A DNA stretch of 64,000 bases, from NCBI RefSeq assembly GCF_004792295.1, contig NZ_SRRY01000001.1, positions 878,501-942,500 on the forward strand, in the 5' to 3' direction. Shown here one piece after another: positions 1 to 64,000 of this stretch (position 1 is the stretch's first letter; each line of letters begins with the position of its first letter). The notes under the pieces were generated by a model. It saw only the letters and a list, made by a program, of their open reading frames with translations. It was not told where the DNA came from and did not search any database. Origin of the DNA: Pseudoalteromonas sp. MEBiC 03607. GTDB taxonomy: Bacteria > Pseudomonadota > Gammaproteobacteria > Enterobacterales > Alteromonadaceae. The translations under genes and the position numbers were made by a program.

Positions 1-851
1 ATATGGACGTTGAAGAAAACGGTTTACTTGACCTTAAAAAGCTTGAAGCTGCAATGCGTGACGACACAGTACTTGTGAGCGTAATGCACGTAAATAACGA
101 GCTAGGTGTTATCCAAGATATCGCGACAATCGGCGAAATGTGCCGTGAGCGCAAAATTATGTTCCACGTAGATGCTGCACAAAGCGCAGGTAAAGTACTT
201 ATCGACGTGCAACAGTTAAAAGTAGATTTCATGTCGTTCTCAGGCCACAAAGTATATGGCCCGAAAGGTGTAGGCGCACTTTATGTTCGTCGTAAGCCAC
301 GTGCACGCTTAGAAGCACAAATGCATGGTGGTGGTCATGAGCGTGGTATGCGTTCAGGCACATTGGCTACTCACCAGTTAGTTGGTATGGGTGCGGCATT
401 TAGAATCGCTAAAGAAGATTTCGAAAAAGACCATGCACACATCAGCGCACTTCGTAAGCGTTTGGTTGATGGCATCATGGCTGATATGGAAGAAGTTTAC
501 TTCAATGGTGAACCAAGCCAGTCAGTTCCAGGTATTGTAAATATCAGCTTCAACTTTGTTGAAGGTGAGTCGTTATTAATGGCTGTTAAAGACATTGCTG
601 TTTCATCAGGTTCAGCCTGTACCTCAGCAAGCTTAGAGCCTTCTTATGTACTACGTGCATTAGGCCGTAATGACGAGTTAGCACACAGCTCAATTCGTTT
701 CAGCATTGGCCGCTTTACGACTGAAGAAGAGATTGATTACACCGTTGAACTAATCAAAAACTCGATCGGCCGTTTACGTGAGATGTCTCCTCTATGGGAA
801 ATGCATCAAGAAGGTATTGATTTAGATTCAGTTGAGTGGGCGCATCACTAA
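1..851 (+). CDS. iscS: Cysteine desulfurase IscS, C-terminal part (5' end outside window)
   Basis: IscS is the pyridoxal-phosphate enzyme that takes sulphur from cysteine and passes it as a persulfide to IscU. The window holds about the last 282 residues of a protein usually near 404 residues long. The first ATG (position 3) is an internal methionine, so the gene starts upstream of the window. The PLP lysine lies in [10 protein letters not shown] (visible residue 83) and the sulphur-carrying cysteine in [10 protein letters not shown] (visible residue 206). Their spacing matches K206 and C328 of E. coli IscS. The C-terminus ends in VEWAHH, as in the E. coli enzyme. It is followed after 40 bp by iscU, and iscR would be expected upstream. 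Identification is secure; only the missing 5' part is uncertain. Confidence 0.97.
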
Positions 852-891
852 TTAGTGATCGCCGCCGCTAGCAGGTAGTGAGGATAGTATT

Positions 892-1275
892 ATGGCTTAT
901 AGTGATAAAGTAATCGATCATGTTGAAAATCCACGTAACGTGGGTGCTTTAGACAAAAATGATCCGTCGGTTGCAACAGGTATGGTGGGTGCACCAGCGT
1001 GTGGTGACGTAATGAAATTGCAAATCAAAGTATCACCAGAAGGTGTAATTGAAGATGCAAAATTCAAAACATATGGTTGTGGTAGCGCAATCGCTTCTTC
1101 TTCACTTGTAACTGAGTGGGTAAAAGGCAAAACATTAGACGAAGCTGCAACAATCAAAAATACTGATATCAGTGCTGAGCTTGAGTTACCGCCAGTGAAA
1201 ATTCACTGTTCAATTTTAGCAGAAGACGCGATTCAAGCAGCAATTGCTGATTACAAAAGTAAACAAGCGAAGTAA
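892..1275 (+). CDS. iscU: Iron-sulphur cluster scaffold IscU
   Basis: IscU is the cytosolic scaffold on which [2Fe-2S] clusters are built from IscS-derived sulphur before HscA/HscB-assisted transfer to target proteins. The 127-residue length is normal. The three cluster ligands are visible: C37 in GAPACGD, C63 in TYGCGSA and C106 in VKIHCS. D39 follows the first cysteine, and the LPPVK motif recognised by the HscA chaperone lies at residues 99-103. It sits between iscS and iscA, with a purine-rich ribosome site (gtgaggat) before the ATG. The family assignment is essentially certain. Confidence 0.98.
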
Positions 1276-1286
1276 GAGATAAATTC

Positions 1287-1610
1287 ATGGCAGTGACATT
1301 GACAGATGCGGCAGCAAACCGCGTAGAATCATTTTTAGCAAATCGCGGCAAAGGCATTGGCCTACGCGTTGGCATTAAAACGACAGGCTGTTCAGGTCTT
1401 GCTTATGTTCTTGAATTTGTTGATGAGTTAGCTGACGGCGACGAAATTTTTGAAAGCCGTGGTGTGAAAGTGATCGTTGATGCCAAAAGCTTAGTCTACA
1501 TTGATGGTACTGAGCTTGATTACACCAAAGAAGGTTTGAATGAAGGGTTTAAGTTTAATAACCCGAACCAAGCCGATGAGTGTGGTTGCGGCGAAAGCTT
1601 TACCGTTTAA
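1287..1610 (+). CDS. iscA: A-type iron-sulphur carrier IscA
   Basis: IscA is an A-type carrier that binds iron or a cluster and delivers it to apoproteins. The 107-residue protein has the three invariant cysteines of the family: C35 in TTGCSG, and C99 and C101 in ECGCGESF near the C-terminus. It begins 11 bp after iscU, so the two are clearly co-transcribed. A hairpin follows the stop codon (1633-1654) and separates it from hscB, which may lower expression of the downstream chaperone genes. Nothing unusual is seen in the protein. Confidence 0.98.
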
Positions 1611-1632
1611 GCTTAAAAAATTTCTTTGCTTG

Positions 1633-1662
1633 AAGCCCTGCCTATGTAGGGCTTTGTTCTTT
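1633..1662 (+). terminator. Hairpin with T-rich tail between iscA and hscB (possible attenuator)
   Basis: A 7-bp stem AAGCCCT/AGGGCTT (1633-1639 and 1648-1654) with an 8-nt loop is followed by the T-rich tgttctttcc. It lies within the isc operon, so it probably causes partial termination or marks an mRNA processing point, not an operon end. A separate promoter for hscB was not recognised. Confidence 0.55.
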
Positions 1663-1687
1663 CCTGTTTACCGAGTTGGATTATGTA

Positions 1688-2215
1688 ATGCGTTACTTTG
1701 AGTTATTTGCAATTCCAGTAGATTACAACATTGATTTAGCGACTATTAATAAACACTACCTTGAGCTACAACGCGCAGTTCATCCAGATCGCCACGCAAG
1801 CTCTAGCAGCCGTGATAAATTACTTGCTGTGCAAAATGCAGCAGAAATCAATGATGCATTACAAACCTTAAAACACCCGGTAAAACGCGCTGAGTACATG
1901 CTAAGCGAGTTAGGTGTTGATATTCGCGCCGAGCAACAAACATTGCAAGACCCGCTATTCTTAATGCAGCAAATGGAACTGCGTGAAGAATTAGAAGAAC
2001 TTGAAAATGCCGCAGATCCTGATGCAGCAATTGCCCAGTTTGAAGCGCAAATTAAACAACTCGATAAGCAATACAGCAGCGAATTAGCCGAACAGCTCGC
2101 AAGTAATGATGAGCAACAATGGCAAGCTGCCGCTGACAATATTCGTAAATTGAAGTTTGTTTATAAGTTACGCGATGAACTAGAGCGTATTGAAGACAGT
2201 TTATTTGATGATTAA
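1688..2215 (+). CDS. hscB: Co-chaperone HscB (J-domain protein of the Isc system)
   Basis: HscB delivers IscU to the HscA chaperone and stimulates its ATPase. The N-terminal J domain carries the HPD motif at residues 32-34, and the C-terminal half is the helical, glutamate- and glutamine-rich IscU-binding domain. The ATG at 1688 gives MRYFELFAIP, which matches the family N-terminus (E. coli begins MDYFTLFGLP). An in-frame TTG at 1676 would add four residues and is less likely. The chosen start gives 175 residues, close to the usual 171 to 175. The gene lies 47 bp before hscA. Confidence 0.95.
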   Translation: MRYFELFAIPVDYNIDLATINKHYLELQRAVHPDRHASSSSRDKLLAVQNAAEINDALQTLKHPVKRAEYMLSELGVDIRAEQQTLQDPLFLMQQMELREELEELENAADPDAAIAQFEAQIKQLDKQYSSELAEQLASNDEQQWQAAADNIRKLKFVYKLRDELERIEDSLFDD

Positions 2216-2262
2216 TCGTTAGTTGTATTAAAGCAGCTATTTAAGAGTTTAAAAAGAGCATT

Positions 2263-4125
2263 ATGGCATTATTGCAAATTGCTGAGCCGGGGCAGAGCGC
2301 GGCACCACATGAGCACAAATTAGCAGTCGGTATTGACCTTGGTACAACTAACTCGTTAGTTGCAACAGTGCAAAGCGGCGAAGCACGCACACTGACTGAT
2401 TTAGCAGGTAATGCGATGCTACCATCAGTTGTACAATACCAAGCTGATAGCATAGTGGTCGGTGAACGAGCGGCAGCAGCTGCCACTCAAGACCCTGCTA
2501 ACACATTAATCTCGGTTAAGCGTTTTTTAGGTAAAACTCAGGCCGAAATCGAAAAAAGCTATGGTCAACTACCGTATGAATTCTGTGAGCATGATGGCTC
2601 GTTAGCAATCAGCACGGTTGCAGGTGCAATTAGCCCTGTAACTGCATCGAGTGAAATTTTAAAAGCATTAAAACTGCGTGCAGAAGATAGCTTTGCAGGC
2701 CAAGACATTATGGGTGCAGTTATTACTGTGCCAGCCTATTTTGATGATGCACAGCGTCAAAGCACCAAAGATGCTGCCGAGCTTGCTGGTATCAAGGTAT
2801 TACGTTTATTAAACGAGCCAACGGCTGCGGCTGTAGCTTATGGCCTTGACTCAGGCCAAGAAGGCATCATCGCCGTATACGATTTAGGTGGCGGTACCTT
2901 CGATATTTCTATTTTACGCTTACACCAAGGTGTATTTGAAGTACTTGCGACTGGCGGTGACTCAAGCCTTGGCGGTGATGATTTTGACTCGCTATTAGTT
3001 GATTACTTCAAAAAGCAAACAGGTGTGAGCGAGCTTTCTGCATCGGTATTGCGTTTATTCATCAATAAAGCAAAAGCGTGTAAAGAAGCACTAAGCCAAT
3101 ACCAAACAGTGAATGTAGGCTTAGAGTTTGATGGTCAAAGCCACAAAGTTGAAGTTACTCGCGAAACGTTTGATGAGTTAGCTCTTGGCCTTGTGAAGAA
3201 AACACTGCGTTCTTGTCGCCGTGCGGTTAAAGATGCGGGTATCGAAAACGAAGAAGTGCTGCAAGTTGTAATGGTTGGCGGCTCGACTCGTATGCCAATT
3301 GTACGCTCTCAAGTTGCTGCATTTTTTGATAAAGAGCCTCTGACTTCTATCGACCCAGATCGCGTAGTTGCACTCGGTGCCGCACTACAAGCAGATGTAT
3401 TGGTTGGCAATAAGCCAGATTCAGACATGTTGCTATTAGACGTATTACCACTATCGCTAGGTCTTGAAACCATGGGTGGTTTGGTTGAAAAAATCATTCC
3501 ACGTAACACCACGATCCCTGTTGCACGTGCACAAGAGTTTACTACTTTCAAAGATGGTCAAACGGCTATGTCACTCCATGTACTACAAGGTGAGCGTGAG
3601 CTAGTTGACGATTGTCGTTCGTTGGCTAAATTCAGCTTAAAAGGTATTCCGGCCATGGCAGCTGGTGCTGCGCATATTCGCGTAACCTTTAAAGTCGATG
3701 CTGATGGCCTATTAAGTGTATCGGCAATGGAAAAATCAACGGGTGTGCAAGCTGAAATTCAGGTCAAACCATCGTTTGGTTTATCGGACGACCAAGTTGC
3801 AAACATGCTCAAAGAGTCAATGACTAACGCGAAAGACGACATGCAAGCGCGGATGCTTAAAGAGCAGCAAGTTGAAGCGTTACGTGTTGTAGAAGCGCTT
3901 GAAGCATCACTCGCAACCGACAGTGCATTACTTGATGAACAAGAATTAGGTGCGTTAAAAGCAGAAATTGCTAAACTTGTTGCCGTACGTGAAACTGCAA
4001 CAACACCTGCAGAAATTAAAGCAGCGATTGAAGCTGTAGACAATGCAAGTAGCGAATTTGCTGCTCGCAGAATGGATGCATCAATCAAAAAAGCGCTGCA
4101 AGGGCAGTCAGTAGACGAAGTTTAA
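2263..4125 (+). CDS. hscA: Hsp70-type chaperone HscA
   Basis: HscA is the specialised Hsp70 that binds the LPPVK peptide of IscU and drives cluster release with ATP. The 620-residue length is typical. The phosphate-binding motif [10 protein letters not shown] is at about residues 22-31, the second Hsp70 signature ([13 protein letters not shown]) near residue 205, and the third ([11 protein letters not shown]) near residue 335. A substrate-binding domain and a helical lid follow. The gene is co-directional with hscB and fdx, and its stop is 11 bp from the fdx start. Identification is secure. Confidence 0.97.
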
Positions 4126-4136
4126 CGAGGTAAGGT

Positions 4137-4475
4137 ATGCCACAAATTATTTTTCTTCCCCATGCAGAATTATGCCCAGAAGGCGCAGCAATTGAAGCAC
4201 CTGCAGGTGAAACAGTATTAGATGTTGCACTAAAAAACGGTATTAGCATTCCACATGCTTGTGAAAAGTCATGTGCGTGTACAACATGCCATTTAATCAT
4301 CCGTGAAGGCTTTGACTCTTTAGATGAGAGCGATGAGCTTGAAGACGACATGCTAGATAAAGCATGGGGTCTAGAGCCTGAATCACGCCTAGGTTGCCAA
4401 GCAATCATTAAAGATGAAGATTTAGTGGTTGAAATTCCAAAGTATAATCTCAATATCGTTAATGAAGAGCATTAA
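4137..4475 (+). CDS. fdx: [2Fe-2S] ferredoxin of the Isc system
   Basis: This adrenodoxin-type ferredoxin supplies electrons during cluster assembly on IscU. In 112 residues the cluster ligands are C42, C48 and C51 in the loop HACEKSCACTTC, plus C87 in RLGCQAI. The extra C46 in the loop is also present in E. coli Fdx. It is the last gene of the operon: no iscX follows, unlike in E. coli, and a strong terminator lies just downstream. Confidence 0.97.
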   Translation: MPQIIFLPHAELCPEGAAIEAPAGETVLDVALKNGISIPHACEKSCACTTCHLIIREGFDSLDESDELEDDMLDKAWGLEPESRLGCQAIIKDEDLVVEIPKYNLNIVNEEH

Positions 4476-4497
4476 TTTTTAACGGCTTTGATTTCGT

Positions 4498-4540
4498 AAA
4501 AACCGCTGTAGTTGCTTAGTCTCTACAGCGGTTTTTTGTT
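4498..4540 (+). terminator. Rho-independent terminator of the isc operon
   Basis: A perfect 9-bp stem CCGCTGTAG/CTACAGCGG (4503-4511 and 4523-4531) is flanked by AAAA upstream and by a run of six T plus a second T-rich stretch downstream. It lies 28 bp after fdx and ends the isc-hsc-fdx transcription unit. Confidence 0.92.
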
Positions 4541-4664
4541 TTTTAGAGCTTTAAATTGTAAGTCTTATGCCTTAAGTTGCTATTTTTACTCCCTGTAAAG
4601 CAGGTGCACGTTCAATTTACTTATCGCTTAAAGCTTGTGACTTAAAGCTGATTTTGGAGGTTCT

Positions 4665-6092
4665 ATGTCTGATTTAGTTTTTTCTGATTCGTTTATCGAC
4701 GGTGACTTTTATTCTACGAGCCAGCGTTTTAGTGTAGATAACCCTGCAACCGCAGAGGCGATTACTCAGGTCTCTAATATTGATGAAGCAGGGGTTGAAC
4801 TGGCTATAAAAAGTGCTGACGAGGCATTTAGTAAGCTAAAGCAAACAACAGCAACCGAGCGCAGTGAAACGTTGCGCCGTTGGTACGACTTAGTCATTGA
4901 GCACAAGCAACAACTTGCTGAATTGATGACTAAAGAGCAGGGCAAGCCTTTAAAAGAATCCTTGGGTGAAGTTGAATACGGTGCAGGCTTTATTAAATGG
5001 TTTAGTGAGGAGGCAAAGCGCAGTTATGGCGACACAATTCCTGCCACTGACAGCAAGCATCGTTTAACAACGATAAAGCAACCCATTGGTGTGGTGGCTG
5101 GTATTACACCTTGGAATTTCCCGATTGCTATGATCACTCGTAAAGTGGCACCTGCCTATGCAGCGGGTTGTAGTTTTGTAATTAAACCTTCGGAGCATAC
5201 GCCATTATGCGCTATTGCCTTAGCCTACCTTGCAGATAAAGCAGGGTTTGTAAAAGGAGCGCTGAACGTAGTGGTCTCTGAAAACGCAAAAATGGTGGGT
5301 AAGATCATGACTGAGTCTGAGCGTGTACGTAAGTTCACATTCACTGGCTCAACTGGGGTCGGTAAGCAGTTACTAGCTCAGTGCGCTTCAACAATTAAAC
5401 AAACGTCTATGGAACTTGGCGGTAATGCCCCATTCATTATTTTTGAAAATGCTGACTTAGATGAAGCGGTTGCTGGCTTAATGGGGGCTAAATTCAGAAA
5501 CGCAGGGCAAACTTGTGTTGCCGCTAACCGAATTTTTGTTCAGCGCTCAGTGCTTGAAACGGTGCTTGAAAAACTCACTGACAAAGTAGCTGAGTTAAAG
5601 GTTGGCAATGGTCTTGATGACGGGGTAGATATCGGCCCATTAATTTACCCTAAAGCAAAAGAAAAAGTGCAAACACTGGTGCAAGATGCAGTTGATAAAG
5701 GGGCGTCGTTGATCGGTGATAACAGCGAGCTTGAAGGTAGCTTCCAAGCACCATTAATTTTAACTGATGTTACTCCAGAGATGGATATTTATCATGATGA
5801 AGTGTTTGGCCCAGTTGTGAGCATAATCACCTTTGATGACGAGCAAGAAGTACTTCAACTTGCTAACGACGTGCCTTACGGTTTAGCCGCATATTTTTAT
5901 AGTGAAAACATCAAGCAGGTTTATCGCGTAAGCGAAGCACTTGAATACGGCATGATAGGTATTAACGAAGGTCTTATCTCAAACCCCGTAGCGCCGTTTG
6001 GCGGTGTTAAACAGTCAGGTTTAGGTCGAGAAGGCGGTCACCAAGGTCTAGATGAGTACCTAGAAGAGAAGTATCTTTGTGTTAAAATTTAA
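4665..6092 (+). CDS. gabD: NAD(P)-dependent succinate-semialdehyde dehydrogenase-type enzyme
   Basis: This is an aldehyde dehydrogenase of the succinate-semialdehyde dehydrogenase subgroup, which oxidises succinate semialdehyde to succinate in the 4-aminobutyrate pathway. The 475 residues show the family catalytic set: N151 in TPWNFPIA, K174 in VIKPSEHTP, general base E250 in MELGGNAP and nucleophile C284 in NAGQTCVAANR. The C-terminal PFGGVKQSGLGREGG segment is typical of GabD. A strong ribosome site (ggagg) precedes the ATG. No gabT or transporter lies beside it and it appears monocistronic, so the exact substrate is inferred from the family and could be another semialdehyde. Confidence 0.82.
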   Translation: MSDLVFSDSFIDGDFYSTSQRFSVDNPATAEAITQVSNIDEAGVELAIKSADEAFSKLKQTTATERSETLRRWYDLVIEHKQQLAELMTKEQGKPLKESLGEVEYGAGFIKWFSEEAKRSYGDTIPATDSKHRLTTIKQPIGVVAGITPWNFPIAMITRKVAPAYAAGCSFVIKPSEHTPLCAIALAYLADKAGFVKGALNVVVSENAKMVGKIMTESERVRKFTFTGSTGVGKQLLAQCASTIKQTSMELGGNAPFIIFENADLDEAVAGLMGAKFRNAGQTCVAANRIFVQRSVLETVLEKLTDKVAELKVGNGLDDGVDIGPLIYPKAKEKVQTLVQDAVDKGASLIGDNSELEGSFQAPLILTDVTPEMDIYHDEVFGPVVSIITFDDEQEVLQLANDVPYGLAAYFYSENIKQVYRVSEALEYGMIGINEGLISNPVAPFGGVKQSGLGREGGHQGLDEYLEEKYLCVKI

Positions 6093-6160
6093 GCCATCAG
6101 ACTGATAGCTAAGTCCTTGTGCGCGAAATAAATTTCACGCCTACATTAAAGACAACTATT

Positions 6161-6490
6161 CGCACAAAGAGGATAAGAGGGCGCTACGCTTTAGAGGAAG
6201 TAAAAAAATGATCTTTTGGTTTCCTCGTTCTTTTCTCATTCTCTCCTCTTTGTGCAAAATATATTGAACCACAGAGGGCACAGAGGCGCTGCGCGCTACA
6301 CAGAGAAACCAGTGATCACATAGATATTATGAGGCGCTACGCTTAATAGAAACATCTCTCTTTCTTTTCCTCTGTGCTCTCTATGGCCTCTGTGGTTAGA
6401 AAAAGCTCTTTAATTCACAAAGAGAGTAAGAGGCGCTTCGCTTAAGAGATAAATATTTCTTTGTTTTACTCATTCACTTCTCTTTGTGCA
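6161..6490. repeat. Intergenic repeat array A (CACAGAG/CTCTTTGTG family)
   Basis: The 599-bp gap between gabD and the hexosaminidase gene is filled mainly with diverged copies of the window's intergenic repeat. It starts with a partial unit (cacaaagaggataagag), then a full unit beginning CCTCTTTGTGCAAAA at 6245, and ends with another CTTCTCTTTGTG at 6477-6488. The internal part 6371-6400 reads cctctgtgctctctatgg and continues to ctgtggtt, which is the same CACAGAG motif in inverted orientation. The element therefore has a partly palindromic plan. No transposase or coding frame is seen here. Confidence 0.8.
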
Positions 6491-6580
6491 AAAACATTTA
6501 AACTACAAACAACACAGTTCCCCTTCAAACTTGCTAGCTTACAGTCTAAAGCTATCAACTCTTTACCTTTATTTTCATAA

Positions 6581-6598
6581 AATGATAGCGCTGTCATT
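6581..6598. promoter_or_regulatory. NagR-like operator upstream of the hexosaminidase gene
   Basis: The 18-bp near-palindrome AATGATAGCGCTGTCATT lies 94 bp before the start of the GH20 gene. A near-identical site precedes the transporter gene at 10249-10266. Both fit the AATGACAgCGcTGTCATT-type box remembered for the LacI-family GlcNAc regulator NagR of Alteromonadales. Binding by NagR is inferred; no regulator gene is in the window. Confidence 0.7.
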
Positions 6599-6691
6599 TT
6601 AGTTTTTATATGATAGGAACGAATTATTAACAAAAATGAAAAATAGTACGCAGAAATACCGTACACTCAGGGCATAAACGAGGAGAAAGTA

Positions 6692-9340
6692 ATGGATTTT
6701 AAGAAGTCACTATTCGCGGTAATGCTAGCGACTGCGCCTTTAATGGCAAGTGCAGCATTAACTCAATCGCAAGTTGATCAGTTTGCGAAAGGCACCGAAC
6801 TGCTGTTTTCGGTTGAAGATAACTTTCGTAATAAAGATGCGGGCTTTTTAGGAAAAATTACCCTTAATAATGGCTCTAATGTGGCGTTGCCTGCGGGCGA
6901 AAGTGACTGGCAGCTTTATATTCACTCAGTTCGTAAAATCTCAACTGAGCATGTCGCGGGCCTAAATATTGAACATGTTAATGGCGATTTACATCGCATC
7001 GTACCAACGAGCTCATTTAAAGGTTTAGCCGCAGGTGAAAGCTTGGAGCTGCCATTTGATGCACAAGTTTGGATTGTTGCTTACAGTGACTTTATGCCAC
7101 GGGCATTTTTTGTTTCAGGTAAGAATAAACCTGCCGTATTTGCCAACACCGACACTGAAGACTTTAAACAGTTTGTTACGCCATTTACTCGAGAAAACCA
7201 GTTACGTCGTTACAATGAACCAAAAGATTTATCGGTTTTAGCAACGGCAAAAGTACGCTACGAACGAAATAACGCTGATAAGGTGTCGGTTAGTAAAGAC
7301 GATGCCTTAAAGCGTATTATTCCGAAGCCTCGTAAAGTTGAGTTTAATCGTGGTAGCGCAACACTTAATAATAATTGGCAAATCAGTTATCAAGGTCAGC
7401 TTAAACACGAAGTTATGGTGTTTATGCAAGACTTACAGGATGACTACGGCATTAGCCTTAAAGCACAGCCTGATCACATCAATATTGGCAAAGACAAAGT
7501 TATTCGCTTAAAAGTTGACCCTAAACTCAATAATGCAAAAGCTGAAAGCTATACCCTTGAGATTGACGATGAAGTTATCACCATCATAGGTAGCGATAAC
7601 GCCGGTGTGTTTTATGCTATGCAAAGCTTATTGAACCTCATTCCTGCCAACAGCCAAGGCAGTGCCAACTTACCGCAGTTAGAACTTGAAGATTCACCGC
7701 GCTATGGTTGGCGTGGCATGCACTACGATAATGGTCGTAATTACCATGGCAAAGAGGCAATGTTCAAGCTGGTTGAGCAAATGGCTCGCTATAAAATGAA
7801 TAAGCTACACTGGCACTTTTCAGAAGATGAAGGTTGGCGACTTGAGATCCCAGGTTTACCTGAACTCACTGACGTTGGCGGTTATCGCTGCTTTGATTTA
7901 GAAGAGCGCGAGTGTTTATTGACTCAGCTTGGCACAGGGCCATTTAAATCAGGCTCAGGTAACGGTTATTTGAAACGTGATGAGTTTGTTGAGTTATTAA
8001 AGTTTGCGAAAGACCGCCACATTCAAATCATCCCAGAAGTTGAAGGCCCAGGTCATGCGCGGGCCTCAATCAAAGCGATGGAAGCACGTTATCACAACAT
8101 GTTAGAAGAAGCTCAGAAAGCGGCTAAAAACAATATTAAAACTCGCTCTGCAAATAAAGAAATTCAACACATAGATATGGGGCCGGCAACGCAATACTTG
8201 CTTACCGATCCTAAAGATACTTCTGTGTACATGACGGTACAAAACTACAAAGATAACTCGATGAATGTGTGTATGGACTCAACCTACGCATTTTTAGATA
8301 AAGTGACTTATGAACTTCAGCAGATGTACCGCGAAGCAGGTGTTCAGTTAAAGAACCTGCATATTGGTGGTGATGAAGTTGGAGCAGGCTCGTGGATAGG
8401 TTCGCCAATCTGTCAGGCGTTATTTGCCGATCCAAATAACGGTGTATCTGGCCCAGCTGATTTAAAACCTTACTTCACACAACGTGTTGCAACCTTACTT
8501 GAAAAGCGCGGTATTTCTCCGGGTATTTGGGAAGATGGCATCATGTATGACCGTGAAAACCCATTTAAACGAGATGAATTTCCTAATAAAACCTTTACCG
8601 TTAATACTTGGGATAACATTTGGGAATGGGGCGTTGCCGATAGAGCATACCGCCTAGCAAATGCTGGTTACCAAGTGGTGTTATCACACGGTACGCATTT
8701 GTACTTTGACCACCCATACGAAGCAAGCCCACAAGAGCGTGGTTATTACTGGGCTACTCGTTACACAGATACTAAAAAAGCCTTTAATTACATGCCTGAT
8801 GACGTGTACGCCAATGCTGATTACACCCGCACTCGTGAGCCAATCGTTAATTTAGAAGCGTTGGTTGGTCGCCCATTACCTAAACTTGAAAAGCCTGAGA
8901 ATATTCTGGGTATGCAAGGTCAGGTATGGTCAGAAACAATCCGTACTGAAGATCAAGTATTAGCAATGATCTTCCCGCGTATTTTGTCTGTTGCAGAGCG
9001 CGCATGGCACAAAGCGGATTGGGAAGGCGAAAGTGTCGATAGTAAAAAACAAGCAAAAGACTGGGCTGAGTTCTCAAGTGCAGTCGGTTTGAAAGAGCTT
9101 GATAAGTTAGCCAAAGATGGCATCAATCTGCACTTACCAGTACCGGGCGGCGTGATTGAAGATGGTAAATTATATGCCAACAGCGCATTTGCTTATTTGA
9201 CTATTGAGTACAGTCTAGATAACGGCCAAAGCTGGCAAACTTACGTTGAGCCAGTAAAGGTTAATAATAATGCAAAAGTTGCGTTACGCACCCGCTTAAA
9301 CGCACAGCAAACCAGCCGCGTAACAGTTGTTGGTGAGTAA
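6692..9340 (+). CDS. Secreted GH20 beta-N-acetylhexosaminidase (chitobiase type)
   Basis: This enzyme is predicted to remove terminal GlcNAc from chitin oligosaccharides outside the cytoplasm. The 882 residues begin with a signal peptide ending MASAA (about residue 22). Then come a carbohydrate-binding N-terminal domain, a GH20 N-terminal domain at roughly 205-330, the catalytic barrel at about 335-775, and a C-terminal Ig-like domain. The GH20 acid pair D561-E562 lies in HIGGDEVGAGSW, and the HWHFSEDEGWR and EVEGPGHARA segments are typical. The size and domain order match Vibrio and Serratia chitobiases. The start is preceded by gaggagaaag. A shared operator with the downstream MFS gene places both in one GlcNAc regulon. 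Confidence 0.9.
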   Translation: MDFKKSLFAVMLATAPLMASAALTQSQVDQFAKGTELLFSVEDNFRNKDAGFLGKITLNNGSNVALPAGESDWQLYIHSVRKISTEHVAGLNIEHVNGDLHRIVPTSSFKGLAAGESLELPFDAQVWIVAYSDFMPRAFFVSGKNKPAVFANTDTEDFKQFVTPFTRENQLRRYNEPKDLSVLATAKVRYERNNADKVSVSKDDALKRIIPKPRKVEFNRGSATLNNNWQISYQGQLKHEVMVFMQDLQDDYGISLKAQPDHINIGKDKVIRLKVDPKLNNAKAESYTLEIDDEVITIIGSDNAGVFYAMQSLLNLIPANSQGSANLPQLELEDSPRYGWRGMHYDNGRNYHGKEAMFKLVEQMARYKMNKLHWHFSEDEGWRLEIPGLPELTDVGGYRCFDLEERECLLTQLGTGPFKSGSGNGYLKRDEFVELLKFAKDRHIQIIPEVEGPGHARASIKAMEARYHNMLEEAQKAAKNNIKTRSANKEIQHIDMGPATQYLLTDPKDTSVYMTVQNYKDNSMNVCMDSTYAFLDKVTYELQQMYREAGVQLKNLHIGGDEVGAGSWIGSPICQALFADPNNGVSGPADLKPYFTQRVATLLEKRGISPGIWEDGIMYDRENPFKRDEFPNKTFTVNTWDNIWEWGVADRAYRLANAGYQVVLSHGTHLYFDHPYEASPQERGYYWATRYTDTKKAFNYMPDDVYANADYTRTREPIVNLEALVGRPLPKLEKPENILGMQGQVWSETIRTEDQVLAMIFPRILSVAERAWHKADWEGESVDSKKQAKDWAEFSSAVGLKELDKLAKDGINLHLPVPGGVIEDGKLYANSAFAYLTIEYSLDNGQSWQTYVEPVKVNNNAKVALRTRLNAQQTSRVTVVGE

Positions 9341-9361
9341 TATTTTTGCGATAAATAAATG

Positions 9362-9396
9362 TGACGCTTACAGAAAAAAGTAGGCGTCATTTTTTG
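9362..9396 (+). terminator. Terminator after the hexosaminidase gene
   Basis: A 10-bp stem TGACGCTTAC/GTAGGCGTCA (9362-9371 and 9380-9389, with one G-T pair) is followed by seven T. It ends the GH20 transcript just before the repeat array, so the transporter gene is transcribed separately. Confidence 0.88.
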
Positions 9397-9420
9397 TTTT
9401 CCTCATTCTTTTCTCATTCA

Positions 9421-10200
9421 CTTCTCTTTGTGGAAAAAATTATTGAACCACAGAGTGCACAGAGGCGCTGCGCGCTACACAAAGAAAACCAAATGATTAC
9501 AAAGAGGATAAGAGGGCGCTGCGCTTAAGAGAAAGTAATGTTTTGGCTCTCTCATTCTCTTCTCATTCACTTCTCTTTGTGCAAAAAATTATTGAACCAC
9601 TGATTGCGCAGAGGCGCTGCGCGCTACACAGAGAAAACCAAATGATCACAAAGAGTATAAGAGAGCGCTACGCTTTAGAGAAAGTAATGTTTAGGTTTAC
9701 TCATTCTCTTCTCATTCACTTCTCTTTGTGCAAAAAAATTATTGAACCACAAAGTGCACAGAGGTGCTGCGCGCTACACAGAGAAAACCAAATGATCACA
9801 AAGAGGAAAAGAGAGCGCTACGCTTAAGAGAAAGTAATGTTTAGGTTTTCTCATTCTCTTCTCGTTATCTTCTCTTTGTGCATATTGTGCAAAAACATAT
9901 TTGAACCACAGAGAACATTGAGGCGCTACACGCTACACAAAGAAAACCAAATGATCACAAAGAGGATAAGAGAGCGCTGCGCTTAAGAGAAAGTAATGTT
10001 TAGGTTTACTCATTCTTTTCTAATTCACTTCTCTTTGTGGAAAAAATTATTGAACCACTGATTGCGCAGAGGCGCTGCACGCTACACAGTGAAAACCAAA
10101 TGATTACAAAGAGGGTAAGAGGGCGCTACGCTTAAGAGAAAGTAATGTTTTGGCTTTCTCATTATCTTCTCATTATCTTCTCATTCACTTCTCTTTGTGA
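9421..10200. repeat. Intergenic repeat array B: five tandem units of about 149-160 bp
   Basis: Units begin with CTTCTCTTTGTG at 9421, 9570, 9719, 9869 and 10028, and a terminal fragment starts at 10188. Periods are therefore 149, 149, 150, 159 and 160 bp. Each unit contains, in order: CTTCTCTTTGTGCAAAAA, ATTATTGAACCACAGAG, a GCGCTGCGCGCTACACAGAG core, CACAAAGAGGATAAGAG, and CGCTTAAGAGAAAGTAATG. CTCTTTGTG and CACAAAGAG are inverted repeats inside the unit. It fills almost all of the gap between the hexosaminidase and transporter genes. Open frames across it are translations of the repeat, not genes. Confidence 0.93.
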
Positions 10201-10248
10201 ATAAACCTCCGAGCGAAATAAATTTCATGGCTACGGTATCTAAATAAG

Positions 10249-10266
10249 TATGTCAGCGCTGTCATT
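10249..10266. promoter_or_regulatory. NagR-like operator upstream of the MFS transporter gene
   Basis: The 18-bp site TATGTCAGCGCTGTCATT lies about 100 bp before the transporter start. Its right half, AGCGCTGTCATT, is identical to that in the site at 6581-6598. Shared control of the hexosaminidase and transporter genes by a NagR-like repressor is the likely meaning. Confidence 0.7.
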
Positions 10267-10365
10267 TTTGTTGCGATAGTGTTATAAATATTTAATATCT
10301 CTTTTATATAATCATCTGAATGAACAGTATTGCAGAATCGCTGTGTGCTGTGAGTGGGAAATGTT

Positions 10366-11649
10366 ATGTCAGAAACGAATAAACAGAGCAGTATTGTGCC
10401 TATGGCGATTGTGGCCACGCTGTTTTTTATACTGGGTTTTGCTACGTGGTTAAATGGCTCATTGATGCCGTTTTTACAGCAAGTTTTGCAGCTTTCACCG
10501 TTTCAGGCATCGCTGATTATTTTCTCGTTTTATATCGCCGTGACTTTTACGGCTCTACCTTCAGCAATGATCATCAGAAAGGTAGGCTATAAAAATGGTA
10601 TGGCGCTAGGTATGGCGACGATGATGGTGGCAGGTTTACTATTTATTCCTGCTGCAAAAACGCAGGTGTTTGCACTATTTTTATTTGCACAGCTTGTGAT
10701 GGGTGCAGGGCAAACATTGCTACAAACAGCGGTTAATCCATACGTCGTAAGAATTGGCCCAGAAGAATCAGCTGCGGCTCGCGTCAGTATTATGGGTATA
10801 TTAAATAAAACGGCCGGTGTTGTAGCACCAATCGTGTTTACCGCACTGATACTCAGTGATTTTAAAGGCTTTGTAGGTAAAGAGCTTAGCCAAACTGATA
10901 TTGATGCTATGGCAAATGGTTTAATATTACCGTATTTAGGGATGGCAATTTTTATTGGTATACTTGGTTTTGCGGTTACTAAAATGCCATTGCCAGAGTT
11001 GATCGATGATTCTGATGAACAAAAACCGGGGCAAGTAAAAGAAGCGCTGAGCCATCCAAGTCTTGCATTAGGCATTGTGGCACTTTTTGTTTATGTGGCC
11101 GTTGAAGTAATTGCTGGTGATACGATTGGTAGCTTTGCGTTGTCATTAGGTGTTGAAAAATATAGTGTAATGACGTCATACACTATGGGTTGTATGGTGC
11201 TAGGTTACTTTTTAGGGGTGTTACTAATCCCACGCGTGTTATCACAGCAAGCAGCGTTGACTATTTCTGCTGTATTAGGTTGTGTGTTAACTCTAGCGAT
11301 TGTTACTGGTAATAATGAAACTGTATTTATATCAACACTGCTTGGCCTAAAATCGGTACTGCCTGATACACTATTGCTCATTGCTGTGCTAGGCTTTGCT
11401 AACGCCATTGTATGGCCTGCAGTTTGGCCGCTAGCATTATCTGGTTTAGGTAAGCTAACTAGTGTAGGCTCAGGTCTACTTATAATGGGCATAGCTGGTG
11501 GCGCATTCGGCCCGTTATTTTGGGGCTTGGCAAGTGGCGGCGTAAAAAGTGCAGAAGCACAACAAATGGCTTATATTGTAATGTTGCCTTGTTATTTATT
11601 CATACTTTTCTATGCTGTTAAAGGTCACAAGATGAAAAGTTGGAAGTAA
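10366..11649 (+). CDS. nagP: Sugar MFS transporter, probable N-acetylglucosamine permease (NagP type)
   Basis: This is an inner-membrane proton-coupled transporter of the FucP-like major facilitator group, predicted to import GlcNAc. The 427-residue protein has about twelve hydrophobic segments. The loop AMIIRKVGYKNGM follows the second or third, and NPYVVRIGPEESAAAR is typical of the FucP/NagP subgroup. The ATG at 10366 has gagtggga six bases upstream. An in-frame GTG at 10354 is a less likely start. The NagR-like operator and the nearby hexosaminidase support GlcNAc as substrate, though glucose or fucose transport by a relative cannot be excluded. Confidence 0.82.
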   Translation: MSETNKQSSIVPMAIVATLFFILGFATWLNGSLMPFLQQVLQLSPFQASLIIFSFYIAVTFTALPSAMIIRKVGYKNGMALGMATMMVAGLLFIPAAKTQVFALFLFAQLVMGAGQTLLQTAVNPYVVRIGPEESAAARVSIMGILNKTAGVVAPIVFTALILSDFKGFVGKELSQTDIDAMANGLILPYLGMAIFIGILGFAVTKMPLPELIDDSDEQKPGQVKEALSHPSLALGIVALFVYVAVEVIAGDTIGSFALSLGVEKYSVMTSYTMGCMVLGYFLGVLLIPRVLSQQAALTISAVLGCVLTLAIVTGNNETVFISTLLGLKSVLPDTLLLIAVLGFANAIVWPAVWPLALSGLGKLTSVGSGLLIMGIAGGAFGPLFWGLASGGVKSAEAQQMAYIVMLPCYLFILFYAVKGHKMKSWK

Positions 11650-11731
11650 TTATGGGTTTGAGGTTAGGTGTAAAGTGCACTGCCTTGAACTTTGAAAAGC
11701 ATTTCTAGTAAATAGAAATAATCCCGTGTGT

Positions 11732-11759
11732 AATGCCACCGAAAGGTGGCATTTTTTTG
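11732..11759 (+). terminator. Terminator after the MFS transporter gene
   Basis: The perfect stem AATGCCACC/GGTGGCATT with a GAAA tetraloop (11732-11753) is followed by a T-run. It ends the transporter transcript before repeat array C. Confidence 0.92.
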
Positions 11760-11765
11760 TCTGCA

Positions 11766-12442
11766 GTTTAAGAGCCGCGCTACACAGAGAAACCAAATTA
11801 TCACAAAGAGATTATGAGACGCTTCGCTTAAGAGAAAGTAATATTCTGGCTTCCTCATTCAGTTCTCTTTGTGCAAAAGAAATATTGAACCACAGAGTAC
11901 ACAGAGGCGCTGCGCTACACAGAGAAAATCAAATTATCACAAAGAGGATAAGAGAGCGCTTCGCTTAAGAGAAAGTAATATTGTGGTTTCCTCATTCACT
12001 TCTCTTTGTGCAAAAGAAATATTGAACCACAGAGAACACAGAGGCGCTTCGCGCTACACAGAGAAACCAAATGTTCACAAAGAGAATATGAGACGCTTCG
12101 CTTAAGAGAAAGTACTGTTGTGGTTTCCTCATTCTTTTCTCATTCACTTCTCTTTGTGAAAAAGAAATATTGAACCACAGAGAACACAGAGGCGCTGCGC
12201 GCTTCACAGAGAAACCAAATGATCACAAAGAGATTATGAGGCGCTTCGCTTAAGAGAAAGTAATATTGTGGCTTCCTCATTCATTTCTCTTTGTGCGTAA
12301 ATTAATTGGACCACAGAGTACATAGAGGCGCTGCGCGCTACACAGAGAAACCAAATTATCACAAAGAGATTATGAGACGCTTCGCTTAAGAGAAAGTAAT
12401 ATTGTGGTTTCCTCATTCTTTTCTCATTCACTTCTCTTTGTG
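11766..12442. repeat. Intergenic repeat array C: one partial and four full units
   Basis: TTCTCTTTGTG starts occur at 11863, 12000, 12148, 12285 and 12433, giving periods of about 137 or 148 bp. A truncated unit covers 11766-11862. The core is the same as in array B (TTGAACCACAGAG, GGCGCTGCGCGCTACACAGAG-like, CACAAAGAG, CGCTTCGCTTAAGAGAAAG), but the units here resemble each other more than those in array B. This suggests local duplication or conversion. No gene is supported between 11650 and 12684. Confidence 0.92.
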
Positions 12443-12452
12443 AAAAAGGTCT

Positions 12453-12684
12453 TGTGCTCGAAATAAATTTCACGACTTCATCAAACGTAGGCGTCACGCT
12501 TGCTTGGCGCGTCTTCCATTCAACACCTATCTGAAGGGGGAGTGTATTGCGATCAAACAACACAGTTCGGCTCAAAACTGACAGCTGACAGCTTTTTGAA
12601 TTGAAAACAGGTGTTAAAGAAAAATCTTGAAATTCAAAATAAAAAATATTTAAGAAAATATAGGGATTTACTAAGGGGGAGAAG
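12453..12684. other. Non-coding stretch between repeat array C and tRNA-His
   Basis: This begins with ctcgaaataaatttcacg, an element also found at the outer edges of arrays A (6123-6140) and B (10211-10227). It also contains aacaacacagttc, which recurs beside array A at about 6508-6520. No coding frame or RNA gene was recognised. An open frame on the minus strand here simply runs through the repeats and the tRNA. Confidence 0.6.
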
Positions 12685-12761
12685 TGGGGCGACTGATGGG
12701 GCTTGAACCCACGACAACCGGAATCACAATCCGGGGCTCTACCAACTGAGCTACAGCCGCC
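12685..12761 (-). tRNA. tRNA-His (anticodon GTG) with encoded CCA
   Basis: The minus strand folds as a tRNA. The acceptor stem GGCGGCTG pairs with CAGTCGCC and is followed by CCA. The eighth pair is the extra G-1:C73 pair specific to tRNA-His. The D arm contains AGCTCAGTTGGTAGAGC. The anticodon loop TTGTGAT carries GTG, and the T arm is GTGGGTTCAAGCCCCAT. The gene is 77 nt including CCA. Confidence 0.97.
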
Positions 12762-12792
12762 ACTGAGATACACCTCGTTTGGTGTGGCGCGC

Positions 12793-12821
12793 ATATTACA
12801 TAATTAAGTTTAGCTTGTGAA
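12793..12821 (-). promoter_or_regulatory. Promoter of tRNA-His
   Basis: On the minus strand, TTCACA (12816-12821) and TAATAT (12793-12798) are separated by exactly 17 bp. They are followed by the GC-rich discriminator GCGCGCC, as expected for a stable RNA promoter under stringent control. It lies about 30 bp before the tRNA 5' end. Confidence 0.75.
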
Positions 12822-13039
12822 GCCCTAAATTGAAAAAAGTAGAAAAAACTTACTTACCTCAGAAAATTCAGAATCGTCACCTTGGTCAGCGGGCGTTCAG
12901 TTTTGCAGATTAGACTTGCGTTTTTTGTAATTAGGCAAATACTCATTTCTTAGTTTTGCACGTAATTTAATGATTTTTTAACCAAAGATCATATATAATT
13001 TGTACAGCGTTATGCTAAAAATGAACTTCAGGAGAGAAC

Positions 13040-13858
13040 ATGGATACAATAATGAACTGGATCAACGAGAATTCAGGTTTAATCATACATTACGCCGTTC
13101 AGGCGGTTCTAGCGCTAATCATTTTCTTCATCGGTGGTCGCATCGCTAAATTCTGCGAAGGCTTAACCGAAAAAGCATTTGATAAAAAGAAAGTAGATAA
13201 AGCTGTAGGTTCATTTGTTGCTAGCATTGTCTATGCAATTGTATTTGCTGCAACAATCTTAATGGCACTATCTCAATTAGGTATTGAGACAACGTCATTC
13301 ATTGCTATCTTAGGTGCGGCTGGTCTAGCAGTAGGTTTAGCATTGCAAGGCTCACTGTCTAACTTTGCATCAGGTGTTTTAATCATTTTACTTCGCCCAT
13401 TCAAATCAGGTGACTATGTAGAAGCTGGCGGTAAAGCTGGCACAGTTAAGAAAATCGAAATTTTCTCTACAGAATTGCGTACACCTGATAACAAAGTAAT
13501 TATCATGCCTAACTCATCAATTATGGGCAGCCCAATTACCAATTTCTCTCGTGAATCAACTCGTCGTATCGATTTAGTAATCGGTGTTGGTTACGATGCA
13601 GACTTAAAAGAAGCAAAAGCGGTTCTTAAATCAGTGTTAGATAAAGAAGAGCGCTTATTAAAAGACCCAGCATACACAGTAGCTGTATCTGAGCTTGCAG
13701 ATTCAAGCGTAAACTTTGTCGTTCGCCCATGGGTTAACTCAGCTGATTACTGGCCAACGTATTTCGATCTAATGGAAAACATTAAGATCGCATTAGATGA
13801 TGCCAACATCACCATCCCATTCCCGCAAATGGATGTTCATTTGCATAAAGAAGACTAA
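13040..13858 (+). CDS. mscS: Small-conductance mechanosensitive channel MscS
   Basis: This inner-membrane channel opens under membrane tension and protects cells from osmotic downshock. The 272-residue length is close to E. coli MscS (286). There are three N-terminal transmembrane segments. The third is the glycine- and alanine-rich pore helix (ILGAAGLAVGLALQGSLSN, about residues 92-110). The cytoplasmic beta domain follows, with LRPFKSGDYVEAGG and IIMPNSSIMGSPITNFSR. A caggagag ribosome site precedes the ATG, and a TATAAT at 12994-12999 may be its -10 box. It stands 35 bp before the next gene. Confidence 0.93.
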   Translation: MDTIMNWINENSGLIIHYAVQAVLALIIFFIGGRIAKFCEGLTEKAFDKKKVDKAVGSFVASIVYAIVFAATILMALSQLGIETTSFIAILGAAGLAVGLALQGSLSNFASGVLIILLRPFKSGDYVEAGGKAGTVKKIEIFSTELRTPDNKVIIMPNSSIMGSPITNFSRESTRRIDLVIGVGYDADLKEAKAVLKSVLDKEERLLKDPAYTVAVSELADSSVNFVVRPWVNSADYWPTYFDLMENIKIALDDANITIPFPQMDVHLHKED

Positions 13859-13893
13859 TAAGTCGAACTTAAAGTAGTAAAGGTTATTTTTTA

Positions 13894-14673
13894 ATGAAAT
13901 TAAAAGCTTTATCAATTCTAGTTGCAGCCTCAGCTGCAACTAGCGCATTCGCAGCAGATGAAACCAAAACTTGGGATGTAACCAGTGAGTTAGGTGCTAT
14001 TGTAACAAGCGGTAACACTGAAACAACCACACTAAAAGGTGGTATCAAGGTTTTACATAACCTAGAAAACTGGAATAACGAGTACAAGTTAGACGGTCTT
14101 TATAAAGAAGATGAGATCGAAAACGACCAAGGTGTTAAAGAAACACAACGTACTAACGAAAAGTACTCAATCTCTGCACAAGGTAACTATAAGTTAAACG
14201 AAAAGCACTCACATTTATTCATCTACGGCTCACACGTATCTGATTACTTTGGTGCATACCGCAACGAGTCAGTTATCTCAGCGGGTTATGGTTTACGTTT
14301 AATCGACCGCTCTGACATGTGGCTTAATGCTGAAGTCGGTCCGGGTTATAAGTACTTCCAATACCCCGATGACAGCACTGAAGTTGATGACAACGGTAAT
14401 TCGCTTGCTGGTGAGCGCGAAGGTGAAGTAATCGCACTAGGTAAAGTTGATTACAACTGGCAAATTTCAGACAGTGCACGTTTTACTCAGTTAGTATCAG
14501 TTGAATACGGTGATACCAACACCAAAACACGTTCAGAGTCTGCAATTCTTGCTAAAATCAACGGCTCACTGCAAATGAAAGTGGCATATAACATCACCCA
14601 CAACTCAGATGTTGCCGATGATAAAGAAAACACAGATACAGAAACGTCATTGACGCTTGTGTATAGTTTCTAA
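13894..14673 (+). CDS. DUF481 outer-membrane beta-barrel protein
   Basis: This is a 259-residue protein with a signal peptide ending AFAADE (cleavage near residue 21). The rest consists of alternating beta strands with aromatic residues and ends in LVYSF, a typical C-terminal barrel strand. The pattern TSELGAIVTSGNTETTTLKGG matches the DUF481 (YdiY-like) family, often annotated as salt-induced outer-membrane proteins. Its function is not known. It follows mscS by 35 bp, so the two may be co-transcribed; both would fit an osmotic role. A strong terminator follows. Confidence 0.85.
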   Translation: MKLKALSILVAASAATSAFAADETKTWDVTSELGAIVTSGNTETTTLKGGIKVLHNLENWNNEYKLDGLYKEDEIENDQGVKETQRTNEKYSISAQGNYKLNEKHSHLFIYGSHVSDYFGAYRNESVISAGYGLRLIDRSDMWLNAEVGPGYKYFQYPDDSTEVDDNGNSLAGEREGEVIALGKVDYNWQISDSARFTQLVSVEYGDTNTKTRSESAILAKINGSLQMKVAYNITHNSDVADDKENTDTETSLTLVYSF

Positions 14674-14690
14674 TTTTTAAGTTAATAATA

Positions 14691-14720
14691 AATGGGTAAA
14701 CTTGTTTACCCATTTTTTTT
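14691..14720 (+). terminator. Terminator after the DUF481 gene
   Basis: The perfect 11-bp stem AATGGGTAAAC/GTTTACCCATT (14691-14701 and 14704-14714) is followed by a T-run. It separates the mscS-DUF481 unit from the surface-polysaccharide block. Confidence 0.93.
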
Positions 14721-14778
14721 GCTTATAAAATGATGTAGTATGCCGCGGTTATCTTTATTTTCTTAGAAGGGAAACTTT

Positions 14779-17460
14779 GTGAAGTTTTTTAGACTTGTAA
14801 TCGCTCTTTTTATCTCGCTTATATTCATAACTGAGGCTCATTCAGTCACTCCAACTAAGCAACAAATAGAACAATTTAAAAAGCTACCTAAGTCGCAACA
14901 AGAAGCGCTCGCTAAGAAATATGGCTTAGATCTTAGTATGTTGGATTCAACAGGTCAAAACGCGAATCAGTTAGAAAATGAAAATACTGATACTGTTTTG
15001 TCTCGAGGGATGTTTGACGATAATAAAGATAACAAAGAAATTACAGAAGAAGATAAGTTTAAACCTGAAGAAGATAAGCTTAAACCATTCGGTTATGAAC
15101 TTTTTTCTGGTGAACCAACCACGTTTGCACCGTCAGAAAGTGCTCTAGTGCCTGATTCTTATATTGTTGGTCCAGGTGATACTTTCTCAGTTAGCTTATT
15201 TGGTAAAGAATCTTCTACAGAAGAAGTTGTAATAGACCGTGAAGGCCGCTTAACAATTAATAAACTTAAGCCAGTCACAGTTAGTGGTATGCAATACAGT
15301 GATGTAGTTGAACTTATTAAAGCTAAAGTTAAACAAGAGGTTATTGGTACTGAAGCCTTTGTGTCAATGGGCAAAACACGCTCAATCCGTATTATGGTTT
15401 TAGGTGAGGCATACAAGCCTGGTGCTTATACTGTTCCTTCATTAGCTTCAATTACCCATGCGTTATTCGTGAGTGGTGGTGTATCAGAGATTGGTTCTCT
15501 TCGAAATATACAACTAAAGCGTGCAGGAAAGACAGTAACAACTCTCGACTTATATAACCTGTTGATAAAAGGTGATAGTAGTAATGATGTCATTTTAAAG
15601 CCGGGTGATGTTGTGTTTATTCCACCTGTTGGTATGCAGGTGAGCGTTAAAGGTGAGGTACGTAGACCTGCCATTTTTGAGCTTAAAAAAGATGAGTCTA
15701 GTCAAGATTTAATAGCTATGGCTGGCGGATTTAATGCCGCTGCATATCCGCAGAAAACAGTTGTAGAGCGCTATACCGGTAATAGCTCGAGAACAGTTCT
15801 GCAACTTAACTTATCTAATAAAAATGCGTATAAACCAAATGATGGTGATGTAATTCTTGTTCCATCTTCTAGCCAAGAGCTTGATAACGCTGTGACCCTG
15901 CTTGGTGCTGTTGCTCATCCTGGCAATTATGCTTGGCATGAAGGAAAAAAAGTGAGCCAGCTATTTGGTTCACTTAAAACTGATTTATTGCCAATTGCTG
16001 ATTATGACTATTCTTTAATTGTCCGAGAAATTAATCTTCGTGGTGATATAGAGGTACATCAATTTTCACTTCTAAAAGCGATAAGTGGAGAAGAAGACCT
16101 AGAATTAAAACCTCGAGATATTGTGGTTGTATTTAGCCGCTTCCAATCTTTAGAAAATGAAGAAAATGCGCTTACTGGTATGGCGTTAACTCAAGAGCAG
16201 TTAAAGCAACAAGAAAAAATCAAGCTTTGGGATGAGTACGAAGAGCGCAAATTCTATGAGTTTATTGATCTTGGTACAGCCTTGGATAGAGAGCTTGCAG
16301 AGTCTTTAGTTGAAGAAACTAAGCAGGAAGTGCTATCAATAACTGAGCTGTTGACTAACAAAGAAGAGTTGAAAGAAGATGAATACGCAGTATTTAGCCG
16401 TAAAAAGCTATTAAAGCCTATCCTTTCTAAGTTGAATCAGCAAGCTACAAAAGATGGTGGACTTCAAATTATTGGCGTGCGTGGCGAAGTATTCTATGAA
16501 GGAGTTTATCCTCGCCCTGTAAATGCTAATGTGGGTGATGCAATTATTGCGGCTGGCGGCTTAAAAGAGTCAGCGTATCTTCAAAATGCAGAAATTACGC
16601 GCTATAAAGAAAATTCTGTACTTGAGCACATCGGTGTTGATTTATCCAGCTTAAAAGATAAAAGCTCAATCAGTAAATATGAGTTAAAGAGCAAAGACAC
16701 GATCAATATCTATCCAATTCCGAATTGGCAGCAAGATCGAAAAATCAACATTATTGGTGAGGTAAAGTTCCCTGGTGTGTACAGTATAGCTAAAGGTGAA
16801 ACGCTATCTAGTGTTATTGAGCGTGCAGGGGGCTTCACTGAGTTTTCATTCCCTGAAGGTGCTATTTTTACTCGAGAATCTATTCGTTTACAACAGCAGC
16901 AGCAATTAAATAAAATATCTGAAGACTTGAGAAGAGATATTGCCTCTAAGAGTTTTAACAGCTCAATAACTGATGCTTCTTTATCATATCAAGATATGAA
17001 TAGCTTACTTACAGATCTTGCTAAAGTTAAAGCCGTTGGCCGATTAGTTATTGACTTACCTTCGATCGTTAATGGAAAGCGCCGTTTAGAAGTAGAAGAT
17101 AGTGATGTTTTATATGTTCCTTCTAAGCGTAATAGCATTAATGTTGTCGGTGAGGTTAATTTCTCAGGTTCTCATCTATTTCAAGATGAGCTATCACTTG
17201 ATGATTATTTAAATCGAAGTGGTGGTCTTAAACAGCGCGCTGATGAAGAGCGTATTTATATCATCAAAGCAAGCGGTTTAATTGAAGTTCCTGATGCAGG
17301 CTCTTGGTTTGCAGTTAACAATGACTTCCAGCTGTCACCAGGCGACACAATTGTTGTTCCACTCGATACGGATTACATTGATAATTTGACCCTATGGAGT
17401 TCTGCAACACAAATTATGTATCAAATGGGTGTAGCTGTTGCAGCAATAAGCTCACTGTAA
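14779..17460 (+). CDS. Large multi-SLBB polysaccharide export protein (OtnA/WbfF type)
   Basis: This is a predicted periplasmic or outer-membrane component of polysaccharide export. It has 893 residues, more than twice the length of a normal Wza (about 370-380). A signal peptide (about residues 1-22) precedes a charged N-terminal region and a polysaccharide-export domain beginning YIVGPGDTFSVSLFG near residue 128. About six SLBB-like modules follow, each marked by a VxGEVxxPG-like start (for example VLGEAYKPGAY, VKGEVRRPAIF, IIGEVKFPGVY). The size and design resemble the OtnA/WbfF proteins of Vibrio O-antigen/capsule loci. The GTG start has agaaggga upstream. It is followed 14 bp later by a nitroreductase-like gene. 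Partnership with the Wzz at 36036 is an inference. Confidence 0.8.
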   Translation: MKFFRLVIALFISLIFITEAHSVTPTKQQIEQFKKLPKSQQEALAKKYGLDLSMLDSTGQNANQLENENTDTVLSRGMFDDNKDNKEITEEDKFKPEEDKLKPFGYELFSGEPTTFAPSESALVPDSYIVGPGDTFSVSLFGKESSTEEVVIDREGRLTINKLKPVTVSGMQYSDVVELIKAKVKQEVIGTEAFVSMGKTRSIRIMVLGEAYKPGAYTVPSLASITHALFVSGGVSEIGSLRNIQLKRAGKTVTTLDLYNLLIKGDSSNDVILKPGDVVFIPPVGMQVSVKGEVRRPAIFELKKDESSQDLIAMAGGFNAAAYPQKTVVERYTGNSSRTVLQLNLSNKNAYKPNDGDVILVPSSSQELDNAVTLLGAVAHPGNYAWHEGKKVSQLFGSLKTDLLPIADYDYSLIVREINLRGDIEVHQFSLLKAISGEEDLELKPRDIVVVFSRFQSLENEENALTGMALTQEQLKQQEKIKLWDEYEERKFYEFIDLGTALDRELAESLVEETKQEVLSITELLTNKEELKEDEYAVFSRKKLLKPILSKLNQQATKDGGLQIIGVRGEVFYEGVYPRPVNANVGDAIIAAGGLKESAYLQNAEITRYKENSVLEHIGVDLSSLKDKSSISKYELKSKDTINIYPIPNWQQDRKINIIGEVKFPGVYSIAKGETLSSVIERAGGFTEFSFPEGAIFTRESIRLQQQQQLNKISEDLRRDIASKSFNSSITDASLSYQDMNSLLTDLAKVKAVGRLVIDLPSIVNGKRRLEVEDSDVLYVPSKRNSINVVGEVNFSGSHLFQDELSLDDYLNRSGGLKQRADEERIYIIKASGLIEVPDAGSWFAVNNDFQLSPGDTIVVPLDTDYIDNLTLWSSATQIMYQMGVAVAAISSL

Positions 17461-17474
17461 TTAGTTAGAATTTG

Positions 17475-18509
17475 ATGAAAACAACGGTAATCAAATTATT
17501 AAAAAAGGTAATAGAGCAACTTCAAGCTGCTGTATTACCTTTATGTAGTAAATCAGCTATTTTATCTGGACTTTACTTTACCTTTTTCTCACGGGACTTT
17601 TTCTATGAGCATCAAGCCATACTGAAAGCGCGTTTAGCGTATAAAAAACAGCAAGGCATGCATGGGAAATCAAGTGCATTATTGCGTAGAAATATTCATC
17701 GCTTAGAGAAAGGGTTAATAATGCAACCTAGACGAAATGTTTTTGCCCTTGAATATATAACTGAAACAGTAAGTGCTTATCGTGTCGCATTAAATGCCCA
17801 AGAGGTAGAGCTATCGGAGCTACAGTGGGCAAATGATGTTTTAACTGAATACTTTTCTGTTGTGGATAAAAATCACCCTGTGATCGATGAGAGTTATTTA
17901 CTATTCAGCCAGCTACAAACTTTAGAGTTAACCTCAAAAAAGCCATTTTTTTATCGGCAAAAAGCTCCTCAAAAAGTTAGCTATGAGGATTTTTTAACAT
18001 TAACAAAATTTCGTACGTCGGTCCGGTGGTTTGAAGCACAAAATGTCGAAATAGAAAAAATAGAAAAAGCATTAGCAGCAGCACTTCAAGCACCGAGTGC
18101 GTGCAATAGGCAGCCTTTCGAATTTTACTCTATTACAGAACAACCTTTGCTTAGCAAATTGGCTAATTTACCTGGCGGCACGGCAGGGTTCGCAGACAAT
18201 ATCCCGCATTTAATTGCTGTAGTTGGAGATTTATCTTATTACCCACTTTCACGCGACCGTCATGTTATATATATCGATAGTTCGCTTGCATCAATGCAGT
18301 TTATGTTAGCACTTGAAACTTTAGGGTTAAGCAGTTGTCCTATTAACTGGCCTGAATTAATTAATCAAGATAAGGCTGTCGCTAGTTTACTCAACTTACC
18401 ACAATATAAGCGTGTTGTTATGTTCATTGCTGTAGGTTACCCATCCAATTCAGGAATGATACCTTACTCTGATAAAAAACAAGCTAAAGACATTCTAAAA
18501 CATGTTTAA
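17475..18509 (+). CDS. Nitroreductase-family protein with N-terminal extension
   Basis: The C-terminal half (from about residue 165) has the FMN-dependent nitroreductase fold. FRTSVRWFE is the FMN-phosphate-binding start, APSACNRQPFEFY is the APSxxNxQP-type segment, and GLSSCPINWPE follows. The first 160 residues are an extension without a recognised domain. Members of this long type are seen in polysaccharide gene clusters, but their substrate is not known to me. The gene lies 14 bp after the SLBB export gene and is probably co-transcribed with it. The ATG at 17475 is preferred over the TTG one codon earlier. The function in this locus is unknown. Confidence 0.65.
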   Translation: MKTTVIKLLKKVIEQLQAAVLPLCSKSAILSGLYFTFFSRDFFYEHQAILKARLAYKKQQGMHGKSSALLRRNIHRLEKGLIMQPRRNVFALEYITETVSAYRVALNAQEVELSELQWANDVLTEYFSVVDKNHPVIDESYLLFSQLQTLELTSKKPFFYRQKAPQKVSYEDFLTLTKFRTSVRWFEAQNVEIEKIEKALAAALQAPSACNRQPFEFYSITEQPLLSKLANLPGGTAGFADNIPHLIAVVGDLSYYPLSRDRHVIYIDSSLASMQFMLALETLGLSSCPINWPELINQDKAVASLLNLPQYKRVVMFIAVGYPSNSGMIPYSDKKQAKDILKHV

Positions 18510-18584
18510 GACATATTAATTCGTTATATCGACAGCTTTTTTCCCGCTTGATATACTCGAAAAAGTTAAATTTAAGGAGTTCTC

Positions 18585-18980
18585 ATGAAAAAAAATAAAG
18601 GTTTCAGTTTAATGGAACTAATGATAGTTCTTATCATACTTGGGCTGTTAGGTTCACTAGTCGCTCCTAAATTATTTTCAAAGGTAAGTTCATCTAAAGT
18701 TAAAACCGCGATTGCTCAAATGCAAATGTTTGAAACAGCAATTGATACATACCGTCTAGATATGGGGACTGTACCTCCATCTCTTCAAGCATTACGAAAA
18801 AGTGACTCAGCAAATTGGGATGGACCATATTTGCCAAAAGACATTCCTCTAGACCCGTGGGGTAAAGAGTACATCTATAAGGTGCCTGGTGAAAATGGCT
18901 CTCCTTACAGCATTATGAGTTATGGACTTGACGGCCAACCTGGTGGTGAAGGTGAAAACGAGGATGTAGTTCATAAATGA
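18585..18980 (+). CDS. gspG: Type II secretion major pseudopilin GspG
   Basis: GspG is the main subunit of the periplasmic pseudopilus that pushes substrates through the secretin. The 131-residue precursor has the prepilin peptidase site MKKNKG|FSLMEL, with glutamate at +5 of the mature protein and a long hydrophobic helix. The C-terminal part (IPLDPWGKEYIY and LDGQPGGEGENEDV) carries the calcium-binding features of GspG. A good ribosome site (aaggag) and a 75-bp gap suggest that the secretion operon may have its own promoter here. It overlaps gspE by four bases. Having G first is unusual for a gsp operon. Confidence 0.93.
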   Translation: MKKNKGFSLMELMIVLIILGLLGSLVAPKLFSKVSSSKVKTAIAQMQMFETAIDTYRLDMGTVPPSLQALRKSDSANWDGPYLPKDIPLDPWGKEYIYKVPGENGSPYSIMSYGLDGQPGGEGENEDVVHK

Positions 18981-20635
18981 TGGAGCTAAGCCAATTACTT
19001 GCTGAACAATTTAAAATATCTGCGGCTGATATAGATAAAGCTAAGTCATATCAAAGTCGCTATGATGGCAGGCTAGAACAAATTTTAGTTAATATGGGCT
19101 GCTTGACAGAAGAGGACTTAGCACCACTTTACAGCAAGTTATTAGGCTACCCTCTTTTTAATGCTGAAGATTATCCAAATTGGCAACTACCTGAAGACAT
19201 CAATGTCGAAATACTTCGAGCGTTAAAAGAGCTTGATTGTGTTTTACTCGAGGCCAATGAGGTATGGACTATAGCATGTAAAGATCCATTATCTTTGTCA
19301 CTTGCACAATTTATACAGCAACATAATGTTGATGTTATTATTTTGGTTGCAACAGAAGCTCAGCTTCAAACTTTCTTTTATGAAATTCAAAGTTCATCAG
19401 AGAATAGTGTTGAAGAAGATGAGTTAACAGGTGACGAGGAGGCAAGATTAAGAGAGTTAGCTTCAGAAGCTCCTACGGTTAACCTTTTAAACTCACTGAT
19501 AACTAAAGCATTAGCTAGAGGTGCTTCTGATATGCATCTTGAGCCGCATCAAGGGCGATTTCGCGTTAGATATCGAATTGATGGGGTCTTACATGAGGTT
19601 GATAAGTTAGCTCCAAAAATGCAGCTTCCTATCACAACTCGACTTAAAATACTTTCTGGAATGGACATTGCTGAAAAGCGCCGACCTCAGGATGGAAAAA
19701 TAGAACTACGCATAGCCAATCAAGAGCTTGATATTCGTGTTTCTGCTTTGCCATTGAACGATGGTGAAAGTATTGTTTTGCGTTTCCTGCTTAAAGACTC
19801 GATTCGTTATGATATGTCTGTTCTTGGGCTTTCCAATGATACACAAAGTCTAATTCAGCAAGACTTACGTAAAACAACAGGTGTAATCTTGTTAACTGGG
19901 CCTACAGGCTCAGGTAAAACAACAACACTTTATACATTCTTGAATGAGCTTAATCGTCCAGACGTAAAAATCATTACATTAGAAGACCCAGTTGAATATC
20001 AGTTAGAGGGGGTTAACCAAGTACAAGTTAATAACGATATCGGTTTTAACTTTGCCGCAGGTTTGCGCTCTATAGTACGACAAGATCCAGATATTATCAT
20101 GGTGGGTGAGATACGTGATGCAGAAACAGCACGTATCGCTTTGCAGTCGGCACTGACTGGGCATTTAGTATTCAGTACTGTGCATACAAATGATGCTGCA
20201 AGTGCTTATACGCGTTTACTTGACTTAGGTGTCGAAGAATTTTTACTAAATGCGGCTCTAGTTTCTGTTGTCGCGCAACGTTTGGCTAGACGTTTATGCC
20301 AACACTGTGCTGAGCCCTTAGAAGATACTAGCGAATTGCTTTCTCAGTATCCATTAGAGCAGGTAGCTAAAAACGCAGCAATTAGTGAACTAAATATTAA
20401 ACAGGCTGTAGGCTGTGAGCATTGCAATCATACTGGGTTCAAAGGCCGAATCGCTATAAATGAATATCTTCGTTGTGATGATGAAATTAAGCAATTACCT
20501 AAAAACGATCAATTTATATCTCGTGCGCAAGCCCATAATGCACAGCTAAAGCGACGTAATTTAATGCAAGATGGTTTGTATAAAGTAATTACTGGCGTAA
20601 CCACTATTGATGAAGTTCTACGAGTAGCTGGCTAA
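18977..20635 (+). CDS. gspE: Type II secretion ATPase GspE
   Basis: GspE is the cytoplasmic hexameric ATPase that powers the system, anchored by GspL. The 552-residue protein has an N-terminal GspE/MshE-type domain and Walker A GPTGSGKT at residues 308-315. It also has an aspartate box (LEDPVEYQLEGV), a Walker B region (PDIIMVGEIRDAETA) and a histidine box (ALTGHLVFSTVHTNDA). A tetracysteine zinc motif (CQHC and CEHC) typical of GspE lies near residues 438-480. The start overlaps the gspG stop as ATGA, which indicates translational coupling. Confidence 0.94.
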   Translation: MMELSQLLAEQFKISAADIDKAKSYQSRYDGRLEQILVNMGCLTEEDLAPLYSKLLGYPLFNAEDYPNWQLPEDINVEILRALKELDCVLLEANEVWTIACKDPLSLSLAQFIQQHNVDVIILVATEAQLQTFFYEIQSSSENSVEEDELTGDEEARLRELASEAPTVNLLNSLITKALARGASDMHLEPHQGRFRVRYRIDGVLHEVDKLAPKMQLPITTRLKILSGMDIAEKRRPQDGKIELRIANQELDIRVSALPLNDGESIVLRFLLKDSIRYDMSVLGLSNDTQSLIQQDLRKTTGVILLTGPTGSGKTTTLYTFLNELNRPDVKIITLEDPVEYQLEGVNQVQVNNDIGFNFAAGLRSIVRQDPDIIMVGEIRDAETARIALQSALTGHLVFSTVHTNDAASAYTRLLDLGVEEFLLNAALVSVVAQRLARRLCQHCAEPLEDTSELLSQYPLEQVAKNAAISELNIKQAVGCEHCNHTGFKGRIAINEYLRCDDEIKQLPKNDQFISRAQAHNAQLKRRNLMQDGLYKVITGVTTIDEVLRVAG

Positions 20636-21834
20636 TGGAGTTTGAATATAAAGCGATTGATAATCAAGGCACGCGTCATCAAGGTGTTGTTAGTGCAACT
20701 AACCAAGCAGATGCACAAAAAAAGCTCTTAACAGAAGGGCTCAATGCATTATCGATTAAGCCCATTGATAATACAAAAAGTATTAGCAGTCTGTTCTCGC
20801 AAAAAGTAACCCTTGATCAACTCGAGTTTTTTACGAGTGAGCTAGCTCTACTTTTAGAAAGTGGAATTCGCGTAGATCGCGGAATTGATATTATTAAAAA
20901 AGCAAATGGTCATCCTGCGTTGACACGTTTGTTAAGCCAAATTTCTGCATCTTTAAAAAAAGGTGCTTCGTTAAGCGAAGCGTTCTCACAGCATGAGCAG
21001 CTGTTTGGTCCTTTGTATATTAGCCTACTTAAAATAGGTGAAACGTCAGGAAATCTACCAGAAGTTTTACAGCGCTTATCAAACGACTTAAAGTTTCAAA
21101 AAGATTTGCGTTCTCAAATAAGCACCGCATTAACTTATCCTAGCGTTATATTCTTTGTTTGTATCATGGCGGTTTATTTTGTGCTTACATTCATTGTCCC
21201 CAAAATGTCAGGTATTTTTACTGACCTTAGCCAAGCTCCCTGGTACACACAAATGATTATTAATGTCAGTAATTTTTTTGTGGATTATCAAGTGATTATT
21301 ATCAGTGGGATTGTTGCGGCAATTACAGGTTTGACATATGGCTTAAAGCAACCTGAAGTGAAAAACTGGTTTTATGTCAAAGTATCGCATTTACCAGGTA
21401 TCGGAAGTGTAATTTTAACGGCTGAGCGTATCCGTTTTTCCCAATCAATGGCAATGATGTTAGAAGCTGGTTTACAGCTAGATACAACACTGGAGTTGAC
21501 AGCCAACACTTTAAAACATCCAGAATTAAAACGAGATGCCAAACTAGCACTTAAGCAGCTAAAAACCGGTAAACAGTTGAGTCATGTGTTAGAAAAAACA
21601 CGCATATTTCCAGACTTTTTTCTATCGATAATCAAAGTTGGCGAAGAAACAGGGCGTTTACCAAGAGTTTTTTCAGAAGTTGCTCAGCGTAGTAAATCTG
21701 AATTGGAAGGAATTATTAAAAAGCTGACCACTATGCTAGAACCTATAATGCTTATTTTTATGGGTGGTTTTGTTGGTGGTATCGTAATCACTATGTTGAT
21801 GAGTATGGTATCAATTAATGATGTCCCCTTTTAA
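20635..21834 (+). CDS. gspF: Type II secretion inner-membrane platform protein GspF
   Basis: GspF is the polytopic platform protein of the inner membrane that links ATPase and pseudopilus. The 399-residue length is typical. There are two repeated T2SF domains (about 70-190 and 270-390), each with the family patterns LLESGIRVDRGIDII and MLEAGLQLDTTLELT, and three transmembrane segments (about 170-195, 220-240 and 370-390). Its start overlaps the gspE stop by one base (TAATG). The identification is secure. Confidence 0.94.
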   Translation: MEFEYKAIDNQGTRHQGVVSATNQADAQKKLLTEGLNALSIKPIDNTKSISSLFSQKVTLDQLEFFTSELALLLESGIRVDRGIDIIKKANGHPALTRLLSQISASLKKGASLSEAFSQHEQLFGPLYISLLKIGETSGNLPEVLQRLSNDLKFQKDLRSQISTALTYPSVIFFVCIMAVYFVLTFIVPKMSGIFTDLSQAPWYTQMIINVSNFFVDYQVIIISGIVAAITGLTYGLKQPEVKNWFYVKVSHLPGIGSVILTAERIRFSQSMAMMLEAGLQLDTTLELTANTLKHPELKRDAKLALKQLKTGKQLSHVLEKTRIFPDFFLSIIKVGEETGRLPRVFSEVAQRSKSELEGIIKKLTTMLEPIMLIFMGGFVGGIVITMLMSMVSINDVPF

Positions 21835-22219
21835 AATCAAAGGATTCTCTCTCATTGAGCTAATGGTCGTTATGGCAATAATGGCTGTTTTAATGGGGTT
21901 GACGGGCGGTGTTATTGTTAAGAATGTTGCTCAACAGACTCGTTTAGTTGAGCTTGAAAAAACCCAAAATTACTTCAAAATGCTGAGTTATAAGGCATAT
22001 TATGGCGGCTATCCTATAAAGGTTGATCTTGATGGCAGCATGTTCAAAATCAGTATTGCCGATCAAGTCACGAATCTTGAATTTGAAGAACTTGAGTTTG
22101 AAAAGTCAAGTTATACCATAAACACAAAATCAGCCATTATGCCGAACTCCTTCACTGTAAAGTGGAATGAAACTAGTCGTGAATTTCCAATAAATACAAT
22201 GTTCAAGCCTTATGAATAA
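21818..22219 (+). CDS. gspH: Type II secretion minor pseudopilin GspH
   Basis: This minor pseudopilin belongs to the tip complex. The precursor has a short basic leader, cleavage at KIKG|FSLIEL, glutamate at +5 and a hydrophobic helix (MVVMAIMAVLMGLTGGVIV), then a small beta-rich domain. At 133 residues it is shorter than many GspH proteins (about 160-190). Assignment as H rests on its position between F and I and on the N-terminal pattern. It overlaps both gspF (17 bp) and gspI (8 bp). Confidence 0.8.
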   Translation: MMSPFKIKGFSLIELMVVMAIMAVLMGLTGGVIVKNVAQQTRLVELEKTQNYFKMLSYKAYYGGYPIKVDLDGSMFKISIADQVTNLEFEELEFEKSSYTINTKSAIMPNSFTVKWNETSREFPINTMFKPYE

Positions 22220-22619
22220 AAATAAAGGGTTTACGCTGCTTGAAGTATTAATCGCGGCGATTATTTTGTTTACAGCATTAGCTTTAGCGAGTGAAATTTT
22301 TAAAAGTGCTACATTATCAACTGATATTGCAGTTAAAAATGCCAAGTACTTCCAAATCACCCCTTCAGCTATCACTGCTATAAAATTCGATCTGCGAAGT
22401 AAAGTAAAAAATCGCGACATACCAGAAGCAGATGGTGAATTGGAGTTATTTGGTATTTATTACTCTTGGCAAGCAAATCGAGAAACTTTTAATAGCCCGC
22501 CGACAGATGAGTTATCTGATTTTTCAGAGCGAAACCGTTTCTCAATTTATAATGTAGATATACTTGCTAAAAGTGCAGGCCGAGAAAGAGAGTTCTCTTT
22601 TAAGGTTGCAACATGGTGA
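22212..22619 (+). CDS. gspI: Type II secretion minor pseudopilin GspI
   Basis: This is a 135-residue pseudopilin with cleavage at MNKNKG|FTLLEV, glutamate at +5 and a hydrophobic helix. The FTLLEVLIAAIILFTALA segment is characteristic of GspI/XcpV, which starts assembly of the pseudopilus tip with J and K. The globular part is small and diverged. It overlaps gspH and gspJ by several bases, so the genes are translationally coupled. The name relies on the N-terminus and gene order. Confidence 0.82.
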   Translation: MNKNKGFTLLEVLIAAIILFTALALASEIFKSATLSTDIAVKNAKYFQITPSAITAIKFDLRSKVKNRDIPEADGELELFGIYYSWQANRETFNSPPTDELSDFSERNRFSIYNVDILAKSAGREREFSFKVATW

Positions 22620-23317
22620 GAATACAAAGTAAACAAACTGGCTTTACATTAATCGAGCTTTTGTTAGCTACAAGTGTATTGATGCTAGTGTTATATGCAG
22701 GATATTTTGGCTATGGTTTGTACACTCAAAAATGGCAGACAAGAACCAACTACTTTTGGCAGCAAAGCCAACAAGCACTTGCATTCGATGCAATTACTCG
22801 AGTCTTTGAATCAGCAAGCACATACGTTGTTGAATCGGATAAAAACGAGCCTGCACAATATTTTTCAGGTGACAAAGAAAGAGTCATATTTATAAGCACT
22901 TCACCTTTATTTAACCATGAAGCTTCTGTCGTAGAATTTAAGATACTACAAAATGATGGAGTTTATTCACTCGTATATAATGAGGCTTCAATGAGAAATA
23001 ACTTACTGTTGAAACAATCTGATGTTATTGAGTGGGAACATCAAGTTACGTTGCTTGAGAACTTAAAAAGAATCTCTTTTGTTTATTATGGGTGGTCTGG
23101 CTTAGATGAGGTTTCTAGAAACTACAAAGAAGATAATGTAAATAGTCAAACTAAGCCACAGCTTTATGCCAAACATGTTATGGAAGATATTCGTATATTA
23201 CCAATTAGCTTAACACTCGAAATAGAAGGGCATGAGGGAGAGCGAAGTCATTTTCCTGTAGCTCTACCAGAAGAAGCTTTCTCTGTTCTGATCGATTACT
23301 TAAGGTTAGAAATATAA
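22613..23317 (+). CDS. gspJ: Type II secretion minor pseudopilin GspJ
   Basis: This is a 234-residue minor pseudopilin with leader MVRIQSKQTG, cleavage before FTLIEL, glutamate at +5 and a hydrophobic helix. The size is right for GspJ, which is larger than H and I. The globular region includes the QQALAFDAITRVF helix, where GspJ proteins usually have a conserved Q-LxxDl-R pattern. Its start overlaps the gspI stop, and the gspK ATG overlaps its own stop. Confidence 0.84.
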   Translation: MVRIQSKQTGFTLIELLLATSVLMLVLYAGYFGYGLYTQKWQTRTNYFWQQSQQALAFDAITRVFESASTYVVESDKNEPAQYFSGDKERVIFISTSPLFNHEASVVEFKILQNDGVYSLVYNEASMRNNLLLKQSDVIEWEHQVTLLENLKRISFVYYGWSGLDEVSRNYKEDNVNSQTKPQLYAKHVMEDIRILPISLTLEIEGHEGERSHFPVALPEEAFSVLIDYLRLEI

Positions 23318-24216
23318 TGCAGTTCCAAAGAGGTATTGCTCTGGTGCAGGTACTGATAATTACTCTTGTCCTAAGTACCCTTGGGTTATATATAATAAAG
23401 TCCTCGAGAGAACAGGTCGCCACAACGTTCGAAATTAAGGAAGCGTTGTCTTTGCGTATAAAAATTGAAAATACCGAGGCTCGAGTTATTAATGCGCTAT
23501 TAAGTCAGTTTCGGATTCAAAACGTAACAAATGAATCTGACATCGCCAAAAACTGGAATTTTTATAATAAACCTTTTGAAGTAGAGGGGGTTTCAGTCCA
23601 ACTTCAAGACTTAAACGGCTTAATTAGCTTGAATGTTGCAGATTTACAACTACTTAAAGATGTTCTGATGAAGTTAAATGTTTCGCCATCTGAGAGTGAT
23701 ATATTTATTGATTCGCTAGCTGATTGGAAAGATGAAAATGACCTTAAAAGATTGAATGGAGCTGAAAGGGCATATTATGAATCGCAAGATATGCCAGGTC
23801 CTAGGAATGGTTACTTGCAATCATTGGCTGAAGTTAGTCACATTAGAAATAGCGATATATTAACCCCTCAGCAATGGAGTGAGTATTTTACCGTTGAACA
23901 TATCACAGGCTTTAACCCGGCAAACGCTCCGGAGCCAATTTTGCAGGCATTTATTAAAAATGATACAACGGTAGCTAATTTAGTTGGACTGCGCGATAAT
24001 GCAGGATTAAATGGTAATACCTTTTACAGGGAATCAGGCATTGAGCCTGACGAGTTTATTAACTTTCTCCCTGGCGATAGTGTAAAAGTTACTCTAACAG
24101 CAAAAAAATCTAATCAACGAGTGTCAAAAAGCTTTACGGCGAAAATAAGAACGCGTTCTTTAACTCGCCCTATTGTTATTACTAATGTTATCTGGAATCA
24201 AAATGAAGTTGAGTGA
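23317..24216 (+). CDS. gspK: Type II secretion minor pseudopilin GspK
   Basis: This is the largest minor pseudopilin (299 residues), placed at the very tip. The precursor MQFQRG|IALVQVLII lacks the +5 glutamate found in the other pseudopilins, a known hallmark of GspK. DLNGLISLNVADL and DSLADWKDENDLKRLNGAE match the GspK family, including the region that binds calcium in E. coli GspK. AYYESQDMPGPRNGYLQSLAE and NPANAPEPILQAF are further family segments. It overlaps gspL by 14 bp. Confidence 0.92.
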   Translation: MQFQRGIALVQVLIITLVLSTLGLYIIKSSREQVATTFEIKEALSLRIKIENTEARVINALLSQFRIQNVTNESDIAKNWNFYNKPFEVEGVSVQLQDLNGLISLNVADLQLLKDVLMKLNVSPSESDIFIDSLADWKDENDLKRLNGAERAYYESQDMPGPRNGYLQSLAEVSHIRNSDILTPQQWSEYFTVEHITGFNPANAPEPILQAFIKNDTTVANLVGLRDNAGLNGNTFYRESGIEPDEFINFLPGDSVKVTLTAKKSNQRVSKSFTAKIRTRSLTRPIVITNVIWNQNEVE

Positions 24217-25309
24217 GTTACTTCAAAACGTTAAAAATAAAAAATGGTTGCTCAATAGCATTGCTTACTACCACGAAAATTTATTTTTACTGGCAGCAAG
24301 TGAATTCAAGGTAACTGACAAAAGTAAAAAAGTAATCATAGTCTCTCGCCGTAATTATAACGAAAAATGGCAGACTTACCCTTCAGTAAGCTTAAAAGAG
24401 TTGAAAGACATTTTAAAGCTTCAAAAAGAGACTTCGAATAGCCTTATAATTGAAAGCTTTTCTAAAAATGAACAGCAAGAGGGCTACGATGTAAAGACGA
24501 TTACTTTTTCAGAAAAGCTTACCGATGAGTTTTCTAAGCATATACTCATCCCCGAGACTGAATTAATTAATCACTACTATAAAGATCAAAAGGTTGTTAT
24601 CGAAGCACAGACGCCTGCCGGTAATCTATTTTATAGTAAAGTGGAAGGTAAAACGAAAAGTGCATACAAACAAGGTTTAGTATCATCATTAGAATCGTTC
24701 TGCTTAAGTATTGGCGTACATAGTGATGTAGCTAAGGTATCGCTTACACAGGACGATTATGCATCTTTGTTAAATGAAGCTATTTTGAATACACCTTTCT
24801 TAAGCCTTTATAAAACTGCTGCTTTTGATTTTAAATCGAGCGTAGATTACAAGCTCTTACATAGTCTTTATTATGGGCCGTTAATTTCTGCAGGGATATT
24901 CATTGCAGGAGTAAATGCCTTTTATATGTATAAAGCTAACTCTCTAGAAACAACACTATTAAGCTATCAAGGCGGGGTCTCTGAGCTTCTGGAGCAAAAG
25001 CAAAAAATTGATCTAGATAAACTATATGTTGAACAGGTATTACAAGAGTTTGAACTCTACCCTAATGTTCATAGCCATTGGGATATTGCATATAAAGCGA
25101 TTTCAGAAGGAATGGACATACAAGAGTTTTCTGGTTCTAAATCGAATGTTACACTCAGGGGTTTTGCAGATTCAGCTTCAAGTATTCTTGCGGTCATAAG
25201 TGAGTTGCCAATGGTTGAAAGTGCCCAATTTAGTGGTCCCGTCAGGAAATCAGGCAAGAGAGATTACTTTATCATGGAGCTAAAGGTAGTGGGTGAAAAT
25301 GAAAAGTAA
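24203..25309 (+). CDS. gspL: Type II secretion inner-membrane protein GspL
   Basis: GspL anchors the ATPase GspE and binds GspM. The 368-residue protein has a cytoplasmic domain (about 1-220), one transmembrane segment (PLISAGIFIAGVNAFYMY, near residues 227-244), a periplasmic coiled segment and a small ferredoxin-like domain. The order fits GspL, although the cytoplasmic domain is diverged and I cannot align it in detail. The ATG at 24203 with ctgga upstream gives MKLSELLQ. Upstream in-frame TTG and ATG codons are less likely. It overlaps gspK and gspM. Confidence 0.78.
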   Translation: MKLSELLQNVKNKKWLLNSIAYYHENLFLLAASEFKVTDKSKKVIIVSRRNYNEKWQTYPSVSLKELKDILKLQKETSNSLIIESFSKNEQQEGYDVKTITFSEKLTDEFSKHILIPETELINHYYKDQKVVIEAQTPAGNLFYSKVEGKTKSAYKQGLVSSLESFCLSIGVHSDVAKVSLTQDDYASLLNEAILNTPFLSLYKTAAFDFKSSVDYKLLHSLYYGPLISAGIFIAGVNAFYMYKANSLETTLLSYQGGVSELLEQKQKIDLDKLYVEQVLQEFELYPNVHSHWDIAYKAISEGMDIQEFSGSKSNVTLRGFADSASSILAVISELPMVESAQFSGPVRKSGKRDYFIMELKVVGENEK

Positions 25310-25862
25310 CCTTTTAAAATATAAAAATTATCTTTTTGTCTTGTCGGCTTTGATTGTTGCAAATTTTGTATTGGATCCTATGTGGAAAAATATTGAAACG
25401 TTGCAGCAAAAAGTTTATTTGGATGAATCCAAAGTAGTTAAGGTTGAAAATTTAATAGCTAATAAAAAGCAAATAGAAAAACAAAGTGGTTTATTATCTA
25501 TTAATAAGTTGAAGTTACAGCCGTATCTATTTACTGCAAGTACAGAGTCCGAGTTCAAATTAACAGCTCAAGGAAAAATAGAAAAACTGTTGCAAACCAA
25601 TAATTGCAATGTTGAGCGAATAGGTTGGGCGGGTAAAAGTAATATTGAACAACAATTAGTACGCTGGACATTAGAAGCCAGATTTAGAGGTAATCCGGAA
25701 TGCGTATTGAATGTATCTAGACAATTAGAAAGTTTAGAGCCAATGGTTAAAATTGCTGATTATTCCTATGCAGGTAAAGAAGTATCAGGTGATAAACAAA
25801 ATTATATGGTTGTCGCTCTTACTTTGATAATGTGGCAAAACGCAAATGAGGTTGCATTATGA
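25299..25862 (+). CDS. gspM: Type II secretion inner-membrane protein GspM (diverged)
   Basis: This is a 187-residue bitopic protein with a short cytoplasmic N-terminus, one transmembrane segment (LFVLSALIVANFVLDPMW), a coiled region and a periplasmic domain that may be ferredoxin-like. This architecture and the position after gspL fit GspM, the partner of GspL. Sequence signals are weak, so the assignment is mainly by context and topology. Two starts are possible: GTG at 25293 and ATG at 25299. The second is chosen. It overlaps gspL and the following gspC-like gene by a few bases. Confidence 0.7.
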   Translation: MKSNLLKYKNYLFVLSALIVANFVLDPMWKNIETLQQKVYLDESKVVKVENLIANKKQIEKQSGLLSINKLKLQPYLFTASTESEFKLTAQGKIEKLLQTNNCNVERIGWAGKSNIEQQLVRWTLEARFRGNPECVLNVSRQLESLEPMVKIADYSYAGKEVSGDKQNYMVVALTLIMWQNANEVAL

Positions 25863-26326
25863 AGTGGCTCATAGCGTTTTTATCTGCTTTAACAGTTGTT
25901 GTTCTTTTAAATTCATTAGATATGCCTGAGGATGTGGCTTCTGGGAAAGGTAATGAACTAAAAGAAGTTGGTAAAATTAATTTACGTAATAAACAACCTG
26001 AATTAGAAGTAGAAAAACAGTGGTTAAAAAAAGAAATTGAAAAACCTAAAGTAGAAGAAAAGGTAAGTGCACCACAGGAGAAAAAAACAGCATTTCCTGT
26101 TTTAGAAATAGAAGGGCAGAAGTACCAACTACTGGGTATATTTAAGCAAAAAATGAAACCTTTTGTGTTGTTGAAAAATACTGAAAATAACTTGGTTAAA
26201 TTACAAGTTGGAGATGAGCTTACTAAAGGTATTTTCTTAGAGAAAGTTACCGCATCAGCGATAATCATCAAAAAAGGTAGCGACACAATTAAATTTAAAC
26301 TTTTTGAACGTAGTGACAATGGCTAA
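25859..26326 (+). CDS. gspC: GspC-like type II secretion protein lacking a PDZ domain
   Basis: GspC links the inner-membrane platform to the secretin. This 155-residue protein has a transmembrane segment (LIAFLSALTVVVLLNSL), a lysine- and glutamate-rich linker (about 30-80), and a homology-region domain: YQLLGIFKQKMKPFVLL followed by LQVGDELTKGIFLEKV, which matches the GspC HR pattern. It ends straight after the HR domain, with no PDZ or coiled-coil module. It is therefore much shorter than the usual 270-300 residues. Its place before gspD supports the call. A PilP-like role is the alternative. Confidence 0.75.
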   Translation: MKWLIAFLSALTVVVLLNSLDMPEDVASGKGNELKEVGKINLRNKQPELEVEKQWLKKEIEKPKVEEKVSAPQEKKTAFPVLEIEGQKYQLLGIFKQKMKPFVLLKNTENNLVKLQVGDELTKGIFLEKVTASAIIIKKGSDTIKFKLFERSDNG

Positions 26327-28400
26327 TAAACTTTACAATTTAACCCTTTCAACCTGCTTGGTGTTAGGGGCGACAAGCTGTGCATCGCTTGTAGATCCAA
26401 ATTCAAGTGTTGAAACAGAAAAAGTAACTGTTTCAGAATCTTACCTTGATTTACCGCAGGGTGAACAACGTGAAGAGGCTGTTGAATTAGAGCAAGCAGA
26501 GCAGGTAAACGGTAAAACTGAGCGATTGAATCGACTATCAGATTCAAGACAGGCAACAACATTAGAAATCGATTTATCAAAGTCTTTTTCTCAAAACCCT
26601 CAGTTTCAAGTGTCTGTGAATGCATTGCCACTTAATGACTTTATTCATTATGTATTCGGAGAATTGCTTGATACATCCTATATTTTAGAAGCGAGTGTAA
26701 AAAGCAACACTACACCTGTAACTTTAGATTTAAAAGAACAGTTAAGCGCTAAAAAATTATTTTTACTAGTTCAGCAAATTTTGTCACAGAACAATGTCAG
26801 TATTGTTAAAAATGACGGGATTTTTTATCTACATACTAACAACGCAAATACTAGAATAGATAAGGCATTTGGGTTTGGTCGTAATGAAGAAGCGGTACCA
26901 AATGTATCAGGTCAAATAGTTCAACTTGTACCAATTCAGTATGGTATGCAACCTGGTCTGCGTAATATTATGAGCCAACTTGTCGATACCAATAATACCT
27001 ATGATGCGTCGCAAGCATTATTAACGATTGAAGGCAAAAGAGAACAAGTACTCAGAGCGCTTTCGTTAGTCTCTCTTTTAGATAGCCCTGCAATTTATAA
27101 TAAAGCAACAGCTCTTATTGGATTTGATTATTTGAGCTCGGAAACTTTCATCAAAAAAGTTACCGAAATACTCAAAGAAGAAGGAATTACAGTTGCTGAT
27201 GGTGGCCCATATGCAGCGAGTGTGAAGTTTGTTCCTTTAGAGCACTTGGGTAAAGTGGTGGTTTTTGCTAGCAGTGATGAAATTATTGACCGCGTAGCGT
27301 TTTGGCGCAAAGAGCTTGATAAACCTGCTGCTGGTGCTGAACAAAGCTTTTACATCTATCATCCTAAATATGCGCGCGCCTCGGATTTAGGGGCAAGTTT
27401 AGCTCCTCTTGTTGGTGGTAGCCTTTCTGGTGGAAGTAATCGTTCAAAACAAACTACAAATGAACGAACTTCTTCAGCGAGTACGCGCAATACTGATTCT
27501 CAATCACAAAGTGGTAATGAAGTACAGACAGTTGAAGGCGACAACATGCGCCTAGTGGTTGATGAAAGAGCAAATGCACTGATTTTTTACTCTACAGGTC
27601 AATATTATCAAGAGCTGCAACCTATTATTAGACAGCTTGATATCATGCCTAAACAGGTCATGATGGAAGTCGTTATTGCTGAAGTTAAATTAACGGGTAG
27701 CTTCTCTAAAGGGGTTCAGTATGCAATTCAAAATGGACCATCTACAGGACGTAATGAAAATATTAGTTTCAATACTGAAGGAAAAGGCGGGTTTAGCTAC
27801 TCAGTAGTTGGGCTTCCGGGTAATATAAGTCTTAACTTGTCTCAAACAGATGGATTAGTAAATGTATTGTCTCGCCCTACATTATTGGTGCGTGATGGCG
27901 TTTCAGCCAATATCAATGTAGGTGACGATATACCTACCATTGGAAGTACCACTGATGATCCACTGGATGGAACTGGAAGACAAACAACTACAATTGAGTA
28001 TCGCCAAACAGGTGTTAATTTAACAGTAACGCCGACTATTAATGCCCAAGGTACTGTTATAATGACTATTGATCAGAGTATTTCAAATATTTCTGATACA
28101 GATGGCTCAAGCAGCACCCCAGCATTTTTTGAGCGTACATTAAAAACGGAAGTAGTAGCCGGTAATGGGCAGACAGTGATGCTAGGTGGTTTGATCAGCG
28201 AAACTAAATCTAACGGGGCTTCATCTGTGCCATTTTTTGGTACTATTCCAGTGTTAGGGCACCTATTTAGAACGGATAGTAGCTCAGCTGATAAAACAGA
28301 ATTAGTGATTTTAGTTACGCCAAAAATAGTACAAAACACCGAAGACTGGCAGCGTGTTAAAGAAAGCTTTATTAAAGGTCTAGAAAATCTTAAGTTTTAA
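26319..28400 (+). CDS. gspD: Type II secretion outer-membrane secretin GspD (probable lipoprotein)
   Basis: GspD forms the outer-membrane channel of the system. The 693-residue protein has an N0 domain (FQVSVNALPLNDFIHYVFGELL), N1-N3 domains with a serine/threonine-rich insert near residues 370-405, and the secretin core (VMMEVVIAEVKLTGSFSKG). The C-terminal signature VPFFGTIPVLGHLFR is near residue 640. The ATG at 26319 gives a signal peptide ending LGATSC, a fair lipobox with cysteine 21. The secretin may therefore be lipidated and reach the outer membrane without a pilotin, like Pseudomonas HxcQ. It overlaps gspC. No gspN or gspO gene follows. Confidence 0.92.
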   Translation: MANKLYNLTLSTCLVLGATSCASLVDPNSSVETEKVTVSESYLDLPQGEQREEAVELEQAEQVNGKTERLNRLSDSRQATTLEIDLSKSFSQNPQFQVSVNALPLNDFIHYVFGELLDTSYILEASVKSNTTPVTLDLKEQLSAKKLFLLVQQILSQNNVSIVKNDGIFYLHTNNANTRIDKAFGFGRNEEAVPNVSGQIVQLVPIQYGMQPGLRNIMSQLVDTNNTYDASQALLTIEGKREQVLRALSLVSLLDSPAIYNKATALIGFDYLSSETFIKKVTEILKEEGITVADGGPYAASVKFVPLEHLGKVVVFASSDEIIDRVAFWRKELDKPAAGAEQSFYIYHPKYARASDLGASLAPLVGGSLSGGSNRSKQTTNERTSSASTRNTDSQSQSGNEVQTVEGDNMRLVVDERANALIFYSTGQYYQELQPIIRQLDIMPKQVMMEVVIAEVKLTGSFSKGVQYAIQNGPSTGRNENISFNTEGKGGFSYSVVGLPGNISLNLSQTDGLVNVLSRPTLLVRDGVSANINVGDDIPTIGSTTDDPLDGTGRQTTTIEYRQTGVNLTVTPTINAQGTVIMTIDQSISNISDTDGSSSTPAFFERTLKTEVVAGNGQTVMLGGLISETKSNGASSVPFFGTIPVLGHLFRTDSSSADKTELVILVTPKIVQNTEDWQRVKESFIKGLENLKF

Positions 28401-28744
28401 TGTTTTTTTTAACAAATAATTACTTGAAAAATGACCAGTTAAACGATAATTTAGCTATGTTCAGTGAAAGTTAACTTACGTATTCAAAAAAGCGGTAATA
28501 AAACTATAACTGTACGTGCTTTAACGGGTTTACTTAAAACTTCTTAAGTAACTTTTGTCATAAAAATGTTGGTATTGCATGTTACGATACTCAGAAGCTT
28601 AAAAACTGAGTCATCAGCATGCAAACGAACAAATTAAATTAAGAGGGTTGGCTAATAATAAATGCCTATTTTAGTTTCTATATTGTACTAAAATGTGTGA
28701 AAATACTTTACTTGTTCATAAAGTGTGCATGTAAGGTTAATTAC
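28401..28744. other. AT-rich non-coding region upstream of the S-layer gene
   Basis: The 474-bp gap between gspD and the predicted S-layer gene has no convincing coding frame. It contains two modest inverted repeats: ACTCAG/CTGAGT (28589-28594 and 28606-28611), and TTTTAGT/ACTAAAA (28669-28675 and 28687-28693). They may be regulatory sites or weak transcription stops after gspD. No small RNA could be shown. Confidence 0.5.
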
Positions 28745-28773
28745 TTGACAAGTTTATTGTTAACCCTTAAATT
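28745..28773 (+). promoter_or_regulatory. Strong promoter of the predicted S-layer gene
   Basis: A perfect TTGACA (28745-28750) is followed after 17 bp by TAAATT (28768-28773). This predicts a leader of roughly 95 nt before the ATG at 28875. The strong box fits a highly expressed protein. Confidence 0.7.
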
Positions 28774-28816
28774 TAGCTTGATCTGGCAAAACTCCAGCCA
28801 GAACAATAAAAAATCT

Positions 28817-28858
28817 TGGTGTATTGCCTTCATTAACAATACATCAGTTTCATGAAAC
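28817..28858 (+). promoter_or_regulatory. Two hairpins in the leader just before the S-layer ribosome site
   Basis: The leader can form the stem TGGTGTATTG/CAATACATCA (one G-U pair, 10-nt loop), directly followed by the palindrome GTTTCATGAAAC (28847-28858). The ribosome site aggaga starts two bases later. Such leader structures often stabilise abundant mRNAs; that role is inferred here. Confidence 0.5.
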
Positions 28859-28874
28859 TAGGAGAATGGAAATA

Positions 28875-30338
28875 ATGAAACTATTCAAAAAAGCGCTTTT
28901 AGCTACTGCTGTAGTAGGTGCAATGGGTGCACAAGCGGCAACTATCTCAAGTGACGCTAAAAAATTATCTGCAGAAGGTGTTGCATTAAAAGTAGCAGCA
29001 ACTGCTGATACTCTAACTTTCGACATCGTTGTTGATAAAGACCACCCGTCTTCGTCAGTAATCACTTTAAACTTCGATTCAAACGTTGATCTTTCAAGCA
29101 CAGCTGGTGTTATCACTGGTGGCGCTGTAACTCAAGGTGTTGCATCAGGTACAGCTTATGCTGGCGATGTAGGTTTTGACTACGGTACTGGTAGCTTCAC
29201 ATTTGACGACGTTAAAGTTACAAATGGCGACGCAACTAAAGGCGAAACAGATTCAATCTCTTTCAAAGTAAACCTTGGTAACCCACTTACAGCTAACTCA
29301 GCGTTCCGCGTTGTTTTAGGTAACCACAACTACGGTGGTACTAACGGTGTTGCTAAAGTTCTAGTTAAAGGTGCTTCTACTCTTAGCTACGTTTCTAACA
29401 AAGCTGACAAATCAGTTATCGAAACTGGTACTGGTGTGATTGCTTCTGAAGTAACTCAGTTTGGTTTCAAAGTTGATACTCAACTTGACGGCCTAATCAT
29501 GCGTGACGACCTAACAAGCTTCGTAGGTACAAACGGTTCTGCAGTTAAAACTGATGCTCTTAAGTACACTTTCACAAATGATGAGTCTCTAGGTCTAGCT
29601 CTTCAAAACGTTAACGCGAAAATTAACTTCGCTGGTAACTTCAAAGGTGTAACTACTACTGTTTCTGGTACTACTTTAGGTGCTGCTTCTACTGCTGCAG
29701 CAGGTAACACAGCTGGTACAGCAGGTACTCTATCTCTACCTACTGCTACTGGTGGTACTACACCTATCGCTGTTTTAGATTCATATGTAATGACTACTCC
29801 AGCAACTCCAGTTAAAGCAACTTACGTTAACACTGTTGATTTCACAAACGGTTCTACAAGCACTGTTCAAATCCCAGTAACTGGTGACGTTGAAGCTTCT
29901 GTTACAGTAACTAGCGCTTCTAACGCAACTGTTGGTACTGACGGTTACTCTTTATACTCTAAAGTAGCTGCTGGTGAGTGGGCTGTTGACGCAACTATCA
30001 TCAACGTTCCTTACGTTCCAGTAAATGCTCCTAACACTGATACTTTCATCCACTTCGCTAACGAAACGGATAAAGAAGTAGATGTTATCGTTACTGCTAT
30101 CGATAACAACGGTAAAGAGTACGGCCCAATGAACCTTGGTGCTAAACTAGCTGCTAACACTGTAACTAAGATCTCTGAGCCAGCAATGGATACTCTATTC
30201 GGTCTTAAAGGTGCTACTACTAAACTAAGCGTTACTTTCAACATCGACGCTGATAAAGGCGACGTAAACGCTTACGCAGTTAGCCAAAACGACAAAGGTC
30301 GTACAGAAGTTTCTACTTCACAACAACGTGGTAACTAA
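28875..30338 (+). CDS. Predicted S-layer protein (Slr4-like), secreted, highly expressed
   Basis: This is a 487-residue secreted protein predicted to be an abundant surface or S-layer subunit. The signal peptide MKLFKKALLATAVVGAMGAQA is cut near residue 21. The mature part is rich in T, V, A, G, S, D and N, has no cysteine and very little tryptophan, and looks almost wholly beta-stranded. These features match S-layer proteins and fit the Slr4 family of P. tunicata. I recognise the type but could not align it. Codon use is strongly biased to GCT, GTT, ACT and GGT, unlike the neighbours, which indicates very high expression. The ATG at 28875 has aggaga upstream; an earlier in-frame start would hide the signal peptide. 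A strong promoter, structured leader and perfect terminator mark a single-gene unit. The adjacent type II system is its likely exporter. Confidence 0.62.
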   Translation: MKLFKKALLATAVVGAMGAQAATISSDAKKLSAEGVALKVAATADTLTFDIVVDKDHPSSSVITLNFDSNVDLSSTAGVITGGAVTQGVASGTAYAGDVGFDYGTGSFTFDDVKVTNGDATKGETDSISFKVNLGNPLTANSAFRVVLGNHNYGGTNGVAKVLVKGASTLSYVSNKADKSVIETGTGVIASEVTQFGFKVDTQLDGLIMRDDLTSFVGTNGSAVKTDALKYTFTNDESLGLALQNVNAKINFAGNFKGVTTTVSGTTLGAASTAAAGNTAGTAGTLSLPTATGGTTPIAVLDSYVMTTPATPVKATYVNTVDFTNGSTSTVQIPVTGDVEASVTVTSASNATVGTDGYSLYSKVAAGEWAVDATIINVPYVPVNAPNTDTFIHFANETDKEVDVIVTAIDNNGKEYGPMNLGAKLAANTVTKISEPAMDTLFGLKGATTKLSVTFNIDADKGDVNAYAVSQNDKGRTEVSTSQQRGN

Positions 30339-30362
30339 TATTAGTTAGTTTAACTACTTTGT

Positions 30363-30390
30363 AAAAGCCCGGCTTAAGCCGGGCTTTTTT
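30363..30390 (+). terminator. Terminator of the predicted S-layer gene
   Basis: A perfect palindromic stem AAGCCCGGCTT/AAGCCGGGCTT followed by six T lies 25 bp after the stop codon. It is GC-rich and among the strongest terminators in the window. Confidence 0.95.
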
Positions 30391-30612
30391 ATGCTTAAAA
30401 ACTTATTGCTACTAACTTTTATAGGCCTGAAAAGTATTTACAAGAATACAGGGAACAAAAGTACATAAATTTATGTCAACATAAAGTGTTTAAATTATCA
30501 TAGAAGTAAATTGAGCATTGCAGCGCCAGGCGAAGGTATCTAAAATAGCTTTCAACTGTTATTACAGTTCAGAAAAAGTTGTTGTCTTAAGTAATTTAAT
30601 TAAAGGTAAAGC

Positions 30613-31197
30613 ATGAAATTTAAAACAGTATTTTTAGCATCAAGCTTATTCTTTGCAGGGATCAATTCAAGCTTTTTACAAGCATCAACACCATTACTTC
30701 AGGCACAGCAAGGAAGTGAAGCTTGTGATTTCGATATCAAGTTTTCATCAGAGCCAAAAGAAAAACAGCAAACCTTAAACATCGGTAATGGCGTTGATTT
30801 AAATTTAAAACAGTTTATTTCTATAAAACAAATCAAAGCTGCGAACATTGCAAGCAATGTAACTTGTCAGCAACTCGTAGGTCAAAAGTACACAGGTTCA
30901 AAAGAAGAATGGCAAGGCTTTGTGAAAAATGCCTTACAAGGCTTAATTAACTCAGGCTTTAAAGACTTACAATTCACTCGTGTGGGTCAGGATGATGCTG
31001 TCTACGAAGGTGACCTTGAAAATATGGAATATAGCTTCACTGGAGCTATAAATAAGAATAAACAAATTATCCATAACTTAGCGGTGTTAGATAAAAGTAG
31101 CAATCAGGTTGTTATTATTTCAGTGAGTGGAAATGAAAGAGTGGCGGATGAAATTAAAGAAGAGTACACCAATTTAGTTAAATCATTCAGCTTATAA
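30613..31197 (+). CDS. Small secreted protein of unknown function
   Basis: This is a 194-residue protein with a signal peptide ending FLQAS (about residue 25), followed by a soluble domain with two cysteines (EACDF and NVTCQQL) that could form one disulfide. No family was recognised. It contains a polar middle region and a C-terminal part ISVSGNERVADEIKEEY with a likely final helix. It has a ribosome site (aaaggtaaag) and its own hairpin terminator. Lying directly after the S-layer gene, it could be an accessory envelope protein, but nothing in its sequence proves this. Confidence 0.6.
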   Translation: MKFKTVFLASSLFFAGINSSFLQASTPLLQAQQGSEACDFDIKFSSEPKEKQQTLNIGNGVDLNLKQFISIKQIKAANIASNVTCQQLVGQKYTGSKEEWQGFVKNALQGLINSGFKDLQFTRVGQDDAVYEGDLENMEYSFTGAINKNKQIIHNLAVLDKSSNQVVIISVSGNERVADEIKEEYTNLVKSFSL

Positions 31198-31212
31198 AGT
31201 GAATCTTTTTAT

Positions 31213-31250
31213 AGGTAGACGTGATAAAGCTAAGCGTCTACCTTAATTTT
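31213..31250 (+). terminator. Terminator after the small secreted protein gene
   Basis: The stem GGTAGACG/CGTCTACC (31214-31221 and 31235-31242), followed by ttaatttta, lies between two convergent genes and fits termination of the plus-strand gene. Confidence 0.65.
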
Positions 31251-31259
31251 ATACCTAAC

Positions 31260-32147
31260 CTAACTGTAGATCTCTTTTGCTCGTAAGTAATTCTCTGTTT
31301 CAAAGCGACATAGATGTTTAATTCTTTGTTCAATATGTGGCTCATTTAAATAATTTTGAAGAGTGCTTTTTACTATTTGTTTATTGCTTTCTAAATGACT
31401 TTCAGTGGTGTTGTGGTTACCAATATGTATTGCTTTACCTGTAAGCGATTTAACTCCTTGGCTAAATTTATCTAGCTCATCAAGAAAACCGACCAAATTA
31501 TAGCTTGTCAGGTTTGCAATAAATTCAGCTTGAATAGCTTTCGCATCTGCTTCATCTGAAGCAAATCGGCCTGTTACACACATGCTCGTTACATTAGCCA
31601 TTTGCCACCCGCGTCGGTGAGATAATATAGCATCTACTTCTTGAGTAAGGTTATCAGTAGAAAGGTTGTTAGGCGACATGATAGGTAAAGAGTTAGTCAA
31701 TTTATTATAAACATAGTTAGATTTAAAACGGCTTACAGGTTCACGTAATACGGTAAGAAAATGATATTGTTTTGCAAACTGATCCAACAATTGTTTGTTG
31801 GTGGTTACATGCCCACTTATGTATTGCCAGTTCTGCGCTAGGTGGTAAGCTAGTAAACCAGATAATTGCTTCGCATGGTGGTCGCTAAATTCACTAATAC
31901 TATCTAGATCGTTAATTTCACGGTTCATGCCTGCTAGGCTCATCGCAATAGCACCCTCGCGGCTAAATCTTGGTTGGCCAGCTACAGCAAACTGTTCTCG
32001 AAGGGCTAAATCAATCGATATACCACCTGACTTAGGAATATGTATAAAGCAAATTGACTTTGACTGAGTATCGGAACTTTTTGCAATGCGTCTCAAAGTA
32101 AGGTCATAACCAAATTGGTTAATTAGTTTTTTTATAGTGCTTTTCAT
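31260..32147 (-). CDS. Sulfotransferase-family protein (first of three)
   Basis: This is a 295-residue protein whose N-terminal KSICFIHIPKSGGIS (motif HIPKSGG at about residues 36-42) is the PAPS 5'-phosphate-binding loop of the Sulfotransfer_2-type family. FLTVLREPVSRFKSNY is the matching 3'-phosphate-binding segment (R-P-xx-R-xx-S). It is predicted to sulfate a carbohydrate precursor in the cytoplasm. It overlaps the end of the flippase gene at 32119 by 29 bp on the same strand, so both form one short operon opposite to the surrounding polysaccharide genes. The acceptor sugar is unknown. Confidence 0.78.
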   Translation of the reverse strand: MKSTIKKLINQFGYDLTLRRIAKSSDTQSKSICFIHIPKSGGISIDLALREQFAVAGQPRFSREGAIAMSLAGMNREINDLDSISEFSDHHAKQLSGLLAYHLAQNWQYISGHVTTNKQLLDQFAKQYHFLTVLREPVSRFKSNYVYNKLTNSLPIMSPNNLSTDNLTQEVDAILSHRRGWQMANVTSMCVTGRFASDEADAKAIQAEFIANLTSYNLVGFLDELDKFSQGVKSLTGKAIHIGNHNTTESHLESNKQIVKSTLQNYLNEPHIEQRIKHLCRFETENYLRAKEIYS

Positions 32148-33450
32148 AATGTACTTTTAAATTTTGGGCTAACTTTATTAAGATAAAGGGTGAATTTAGC
32201 ATCGATTGGTGAAGTATTTTGGCATAACTGCGGGTTTTGTTATTTATAAACAAAAAGCCATAGCTTGCTACCATATAAGAGATAAGTGTTGCCCAAGCAG
32301 CACCTATTCCATGGTATTTTGGAATTAAAACCAAATTGAGTAACACATTAATTACAGCGCCAGCAACATTTGACACCAAACTATATTTATAAAGTTTTTC
32401 TATAATGAGCCATTTGGAAAGAACAGCCCTCTGAAAAATAAAGACGCTAGCAAATATATGGATACTCAGAATAGCTGCACTAGCACGATATGATTCGCCA
32501 TAAATTAGTGTTATCAATTGTTTGGAAAAGAACCAAAGAAAAATGCTCAGTGTTAGTGCTATTAATGTAAGTACAACAATCAATTGTTGTAGAGTGACTT
32601 CGTAGGCATGGTAAGCCTTAAATCTCGTGTGACTTAACTGAGCTGTATATACGTTTGCAATTAATACAGGGAAAACATACCAAAACTCCGATAGTTTAGC
32701 GGCCGCAGCATAATAAGCGACAGTTTCTGTGTTAACCAACTGCGCGAGCATTATTTGATCGACTTTTAAATAAAGTGCAGCAGCAATTCCAGAAAATAGA
32801 AGCCATTGACCTTTTTTGTACAGAGCGAGGTGAGAACTTAACCTTGCTTTTCGTTTTATTTCTTTGTGGTGCCCTTGAGAAATATAAATAAAGTAATAGC
32901 AACAGCCAATAAAAACACTTTCTAAACCTTGAAGAAGAACTAAGCCTTGCAGGCTGGCAGAGTTAAGTATAGCGACAAGTTTCGCGACATTGATGAAAGT
33001 AATTATGATTAAGCGGACTCGGACAAGTGTAGTAACTTGTTTTTTTGCAATATAAAAAAATTCTAGTACGTATAAAAAAGTAAAACCTTGCATAGCAACA
33101 AGAAGGATAATGAGCTTTGATTGCTCATTAGCGATATCTAAAAAGTGCAGGCAAATGAGAGTAGTCACTAAAACAGAAAAGCAAGCGCCGAGTAAACGTA
33201 TACGCAATGCTGATTTTATGTAGTAATGACTATTTTTGGGGTGCTTCACCACATACTTAGTAACAACATTATTTAAACCCATAATACAAAGAGGGCTAAA
33301 AAGACCAGCAAATGAAATAATATACGAAAAGTCGCCAAAAAAAGTAGGTCCTGCTATACGGGCTAGCAGTACACTATTAAAAAAGCTGAGTCCTAGTAAA
33401 ACTACCTTTTCTAAGATCAAAAATAGCGAATTTTTAACGTTTGAACTCAT
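32119..33450 (-). CDS. Polysaccharide flippase, Wzx/MurJ-type (first)
   Basis: This is a 443-residue integral membrane protein with about twelve to fourteen hydrophobic segments and the N-terminal pattern LLARIAGPTFFGDFSYIISFAG typical of oligosaccharide flippases. It would turn lipid-linked repeat units to the periplasmic face. The ATG at 33450 is chosen over the GTG one codon upstream. It is co-transcribed with the sulfotransferase gene at 31260. The flanking plus-strand polymerase locus has another flippase at 40464, so this one may serve a different glycan. Confidence 0.82.
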   Translation of the reverse strand: MSSNVKNSLFLILEKVVLLGLSFFNSVLLARIAGPTFFGDFSYIISFAGLFSPLCIMGLNNVVTKYVVKHPKNSHYYIKSALRIRLLGACFSVLVTTLICLHFLDIANEQSKLIILLVAMQGFTFLYVLEFFYIAKKQVTTLVRVRLIIITFINVAKLVAILNSASLQGLVLLQGLESVFIGCCYYFIYISQGHHKEIKRKARLSSHLALYKKGQWLLFSGIAAALYLKVDQIMLAQLVNTETVAYYAAAAKLSEFWYVFPVLIANVYTAQLSHTRFKAYHAYEVTLQQLIVVLTLIALTLSIFLWFFSKQLITLIYGESYRASAAILSIHIFASVFIFQRAVLSKWLIIEKLYKYSLVSNVAGAVINVLLNLVLIPKYHGIGAAWATLISYMVASYGFLFINNKTRSYAKILHQSMLNSPFILIKLAQNLKVHYEKHYKKTN

Positions 33451-33579
33451 CACACGCTTTCATCGTTAAGTTAAACGCGTATCTTATCGTAAAATATAGA
33501 AATTGCACAGAACGCTTGAATGCATATTCATTGATGTATATGCTAACTGACTTTTCTTTTATATGGCTGGAAACCAATA

Positions 33580-34743
33580 GTGTTGATAGAGATTAAAGGT
33601 GTTCAATTTGTCAATAAAGGGGCAGAATTAATGCTTGCCTCAATTATTTCTCAGCTTGCAAAAGAATTGCCTAGTGCTGATATTTGCCTAGCACATAATA
33701 AAAATTCGCCTTATAAAGATCGAGCTAGAGTTGGCGCTTATCAAAAGATTAACTTAAGAAAAAATATCATTGATCTAAATGGTGTTTTTTATTTTTTTCC
33801 TCGTTTTATTCTTAATTATTTTAAAAACCGTTTTGGTATTGTGACAGAAGCGGATGTTGATGTTGTATTAGATGCATCAGGATTTAGTTATGGTGACCAA
33901 TGGTCTGATGTAATTATTAAGCAAGTCGCAAATGAAGTATCGAGATTTAAAAAGAAGCGTAAACATTACATATTCATGCCGCAATCATTAGGGCCCTTTA
34001 CACGAAAGAGTAATAGGCTTAGCGCAAAAAAAGCTTTCAAAAATGCCAGCTTGGTATTTGCTAGAGAGGAGCCTTCTTATAAGCATGTAAACAGTATTAC
34101 CCCGCAACTTAACTCTCTAAAAAAAGCGCCCGACTTTACCAATGTCTTGTTACCAAAAAATATATCTGAGTATGCAAAGTATCAGGGGTACTTAATAGTA
34201 ATACCTAACTCAAAAATGCTAAGTACAAAAAATAATAACAAATGGTGGTATGAGAATTACATTCCTACAATAGTGAAACTTATAAATAAAGCAGCAGATA
34301 ATAAAATTAGTGCTATGATACTTAATCATAGTGGGGTTGATGATTTAGCGCTGTGCGAGTCTATTCAGGCTCAGTTAAACCAGCAATGCGATATAGTTAA
34401 CCCACAGAGTGCGATAGAAGTAAAAGCTATTATTGCTAATGCAAGGTCTGTATTTAGCTCAAGGTTTCATGGTTGTGTTAGTGCACTTTCTCAAGGAGTG
34501 CCTTGTATTGCTACTGGTTGGAGTCATAAGTACACAGAACTTTTTGATGAATACGATGTAGGGAAATATCTGTTACCTCCTGAAGTGGCAGAAGAGTCAC
34601 TTATTCAAACATTAGACAGCGTTATCAACGAAGAAGAGGCTTTAAGGACCGGTTTACTTTCTAAGTCTAAACATTTCAAAAAGCTAACAGGCAGCATGTG
34701 GCAAGATATATTTGATGTAATCAAATGTAAGGAAGATGGGTGA
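33580..34743 (+). CDS. Polysaccharide pyruvyl transferase family protein
   Basis: This is a 387-residue protein of the CsaB/WcaK family, which adds ketal pyruvate to sugars using phosphoenolpyruvate. The N-terminus IKGVQFVNKGAELMLASI and the C-terminal SSRFHGCVSALSQGVP with IATGWSHKYTELF are typical. It probably starts at the GTG at 33580, as no better start gives the full N-terminus. It is transcribed divergently from the flippase at 33450, with about 130 bp between. Pyruvylation would give the polysaccharide a negative charge and, in some Gram-positive S-layer systems, pyruvylated glycans anchor S-layer proteins. This comparison is suggestive only. Confidence 0.8.
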   Translation: MLIEIKGVQFVNKGAELMLASIISQLAKELPSADICLAHNKNSPYKDRARVGAYQKINLRKNIIDLNGVFYFFPRFILNYFKNRFGIVTEADVDVVLDASGFSYGDQWSDVIIKQVANEVSRFKKKRKHYIFMPQSLGPFTRKSNRLSAKKAFKNASLVFAREEPSYKHVNSITPQLNSLKKAPDFTNVLLPKNISEYAKYQGYLIVIPNSKMLSTKNNNKWWYENYIPTIVKLINKAADNKISAMILNHSGVDDLALCESIQAQLNQQCDIVNPQSAIEVKAIIANARSVFSSRFHGCVSALSQGVPCIATGWSHKYTELFDEYDVGKYLLPPEVAEESLIQTLDSVINEEEALRTGLLSKSKHFKKLTGSMWQDIFDVIKCKEDG

Positions 34744-34922
34744 AAATGTTACTAAATTGTTGTTTGTTTTTTTGTTGTTTAATATCAGTGATTTAGTCTT
34801 TTGTGGCTCGGCACTATAATTCTTTTTTAATTTTTATTTTTGTGTAAACCGCGTATAATCAGCACGTTTTGGATCGTCGTTGGGCGTATTAAGTTTATTT
34901 ATGTTTAATAAGGCTATTTTTT

Positions 34923-35987
34923 GTGATACTTGATATCTTAGGACTATTTTTGTGTTCATTCATGAGCCTTTTCGTTTTCAGAAAGTTTGCAATTTACATA
35001 AACTTAGTTGACCAGCCGAATGAAAGAAAACATCATACTGGTGCAGTTCCATTAGTTGGTGGACTTGCTATTTTCATTGTTGTATTCAGTTATTTAATTG
35101 TTTTTTCTGAAACAATCTCTTCATCAGCTTTATACCTATTCTGTGCTGGAACATTGTTAATTGTTGGTGTTCTTGATGATTTGTTCGATATTAGCTTTCG
35201 GGTTCGACTTGTAATTCAAGTCGTAATTTCATGCCTGATGATGTTTGTGGGCGAGCTAACCTTGAATAATGCAGGACAGTTAATAGGTCCATTTGATTTA
35301 GAATTTTCTTATTTTTGCTATCTTTTCACAGTTGTTGCGGTTGTTGGGGCAATAAATGCTTTTAATATGGTAGATGGCATTGACGGGCTTTTGGGGGCGT
35401 TGGCAACAGTTACTTTCACATCTTTGGCAATCCTATTTTATTTGAATAATCAAAAGTCTCTGGCTGTTTTTAGCACAGTGATTGTCGTTACAACAATTCC
35501 TTATATCTTAATGAATCTTGGTTTCCCTTTGGGGCAACGCTTCAAAGTTTTTATGGGTGACGCAGGCAGTACCGTTATTGGTTTTACTGTTATTTGGCTT
35601 TTATTGGAAGGTTCTCAGCCAGAACAAAATTCAGCTTTTAGTGCTGTAACAGCATTGTGGCTTGCTGCTGTGCCAATTATTGATGCAGTATCTACTATCG
35701 CAAGGCGGGTTCGAAAAGGGCAGTCACCATTTCAACCTGACCGTGAACACTTGCACCACATATTGCTAAGGTTGGGGTTTTCGAGTCGACAGGCGCTGTT
35801 AGTGATATGTACTGCTTCTGCTTTATTAGCTGCGGCTGGTATTATTGCACATATATACCAAGTACCTGACTACATAATGTTTTATTTATTCATAGCCTTA
35901 ACGTTGGCATATTATTTTTGTATGTTGAGAATATGGCGTATCAGTGTTCATGTTAGAAAATTTATAAAAAAATTAAATAGCAAATAG
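34923..35987 (+). CDS. wecA: Undecaprenyl-phosphate GlcNAc-1-phosphate transferase WecA
   Basis: WecA starts lipid-linked glycan synthesis by transferring GlcNAc-1-phosphate from UDP-GlcNAc to undecaprenyl phosphate. The 354-residue polytopic protein has the key aspartates D85-D86 (GVLDDLFDI), NAFNMVDGIDGL (about 145-156) and the cytoplasmic PDREHLHHILLRLGFS loop. About eleven membrane segments are present. The GTG at 34923 is the start. Two TATAAT boxes upstream (34815 and 34854) are candidate promoter elements. Together with wecB at 44995 it implies a GlcNAc- or ManNAc-containing glycan. Confidence 0.9.
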   Translation: MILDILGLFLCSFMSLFVFRKFAIYINLVDQPNERKHHTGAVPLVGGLAIFIVVFSYLIVFSETISSSALYLFCAGTLLIVGVLDDLFDISFRVRLVIQVVISCLMMFVGELTLNNAGQLIGPFDLEFSYFCYLFTVVAVVGAINAFNMVDGIDGLLGALATVTFTSLAILFYLNNQKSLAVFSTVIVVTTIPYILMNLGFPLGQRFKVFMGDAGSTVIGFTVIWLLLEGSQPEQNSAFSAVTALWLAAVPIIDAVSTIARRVRKGQSPFQPDREHLHHILLRLGFSSRQALLVICTASALLAAAGIIAHIYQVPDYIMFYLFIALTLAYYFCMLRIWRISVHVRKFIKKLNSK

Positions 35988-36035
35988 CGTGGCCTTCACT
36001 ACATTAATAACCTTTGAACTAAATGGAAGTAAATT

Positions 36036-36980
36036 TTGAGCTCTGTAAAACACGAAACGAATCAAAACGATGAAATTAAGCTTTCTCACCTTTTTGAGAT
36101 CTTGTGGAACTACAAAATCTTTATCGTTTTGTTCACCCTGATATGTTCTGTGGCCACTGTCTTTTATGCCATAAATAAGCCTAATGTTTACACTGCTCGA
36201 GGAATTTATATGCCTAAATCTGATGACGGTGCGGGCGGTCTAGCAAAGTTGGCAGGTCAATTTGGTGGTTTAGCAAGTTTAGCTGGGGTTAATCTTGGTG
36301 GCGGTGGAGAAAGCAAAACGGATGTTGCGATAGAGCTATTATCCTCGCGTTACTTTTTACAGTCTTTTATTGAAAAGCATGACTTAATAGTGCCTTTATT
36401 AGCGGTAACTAAGTGGGATGAACAGTCAGACAAGCTCATTTATGATCATGATCTCTATGACCCAGAGCAAAAAAAGTGGGTTAGAGAAGCCCCCCCTGGA
36501 AAAAACGTAATTCCTACCTCATGGGAAGCATACGAATATCTTAAAAAAAGTATCAATGTAGAATATGAGTCAAAAAAGGGATTAGTGAAAATTTCTTTAG
36601 TTTATTACTCTCCTGAACTTGCCGCTAAATGGTTAGACCTTTTAGTAAAAGATATGAACGAGTTTTGGAAGCAAAAGAAGCTAGATGAAACTAAGCGTCA
36701 TATAGATTTACTAACAAGTAAAGCTGATAAAACACAAGTTGCAGAGATTAAAGAAGTTTTCTTTACTCTAATTGCAGAACAAACGAAATCTAACTTGTTA
36801 GCTCAAGCAACTGACGAGTCTATGTTCGAGACTGTTGCAGAAGTGATTGTTCCAGAAGAGAAATCTGCACCAAGTCGCGCACTATTATGCATCATAGGTT
36901 TCATTTTCAGTGGTTTTTTTGCATGTGTTGTTTCTCTTTTTATGGGTATATCGAAAAAGCGCCAACAGCTAAACGGCTAG
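36036..36980 (+). CDS. wzz: Wzz-type chain length regulator
   Basis: This inner-membrane polysaccharide co-polymerase sets the length of O-antigen chains. Its 314 residues have a transmembrane segment at each end (IFIVLFTLICSVATVFYAI, and ALLCIIGFIFSGFFACVVSLF with the Pro-rich EEKSAPSRA before it) and a large periplasmic helical domain between. A glycine-rich stretch (about 70-90) is notable. No kinase domain is present. The likely start is the TTG at 36036 behind ggaag. It lies 48 bp after wecA and 4 bp before the polymerase gene. Confidence 0.87.
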   Translation: MSSVKHETNQNDEIKLSHLFEILWNYKIFIVLFTLICSVATVFYAINKPNVYTARGIYMPKSDDGAGGLAKLAGQFGGLASLAGVNLGGGGESKTDVAIELLSSRYFLQSFIEKHDLIVPLLAVTKWDEQSDKLIYDHDLYDPEQKKWVREAPPGKNVIPTSWEAYEYLKKSINVEYESKKGLVKISLVYYSPELAAKWLDLLVKDMNEFWKQKKLDETKRHIDLLTSKADKTQVAEIKEVFFTLIAEQTKSNLLAQATDESMFETVAEVIVPEEKSAPSRALLCIIGFIFSGFFACVVSLFMGISKKRQQLNG

Positions 36981-36984
36981 AAAA

Positions 36985-38250
36985 ATGAGAGACATAACAC
37001 TCGGAAGTTATCGTAATTTTTGGTCGCAAGTGGCCGTTGCGATGATGTCACTTTATATTTTAGCTGACATGTTTTCGGGCTTTACTATTATATACCTTGG
37101 TATAGATATTAAAGCCTCTCTAATCTATAAAGTTCCTCTGCTAGTATTAATTTTGGGCCTGATTGCTCGCAGTGATGCCAATATATTTAACATGTTATTA
37201 CTGTTTATAGTGATATCTTTTATTGGTCCATTTTTTGAGTTTATGGAGCACGCCCGTTCTGATTTTTTTATATCTGACTTTTCAACAGCAATAAAAATCT
37301 TAACACCTATTTGTATCTTCTTTTTATTTAAAGAGTGGTACAAAAAAGACCCAGAGTTTGCACTTGCAAGCACACATAAAATTTTAACTTACTGCTTTGT
37401 ACTGCTTAGTATTAACTTTATGCTCGGTGTCATAGGCTTTGGTAAAAGTACCTATGATTTTGGTAATGGAACAACAGCTGGCACCACTGGTTTCATAATG
37501 GCTGGTAATGAATTAGGTGGAGCTTTTCTTGTTGCCTATACTTATATGCTTCATAAAGTTTGGAATTATAAAAGTAAGTGGGCTTACTTAGCATTAGCTG
37601 GTTTTACGGTTTTTTGTGGTGTATCTGTTTCTACCAAAACCACAATTCTTGCATCGATAATTATTATATTTCTTGTGCCTATCGTAAATGAAAGACAAAA
37701 ACTATATCAGTTAACACTGCTAAAATTTAAGATTTTTACTCCAATTATTGTGTTAGCAATAATAGTGATAATTTTAATTATTGATTTACTTCAATCTCTA
37801 GGTTTGTATGACCGCTTTATCTGGCTTTATAACAAGGGCGGCCTATTAGGCATGATTTTATCGGGTCGAGAAGTTATGGTAGCTAAAAATATAGAAATAC
37901 TTTTGCAAAGTAGCACTTTGTTCGAGCAACTGTTTGGGCAGGGAGAAGCCCTATCGTTAAAGCGGGCTGATAGCTCAGCTACAACAGAAGTTGATGGCGT
38001 TGATATTTTTATATTTTTTGGTGTTTTCACTTTTCTCATTGTTTTTAGCTTCTATGTTTACACCTTATACAAAGCACATCAACAAACCTTAGCTGGTTAT
38101 AACTTTTTTGCCCCATTTGTATTATTAGCAAGCTTTATATTGTTAATTCTTTCGCAGCTAAGTGGGCATATTTGGGGCTCTGGAACGGTAGGAATTTTAA
38201 TGGGAGTCATGCTTGGCTCTATTAATAACACTGAAAAGCAAAAGTTATGA
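36985..38250 (+). CDS. Putative O-antigen polymerase Wzy / ligase-like membrane protein
   Basis: This is a 421-residue protein with about eleven hydrophobic segments and a larger periplasmic loop near residues 275-335 (WLYNKGGLLGMILSGREVM). The layout is typical of Wzy polymerases and the WaaL-like ligase superfamily. These proteins share little sequence, so the name comes from topology and its place right after wzz. It would polymerise the repeat units made by the genes from 33580 to 41795. Sequence alone does not settle whether it is a polymerase or a ligase. Confidence 0.72.
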   Translation: MRDITLGSYRNFWSQVAVAMMSLYILADMFSGFTIIYLGIDIKASLIYKVPLLVLILGLIARSDANIFNMLLLFIVISFIGPFFEFMEHARSDFFISDFSTAIKILTPICIFFLFKEWYKKDPEFALASTHKILTYCFVLLSINFMLGVIGFGKSTYDFGNGTTAGTTGFIMAGNELGGAFLVAYTYMLHKVWNYKSKWAYLALAGFTVFCGVSVSTKTTILASIIIIFLVPIVNERQKLYQLTLLKFKIFTPIIVLAIIVIILIIDLLQSLGLYDRFIWLYNKGGLLGMILSGREVMVAKNIEILLQSSTLFEQLFGQGEALSLKRADSSATTEVDGVDIFIFFGVFTFLIVFSFYVYTLYKAHQQTLAGYNFFAPFVLLASFILLILSQLSGHIWGSGTVGILMGVMLGSINNTEKQKL

Positions 38251-38393
38251 AACCAAGTTTCTAATTTTATTTTCTTAAGGTGTTATAATTCATTTTTGCT
38301 ATCACAACCATTAAATTAACAGTAATGGATATGATTATTTTTGAAGTAGGTAACGTTACTTCAATTAGATATAAATAAGTTTAGGATTAAAAG

Positions 38394-39533
38394 ATGAATC
38401 TAGTTGTTCTGACTGGGCGTTATCCATCAATAGATAGCCCTTACAGCCATATGTTTGTACATACTCGCTCAAAACAATATATTGCTCAAGGACACACCGT
38501 AACAGCGCTTGTGCCAAGTGAAAAAGAAGAAAAATACACAATAGATGGTGTAAATGTAATTCTTGGCCCTGTAAACAAGTTAATAAAATATCTTGCTAAT
38601 GTTGACCGTGTCATGATTCATTTATTATTACATCGCTTTACAAAAGCAATTGATGCAAGTGTGCTTTATCGATATGTGCTTGATCATAAGCTACCTACTT
38701 TGTTCTTCATACATGGTGTTGAAGTACAAACAATCTGGAATGATAGACGTGATGATATATCTTGGTTAGCTCCTAAGAGTGTAGCTCGCTGGCTTTATCG
38801 TGATTGCTATTTGATCAAAAAGATGCAAAAAACCTTAGCAGAATTTGTTGAGTCAGATATACCTGCAAAATTCATAACGCCTTCAGATTGGATGTTGCAA
38901 GAAGCAATAAACAATACCGGCGTAGACCTACGCCAAAAGTCATTGGTTATAGCTAATGGTATTGATACTGAAAACTTCAAGTTTACTGAGCGTTGGGCTG
39001 ATAGAGAAAAGCTTCTAAGTATTAGACCTCTAAATTACCGAGGAAAATATGCCGTTGATTTAGTGCTAGAAACAGCACGTCGTATGCCTGGAAATATTCA
39101 AACTGCACTTTACGGCAAAGGCCCAGATGAGGATAAAATTAAGTCGGTAATTTCAGAGCAAAATTTATCAGACAGACTTACATTAAACTCTCGCTTTTTA
39201 CAACCTTTAGAAATTCCATCTGTTCATCAACAGGCTGGTATATATTTAGGTGTTACTAGAATGGATGCCCAAGGGGTATCTATGTGTGAAGCTATGTCTT
39301 CAGGATTACCTACAGTATCTTTCTCTACTTGTGCTATTCCTGAGTTTATAGAGCACAATAAAACCGGCTTACTAGCTAAACCATACGATATGGATGAATA
39401 TTGTTCTCTAGTTAATGAACTTATAGAAAATAGAGAGCTATTTGAAAAAATCGCATGGAATGCTCACCAGTCAATGGTTGCAATAGATATTCGCAAAACC
39501 TCAGAACAAGAGCTTAGCGCTAAGCTAGATTAA
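38394..39533 (+). CDS. Glycosyltransferase family 4
   Basis: This is a 379-residue GT-B glycosyltransferase. The N-terminal LTGRYPSIDSPYSHMFV and the C-terminal donor-binding part (QAGIYLGVTRMDAQGVSMCEAMSSGLP, with the EAMSSGLP motif) are characteristic of GT4. It is predicted to add one sugar to the lipid-linked repeat unit at the cytoplasmic face. A TATAAT at 38284-38289 in the 143-bp gap upstream could provide a promoter. It is followed 4 bp later by a GT2 gene. Donor and acceptor are unknown. Confidence 0.85.
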   Translation: MNLVVLTGRYPSIDSPYSHMFVHTRSKQYIAQGHTVTALVPSEKEEKYTIDGVNVILGPVNKLIKYLANVDRVMIHLLLHRFTKAIDASVLYRYVLDHKLPTLFFIHGVEVQTIWNDRRDDISWLAPKSVARWLYRDCYLIKKMQKTLAEFVESDIPAKFITPSDWMLQEAINNTGVDLRQKSLVIANGIDTENFKFTERWADREKLLSIRPLNYRGKYAVDLVLETARRMPGNIQTALYGKGPDEDKIKSVISEQNLSDRLTLNSRFLQPLEIPSVHQQAGIYLGVTRMDAQGVSMCEAMSSGLPTVSFSTCAIPEFIEHNKTGLLAKPYDMDEYCSLVNELIENRELFEKIAWNAHQSMVAIDIRKTSEQELSAKLD

Positions 39534-39537
39534 TATC

Positions 39538-40464
39538 ATGTCTTTAGATTTTTCAATTTGTACACCTGTATATAACAGAGCTCATTTATTACCTAGGTTA
39601 TATGAGAGCCTAAAATTAAGCTGTTCAGAGGGTATTTCGTTTGAATGGCTCATTGTCGATGACGGTAGCACTGATGACATTCAAAGCTTCATAAAAGAAG
39701 TTGAGTCTGAGGGGCTTTTAAATTATCGATATATCAGAAAAGAAAACCAGGGTAAGCATTCATGTATGAATGTGTTTTTTAAAGAAGCCAAAGGTGAACT
39801 TACATTAATTCTTGACTCTGATGACTTGTTGGCTCCTAACGCGCTTAAAGAAGCTAATAAAATATGGAAACAGATCAGTAAACAAGAGAAGTTTGCAGGT
39901 ATCATAGGTTTGTGTATTGATTTAGCAACGCAAAAGCCTAGCGCGCAAGAGTTTCCTAAAGACCCTATGGAATCAACGATCTTAGAAAATGCATATAAAT
40001 ATAATATGAAAGGGGATCGTTGCGATTTTATCAGAACATCTTTATTGAAGGGCAAAGCATTCCCTGTATACAGTGACGAAAGGTTTATGCCTGAAGCTGT
40101 TGTGATGACTCTTTTTGATGCAGATAAAAAGTATTATTGCACAAATTCAGCTTTTAAAATCATTGAGTATCAAGCAGATGGCTTAACAAATAGCTATGAT
40201 AAGCTAGCGATGAGAAACCCTAAAGGCATGTGTTTACGGTTTAAGCTAATCCTCGAAAATATCAACTTAATAAAGCTGCCATCGGGCAAGAATAAGCTAA
40301 AGTTTTACGGTAATTATATGCGTTATTTATGCCACCGCGACGGGGTAGTAAAAGCGTTAGTTGAATACTGTAAGATACCCAGGTTTTTCTTGTTGAATTG
40401 GTTTATAGGTGCGCCTGTCGGAAGCGTTATGTACGTGAAAGATAAATTAATGAAGGGCAGTTAA
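39538..40464 (+). CDS. Glycosyltransferase family 2
   Basis: This is a 308-residue GT-A enzyme. FSICTPVYNRAHLLPRLYESL is the standard GT2 N-terminus, EWLIVDDGSTDD the nucleotide-binding segment, and TLILDSDDLLAPNAL contains the metal-binding DxD (DSD near residue 96). The C-terminal region has a cluster of basic and aromatic residues that may touch the membrane. It is predicted to extend a lipid-linked oligosaccharide. Its stop overlaps the ATG of the flippase gene. Confidence 0.88.
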   Translation: MSLDFSICTPVYNRAHLLPRLYESLKLSCSEGISFEWLIVDDGSTDDIQSFIKEVESEGLLNYRYIRKENQGKHSCMNVFFKEAKGELTLILDSDDLLAPNALKEANKIWKQISKQEKFAGIIGLCIDLATQKPSAQEFPKDPMESTILENAYKYNMKGDRCDFIRTSLLKGKAFPVYSDERFMPEAVVMTLFDADKKYYCTNSAFKIIEYQADGLTNSYDKLAMRNPKGMCLRFKLILENINLIKLPSGKNKLKFYGNYMRYLCHRDGVVKALVEYCKIPRFFLLNWFIGAPVGSVMYVKDKLMKGS

Positions 40465-41795
40465 TGGCACTGTTTTGGGGGTACTTCTCTCGCTTTTCTA
40501 GCCTAGCGAGTAGCTTAATTATTATGCCATTTGCTTTAGCAAATTTTACTGAAGCAGAGTTTTCTCTTTGGATGATTTTTGTTGCCTTCTATGGGCTAAT
40601 TGTTGTTTTTGACTTTGGCTTAAGTAGTACCTTTTCACGCCAAATGAACTATGTGCTATGTGGTGCGCAAACACTAGAAAAGCAAGGCGTTAGCGGTGAG
40701 TTTGACAAGTCAAATATCAACTATGCTCTTTTCTCTACGGTTATTGACAGCGCAAAGTTCATCTTTTTAATTATTGCTGTATTAACCACACTCATATTAG
40801 CGATTGCGTATTTCTTCTATTTAGAAACCGTGGCATCTAACTCAGGTTTAAATATTCAATATGAGTGGTTACTTTATAGTGCTGCGGTTGTTATTAATAT
40901 ATTTTGCCTTTTGTACAATGCACTGTTTTTTGGAACTAACAACGTTGCCAGCATTTATAAAGTAACAAGCTACAATAATATTGCATTTTTTATTGTGGCC
41001 ATTTCGATGATCTTAAATGGTTACACCTTAATAGCAATTGCAGTAGCAAGGGTTGTATCCGCATTTGTTTACTTTGTAGCTTCTAAGTATGAAATCAATA
41101 AATATAAGATGCTGCAAGGGTACCAATCAGTTAACTTTGATAAAGTAAAACCAACACTGTTTAAAATTTTACCTAATGCTAGCCGTATAGGGATAGTATC
41201 GTTAGGTAACTTTATGCTTACTAAAATATCAATATTAATTATTGCTTACTATTTCAGTGCATCAGACTCGGCAACATATTCATTGGCATTAAACCTATTC
41301 ACCATATTAAGTGCCGTAAGTTTATTGTATATGACCGTTGTTACGCCTTCTTTAAACCGTGCTATGCAAGAGAAGAGCTATCAAACAGTTAAACGCTTAC
41401 AGGGGCGTGTTAGGCTAGTATCAATGTTAATGGTTGTGTTGGGGTGTATAGGCATTAGTATTATTGGACCACTTTTACTAAAGTTGATTGGTTCAGAAAC
41501 AAGTTTACCAGAGCTACCATCATTACTATTTTTTAGTTTAATGATCTTATTAGATGTTAATAGACAGATTTCAATGAACTTTATTGCGGCTAATAACCAT
41601 GTGCCATTCTCAAAAGCTATCGTGCTTTCGGGGTGTATCACTTTATTAGCAACCATTGCACTGTTTGAACTAGGGTATCAGCACTTCATACTACCAATAA
41701 TTATTCAAATAATTGTTCAGTCAGCTTTTAATAATTGGTATTGGACTGTTGTAGAAAAGCGCACTCTAAAGGAAATGGCTGTAAATGCAGCATAA
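40464..41795 (+). CDS. Polysaccharide flippase, Wzx-type (second)
   Basis: This is a 443-residue polytopic protein with about twelve hydrophobic stretches. The start SRFSSLASSLIIMPFALANFTEAEFSLW is typical of the polysaccharide transporter (PST) family. It would flip the lipid-linked unit made by WecA and the two glycosyltransferases upstream, completing the Wzx/Wzy/Wzz set of this locus. Its start overlaps the preceding stop (TTAATGG). It converges with the minus-strand gene at 41825, with an inverted repeat at the junction. Confidence 0.85.
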   Translation: MALFWGYFSRFSSLASSLIIMPFALANFTEAEFSLWMIFVAFYGLIVVFDFGLSSTFSRQMNYVLCGAQTLEKQGVSGEFDKSNINYALFSTVIDSAKFIFLIIAVLTTLILAIAYFFYLETVASNSGLNIQYEWLLYSAAVVINIFCLLYNALFFGTNNVASIYKVTSYNNIAFFIVAISMILNGYTLIAIAVARVVSAFVYFVASKYEINKYKMLQGYQSVNFDKVKPTLFKILPNASRIGIVSLGNFMLTKISILIIAYYFSASDSATYSLALNLFTILSAVSLLYMTVVTPSLNRAMQEKSYQTVKRLQGRVRLVSMLMVVLGCIGISIIGPLLLKLIGSETSLPELPSLLFFSLMILLDVNRQISMNFIAANNHVPFSKAIVLSGCITLLATIALFELGYQHFILPIIIQIIVQSAFNNWYWTVVEKRTLKEMAVNAA

Positions 41796-41813
41796 TGGCA
41801 TAGGTTTTAATCT

Positions 41814-41850
41814 TTTGTGAAAGCTTAAAGTAACTTTAAGCTTTCACAAA
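41814..41850. terminator. 18-bp perfect inverted repeat between convergent genes
   Basis: Arms TTTGTGAAAGCTTAAAGT (41814-41831) and ACTTTAAGCTTTCACAAA (41833-41850) surround one base. The repeat covers the stop codon of the minus-strand gene and lies 19 bp after the plus-strand stop. It is a likely two-way terminator, although clear T-runs are lacking. Confidence 0.6.
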
Positions 41851-42274
41851 TTTGCTTTGCTTTTGTAAACTCGCATTTTTTATATGGAGTAGGTGTAAAA
41901 GTTTTAGCTTGTTTAATTTTATCTATCACTTCACAAGGGTTATAACAGCCAAGGCCATAGCCGTTAGTGTCAACAAAGCGGACTAAATCTTGCTGATGAG
42001 GATCAAGGCGTTCAGTGTTTTGAACTACAATTATTTTTTTACCCATTTCCAGTAAGTTATAAACGCTTCCTGCACCAGCATGAGTAATTACTAAGTCAGC
42101 TTGTTCATAATATTTATGAATATCACTGACAAACTCGATCGTTGTCACTGATGGGTTTTTATATTCGCCATCAGCAATTTGAAAAATAGCATCATCTTCA
42201 TCAGTCAACGCTTTTTCTATTTCAAAAAATAGCGAGTCGTAGCGGGTACTACCGACGGTTGCAAATATTTTCAT
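41825..42274 (-). CDS. pssE: PssE/Alg13-like glycosyltransferase subunit (C-terminal catalytic half)
   Basis: This is a 149-residue protein matching the C-terminal half of GT28-type enzymes. MKIFATVGSTRYDSLFFEIE is the start, and ADLVITHAGAGSVYNLLEMGKKIIVVQN is the UDP-sugar-binding loop (HAGAGS). Such proteins work as a two-part enzyme with a membrane-bound PssD/Alg14 subunit, which is encoded directly upstream with a 4-bp overlap. The pair would transfer one UDP-activated sugar to a lipid-linked acceptor. The protein is a normal-sized split subunit, not a truncated gene. Confidence 0.85.
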   Translation of the reverse strand: MKIFATVGSTRYDSLFFEIEKALTDEDDAIFQIADGEYKNPSVTTIEFVSDIHKYYEQADLVITHAGAGSVYNLLEMGKKIIVVQNTERLDPHQQDLVRFVDTNGYGLGCYNPCEVIDKIKQAKTFTPTPYKKCEFTKAKQICESLKLL

Positions 42275-42762
42275 AAACGGCCTGAATAAATTGCGTTAGG
42301 GTAAAGCGCGAGTAAGTCTTCGTTTTGTACAAAGAAAGTATCGGCAATGCGATACATCACTTTTCCAGTTAAAGAACGGCTATAGAAGCGCGACCACGAT
42401 TCTAAAAAGATGACTTTTTTACCTAATAGCTTAAATATTAAAGCGGGCAAAATAACCATTCCTGGCCCTGTAGAAACAAGCCCAGTTACCTTGTAATTAC
42501 GAGTGATTTGTATGCATTGCTTTGATGTTGTAAAAGCATTCTTTAGCAACTGAAATGGGGCTTTCCACTTGCTAAATTTATCTCTAGGCTCATTACACTC
42601 AAAGTGTTTTAGAGAATTAAAATTATCTTTTGTATCAGATATTGATACAAAATCGAATTCAGCATGCGTTTTCATTAAGGCCAAAAGCCTTTTCATTTGT
42701 TCTTTGTGACCACCACTTCCATAAATGATGAGCGTTACAGGTTTTTTTTCCAAAAAAGTCAC
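42271..42762 (-). CDS. pssD: PssD/Alg14-like glycosyltransferase subunit (membrane-anchoring half)
   Basis: This is a 163-residue partner of the gene at 41825. The N-terminal VTLIIYGSGGHKEQMKRLL matches the Alg14/PssD GSGGH motif, and the middle GLVSTGPGMVILPALIFKLLGKKVIFLES is the conserved membrane-associated helix and strand. It recruits the catalytic subunit to the membrane. The stop overlaps the start of pssE by four bases, as usual for this pair. It is separated from the next minus-strand gene upstream by about 67 bp. Confidence 0.85.
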   Translation of the reverse strand: MTFLEKKPVTLIIYGSGGHKEQMKRLLALMKTHAEFDFVSISDTKDNFNSLKHFECNEPRDKFSKWKAPFQLLKNAFTTSKQCIQITRNYKVTGLVSTGPGMVILPALIFKLLGKKVIFLESWSRFYSRSLTGKVMYRIADTFFVQNEDLLALYPNAIYSGRL

Positions 42763-42829
42763 CGTTGTAATTTAATTGGGGCGATTATAATAAAGGCCTG
42801 CCAGTATTTCTATTATTTATAAAAAGTAG

Positions 42830-43882
42830 CTACTTCAGAATGTAGTCAATGATGACTTTGGTTAGTCTTGTAGGATCATAGTTTTCTATGACCTCTTTTT
42901 TACCGGCAGAATCAAATTGCTCAATATTGTTTGCCATAGTTTGAATCGCCGAGCACAAATGTTCTTTGTTGTGAGTATCGATAGTGATTCCAACATGGGG
43001 TTTAACAATATCGGCAACAGGACCGTTATTAAAAGCAACAATCGGTAAGCCCAAACTCATCGCTTCAATAAATACAACACCAAAAGAATCATAGATAGAA
43101 GGCAAACAAAAAATATCAGCGCTCTGTAAAGCCTTAGTTTTATTTGAGTCAGCCAGCCAACCTAAAAACTCAACACGGTCAGCAACACCTAAGTTTTCAG
43201 ACAGAGAAACAAGTTGGTTCTTAAGTGGTCCATCGCCAATCACCTTTAGTTTTACATTAGGTAAATCTGGCAGTGTTTTAATAACTAAATCAAGCCCTTT
43301 CCCTTCTATGAAACGAGCCATTGATACAAGAGTTACATTGTTTTTATCAAATCGCTTTTGAGGAGCCGGTTCGTGTGCATGTTCAAAAAGCTTATAAGCT
43401 AAAGGGTTAGCAACAACAAGAGTGTCTTTTACAAGCCCTTTTTCTTCTAATAGAGTTTTCCACCAAGGAGTAACAACTACTACTTTATTGGCAGGTAAAA
43501 GAAAAACCTTAAGAGCCCACATACCAAACTTGCTGTTAGTATATTGGTATAGAGTAGGTGAGTGAAAGTGAATAATCACTTCGCCGCCAAGTGCTTTTAC
43601 AGTTAGTGCTACAATAAACTTACGAGTCATTGAAAACCATGGGCCACAATGAAGCCAATAAATCCGGCGGCGCTTAATATTTTTTAGTGAACTAAAAATA
43701 AGCTTAAACCAAGCATTAACAAAATAAAGTATGGTGCCTTTACTATCGTTGTGAGTATTGATCCGTTCGAAAGGTTGCCCTAACTTTAAAAAAGCTTCTT
43801 CAAAAGCTTTTAAAACTGTACTTATACCGCCTTTTGTTTCTGTTGAATGCGTACCGACGATATATATTAAAGGGTTTCTCAT
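42830..43882 (-). CDS. Glycosyltransferase family 4 (minus-strand block)
   Basis: This is a 350-residue GT-B enzyme. YIVGTHSTETKGGISTVLKAF contains the N-terminal GG(I/V) loop of GT4. VSMARFIEGKGLDLVIKTL and IFCLPSIYDSFGVVFIEAMSLGLPIVAF (EX7E-type region) form the donor-binding part. It overlaps the GT2 gene at 43879 by four bases and is translated after it. It is predicted to add a hexose or similar sugar to a growing glycan. The donor is unknown. Confidence 0.88.
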   Translation of the reverse strand: MRNPLIYIVGTHSTETKGGISTVLKAFEEAFLKLGQPFERINTHNDSKGTILYFVNAWFKLIFSSLKNIKRRRIYWLHCGPWFSMTRKFIVALTVKALGGEVIIHFHSPTLYQYTNSKFGMWALKVFLLPANKVVVVTPWWKTLLEEKGLVKDTLVVANPLAYKLFEHAHEPAPQKRFDKNNVTLVSMARFIEGKGLDLVIKTLPDLPNVKLKVIGDGPLKNQLVSLSENLGVADRVEFLGWLADSNKTKALQSADIFCLPSIYDSFGVVFIEAMSLGLPIVAFNNGPVADIVKPHVGITIDTHNKEHLCSAIQTMANNIEQFDSAGKKEVIENYDPTRLTKVIIDYILK

Positions 43883-44754
43883 TTTAAAAGCCTGTTACGA
43901 AAATGAGCAAGAATAGGTAAATTGCTGGATAAAAAATAACGCATTTTCTTTACCTGAAGGCCACAAAAAAGCTGTTTAACAAATAAACTTAAAGGGTAGC
44001 GTTTCTTTTGTGCTACCAAAATCAAAAAAGAGAGGTTTTCTTTGTTACAGCGTGACATGTCTTGATGATGCTTTTTAATATACTGGTTGTAACCAGTCAC
44101 TTTATTTTTAACAGTTGTGATACGGGTTTCTTCGTGGCCTTGATGCTGTATGTAAGAATAGCCTTTTAACATTTTTGCAGGGCCAAATTGCTTTATTAGT
44201 CGCGTCCATGTGTCGTAATCCTGGCAAGCTTTGAAAGAAGTATCAAAACCTTTTATCAATTTAAGTTTGTAAGTTTCAGTAAAAACTTGGTTTGTTGCAT
44301 AGTTATAACTCAAGATTTTAGCGAGCGAGATTTCACCTCCGCCAGCATCAATCACTTTACCTTTTTTGCCATAAAACCATAACACCCCATGGGATAAAAA
44401 GGCGTAGTTTGGATCATAGTTACTAACAAGCGACTCTAACCGGTGAGGTAAAAACTCATCGTCGTCATCAAGGCCTGTAATGTATTTACCTTCAGCTATA
44501 TTAATCGCTTTATTTCTGGCTGCACACGCCCCAATGCTTGTTTGTTGATGAATTACTCGAACACGAGGTTCAATACTACTTAATTCGTCTAACCAGCTTT
44601 TTGTTTGCGCGCTGTCAGTAGAACCATCATTAACTATTATTAGCTCAAAGTTAGTAAAGGTTTGATTTAAAACAGATTCAACCGCTCGCTTTAATAATGG
44701 CAAACGGTTCTTAGTGGGAAGGTATATTGATACTATTACATTTTTCTCTTCCAC
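43879..44754 (-). CDS. Glycosyltransferase family 2 (minus-strand block, first gene)
   Basis: This is a 291-residue GT-A enzyme with VSIYLPTKNRLPLLKRAVESV, FELIIVNDGSTDSAQT and the DxD-type KYITGLDDDDEFLPHRL. It is the first gene of the minus-strand block that reads toward 41825. The 240-bp gap between its start and wecB must hold promoters for both directions, but no clear boxes were identified. Its sugar specificity is unknown. Confidence 0.88.
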   Translation of the reverse strand: MEEKNVIVSIYLPTKNRLPLLKRAVESVLNQTFTNFELIIVNDGSTDSAQTKSWLDELSSIEPRVRVIHQQTSIGACAARNKAINIAEGKYITGLDDDDEFLPHRLESLVSNYDPNYAFLSHGVLWFYGKKGKVIDAGGGEISLAKILSYNYATNQVFTETYKLKLIKGFDTSFKACQDYDTWTRLIKQFGPAKMLKGYSYIQHQGHEETRITTVKNKVTGYNQYIKKHHQDMSRCNKENLSFLILVAQKKRYPLSLFVKQLFCGLQVKKMRYFLSSNLPILAHFRNRLLK

Positions 44755-44994
44755 TATACTGCATGCCCATATTAATCAATTATTTTTCTACGCTTATGGT
44801 ATCTGTATCAACTGTAAATATCAAAACACAGAACCATAAACAGATCGTTTTATATTAACATTATTCCGTAGTAGAATGCTGGAGTTTTTGCAGTAAAAAG
44901 TTAGATGACACGTTCAAGCACAAACAAAAGGCAAGCATTAATAATTTAGTCTCTTAAACCGATCGCAACTTTTGAATCGATCTTAAGGAAAACA

Positions 44995-46110
44995 ATGAAA
45001 GTATTAACAGTATTTGGTACCCGCCCCGAAGCAATTAAAATGGCGCCGCTAGTTCTTGCGCTCGAAAACGATGCAAGAATTGAAGCAAAAGTGTGTGTAA
45101 CAGCGCAACACCGAGAAATGCTTGACCAAGTATTGGATCTTTTTCAAATTACGCCTGATTATGATTTAAACATAATGAAAGCAGGCCAAGACCTATACGA
45201 CATCACCAGTAAAATTTTACTCGGTTTACGTGATGTGCTTGATGAGTTTAAACCAGATTGGGTGCTTGTTCATGGTGATACAACCACTACATTTGCAGCA
45301 TCAATGGCCGCTTTTTACAAGCAAATTAAAGTAGGGCACGTAGAAGCAGGTTTACGTACAGGTAATTTGTATAGCCCATGGCCAGAAGAAGCAAACCGCA
45401 CATTAACGGGCGTATTAACAGCAAAACATTTTGCCCCTACGCAAGCGTCTGCAGATAACTTATTACGTGAACACGTATCAAAAAACGCTATTTTTGTAAC
45501 GGGTAACACGGTAATAGATGCATTACTGCAAGTTAAAAATAACGTATTGCCAAAAGACGATGTACAGCAGCAGCTAACCGACAAGTTCGCTGAAATTTTA
45601 GATAAACCTTATGTACTCATCACAGGTCATCGTCGCGAAAGCTTTGGTGGTGGGTTTGAGCGAATTTGCCAATCAATTTCGTCGTTGGCCTCAAAATACT
45701 CTGACTATAACTTTGTATATCCTGTGCACTTAAACCCAAATGTACAAGAACCGGTTAAACGCTTGCTGGCAGATAAAAGCAATGTAAAGCTTATCGATCC
45801 ACAAGACTACTTACCTTTTGTATTTTTAATGAATCAAGCGTATTTAATTTTAACAGACTCAGGTGGCGTACAAGAAGAAGCGCCAAGTTTAGGTAAGCCT
45901 GTGTTAGTAATGCGTGATACCACAGAACGCCCAGAAGCAGTAGCTGCAGGTACCGTTAAGTTAGTAGGCACAGACACCGATAAAATTATAAACGCGGTGA
46001 GTGATCTGATTGAAAATAAAGAAACATACAAAGAAATGAGCTTTGCACATAACCCTTATGGCGATGGAAAAGCATGCGAGCGCATTATTGAAGGGCTATT
46101 TACTAATTAA
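44995..46110 (+). CDS. wecB: UDP-N-acetylglucosamine 2-epimerase (non-hydrolysing) WecB
   Basis: WecB converts UDP-GlcNAc to UDP-ManNAc. The 371-residue length is typical. The N-terminal [46 protein letters not shown] and [16 protein letters not shown] segments carry the expected catalytic Asp, Glu and His residues. A good site (aaggaaa) precedes the ATG, and a long hairpin follows the gene, so it is probably transcribed alone. No wecC (UDP-ManNAc dehydrogenase) is in the window, so ManNAc itself may be used or wecC may lie elsewhere. Confidence 0.94.
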
Positions 46111-46172
46111 ATAACCTACACCTGCCTACAATAGGTTAAGAGCTTAGCCATTTCCAATGTAAGACTAGGCTT

Positions 46173-46210
46173 GCTTGTGAGCATAACTATTTATGCTTAC
46201 AAGCATTTTC
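46173..46210 (+). terminator. Terminator-like hairpin after wecB
   Basis: A 14-bp stem GCTTGTGAGCATAA/TTATGCTTACAAGC (46173-46186 and 46191-46204, one G-T pair) with a CTAT loop is followed by attttct. It lies 63 bp after wecB and before the wza promoter. Confidence 0.75.
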
Positions 46211-46253
46211 TAGTACTCTTTTATTTAAACCGCTTTTAGAAACATTCCCAAGC

Positions 46254-46281
46254 TTGAAATATGCAGACTTGCCTGTATAAT
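46254..46281 (+). promoter_or_regulatory. Promoter of the wza-wzb-wzc operon with a long leader
   Basis: TTGAAA (46254-46259) and a perfect TATAAT (46276-46281) are separated by 16 bp. The predicted start near 46288 leaves a leader of about 325 nt before wza. No JUMPstart or ops element (GGCGGTAGC) was found in this leader. The rest of the gap 46282-46611 holds no coding frame. Confidence 0.7.
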
Positions 46282-46611
46282 GCGCCCTACTTAAGGATGT
46301 TCCAATGTAAATGGATAGTAATGCAAAGTTGCTAAATTACGAATAATCAAGTCAGTTATGTCTTCGACTTTAATTACTTCTTAAAAGAACTCCATAGAAA
46401 TTGTAAAAGCTTTACTACTAAAGTGCTTTGAAAAGCTGCCTTATCTGCATTTTTCAAGTGAATAGTACTGTCATGCTTTTGTATATAAATAGATGTGTTT
46501 AGCCTTGATTCAAGGCCTTGTTAACTTGCGTATAACAAGCCGTCATGCTTTAATTGATCAGCTTTAAAATAAGTAAGTGTAAACTTATATAATAATCTTT
46601 TAGGAAGAAGA

Positions 46612-47727
46612 ATGGCGTTCAAATTTAAACTCCTTGCAGCAACTTTATCTCTCCTCTCTGTAAGTGCATGTACAATCATACCAGGTAGTCATTACGAAGG
46701 TATTGATTCAGGCGCTCAAGTAGAAAACTTAGAAAAAGACCTCGAAAAAGTCAATATTCAAGTTATTGATTCTTCTTTAATAAATATTCAAAAACGCGAA
46801 GTTAAACAGGTTAATACAACCAACCGAAAAGGCATTGATACCTCTGATTATCAATACCGCCTAGGGGTGGGTGATGTGCTAACCATTGGTGTATGGGATC
46901 ATCCAGAGTTAACTATTCCTGCAGCTGTACAACGTACAGCCGAGTTTGATGGTTTTCGTGTAGCAGAAGATGGCACAATAACTTATGCATACGCACCTAA
47001 AATACCAGCAGCAGGCCGCACTGTTGCAGAAGTACGCGCTGACTTGGTAAAGCGCTTAAGCCGCGTAATCGAAAACCCGCAAGTTGACATAAAAATAGTT
47101 GGCTTTAGAAGTCAAAAAACTTATGTAACAGGCGAAGTAGAAAACCCAGGTGTATACCCAATTACAGAAATTCCACTCACAATTATAGACGTATTAAACA
47201 ACGCAGGTGGTATTACTGATCGTGCTGACTGGCGAGAAGTAACTTATACATCGGGTAACAAAACAGAAATAATCCGCCTTGATGACTTTTACAGCCATGG
47301 TGATATTTCGCAAAACCGTTTATTAAAACATGGTGATATTGTACATGTTAGCCGTAACGACAAACACCAAGTGTATGTATTAGGTGATGTAATTAAAGCA
47401 GGCACGGTAGATATTGACCGCTATGGCTTAAACCTAGCTCAAGCATTAAGTGATACCGGTGGTATTAGAGAAGCCACTGCTGACGCAAACGGTATTTTTG
47501 TATTACGTAAGCGCGACCTAGCCAAAGATGGCGTAATTGCAGACGTATACCAATTACACGCTAAAAATGTAGCAGCACTGGTATTAGCAGAGCAATTTGA
47601 GTTAAAGCCACACGATATTGTGTATGTAACTTCTGCACCGCTTGCACGCTGGAACCGCGTAATAAGCTTATTGTTACCGTCTATTTCTACGGTTGACTCA
47701 ATTAACGATGTAGCCAATACAAACTAA
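46612..47727 (+). CDS. wza: Outer-membrane polysaccharide export lipoprotein Wza
   Basis: Wza forms the outer-membrane channel for capsule or exopolysaccharide. The 371-residue precursor has a lipoprotein signal peptide with lipobox SVSAC (lipidated C20). A polysaccharide-export domain follows (YRLGVGDVLTIGVWDHPEL near residue 82), then two SLBB domains (VTGEVENPGVYPI and VLGDVIKAGTVDI). A final amphipathic helix would line the pore (ARWNRVISLLLPS). The length is normal. It is followed by wzb after 8 bp and then by wzc. Confidence 0.93.
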   Translation: MAFKFKLLAATLSLLSVSACTIIPGSHYEGIDSGAQVENLEKDLEKVNIQVIDSSLINIQKREVKQVNTTNRKGIDTSDYQYRLGVGDVLTIGVWDHPELTIPAAVQRTAEFDGFRVAEDGTITYAYAPKIPAAGRTVAEVRADLVKRLSRVIENPQVDIKIVGFRSQKTYVTGEVENPGVYPITEIPLTIIDVLNNAGGITDRADWREVTYTSGNKTEIIRLDDFYSHGDISQNRLLKHGDIVHVSRNDKHQVYVLGDVIKAGTVDIDRYGLNLAQALSDTGGIREATADANGIFVLRKRDLAKDGVIADVYQLHAKNVAALVLAEQFELKPHDIVYVTSAPLARWNRVISLLLPSISTVDSINDVANTN

Positions 47728-47735
47728 GGATAAGT

Positions 47736-48170
47736 ATGTTTGACTCTGTATTAGTAGTGTGTGCTGGCAATATTTGTCGTAGCCCAACTGCCGAGTATGT
47801 ACTTAAAAGTAAGTTACAAAACAAAGGGATTACTGTTACTTCAGCTGGTTTAACTGCATTAGAAGGTAAGCCAGCCGATGCCACTGCTCAGCAAATTGCT
47901 GAGCAGCATGGTATTAATATGGCAGAGCACCGTGGCCAACAAATAAATTCAGCATTAGTACAGCACAACAGCGTTATTTTAGTGATGGAACAGCGTCATT
48001 TAACTGACTTATGCGCACGTTATCCTCAAGCAAGAGGTAAAACGTTTTTGTTAGGCAAATGGTTAAACGACACCGAGATCCCCGACCCATATCGTCAGAG
48101 CTTAGAAGCATTTACCCATGTTTATGAGCTAATCGATAGCGCTTGTAGCGCTTGGCAAAAGTATTTATAA
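47736..48170 (+). CDS. wzb: Low-molecular-weight protein-tyrosine phosphatase Wzb
   Basis: Wzb removes phosphate from the tyrosine cluster of Wzc, resetting the export cycle. The 144-residue protein has the phosphatase loop C9-x5-R15 (VCAGNICRSPTAEYV) and the general acid loop IPDPYRQ with DP near residue 113. It is located between wza and wzc with short gaps, the classic gene order. Identification is secure. Confidence 0.95.
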   Translation: MFDSVLVVCAGNICRSPTAEYVLKSKLQNKGITVTSAGLTALEGKPADATAQQIAEQHGINMAEHRGQQINSALVQHNSVILVMEQRHLTDLCARYPQARGKTFLLGKWLNDTEIPDPYRQSLEAFTHVYELIDSACSAWQKYL

Positions 48171-48183
48171 GGAAACTGCATTA

Positions 48184-50427
48184 ATGAATGCTCAGCCTTC
48201 AACGCTAAATAATAGTAACCGAACAACACAAACTAGCCCGCAAGAGTCGCAAGAAATTGATTTAATGGCGCTACTGGGCGCTTTGCTCGACCGTAAATTA
48301 TTTATTATGGCCATTACCGGCGTGTTTATGGTGCTGGGTGTAATTTATGCTTTGTATGCAGCGCCTGTTTACCAAGCCACTGCCATGATACAGGTAGAAG
48401 ATAATAGCGCCACGGTACCAGGCTTTGACGACATGAGCGGTATGTTCGAAAGTACCTCGGCTGCAGTAACCGAAATAGAGCTATTAAAATCACGCTCTGT
48501 AATTGGCGAGGCAGTCGACAAATTAAACCTAGATACGGTAGTTAAACCTAAACTATTCCCATTAATAGGTAACCGCGCATACCGAAGCTTTAAACCAAGC
48601 TCACCGGGTGAACTGGCTGAGCCTAGTTTTGGTGCAAGCTCATATGCATGGGGGGGCGAGAGCATTGATGTATTTAGGTTTGATGTACCTAGCTTTAATA
48701 TTGGAACTGAGTTTGTTGTGGTAGCACAACAAAATAACCAATTGGCACTATTAAACGAAGCTGGCGAAACAGTATTAACTGGGCAAGTAGGGCAAGAGCT
48801 TTCTAACGGTATTATTGAGCTAACTGTACGTAGCTTAAATGCACGCCCAGGTACCGAGTTTATTATTACCAAACGTGATCGTTTAAATACAATTTTAGAT
48901 TTACAAGCAGCTATAGGTGCCAGTGAAAAGGGCAAAGACTCGGGCATTATTAACTTAACCTTACAAGATACCGATTTTAGTTATGCTGAAAAAGTGCTTG
49001 AGCAGGTGGCAGGTATTTATGTGCGCCGCAATGTAGAGCGCAACAGCGCTGAGGCACAAAAGTCACTTGAGTTTTTAGAGGTACAATTACCAGAGGTCAA
49101 AAAACAGCTCGAATTTGCCGAAAAACGCTTTAACGATTACCAAATTAAACAGCAATCAGTAAACATAACGCTAGAAACACAAGGCGTACTTGATCAAATT
49201 GTTCAGCTTGAAACTAAATTACAAGAGTTAGAGTTACAGCGCTTAGAGCTTAGCCGTAAATTTAAAAAAGGTCACCCTGCATACCAAGGCATACTTGAGC
49301 AAATAAAAGCAGTTAAAAAACAAAAAGATGACCTAACAAGCGAAGTAACTAACTTACCCTCTACCCAGCAAGAGTTATTGCGATTAACCCGTGATGTAGA
49401 AGTAAGCAACCAAATTTACACTATGCTACTGGCTAAAACACAAGAGCTCGATATTGTTCGCGCGGGTACAGTAGGTAACGTACGTATTATTGATCACGCA
49501 GAGGTGAATACATCAAAACCGGTTAAGCCTAAAAAAGCGCTTATAGTGGTTATGGCAACTATGCTAGGTGGCATGATTGCTGTAGCGATTGTATTAGTGC
49601 AAAAAGCGCTCCATAAAGGTATTGAAGACCCTAGCGAAATTGAGGCCATGGGCTTACCAGTTTACGCAAGTGTGCCGTATTCAGACCATCAAGATCAGTT
49701 AGTCTCGTTTGGTAAGCTTAAAAATCGAAAAGCCACCCAAGCCAATACTATTTTGGCGGTTGAAAACCCCGCTGACTTAGCAATAGAGGCGCTACGTAGC
49801 CTGCGCACTAGCCTGCATTTTGCGATGATGGAGGCAAAAAACAACGTTATTGCGATATCGGGCCCAAGCCCAGGTGTGGGTAAGTCATTTATATCGGTTA
49901 ACTTAGCAACTGTATTAGCACAAAGCGATAAAAAGGTACTAATAATTGATGCCGATATGCGTAAAGGCTACTTACAAAAAGCGTTTAACGAAAAATGGGA
50001 AAACGGCTTAAGTGACTTTTTATCGGGCCGATTAGAGCTTAAAAATGTAATTAAGCAAACTAAAATACCAAACCTGCATTTAATTACCCGCGGCCAAGTA
50101 CCACCAAATCCGTCTGAATTATTAATGCATGAGCGTTTTTCAAAACTGGTAGATACCATTAAAGAGCATTACGACTTAGTAATTATAGATACGCCACCTA
50201 TTTTAGCAGTAACAGACCCTGCAATTGTGAGTGCCCATGCAGGGAGTACCTTACTTGTTACCCGTTTTGGCCAAAACCATGTACGTGAACTAGAGCTAAC
50301 CCGAAACCGTTTTGAACAAAATGGCATTGATGTAAAAGGCGTAGTGTTTAACGGTATTCTAAAAAAAGCCAGTAATGCTTATGGATATTATGGCTATTAC
50401 AATTATGAATATAAATCGAGTACATAA
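48184..50427 (+). CDS. wzc: Tyrosine autokinase / chain-length regulator Wzc
   Basis: Wzc is an inner-membrane co-polymerase with a cytoplasmic tyrosine kinase domain. The 747 residues comprise an N-terminal Wzz domain with a transmembrane helix (about 38-60), a long periplasmic coiled-coil region (about 280-420) and a second transmembrane helix (near 450-475). The BY-kinase domain has Walker A GPSPGVGKS at 560-568, Walker A' VLIIDADMR near 585 and Walker B LVIIDTPPI near 665. The C-terminus has a tyrosine cluster (YGYYGYYNYEY), the autophosphorylation tail reversed by Wzb. It ends the wza-wzb-wzc operon. Confidence 0.95.
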   Translation: MNAQPSTLNNSNRTTQTSPQESQEIDLMALLGALLDRKLFIMAITGVFMVLGVIYALYAAPVYQATAMIQVEDNSATVPGFDDMSGMFESTSAAVTEIELLKSRSVIGEAVDKLNLDTVVKPKLFPLIGNRAYRSFKPSSPGELAEPSFGASSYAWGGESIDVFRFDVPSFNIGTEFVVVAQQNNQLALLNEAGETVLTGQVGQELSNGIIELTVRSLNARPGTEFIITKRDRLNTILDLQAAIGASEKGKDSGIINLTLQDTDFSYAEKVLEQVAGIYVRRNVERNSAEAQKSLEFLEVQLPEVKKQLEFAEKRFNDYQIKQQSVNITLETQGVLDQIVQLETKLQELELQRLELSRKFKKGHPAYQGILEQIKAVKKQKDDLTSEVTNLPSTQQELLRLTRDVEVSNQIYTMLLAKTQELDIVRAGTVGNVRIIDHAEVNTSKPVKPKKALIVVMATMLGGMIAVAIVLVQKALHKGIEDPSEIEAMGLPVYASVPYSDHQDQLVSFGKLKNRKATQANTILAVENPADLAIEALRSLRTSLHFAMMEAKNNVIAISGPSPGVGKSFISVNLATVLAQSDKKVLIIDADMRKGYLQKAFNEKWENGLSDFLSGRLELKNVIKQTKIPNLHLITRGQVPPNPSELLMHERFSKLVDTIKEHYDLVIIDTPPILAVTDPAIVSAHAGSTLLVTRFGQNHVRELELTRNRFEQNGIDVKGVVFNGILKKASNAYGYYGYYNYEYKSST

Positions 50428-50510
50428 TTGTATCGAGGCTACTTTTTAATGCTGTGAAAATAAATAGTCATAAGCTAGATAGTTAAAATTGATTGTTTCC
50501 AATGAGCAAA

Positions 50511-50544
50511 GTATCTCAGCGATTCTTTATAATGGCTGAGATAC
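50511..50544 (+). terminator. Hairpin in the wzc-rmlB gap
   Basis: A perfect 10-bp stem GTATCTCAGC/GCTGAGATAC (50511-50520 and 50535-50544) has a 14-nt loop containing TATAAT. No T-run follows, so it may be a regulatory structure or a promoter overlapping a hairpin, not a simple terminator. Confidence 0.4.
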
Positions 50545-50624
50545 TTGAACATAGAAATTAAAAGTTGTAAGGCTTTATAAAGTAGCCTTCACACGGAAAA
50601 TACAAAGTACAAAAGGCTTTTATT

Positions 50625-51710
50625 GTGAAAATTTTAGTAACAGGTGGTGCCGGTTTTATCGGCAGTGCAGTTGTTAGGCACATCCTTTCAAATACTAAAG
50701 ATAGCGTAGTTAATGTTGATGCCTTAACCTATGCTGGCAATCTTCAATCACTTCCTGGTGCAGAGAATTCTGAGCGATATTTTTTTGAACACGTAAATAT
50801 ATGTGATCGCGCTGAACTTGATCGTGTTTTTTCAATACATAAACCAGATGCAGTAATGCACTTAGCAGCTGAAAGCCATGTAGATCGCTCAATTACAGGC
50901 CCTGCTGAGTTTATTCAAACAAATATTGTGGGAACTTACAATCTATTAGAAGCAGCACGTGAATATTGGAATTCATTAAATGGTGACTCTAAAAAATTGT
51001 TTAGATTTCATCATATTTCTACAGATGAAGTCTATGGTGACTTGCCACACCCTGATGAACAAGAAGATGGTGCTTTAAGTGAGGGATTACCTCTATTTAC
51101 TGAACAAACCTCATATGCTCCGAGTAGTCCTTACTCATCAAGTAAAGCATCAAGCGATCACTTAGTACGTGCTTGGTTACGCACTTACGGCTTTCCAACC
51201 ATAGTGACTAATTGCTCTAATAATTATGGGCCGTATCACTTTCCAGAAAAACTCATTCCATTAGTGATTTTAAACGCCTTGGAAGGCAGGTCTCTACCAA
51301 TATACGGCAAGGGGGATCAAATTAGGGATTGGCTCTATGTAGAAGATCATGCTCGGGCTTTATATAAAGTTGTTACCGAAGGTAAAGTGGGTGAAACCTA
51401 CAATATTGGCGGCCATAATGAAAAGCAAAACTTGGAAGTAGTGCAAGCAATTTGTGCGATATTAGACATTTTAGTACCTAAGGAAAGTAAATACGCAGAG
51501 CTAATCACTTATGTAGCAGACCGACCTGGCCATGATAGGCGTTATGCTATTGACTCTTCGAAAATACAAAGAGAGCTTGGTTGGACACCTAACGAAACAT
51601 TTGAAACTGGTTTAAAGAAAACAGTTCAGTGGTACTTAGAAAATCAAAAGTGGTGTGAAAATGTTCAAAATGGTTCTTATCAGCGAGAGCGCTTAGGCGA
51701 AATCGCATAA
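50625..51710 (+). CDS. rmlB: dTDP-glucose 4,6-dehydratase RmlB
   Basis: RmlB converts dTDP-glucose to dTDP-4-keto-6-deoxyglucose. The 361-residue SDR enzyme has the NAD motif GGAGFIG (7-13), catalytic TDE at 133-135, and Y170-xxx-K174 in [13 protein letters not shown]. It starts a long operon and is followed by rmlA. The rhamnose genes rmlC and rmlD are absent. The keto-sugar is therefore probably used by the aminotransferase at 52604, not turned into rhamnose. Confidence 0.95.
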
Positions 51711-51728
51711 ATAAGGAAGGAGTACCTT

Positions 51729-52601
51729 GTGAAAGGAATAATCTTAGCTGGCGGATCAGGCTCTCGCTTATACCCAATTACTCTTGGAGTGTCTAAGCAA
51801 TTACTACCTATTTACGATAAGCCTATGATTTATTATCCATTATCGGTATTAATGCTAGCGGGTATACGTGAAGTTCTAATTATTACTACCCCAGAAGATA
51901 GCGATTCTTTCAAGCGCTTATTAGGTGATGGTTCTCAATTTGGTATTGAAATAACCTATACAGTACAGCCTAGCCCCGATGGTTTAGCTCAAGCCTTTGT
52001 ACTAGGAGAAGATTTTATTGGTAACGATGATGTGTGTTTAGTCCTGGGTGATAATATTTTTTATGGTCAAAGTTTTACCCCTAAACTTAAACGTGCGGTT
52101 GAAAATGCAAAAAACGGTAATGGAGCGACCGTATTTGGTTACCAAGTCAAAGATCCTGAGCGTTTTGGTGTGGTTGAATTTGATCATAATAAAAAAGCAA
52201 TTTCGATAGTAGAAAAACCAACAAAACCTAAATCGCATTATGCTGTAACTGGCTTATATTTTTATGATAACTCGGTAGTTGAATTAGCTAAAAAAGTTAA
52301 ACCATCAAACCGGGGTGAGTTAGAAATAACATGCTTAAATGAAATATTCCTTGAGCATAATAAGTTAAATGTAGAAATATTAGGGCGTGGTTTTGCTTGG
52401 TTAGATACAGGCACACACGAAAGCTTACTTGAAGCAGCTCAGTTTGTTGAAACTATCGAAAAACGACAAGGTTACAAAATTGCCTGTTTAGAAGAAATAG
52501 CCTTTAATCAGGGATGGTTAACAAAAGCTGAGCTAGAGAAGCTTGCTAAGCCATTACTAAAAAATGGTTATGGGCAATACTTAATGGATTTAATGGAATA
52601 G
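51729..52601 (+). CDS. rmlA: Glucose-1-phosphate thymidylyltransferase RmlA
   Basis: RmlA makes dTDP-glucose from glucose-1-phosphate and dTTP, supplying RmlB. The 290-residue length is standard. The N-terminal [20 protein letters not shown], with [18 protein letters not shown] after it, is diagnostic, and [18 protein letters not shown] lies near the C-terminus. The GTG start at 51729 has a strong aaggaaggag site. It lies 18 bp after rmlB and two bases before the aminotransferase gene. Confidence 0.96.
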
Positions 52602-52603
52602 TA

Positions 52604-53683
52604 ATGAGTATAGCGTTAAATAGCCCTGTTGCGCCTAATTTAGGAAAGTTAACCCAATATTTAGAGCAAGTGAATAATAGCGGTTGGTATACTAATTTTG
52701 GCCCGCTTCATCAACAATTAACCGAAAGGTTAGAGGCTTATTTAGGGGTTAAAAACCTACTGCTTGTTTCTAATGGCACTTTAGCTTTGCAAGTTGCAAG
52801 TAAAGTACTGGGTATAACTCATGCGGTAACCACGCCATTTAGCTTTGTTGCGACAACAAGTGCATTACTTTGGCAAAATATAAATACACAATTTTGTGAC
52901 ATAGACTCAAAAACTTTTAACTTATCACCTCAAGCGACTAAAAAAGCGTTGCAACTAGAGTCGTGTATTAACGGTATAGTCGCCACACACGTTTATGGTA
53001 ACCCCTGTGATGTTGATGTGTTTGAACAGCTGTCACAGCAATATAATATCAAGGTGATTTATGATGCTGCACATGCTTTTGGCGTTAGAGTTAATGAGCA
53101 GTCGGTACTTAATTTTGGGGATGCGAGTACACTGAGCTTTCACGCAACTAAGGTATTTCATACCGTTGAGGGGGGGGCGATAGTTTTTAAGCGTAAAGAA
53201 GATTATGAAAAAGCAAAGCAACTGATTAACTTTGGTTTAGATAATGGTGAAATAACCGATGTGGGTATTAACGCAAAATTAAACGAGTATCAATGTGCGG
53301 TAGGTTTAACGTTACTTGATGACATTGACGAAGTAATAAAGCACCGATCTTTGCTTTTTAGTACATACCGGCAACAACTTGAAAAGATTGTAGAACTGCC
53401 AGAGTGGCATAAACAAGCTAATAGCAATGGTGCCTACTTCCCAATTAAGCTGCAAAGTAAACAACAATTAGAAAAAGTGTGTGAAGCGTTAAGCAAAAAC
53501 GAAATTCAATATAGACCTTACTTTAAGCCCTCGTTAGAAACTGTATTTAGTCATTTAAAGTGCCATGGTGTTGAAGTATCAGCTGATGTAGCTGAAAAGA
53601 TATTGTGTTTGCCTCTACATGCTAATATGACTTTAAAAGATATAAATTTAGTAAGTGATACAATTAAAGGAGCATTGAGATGA
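52604..53683 (+). CDS. DegT/DnrJ/EryC1 sugar aminotransferase (probable dTDP-4-amino-4,6-dideoxyhexose synthesis)
   Basis: This is a 359-residue PLP-dependent sugar aminotransferase. The PLP lysine is K183 in LSFHATKVFHTVEGGA, and VIYDAAHAFGV holds the Asp that binds the pyridine nitrogen. Positioned directly after rmlB and rmlA, it most likely aminates C4 of dTDP-4-keto-6-deoxyglucose, giving a VioA- or WecE/FdtB-like product. The exact stereochemistry (Qui4N or Fuc4N) cannot be told from sequence by eye. It overlaps the WbqC-like gene by four bases. Confidence 0.85.
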   Translation: MSIALNSPVAPNLGKLTQYLEQVNNSGWYTNFGPLHQQLTERLEAYLGVKNLLLVSNGTLALQVASKVLGITHAVTTPFSFVATTSALLWQNINTQFCDIDSKTFNLSPQATKKALQLESCINGIVATHVYGNPCDVDVFEQLSQQYNIKVIYDAAHAFGVRVNEQSVLNFGDASTLSFHATKVFHTVEGGAIVFKRKEDYEKAKQLINFGLDNGEITDVGINAKLNEYQCAVGLTLLDDIDEVIKHRSLLFSTYRQQLEKIVELPEWHKQANSNGAYFPIKLQSKQQLEKVCEALSKNEIQYRPYFKPSLETVFSHLKCHGVEVSADVAEKILCLPLHANMTLKDINLVSDTIKGALR

Positions 53684-54369
53684 GCTTTGCCGTAATGCAG
53701 CCTTACTTGTTCCCTTATTTAGGTTACTACCAATTAGTTAACTCAGTAGATACCTTTGTTTTTTACGATGATGTTACCTACATTAAAAATGGTTATATCA
53801 ACCGTAATAATATTTTAGTAAATGGCCAAGCCCAGCGTATAACTGTACCTGTACCTGGAGCGTCTTCAAATAAGCTAATTAAAGATTTACATTTTGATAT
53901 TAATATAAAAAAAGTGCTCAAAACTATTCAGCAAGCATATATAAAAGCACCTTATTTTACAGCTGTTTATCCTATTATTGAGAAGGTGCTAACCAGTAAA
54001 GAACGTCAAGTTGCAGTATTATGCGCAAAAAGTATCACTTCAGTATTTAACTATTTAGATATTAGTAAAGAGTTTCTATTTTCAAGCGTTTTGGAGTATG
54101 AAAGGTCATTATCTGCCGCAGATAAGTTGCTTGCAATGGGGAAGGTACTTAATAGTACAGAGTACATTAATAGCCCTGGCGGTAAAAAATTGTATAGCAA
54201 AGAGTACTTTTCTGAAAAAGGTGTCAATTTATCTTTTATCGAAATGCAGAGTGTTAACTATGAACAAGCACATAATGATTTTGTACCTCATTTGTCGATG
54301 ATTGATGTGCTCATGTGGAATAGTAAAGAACAAGTGAAATCGCTTTTTCAAGAATATAGGTTGGTTTAA
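53680..54369 (+). CDS. WbqC-like family protein
   Basis: This is a 229-residue protein starting AVMQPYLFPYLGYYQLVN and continuing with FVFYDDVTYIKNGYINRN, the hallmark of the WbqC-like family found in many O-antigen and capsule clusters. The biochemical activity of the family is not known to me. It usually occurs next to amino-sugar aminotransferase genes, as here, where it is translationally coupled to the DegT gene (ATGA overlap). A role in decorating the amino sugar, for example acylation, is only a guess from context. Its own stop overlaps the next gene by one base. Confidence 0.8.
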   Translation: MSFAVMQPYLFPYLGYYQLVNSVDTFVFYDDVTYIKNGYINRNNILVNGQAQRITVPVPGASSNKLIKDLHFDINIKKVLKTIQQAYIKAPYFTAVYPIIEKVLTSKERQVAVLCAKSITSVFNYLDISKEFLFSSVLEYERSLSAADKLLAMGKVLNSTEYINSPGGKKLYSKEYFSEKGVNLSFIEMQSVNYEQAHNDFVPHLSMIDVLMWNSKEQVKSLFQEYRLV

Positions 54370-55331
54370 TGACGGCTATAGGCGGATATAATCAAATTAC
54401 ATTACCAAGTCTTAATACGTGTTTTCAACCCAATGTTTGTGAATTCCAGTCTGCGAGAGCTGCTTTATATGCGTATTTAGAAGCAAAAAAAATAGAGATG
54501 CTTTATTTACCAGATTATATTTGTGACAGCATATTCCCTGCAATTGAATCATTAAAAATCGAAATCAAGTTTTACTCTGTGAGTGAATTATTGTTGCCAA
54601 AGCAACAGTTCTTAAATATTGATGATGTAAGATCAAGGGTCATTTTAGTTAATTACTTTGGTTTGTTGACAAAGCCTATTAAAGAATTCGTAAATCAAAA
54701 TCCTAGACTATTCATTGTAGATAACTCACAAGCTTTATTTGCTGAGCATATAGAAGGTACTGTAAGTATTTACTCACCTCGTAAGTTCGTAGGTATACCT
54801 GATGGCGGTTATCTCCTAGCGTCATGCGATATTCCAATGCCAAATGAAAGATTTGATTCTAGCCCTTATTTAAGTCACCTACTATTAAGAGCATCAGGAG
54901 ATGTTAGTAAAGGGTATGAAAAATTTTTATCCGCGGAGCGAGCGCTCGATAGCTTTTATCCTAAGAGAATTTCTCAGATTTCTAGTTACATTCTTGCATC
55001 TACAAATAAAGAAAAAATAATACATAGCAGAAAAAGTAACTATGAATACTTTCAAAGAAAATTTGACGAAGCTAATAAATTGAACTTACCTCTTAATGAT
55101 CAGGTTCCTCTATGCTATCCACTTAAGTTAGACTTTCCAGTAAATGAAATTTGTGAAGCACTAATCAAAAAGTCAATTTTTTTACCTCGGTATTGGCCAA
55201 GTAAATATAATGGTGAGGTTGGAATGGGTATGTTTGATAAGACACTGTTTTTACCCATAGATGAAAGGCTAAATTATAAAAAAATAGAGTTTTTATCTAA
55301 TGAAATATCGAAGGTTGTAGGCATATTATGA
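54369..55331 (+). CDS. Diverged DegT-like PLP-fold protein
   Basis: This is a 320-residue protein that looks like a shortened, diverged aminotransferase of the DegT type. LFIVDNSQALFAE (D118) aligns in position with the pyridine-binding Asp, and SIYSPRKFVGIPDGGYL places a lysine (K139) where the Schiff-base lysine is expected. The N-terminus lacks the typical acceptor loop. It overlaps both neighbours, so it belongs to the same coupled unit as WbqC and the sulfotransferase. Its substrate is unknown; it could act on a second amino sugar or a non-sugar group. Confidence 0.6.
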   Translation: MTAIGGYNQITLPSLNTCFQPNVCEFQSARAALYAYLEAKKIEMLYLPDYICDSIFPAIESLKIEIKFYSVSELLLPKQQFLNIDDVRSRVILVNYFGLLTKPIKEFVNQNPRLFIVDNSQALFAEHIEGTVSIYSPRKFVGIPDGGYLLASCDIPMPNERFDSSPYLSHLLLRASGDVSKGYEKFLSAERALDSFYPKRISQISSYILASTNKEKIIHSRKSNYEYFQRKFDEANKLNLPLNDQVPLCYPLKLDFPVNEICEALIKKSIFLPRYWPSKYNGEVGMGMFDKTLFLPIDERLNYKKIEFLSNEISKVVGIL

Positions 55332-56275
55332 AAGAAATTGATTTAATAAATACCTTTAGCTCTCTTGTTAATGGTGAGCATGAAAAGGTAACAGATAAAA
55401 AATACCCGTCTACATATATTGTTGGTTGTCCTAGAAGTGGAACGACCGCACTTTTACAATTGTTATCGCAAAGCGGAGCGTTTGCATATCCTACGAACTG
55501 TCTAACTCGATTCTCTGCTTCAATGAGTTATGCGACAGTAATACAAGAGTTGTTATTCAATGAAGAGTTCGGGTTTATACGTACAACAGATACGATAGAT
55601 TTTAACTCAGAATACGGAAGGAGTAGTGGACCGTTAAATGCTAATGAATTCTTTCATTTTTACAGACGTTTTTTCCCTAATACTGATATTAAGCACTTAA
55701 ATAAAACAGAACTTACCCAAGTTGATTGTGAAGGTTTAGAGGCAGAGCTAAAAATATTAAGCCAGTTCTATGATAAGCCATTTATAAGTAAAGGTTTAAT
55801 GATGCAGTATAACTTAGAGTATTTTTACCGTAAGCTCGATAAACCAATTTTCTTGCATATCAAAAGAAATGAATTATTCGTAATGCAATCTATTTATAAG
55901 GCAAGAGTTAAAGAAAAGAAATCTGCTAATAATTGGTGGTCAGCAAAACCTAAGCAATTTGAAACTTTAAAAGATATGGATAAGTTTAGCCAGATTGCAG
56001 GACAGGTTTTCTATACTAATAATGCTATAGAAAATGCTTTACTAAATATTCCTGATAAATCAAAACTGATAGTCTCTTATGAGGATTTAGTGAGAGACCC
56101 TGTAGAAGTGCTAATAAAACTAAAAGAAAAATATCTGCAGAATGGCTTTGAATTACACTTTGAGGATATGCAAAAAATTTCGAAAAAGCTGAAGAACGGA
56201 AACGTAATTACCCTTGATGAGCAAATACTTACGCAGCTAAAACTTGCGTACGAAAAGCTAGCAAAAAATAAATGA
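55328..56275 (+). CDS. Sulfotransferase-family protein (second of three)
   Basis: This is a 315-residue protein with the PAPS-binding loop at the N-terminus (GCPRSGTTALLQLL, motif at residues 34-40). IFLHIKRNELFVMQSIYKARV serves as the second, 3'-phosphate-binding element. LIVSYEDLVRDPVEVLIKLKE is a typical C-terminal sulfotransferase segment. It is predicted to place sulfate on the oligosaccharide. It overlaps the preceding and following genes by four bases each. Confidence 0.8.
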   Translation: MKEIDLINTFSSLVNGEHEKVTDKKYPSTYIVGCPRSGTTALLQLLSQSGAFAYPTNCLTRFSASMSYATVIQELLFNEEFGFIRTTDTIDFNSEYGRSSGPLNANEFFHFYRRFFPNTDIKHLNKTELTQVDCEGLEAELKILSQFYDKPFISKGLMMQYNLEYFYRKLDKPIFLHIKRNELFVMQSIYKARVKEKKSANNWWSAKPKQFETLKDMDKFSQIAGQVFYTNNAIENALLNIPDKSKLIVSYEDLVRDPVEVLIKLKEKYLQNGFELHFEDMQKISKKLKNGNVITLDEQILTQLKLAYEKLAKNK

Positions 56276-57786
56276 GTAACTTGTCCTTAAAAAAGAATAT
56301 AGGATTTAACTATTTAGGTAAGCTCTATAGTACCTTCATAGGTATATTGATTTTACCTATGTTTTTACAATATATGGGGGCTGAGGCTTATGGCTTAGTT
56401 GGCTTCTTTACGCTATTACAAGCATGGTTACAGCTATTAGATGTTGGAATGTCGCCAACTCTTGGCCGTGAAGTGGCACGTTTGAAAAACAATCATGATG
56501 AAGGTTGGCGTTTAACAACGGTTGTTAACACTGTCGAGCTTTTATTCATAAGCGTTGCCTTAGTTGCCGCAGTATCTTTATTTTGTTTGCAAGATTGGAT
56601 AGCCACAAGTTGGTTAACTGTTGAAACTCTTAATGTAGACATAATAACAACAGCTATATCAATAATGGCGTTTATTGTGGCACTTAGGTGGGTAGCGTCA
56701 ATAAACCGTAGTGGTATAAACGCTTATGAGCAACAGGTATGGATGAATGTAGTTGATATGATTATCAACACATTCCGATTTCCTGGGGCGTTATTACTAG
56801 TTATTTATTTGGATGGTGATGTACTTGCATATTTCTATTTTCAACTAGCTGTTGTGGTTGTTGAAGTTATAGTTATTCGCATAAAAATGCGAAGTTTATT
56901 ACCTAGCCAACATGATAGGGTTAAATTATTTTCATTAGCTGAGCTAAAACGTATCGCGCCTTTTGCGCTAAGTATAGGTTACACAAGTGCAATCTGGATT
57001 TTATTAACGCAGCTAGATAAGTTGCTATTATCGAAATATTTAACTTTATCTGATTATGGTTACTTTATTTTGATTGGTATTGTTGCTAACGGTATAACAA
57101 TGCTAAGCAGTCCTGTAACTAAAGCTTTATTACCAAGAATGACATCCATGCTGGCTGAGCAGGGCGAAAAACAAATGCTAGCACTTTACCAAACAGCTAC
57201 TAAGTTTGTTGCATGTTTTATTTTTCCTATTGCTTTAGTCATTGTTTTAAATGCTGAAGTGGTTATATATACTTGGACAGGAGATACAACCGCTGCAAAA
57301 TGGGTAGCTCCAATATTACCTTTATTTTGCTTAGGGAGCATGGTCCTAGCGGTTATGGTATTTCAATACCAATTACAATACGCACATGGTGTACTTAAAT
57401 ACCATGTACGTTGGAATACATTTTCGGTGTTAATTAACATTCCTCTAATCACTTACGCAGCTACCTATCATGGCGCACTTGGAGTTGGATGGGTTTGGTT
57501 TGCTTACAGATTATTCTCCTTAACGGTTTGGTGTGCATTTGTACATAGTAAATTTGCACCTGGTATGCACCTGAAATGGTTAAAAAATTGCGTCCTGCTC
57601 CCTTTTATTCTATCAGCTTCACTTGTTGCGATATTGCATTATATACTACCTCTAAGTGTAGATATGAGTAGATGGAAATTGTTTATATTACTGAGCTTGA
57701 TTTCACTTATAAGTATCGTGCTATCAACGCTATTATTATTTAAAGATTTAATTCTAAGTAAACTTAACGACAAAAGAGCGGTTTGA
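56272..57786 (+). CDS. wzx: Polysaccharide flippase, Wzx-type (third)
   Basis: This is a 504-residue membrane protein with about fourteen hydrophobic segments. The start LKKNIGFNYLGKLYSTFIGILILPMFLQYMGAEAYGL is typical of Wzx flippases of the PST family. It would move the rmlB/rmlA-dependent, possibly sulfated repeat unit across the inner membrane for the polymerase at 58939 and the Wza/Wzc export system. It ends a tightly coupled run of genes that began at 50625. A hairpin follows. Confidence 0.88.
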   Translation: MSNLSLKKNIGFNYLGKLYSTFIGILILPMFLQYMGAEAYGLVGFFTLLQAWLQLLDVGMSPTLGREVARLKNNHDEGWRLTTVVNTVELLFISVALVAAVSLFCLQDWIATSWLTVETLNVDIITTAISIMAFIVALRWVASINRSGINAYEQQVWMNVVDMIINTFRFPGALLLVIYLDGDVLAYFYFQLAVVVVEVIVIRIKMRSLLPSQHDRVKLFSLAELKRIAPFALSIGYTSAIWILLTQLDKLLLSKYLTLSDYGYFILIGIVANGITMLSSPVTKALLPRMTSMLAEQGEKQMLALYQTATKFVACFIFPIALVIVLNAEVVIYTWTGDTTAAKWVAPILPLFCLGSMVLAVMVFQYQLQYAHGVLKYHVRWNTFSVLINIPLITYAATYHGALGVGWVWFAYRLFSLTVWCAFVHSKFAPGMHLKWLKNCVLLPFILSASLVAILHYILPLSVDMSRWKLFILLSLISLISIVLSTLLLFKDLILSKLNDKRAV

Positions 57787-57796
57787 TTAAAATCAT

Positions 57797-57830
57797 AAAA
57801 ACGAGCTTCGCCAATAGAAAAGCGTTTTTT
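57797..57830 (+). terminator. Possible terminator after the third flippase gene
   Basis: AAAAACG-AG-CTT (57797-57808) can pair with AAGCGTTTTTT (57820-57830), with a two-base bulge, leaving a T-run in the stem's 3' arm. It is a weak but plausible terminator and marks the break before the compositionally distinct genes downstream. Confidence 0.4.
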
Positions 57831-57979
57831 CGATTTTGTATTGAAATACAGAAGCCAGAATGTGGCTATACAACCTCAATATTTTTATAAGGTGTGGGTT
57901 AATATTGAGTTTATAAAAATTTAAAGAGTGTTAAATGTGAAGGTTAGTGTGGGAAAGTTAAAATGGAGCGTAGTCAATT

Positions 57980-58939
57980 ATGAATTATAGAACAATTGAA
58001 AATATGAATGATTTAATTCAAAAAAACATTAAGAATTTTCATGACTTCGATTTAATAGTTGGCATACCTCGGAGTGGAATGCTACCAGCGTCAATAATAT
58101 CTTTAAAGGTCAATGCTAGTTTATGCTCTTTAGATGAGTATATAAGTAATAGTGCACTTAAATCAGGAATAACCGGTAGGCATAAATCAAAATTTGAAAC
58201 TGCACATGATGTTAAAAAAGTGTTGGTGGTTGATGATTCTATTCAGTCAGGGAGATCCATGCAGGATGCTAAGTCAAAAATTCCACTAGAATTAAGAAAG
58301 AATTGTAAATTTTGTGTGATATTTGGTACGAAAATAGCGCCAGAAGGGCTTGTTGATTTCTCATTGGAAAGAGTTGAAAGGCCAAGAGTATTTGAGTGGA
58401 ATATTTTTCATCATTCAATTTTATCTAGTTCATGTGTAGATATAGATGGAGTTTTATGTGACGACATTGATAGAAGTGATGATGATGATGGCGTAGAGTA
58501 TATAAAAAAACTTGCTGAGGTTAACGCATATATTAAACCAACAAAAGAAATTGACACTTTAGTTACTAATAGGTTGGAGAAGTATAGAAAAGAAACAGAG
58601 CAATGGCTTGATGCTAACTCTATTAAATATAAATGCCTTATTATGAATCCTGCTAAGACAGCTGAAGAAAGGAGAGCTCTAAATAATTATTCGAAGCACA
58701 AAGCTAAGGTTTATATTGAATCAAATAATTTGTTATTTATCGAAAGTAGTAAAAGGCAGTCTATTGAAATTGCAAATATATCAGGAAAGCCAGTTATATG
58801 TACTGATGATAATAGCATAAATTACCCAGGGGTTTTGAATTCTATATCAAGAAAAAGTGGTCTTATATATATTTTAAAAAAAGCACTTTTTAGAAATCAA
58901 TTATTCATGAATCTTTATAGGAAGTGGAAAAATAAGTAA
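57980..58939 (+). CDS. Phosphoribosyltransferase-HAD phosphatase fusion protein
   Basis: This is a 319-residue protein with two recognisable halves. The N-terminal part (about 1-125) is a phosphoribosyltransferase-like domain: DLIVGIPRSGMLPASIIS, and the PRPP loop VLVVDDSIQSGRS with D85-D86. The C-terminal part (about 150-280) starts with CVDIDGVLCDD, a HAD motif I (D154, D156), and has a later FIESSKRQSIEIA resembling a HAD acidic motif. Such fusions occur in surface-glycan clusters, but I know of no assigned function. Codons are AT-rich with many AGA and ATA. The polymerase gene follows directly, its ATG overlapping the stop by one base. Confidence 0.72.
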   Translation: MNYRTIENMNDLIQKNIKNFHDFDLIVGIPRSGMLPASIISLKVNASLCSLDEYISNSALKSGITGRHKSKFETAHDVKKVLVVDDSIQSGRSMQDAKSKIPLELRKNCKFCVIFGTKIAPEGLVDFSLERVERPRVFEWNIFHHSILSSSCVDIDGVLCDDIDRSDDDDGVEYIKKLAEVNAYIKPTKEIDTLVTNRLEKYRKETEQWLDANSIKYKCLIMNPAKTAEERRALNNYSKHKAKVYIESNNLLFIESSKRQSIEIANISGKPVICTDDNSINYPGVLNSISRKSGLIYILKKALFRNQLFMNLYRKWKNK

Positions 58940-60066
58940 TGCCATTATTTTTTGTTTTAATAATTATAAACTTATTATCTCTACTTTATCTTAATGCTGT
59001 AGATCCGGGGTTCTTGATATTGGGGACGGAAATCCCCCTTGTTTTTATTATTGATACGACTCTAACTGCGGTTATGTTCTTTTTTATATATCGCACATTA
59101 GACAAGTCTTATTTTGAAAGCTATTTCAGCTATTTCTGTTCTGAATTTAAAGGGAAGTATATTGCGATATTTTCTTGGGTTTATTTGGTTTATTATGTTT
59201 TTAATGTTGGGCACCTTTATTATATAGAGGGGAATAGAGAGTTAATTATTGAGAGTTACAATCCTACCTACTTGACCTTGTTAATGAGTAAAGTTGTTCT
59301 TTTTATAATTTGTTATAAGGTTTTTGAGTCATCTAAAAAGCAATACATGACAATAATACCTTTAGTGCTAGTACTTATTCTTCATGTTTTTCTATTGCAG
59401 TCTAGAACTGAGTTGTTACAGTTGATATATTTAGCTATAACCTTTGTAGTTATGTTTGGCCTTAAAGTATCGAAATTTAAACTCATGATAAGCATCTTTT
59501 TCTTGTTCTGTATTGGGACTTATATCTCAGTAATACAAGGGCGGGTAGCTGCGTCAGATTCATTTTTATTTACTTTTAACACTTTTTTTCGATATAAAGT
59601 ATCAGCATTTCAATTAGCAGAATATTCTATCTCATTAGATTATAGTGCTGATAATATACTTACTCCCTTCTTTGGGTTTTTATCTGAGAAAATAATCTCT
59701 CCGGTTTTTGGTGTAAACGTTCCAATTGTAACATCAGGTTCAAATTTTTTGTCTGATTTTAAACCTGTTCCGCTATCTGGAGTAGCTAATGTACTTTATC
59801 CTCATTGGTCTTGGTTTTATGGAGCATTTGGATTGTTAGGTCTTTTTATAAAAGTGTTTTATTACGCTATATTACTAAAATTAGCTTTGAAGTTTCGCTT
59901 GATTAATACATTTCTATCCCTGGTCGTAATAATTATATTTGTACAAAGCTGGCGCCACCCCTTTATAAGTACTAGTGACTTTTATTCATTGGTAGGTATT
60001 ATTTTATTAGATTGTTACTTAATTAAAAGAATAAGGATATATAGTGAAAATAATAGACTGGCCTAA
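58939..60066 (+). CDS. wzy: Putative oligosaccharide repeat unit polymerase Wzy (second)
   Basis: This is a 375-residue protein with about ten to eleven hydrophobic segments. SRTELLQLIYLAITFVVMFGL, and a periplasmic loop (SNFLSDFKPVPLSGVANVLYPHW) with GxFG-like glycine turns after it, fit the Wzy/O-antigen polymerase type. The assignment is based on topology and on its position in a glycan operon. It would polymerise the unit flipped by the protein at 56272. It overlaps the next glycosyltransferase gene by 23 bp. Confidence 0.75.
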   Translation: MPLFFVLIIINLLSLLYLNAVDPGFLILGTEIPLVFIIDTTLTAVMFFFIYRTLDKSYFESYFSYFCSEFKGKYIAIFSWVYLVYYVFNVGHLYYIEGNRELIIESYNPTYLTLLMSKVVLFIICYKVFESSKKQYMTIIPLVLVLILHVFLLQSRTELLQLIYLAITFVVMFGLKVSKFKLMISIFFLFCIGTYISVIQGRVAASDSFLFTFNTFFRYKVSAFQLAEYSISLDYSADNILTPFFGFLSEKIISPVFGVNVPIVTSGSNFLSDFKPVPLSGVANVLYPHWSWFYGAFGLLGLFIKVFYYAILLKLALKFRLINTFLSLVVIIIFVQSWRHPFISTSDFYSLVGIILLDCYLIKRIRIYSENNRLA

Positions 60067-61078
60067 TGAGGGAGATGTTACATCTAATTGGGGAACTGAT
60101 GAAGTTAAAGTAAGTGTTTGTTGTCTTTCATATAACCATGAGGATTATATTGAAGAGTGTGTTTTTGGCATGGTTAGCCAAAATACTCAATTTGCATTTG
60201 AAATTATAATACATGATGACGCCTCGACAGACGGTACTAGAAAAATTCTAGAGGACTTAAAGAATCGATATCCAAAAATAATTAAATTGATTTTACAAGA
60301 CGAGAATCAATTCAGAAATGAAAAGATTATAGCTCCTAGATTCCTATTCCCCTTAGTTAAAAGCAAATATATAGCTATGTGTGAAGGCGATGATTACTGG
60401 ACTGATAAGTTTAAGTTACAGTCTCAATTTGATTGTTTAGAAAAAAATAAGCATTTGGGCATGGTTGTTCATAAAGCTGTTGTTTTTGATTGTAATACTC
60501 AAAAGAATGTGAAAACTCGCCACTTTGCTGCTCTAAATAATAATGCTGAAACGCTCCCTTTTAAGGATTTCGCGCTTTCATACCTGCAGTTCGCGCCCAC
60601 TAGCTCATATTTTTTTAGAACAAACCTAGTTCATGGATTGTATAATAAGATAAAAGGTTATTATGCAGGTGATTTATTTATTGAAATAATAACTGGTGTT
60701 AATGGTTTTGCTTTTATTAATAAAGAAATGAGTGTTTATAGGGTTTTTACTAAAGGTTCCTATTCTTATAATAATCAAGATAAGAAAAATGCTATTGAAG
60801 GTAAAATGATAGTTGCTAGTCAGCTTAGAGAGTTCAAAAACCATTTTTCTGACTACTCTGTTTCAAGAGTGATATTGAATAAAGCAATAAAGTACGAAGA
60901 GAGTGCACTCTATTTAAAGTTGAAGACAGATAAGGACTATGATTTATCGGTAATGTTTAAAGATGTTACCTTAACTGGGTTTTTGAGATCATTAAAGAGT
61001 ATTAAGCTTACATGGGTACTGCTTCTTTGGTTATCTTCATTATGTATAAAAAAATTAAATTTTTCTAAAAAGCAATGA
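60044..61078 (+). CDS. Glycosyltransferase family 2
   Basis: This is a 344-residue GT-A enzyme. VSVCCLSYNHEDYIEECVFG and FEIIIHDDASTDGTRKIL form the nucleotide-binding start, and YIAMCEGDDYWTDKFKLQ contains the acidic metal-binding motif (EGDD). The type resembles family-2 enzymes common in O-antigen loci. The GTG at 60044 gives the full domain and lies within the end of the polymerase gene. The C-terminus carries a hydrophobic segment (WVLLLWLSSLCIKK) that may anchor it to the membrane. Confidence 0.87.
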   Translation: MKIIDWPNEGDVTSNWGTDEVKVSVCCLSYNHEDYIEECVFGMVSQNTQFAFEIIIHDDASTDGTRKILEDLKNRYPKIIKLILQDENQFRNEKIIAPRFLFPLVKSKYIAMCEGDDYWTDKFKLQSQFDCLEKNKHLGMVVHKAVVFDCNTQKNVKTRHFAALNNNAETLPFKDFALSYLQFAPTSSYFFRTNLVHGLYNKIKGYYAGDLFIEIITGVNGFAFINKEMSVYRVFTKGSYSYNNQDKKNAIEGKMIVASQLREFKNHFSDYSVSRVILNKAIKYEESALYLKLKTDKDYDLSVMFKDVTLTGFLRSLKSIKLTWVLLLWLSSLCIKKLNFSKKQ

Positions 61079-61911
61079 ATACTACCTTATCTATTATTAT
61101 TCCACATTTTAATTCTGTGGATTTGTTATCAAGACTTTTAAGCTCTATTCCTAATGATAGAGGTTACCAAATTATTGTTGTTGATGATAACAGTGCTGAT
61201 TTTGAAATGGTTAAAGAGATTGTTTCTAATTATGATTCCGCTGAATTATATATTAATAGCTCGAATAATAAGGGCGCTGGAGCTGCAAGGAATATAGGGC
61301 TGAAAAAAGCTAAAGGTGATTACATATTATTCGCTGATGCCGATGACCTATTTGTTGATGGTGCCTTTGAAATAGTTGAGCAGTATTTTAAGTCAACTTT
61401 TGATATTGTGTTTTTTTCCCCTACTTCTGAAAATTTAAATACCGGTTTGGTAGGGGGGAGACATCTAAGGTATTCAAAACTTATTGATGAATATGTTGAC
61501 AATGATAATGAGATAATAAGGTATAAATTTATAGTACCTTGGAGTAAACTTTATAGCCGATTTTTTCTTGAAAAACACAAAATAGCATTTGATGAGGTAA
61601 TTGCATCTAATGATTTGTTTTTTTCTATTAAATCAGGCTGCTACGCTAATGCTATTAAAGTTACTAACTCTACAATTTACTCTGTTTCAGAGTCCTCATC
61701 TTCGATGACAAAGAATAAAAGTTTAGATAATTTTAATGTGCGCTTTAATACGGTATTAAAATGTAATAACTTTTTGAAATCACAGCCAGGTAACAGTTAT
61801 CAGATCTCTTTTAAGATATTTTTAATTCGGAGCTTAAAATTTGGACCTCTTAAGTTTTTTAGTGTGTTACTAACTGTAATTAAAGAAAAGCTTTCTTTGG
61901 TTTTGGGATGA
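61075..61911 (+). CDS. Glycosyltransferase family 2
   Basis: This is a 278-residue GT-A enzyme with LSIIIPHFNSVDLLSRLLSSI, YQIIVVDDNSADFEM, the conserved NKGAGAARNIGLKKAKGDY segment and the DxD motif in ILFADADDLFVDGAF. It overlaps the previous gene by four bases (ATGA) and is followed by a sulfotransferase gene. It probably adds one sugar to the unit. Specificity is unknown. Like its neighbours, it is very AT-rich. Confidence 0.88.
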   Translation: MNTTLSIIIPHFNSVDLLSRLLSSIPNDRGYQIIVVDDNSADFEMVKEIVSNYDSAELYINSSNNKGAGAARNIGLKKAKGDYILFADADDLFVDGAFEIVEQYFKSTFDIVFFSPTSENLNTGLVGGRHLRYSKLIDEYVDNDNEIIRYKFIVPWSKLYSRFFLEKHKIAFDEVIASNDLFFSIKSGCYANAIKVTNSTIYSVSESSSSMTKNKSLDNFNVRFNTVLKCNNFLKSQPGNSYQISFKIFLIRSLKFGPLKFFSVLLTVIKEKLSLVLG

Positions 61912-61932
61912 ATATTCATAGGTATTCTATTA

Positions 61933-62793
61933 ATGTTAAATAAAAGGTTAGTTTTTATCATTGGCCCGGCTCGTTCAGGCACTCATCTTGTTGCTTCGAC
62001 GATTTCCAATGCTTTACCATCAGCTAAATATTTGGCTGAGATTAATGAATTCTGGAGTCAATATACTATCCAGAATCAAGATAAAGTGAATTTTGAAAAT
62101 TATAATAAAGAAATGCTAGAAACTATTAGGAATGATTTTCTGAAATTAAGTGAGGGGGCTGATACAGTTATTGAAAAAACAGCTGCAAACTCCCTTCGAA
62201 TTCAGTTTTTGAAATTATTATTTCCAGATGCGAAGTATATTTTTATAAAACGCAATTGTTTTCAAGTCATAGCATCAGTTTTAAAAAAGCAAAAGGGTAA
62301 TATAAATAAAGTTACTAATAGTGGTAATGTTACTTTCTCATCTAGATTAGAGCTACTTATAGAGAGGGTTAGAAGTAAGGTATCAAAAGTAGAAAAGAGC
62401 CCTTCGAAAATGTGGAGGCTAATTTGTGACAATTTTGCCAATATATTAAATATCTTGAATCTGAAAAATGATACGCATTGGGGTCCAAAGTTTTGTTCTA
62501 AGTCATCTAGAGCTAAAGTAAAACACCCTGAGCTATATGCTTTTTTACAGTGGGCTGCTTGCACTTCTGAGATTGAAAATGTTAACAATGAAGATCGCAA
62601 TAATTTATTTTTGGATTTTGAGGAAATAATTGAAAATCCAACAGAATTTTCTCAAAAAATTAATCATTTTTTAGGTTGTACAGATGTCAGCTTTAATATT
62701 GATTCAAGAGCAAACTTAATTGTCAATAAAAATGATTTTGAGTTTTATGATTTAATACAAAGCTTAAGCTCTATTCAGAAGGAGGGAGAATGA
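61933..62793 (+). CDS. Sulfotransferase-family protein (third of three)
   Basis: This is a 286-residue protein with the PAPS-binding loop FIIGPARSGTHLVAS (residues 8-22) and YIFIKRNCFQVIASVLKKQ as the probable second binding element. NNLFLDFEEIIENPTEFSQKI is a typical late sulfotransferase segment. It belongs to the general bacterial Sulfotransfer families but differs clearly from the other two in the window. It could act on a sugar added by the surrounding glycosyltransferases. It overlaps the next gene by four bases. Confidence 0.75.
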   Translation: MLNKRLVFIIGPARSGTHLVASTISNALPSAKYLAEINEFWSQYTIQNQDKVNFENYNKEMLETIRNDFLKLSEGADTVIEKTAANSLRIQFLKLLFPDAKYIFIKRNCFQVIASVLKKQKGNINKVTNSGNVTFSSRLELLIERVRSKVSKVEKSPSKMWRLICDNFANILNILNLKNDTHWGPKFCSKSSRAKVKHPELYAFLQWAACTSEIENVNNEDRNNLFLDFEEIIENPTEFSQKINHFLGCTDVSFNIDSRANLIVNKNDFEFYDLIQSLSSIQKEGE

Positions 62794-63536
62794 GTTTAGT
62801 CAGTATTATAACGCCTTCATACAAGTCAAAAAAATTCATAAAAGAAACACTATTATCAATACAGAACCAGACTTTTACTGATTTTGAAGTGCTAATTGTT
62901 GATGATGCTTCTCCTGATGACAGTGCTGATTATATTGAGGCTAATCTACCAGATGATCGTTTTCGATTAATTCGCCTTGAAAACAACCTTGGCGCTGCCG
63001 AAGCGAGGAATGAAGCCTTAAAGATTGCAAACGGTAGATATATCGCTTTTTTAGACTCTGATGACTTATGGAAAACTGAAAAGCTTGAAAGACAAATTCA
63101 GTTTATGGAAAGAAAAAATATTGCTTTTTCTTTTTCTGCCTATGAGGTCATAGATGAAAATGGCATTATAGTAAAAGATAAAATACCTGTTCCAGATAAA
63201 ATAACTAAGTCGCAATATCTTGGAAATACTATAATAGGTTGCCTAACAGTTATATTAGATCGTACTAAGTTCAAACAGGATATTATAATGCCTAATTTAC
63301 GTAGTAGTCATGATATGGCTCTATGGGTTAATTTGTTGGACGAGATAAAAGTAGCTCATGGATATAAAGATATTTTGGCTAGTTATAGACTTGTAGGAAC
63401 ATCTAACACTGCCAATAAAACTAAAGCAGCCAAGGAGGTTTGGCAAGTGTATCGAAACTACCTTCAGTATAACCGTTTTAAATCTTCGTATTACTTCATC
63501 AAGTATGCATTCAACGCTGTATTAAAGAGAATTTAA
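62790..63536 (+). CDS. Glycosyltransferase family 2
   Basis: This is a 248-residue GT-A enzyme of the short WcaA/KdsB-neighbour type. VSIITPSYKSKKFIKETLLSI, FEVLIVDDASPDDSADYI, NLGAAEARNEALKIANGRY and the DxD motif in IAFLDSDDLWKTEKLERQ are all present. Its ATG overlaps the preceding stop and its own stop overlaps the start of the sugar transferase at 63537, so it is part of the coupled operon. Codon use is closer to the genome average than in the genes before it. Confidence 0.9.
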   Translation: MSLVSIITPSYKSKKFIKETLLSIQNQTFTDFEVLIVDDASPDDSADYIEANLPDDRFRLIRLENNLGAAEARNEALKIANGRYIAFLDSDDLWKTEKLERQIQFMERKNIAFSFSAYEVIDENGIIVKDKIPVPDKITKSQYLGNTIIGCLTVILDRTKFKQDIIMPNLRSSHDMALWVNLLDEIKVAHGYKDILASYRLVGTSNTANKTKAAKEVWQVYRNYLQYNRFKSSYYFIKYAFNAVLKRI

Positions 63537-64000
63537 ATGAATAAGACGAATAAAATTCTTAAAAGGTTATTTGATGTTGCACTCTCATTTTTTGGGTTGC
63601 TTCTATTTTGGCCTATTATTTTTATCGCATGGTGTGTTGCATCACTGGAAACTAAGTCTAATGGGTTTTTTATCCAAGTAAGGGTAGGTTTAAATGGTAA
63701 CCTTTTTCATGTAATAAAAATTAAAACCATGAAGAAGGTACAAGGTGTTAGTACAAGTGTCACATCAAAAAATGATTGTAGAATTACTAAAAGTGGTTCT
63801 TTTTTTAGAAATACTAAAATAGATGAGCTACCACAGTTATGGAATGTTCTTATTGGTGACATGAGCTTTGTTGGCCCTAGACCAGATGTACCTGGCTATG
63901 CGGATCAGTTGCTCGGTGATGACAGAATTGTGCTGTCTATACGCCCAGGCATAACTGGTCCTGCTTCAATAAAATATAAGAATGAAGAAGAGCTTTTAGC
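63537..64000 (+). CDS. Initiating sugar-phosphate transferase (WcaJ/PglC type), 3' end outside window
   Basis: This is a bacterial sugar transferase that starts glycan synthesis by linking a sugar-1-phosphate to undecaprenyl phosphate. The first 154 residues are present. There is one N-terminal membrane segment (FDVALSFFGLLLFWPIIFIAW), then QVRVGLNGNLFHVIKIKTM, KIDELPQLWNVLIGDMSFVGPRPD and LSIRPGITGPASIKY, all classical for the family. It lacks the long membrane domain of WbaP/WcaJ, so it is of the small monotopic type. The start ATG overlaps the stop of the preceding gene. It gives the second locus its own initiator, separate from WecA. Confidence 0.92.
   Translation, partial: MNKTNKILKRLFDVALSFFGLLLFWPIIFIAWCVASLETKSNGFFIQVRVGLNGNLFHVIKIKTMKKVQGVSTSVTSKNDCRITKSGSFFRNTKIDELPQLWNVLIGDMSFVGPRPDVPGYADQLLGDDRIVLSIRPGITGPASIKYKNEEELL

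Follow-up and report, generated by a model that had tools for sequence, protein, structure and literature searches.

Within the 64,000-nucleotide stretch of the Pseudoalteromonas sp. MEBiC 03607 genome analysed here (the window), an eleven-gene type II secretion system (T2SS) operon at 18585-28400 (+) is followed, as the next gene downstream, by slr4 at 28875-30338 (+), which raises the question of whether the secretion system serves to export the protein encoded beside it. We consider that these genes make up a second, complete T2SS whose dedicated role is to export the adjacent Slr4, a prediction for this organism to which we assign a probability of about 0.86. A preliminary description had proposed a dedicated S-layer exporter, and this reading is supported by the Slr4 family match, the conserved linkage of slr4 to gsp genes and the presence of a separate canonical T2SS. 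The idea itself is not new, because it has already been published with regard to this protein family and this genus (PMC7821379, PMC11094555), where it has stood only as a suggestion since 2020. In Pseudoalteromonas tunicata D2, dedicated secretion of Slr4 was put forward as a proposal, and the slr4 locus of that strain, compared by the paper's description, shares a Sec signal and a T2SS cluster directly before the gene (among others G, E, F, K and D), with no principal difference found (PMC7821379).

Open reading frames for the eleven gsp genes were found in the previously described order G-E-F-H-I-J-K-L-M-C-D and at the positions given for them, neighbouring genes overlapping at all ten junctions (Table 1). 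The core of the machine (secretin, ATPase, platform and major pseudopilin) is encoded together; GspG, GspE, GspF and GspD score above Pfam cut-offs, and with the NCBIfam models GspG exceeds its equivalog cut-off and the other three fall under theirs. The H, I and J products carry the prepilin motif at scores over its cut-off (Pfam N_methyl). The assignment of gspM is mainly positional, because its profile reached only 6.1% against canonical GspM. The GspC-like protein matched nothing over cut-off in Pfam or NCBIfam; a profile of its relatives aligned with canonical GspC at 90.9% probability, covering canonical columns 20-175 of 298, and the subunit is too short for a PDZ domain.

Table 1. Features of the slr4 locus (window positions). 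Percentages for L and M, like that for the GspC-like protein in the text, are probabilities from comparing profiles of relatives with canonical subunit profiles.
Feature	Position	Strand	Evidence
SLBB / Wza-like polysaccharide export gene, conserved neighbour	14779..17460	+	Pfam SLBB and Poly_export
Nitroreductase-family gene	17472..18509	+	PF00881 90.7 bits
gspG, major pseudopilin	18585..18980	+	TIGR01710 128.7 bits, cut-off 88.85
gspE, secretion ATPase	18977..20635	+	PF00437 425.8 bits; TIGR02533 520 bits, below equivalog cut-off 630
gspF, inner-membrane platform	20635..21834	+	PF00482 182 bits; TIGR02120 295 bits, below cut-off 424
gspH-like minor pseudopilin	21818..22219	+	N_methyl 33.6 bits; operon position
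gspI-like minor pseudopilin	22212..22619	+	N_methyl 29 bits; operon position
gspJ-like minor pseudopilin	22613..23317	+	N_methyl 26.2 bits; operon position
gspK, minor pseudopilin	23317..24216	+	PF21687 (T2SSK_1st) 41.1 bits, cut-off 26.2
gspL, divergent	24203..25309	+	PilN 17.7 bits, below cut-off; family profile versus canonical GspL 82.6%
gspM, divergent	25293..25862	+	mainly position; NF040576 (XpsM) 18.9 bits, below cut-off; profile versus canonical GspM 6.1%
GspC-like, short, 155 aa	25859..26326	+	same place as Orf2, Aeromonas S-layer cluster
gspD, secretin	26319..28400	+	PF00263 158.9 bits; TIGR02517 321 bits, below cut-off 351; lipobox
Promoter-like site before slr4, TTGACA, 17 nt, TAAATT	28745..28773	+	sequence pattern
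slr4, S-layer protein, 487 aa, no Cys	28875..30338	+	PF19526
Terminator-like stem after slr4, 11 pairs	30363..30388	+	sequence pattern

The supposed S-layer gene product proved to belong to the Slr4 family (92 bits against a cut-off of 25, profile positions 9-367 of 370) and, as claimed, to be free of cysteine (0 in 487 residues); the Slr4 protein of P. tunicata is reported to form a surface lattice (PMC7821379). Translation starts at ATG 28875, with AGGAG at 28860. The codon adaptation of slr4 (0.856) ranks first of the 58 open reading frames in the window (median 0.60; gsp genes 0.53-0.67), measured against 16 open reading frames of the ribosomal-protein region, some of them non-ribosomal judging by length. 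From the flanking patterns it is plausible that slr4 is monocistronic; promoter-like sites were not enriched over shuffled sequence (5 found versus a shuffle mean of 5.3).

The preliminary description knew of no experimentally shown exporter for Slr4-type proteins, a statement that may need qualification, as the experiment may exist in Shewanella vesiculosa HM13 if its protein P49 is an Slr4. There, gspD2 neighbours the gene of P49, the single major vesicle protein, and disruption of gspD2 removed P49 from the vesicles, complementation being partial (PMC6971210). The assay reported is one of vesicle loading, not an S-layer image; some P49 was still present in the medium of the mutant, which the authors suggest may be due to the canonical T2SS, and P49 bearing GFP at its C-terminal end was still delivered to vesicles (PMC6971210), so P49 does not need a free C-terminus. 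The P49 sequence is deposited as DDBJ LC431027 (PMC6971210). Polar effects in the mutant are possible. HM13 glycolipid mutants are described as releasing P49, and its authors reported one full-length relative only, at 28%. By the published description, the HM13 locus shares with ours the genes G-E-F, three prepilin genes, K, hypotheticals and D followed by the cargo gene, with Wza and nitroreductase genes nearby and a separate canonical T2SS; it differs in that P49 is described as vesicle cargo, not as an S-layer, and in that the genes for C, L, M, H, I and J are listed as missing (PMC6971210). In our analysis of related loci, however, the matching genes can be recognised as divergent forms of H, I, J and L and as a C-like gene.

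We found that P49 is probably an Slr4, a tie that draws on one peptide, protein sizes and gene order, not on the full-length P49 sequence. The protein of locus L168 (Pfam Slr4, 83.7 bits) has 472 residues versus 473 in P49, both with a putative signal of 22 residues, and contains 11 of the 14 residues of the P49 C-terminal peptide; the N-terminal peptide was unmatched at eight or fewer substitutions of 22. No paper in the literature searched connects P49 with Slr4, and the link is to that extent new. Much of the exporter test called for at this locus may therefore already be available for a protein that goes by a different name. Should P49 be an Slr4, two literatures meet: a knockout of the exporter gspD already exists, and a coat role is found for an abundant vesicle protein whose function was unknown, with a tractable strain at hand.

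The proposed conservation of slr4-gsp linkage in relatives was borne out. Among 80 named relatives of gspD, whose loci were chosen by gspD, slr4 was present in the locus in 74, lay downstream of gspD on the same strand in 73 of those 74 and adjoined gspD in 73 of the 80. The six named loci lacking slr4 comprise three contig ends, one locus that is half of an operon divided between two contigs, one locus with another S-layer-like protein and one real absence; in L149, this type of T2SS is present without slr4 in 2.4 kb. Conversely, in the order sample, gsp genes adjoin slr4 in 17/17 non-self slr4 loci, and, among 394 genomes of the order, the 17 whose secretin match reaches at least 460 bits, our genome being one of them, are all slr4-positive. 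Slr4 was searched within the order and the class sample was searched with the secretin; one secretin search scored the best two candidates per genome and the class-sample search the best four. Slr4 distances correlated with T2SS distances beyond gyrB (partial Mantel r 0.54, reached by 0 of 9,999 permutations). Linkage and co-transfer do not amount to proof of export.

Such data bear on a different explanation, in which Slr4 exits by some other route, such as the canonical T2SS, and the operon is linked to it for a different reason, for example co-transfer in a surface-polysaccharide island. A separate and complete canonical T2SS is encoded elsewhere in the same genome, polysaccharide genes lie on both flanks of the gsp operon, and the P49 remaining in the medium without GspD2 would fit this explanation, but disruption of gspD2 shifts the location of P49 despite the canonical cluster of HM13 (PMC6971210). 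Moreover, slr4 is constant beside gspD, whereas the Wza-like SLBB gene occurs in 14/17 order loci with slr4 and the nitroreductase gene in 6/17 (within the 20 kb fetched), and we regard this explanation as very improbable. Only one prepilin peptidase was found in the genome, and it is thus probably common to both systems.

The claim that no other obvious secreted cargo lies beside the operon did not survive: directly after slr4, a gene at 30613-31197 encodes a small protein whose start resembles a signal peptide by eye. The T2SS could accordingly be a multi-substrate machine, of which Slr4 is merely the most abundant client and this protein another, and the secreted proteins of other kinds that adjoin related T2SS, together with the carriage of the P49-GFP fusion in HM13 (PMC6971210), are in line with that. 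The extra gene is kept in only 3 of 17 order loci, while slr4 is the sole constant neighbour and the HM13 vesicles are described as having no major protein besides P49 (PMC6971210); we consider several substrates unlikely, though less so than a canonical exit. Where the cargo of a T2SS was unknown, its neighbourhood was scanned heuristically for secreted proteins low in cysteine, and few candidates emerged. Two antisense reading frames were considered as cargo genes, of which that in L049 was set aside and that in L052 has a likelier gene on the opposite strand.

Under the preferred reading of a dedicated exporter, Slr4 would be made in large amounts, as its codon bias suggests, would cross the inner membrane by Sec, given its signal peptide, and would fold without disulfides; a pseudopilus of GspG-K, powered by GspE, would then push it out through GspD. 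Outside the cell, Slr4 would assemble on a surface glycan whose synthesis or export may be partly encoded in the neighbourhood, and the canonical T2SS at the other genomic site would serve other substrates.

The operon departs from canonical general-secretion T2SS in both its grouping and its secretin. In the tree it falls outside the canonical GspE/F/D group and in one clade with VapA-linked systems (VapA-type loci from other genera; ultrafast bootstrap 100). GspD carries a lipobox at Cys 21 and is a predicted lipoprotein, and the lipobox occurs in 79/80 named secretin relatives versus 0/10 canonical secretins. With its own lipid-attachment motif, this GspD therefore probably needs no separate pilotin. 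We lean, with little more than even confidence, towards a wider interpretation: a separate S-layer T2SS lineage, whose secretin would be a lipoprotein that pilots itself and whose GspC would be reduced to the secretin-binding part; the lineage would move between species together with the coat gene and serve at least four S-layer or S-layer-like groups (Slr4, two Slr4-related families with its C-terminal domain, and VapA); P49 would be one such coat, so that Slr4 export would already have been shown unrecognised, and the C-terminal domain shared by Slr4-related proteins would be the part recognised by the machine or the glycan. With a single constant substrate, a lipoprotein as its secretin and a GspC that has no room for a PDZ domain, such a T2SS family would be a simple system for the question of T2SS substrate recognition.

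Homology between Slr4 and VapA is unproven. The whole-profile match spans the first 66 columns only, signal region included, and, at an E-value threshold of 1e-3, the Slr4 C-terminal-domain profile matched none of 105 VapA-family proteins; compared region by region, the diagonal was highest, though its values were weak (N-terminal 0.6%, middle 49%, C-terminal 0.6%, with the secondary-structure term read as 0). A PDB sequence search gave no match for Slr4 and, for a VapA-family protein, matches at E 0.024 or worse only, which were taken as chance. A fold search of AlphaFold models of both proteins (mean pLDDT 80 and 85) against the PDB returned Ig-like matches of a generic kind, the query-normalised TM being at most 0.24 for the 50 matches listed. 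In these models the last domain has the same order of strands and helices, which we treat as a lead only.

The Aeromonas Sps/VapA cluster, as described, shares the arrangement ...K-L-M-Orf2-D followed by the S-layer gene, within a polysaccharide cluster (PMC4413209, PMC4483657), as well as the T2SS clade, to the extent that the VapA-type loci of other genera in our tree represent it; it differs in that gspG follows gspF (PMC4413209, PMC4483657) and in that VapA has no detectable profile homology to Slr4. In Aeromonas salmonicida, the S-layer is reported to require this T2SS (cited in PMC10765051). The NpdA locus of Paracidovorax citrulli, likened here by its published description, is mainly betaproteobacterial, and likewise has a cluster of 12 gsp genes ahead of its S-layer gene and two gsp clusters in the genome (PMC10765051).

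The eleven genes of the gsp operon run in the order G, E, F, H, I, J, K, L, M, a short GspC-like gene and D, with overlap at all 10 neighbouring pairs, and the preliminary description of this run leading to slr4 was borne out in gene set and order by the open reading frames and profile matches. The 487-residue slr4 product, described there as a cysteine-free protein resembling the Slr4 family, indeed contains no Cys and scores 92 bits against Pfam Slr4. Its gene ranks first in codon adaptation among 58 ORFs of the window and is followed by a terminator-like stem; a promoter-like site 5' of slr4 was no better than chance. The observation on operon and slr4 is thereby confirmed. A T2SS cluster immediately 5' of slr4, with similar arrangements in other species, was reported in the Slr4 paper (PMC7821379), in which dedicated secretion of Slr4 was suggested from the arrangement, and the AnnoView paper makes the same statement (PMC11094555); the exporter idea is therefore already published. 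The new elements are (i) the size of the linkage test, (ii) the recognition of most of the divergent T2SS subunits, (iii) a lineage with a predicted lipoprotein secretin and a short GspC, and (iv) the probable identity of P49, the major vesicle protein of Shewanella vesiculosa HM13, as an Slr4.

Coordinates of features in the window and in compared loci
Feature	Location	Strand	Remarks
gsp operon	window, 18585-28400	+	T2SS
slr4	window, 28875-30338	+	S-layer protein gene
Terminator-like stem	window, 30363-30388		3' of slr4
ORF directly 3' of slr4	window, 30613-31197		194 residues; signal-like start; sub-cut-off PsbP-like match
Family B genes	L043, 12280-14025; L045, 6424-8214		~600 residues; beside sister T2SS
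Secreted protein genes outside the Slr4 group	L076, 14747-16300; L052, 7120-8739		in T2SS loci; weak Slr4 C-terminal-domain matches, E 4.7e-4 (L076) and 0.012 (L052)

Slr4 was present in 18 of the 394 genomes of the order sample (own included; 20 matches), and gsp genes adjoin slr4 in all 17 loci fetched from the 17 other genomes. The window secretin, searched against the order, scored at least 460 bits in 17 genomes (own included), every one Slr4-positive; the 18th Slr4 genome, G219, carries a more distant T2SS (secretin 227 bits) beside its slr4. The next secretins of the order (379, 358 and 309 bits in genomes G316, G343 and G333) each occur with a protein of the Slr4-related family B, whose gene directly follows gspD in loci L043 and L045; in L044 only a fragment of it is seen, preceding gspG at the edge of the locus. 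No secretin of the 276-genome class sample exceeded 242 bits except the window's own. A gspD alignment run over named genomes turned up 92 relatives; of the best 80, 74 have slr4 within the locus (two, L117 and L123, with short frames), and in 73 of these it stands after gspD on the same strand. Since the relatives were picked by gspD and not by slr4, the scan carries no bias towards linkage; it is biased towards secretins resembling that of the window. Among the slr4-less loci, the sequence ends less than 450 bases from gspD in L133, L140 and L147, L146 carries the second half of an Aliagarivorans operon that has its slr4 in L145, and L149 has no slr4 in 2.4 kb at its T2SS. L165 encodes instead a 639-residue protein whose start looks by eye like a signal peptide; Pfam gave no match, and the Slr4 C-terminal domain was matched only weakly (E 0.017). 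This conserved linkage supports the dedicated-exporter interpretation that the preliminary description shared with the published work.

Local arrangements vary. In L034 (genome G071) and L035/L145 (genome G141, Aliagarivorans marinus) slr4 stands at the opposite side of the operon and points away from gspG, and there gspD comes after gspH. Three to five tandem slr4-like frames follow gspD in L119, L122, L128 and L138 (Pseudidiomarina) and L141 (Ferrimonas), one L119 frame being a 96-residue fragment; mixed or variable S-layers are possible. In L038 and L123 (Rheinheimera texasensis) slr4 was recognised only in a frame of 217-242 residues, ~1 kb after gspD, and is broken or very divergent. The protein encoded directly 3' of slr4 has a counterpart at the same place in 3 of the 17 order loci (L031, L033, L036).

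Slr4 and T2SS distances were compared in 16 of the 18 Slr4 genomes, leaving out G050 (short slr4 frame) and G219 (different T2SS). With gyrB removed the partial r was 0.54, reached by none of 9,999 permutations; Slr4 and gyrB distances alone gave 0.11. gyrB groups G005, G202, G222 and G297 together; the slr4 and gspD trees both split this group instead, G005 and G222 joining G071 and G141, and G202 and G297 joining G164. Correlation and trees show that the linked genes moved together and are silent on their function.

In the window operon, GspG, GspE, GspF and GspD match Pfam over cut-off, GspK matches T2SSK_1st, and the prepilin motif (Pfam) is recognised in H, I and J. Under the stricter NCBIfam equivalog models GspG alone passes, with GspE, GspF and GspD below their cut-offs, as expected for a divergent system. 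No Pfam or NCBIfam match over cut-off was obtained for L, M or the C-like product; when profiles from their relatives were compared with four canonical profiles (C, L, M, N), each matched its own counterpart best, at 82.6% for L, 90.9% for the C-like protein (over columns 20-175 of 298 of canonical GspC) and 6.1% for M, and gspM is identified mainly by its position. Among named records, two Pseudoalteromonas have the closest gspD, with best-segment identities of 65-66%. Elsewhere, the 4.56-Mb, two-contig genome holds a second, canonical T2SS (with Pfam matches for its C, D, L, M and N), a third secretin, taken for a putative pilus secretin, and a prepilin peptidase, of which one was found.

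A tree from GspE, GspF and GspD was built for 55 of 65 sets (eight without GspE or GspF, and loci L042 and L061, set aside). Ultrafast bootstrap support of 100 places the 17 Slr4 systems with the three family-B systems, and again 100 supports one clade uniting this group with the family-D systems, G219 and the VapA-type S-layer systems. Canonical T2SSs, including that of the window genome, fall outside this clade, which also contains L051, L052 and L070, with cargo unseen or uncertain. Its sister group (L055-L058, L060, L073, L075, L077, L078, L083, L088) comprises non-canonical T2SSs with no S-layer protein recognised; in L055 and L056 the proteins encoded next to gspD are very long, at 1471 and 1945 residues. 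By a rule made for this analysis, a lipobox was scored in 79 of the best 80 named secretins, the sole exception starting at a contig end, and in none of 10 canonical ones, one probably with a wrong start. Lipidated secretins needing no pilotin, such as HxcQ, are known as liposecretins. The GspC-like proteins, seen in 76 of the best 80 named loci, have 143-233 residues, a length that would leave no room for an additional PDZ domain; for comparison, canonical GspC in the window genome is 313 residues long, with a PDZ match just under cut-off.

The Slr4 C-terminal-domain profile matched all of the best 120 of 172 family B hits and 88 of 93 family D proteins (E 1e-3, values applying to these small sets), and the domain is common to both families. 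Family D aligns with the Slr4 profile along its whole length (98.5%) and family B chiefly at the C-terminus (95.4%), direct B-D comparison giving only 14.5%. Family B proteins, found in Pseudoalteromonas, Shewanella and others, are mostly annotated as hypothetical and mostly lack a Pfam domain; they are probably S-layer-like. At E 0.05 the domain occurred in 101 of 144 loci scanned; the other 43 include all 10 canonical, the VapA-type and two truncated family-D loci, and loci without recognised cargo. None of 105 VapA-family proteins matched.

The P49 gene follows a 'non-canonical T2SS' that runs G2, E2, F2, three prepilin genes, K2, four hypotheticals and D2, with one more hypothetical between D2 and P49; Wza precedes this stretch and a nitroreductase gene comes after it. 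The gspD2 disruption removed P49 from vesicles, with partial complementation and part of the P49 still in the medium (PMC6971210). Four strains named there as having the same cluster were matched by strain or accession (UCD-KL12, L168; S. waksmanii, L116; JWIH, L104; NBOF, L113), and slr4 follows gspD in all four. The L168 protein (472 residues against 473 in P49; Pfam Slr4, 83.7 bits) has a putative 22-residue signal, the length determined for P49, shares the mature start GTF and agrees with the C-terminal peptide of P49 at 11 of 14 residues; among 208 loci this peptide occurs, at up to 4 substitutions, only in L168 and L207, in the same gene. Two points speak against the link. The 22-residue N-terminal peptide of P49 had no match at up to 8 substitutions. 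The authors' BLAST gave a single full-length relative, Ssed_3019 of S. sediminis, at 28% (PMC6971210). Slr4 proteins within Shewanella are that diverse: identity of the L168 protein is 33% with Slr4 of genome G727 (L202) and 30% with the L116 Slr4. P49 is probably an Slr4. That the T2SS lineage is specialised for S-layers, with P49 as one of its coats, we would put slightly above even odds (about 0.55), lowered from 0.6 because of the unmatched N-terminal peptide and the single 28% relative. Our search found no paper joining P49, Shewanella vesiculosa and S-layer; subscription P49 papers lay outside it and may hold the link. The Slr4 paper (PMC7821379) mentions neither vesiculosa, HM13 nor P49, and the later HM13 literature searched mentions neither Slr4 nor S-layer.

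In HM13, disruption of putative surface-glycolipid genes is reported to release P49 from both vesicles and cells (PMC7281004), in keeping with a glycan anchor. Aeromonas S-layer genes have been described within an O-antigen cluster, and a Wza-like gene is present in 14 of the 17 slr4-bearing order loci.
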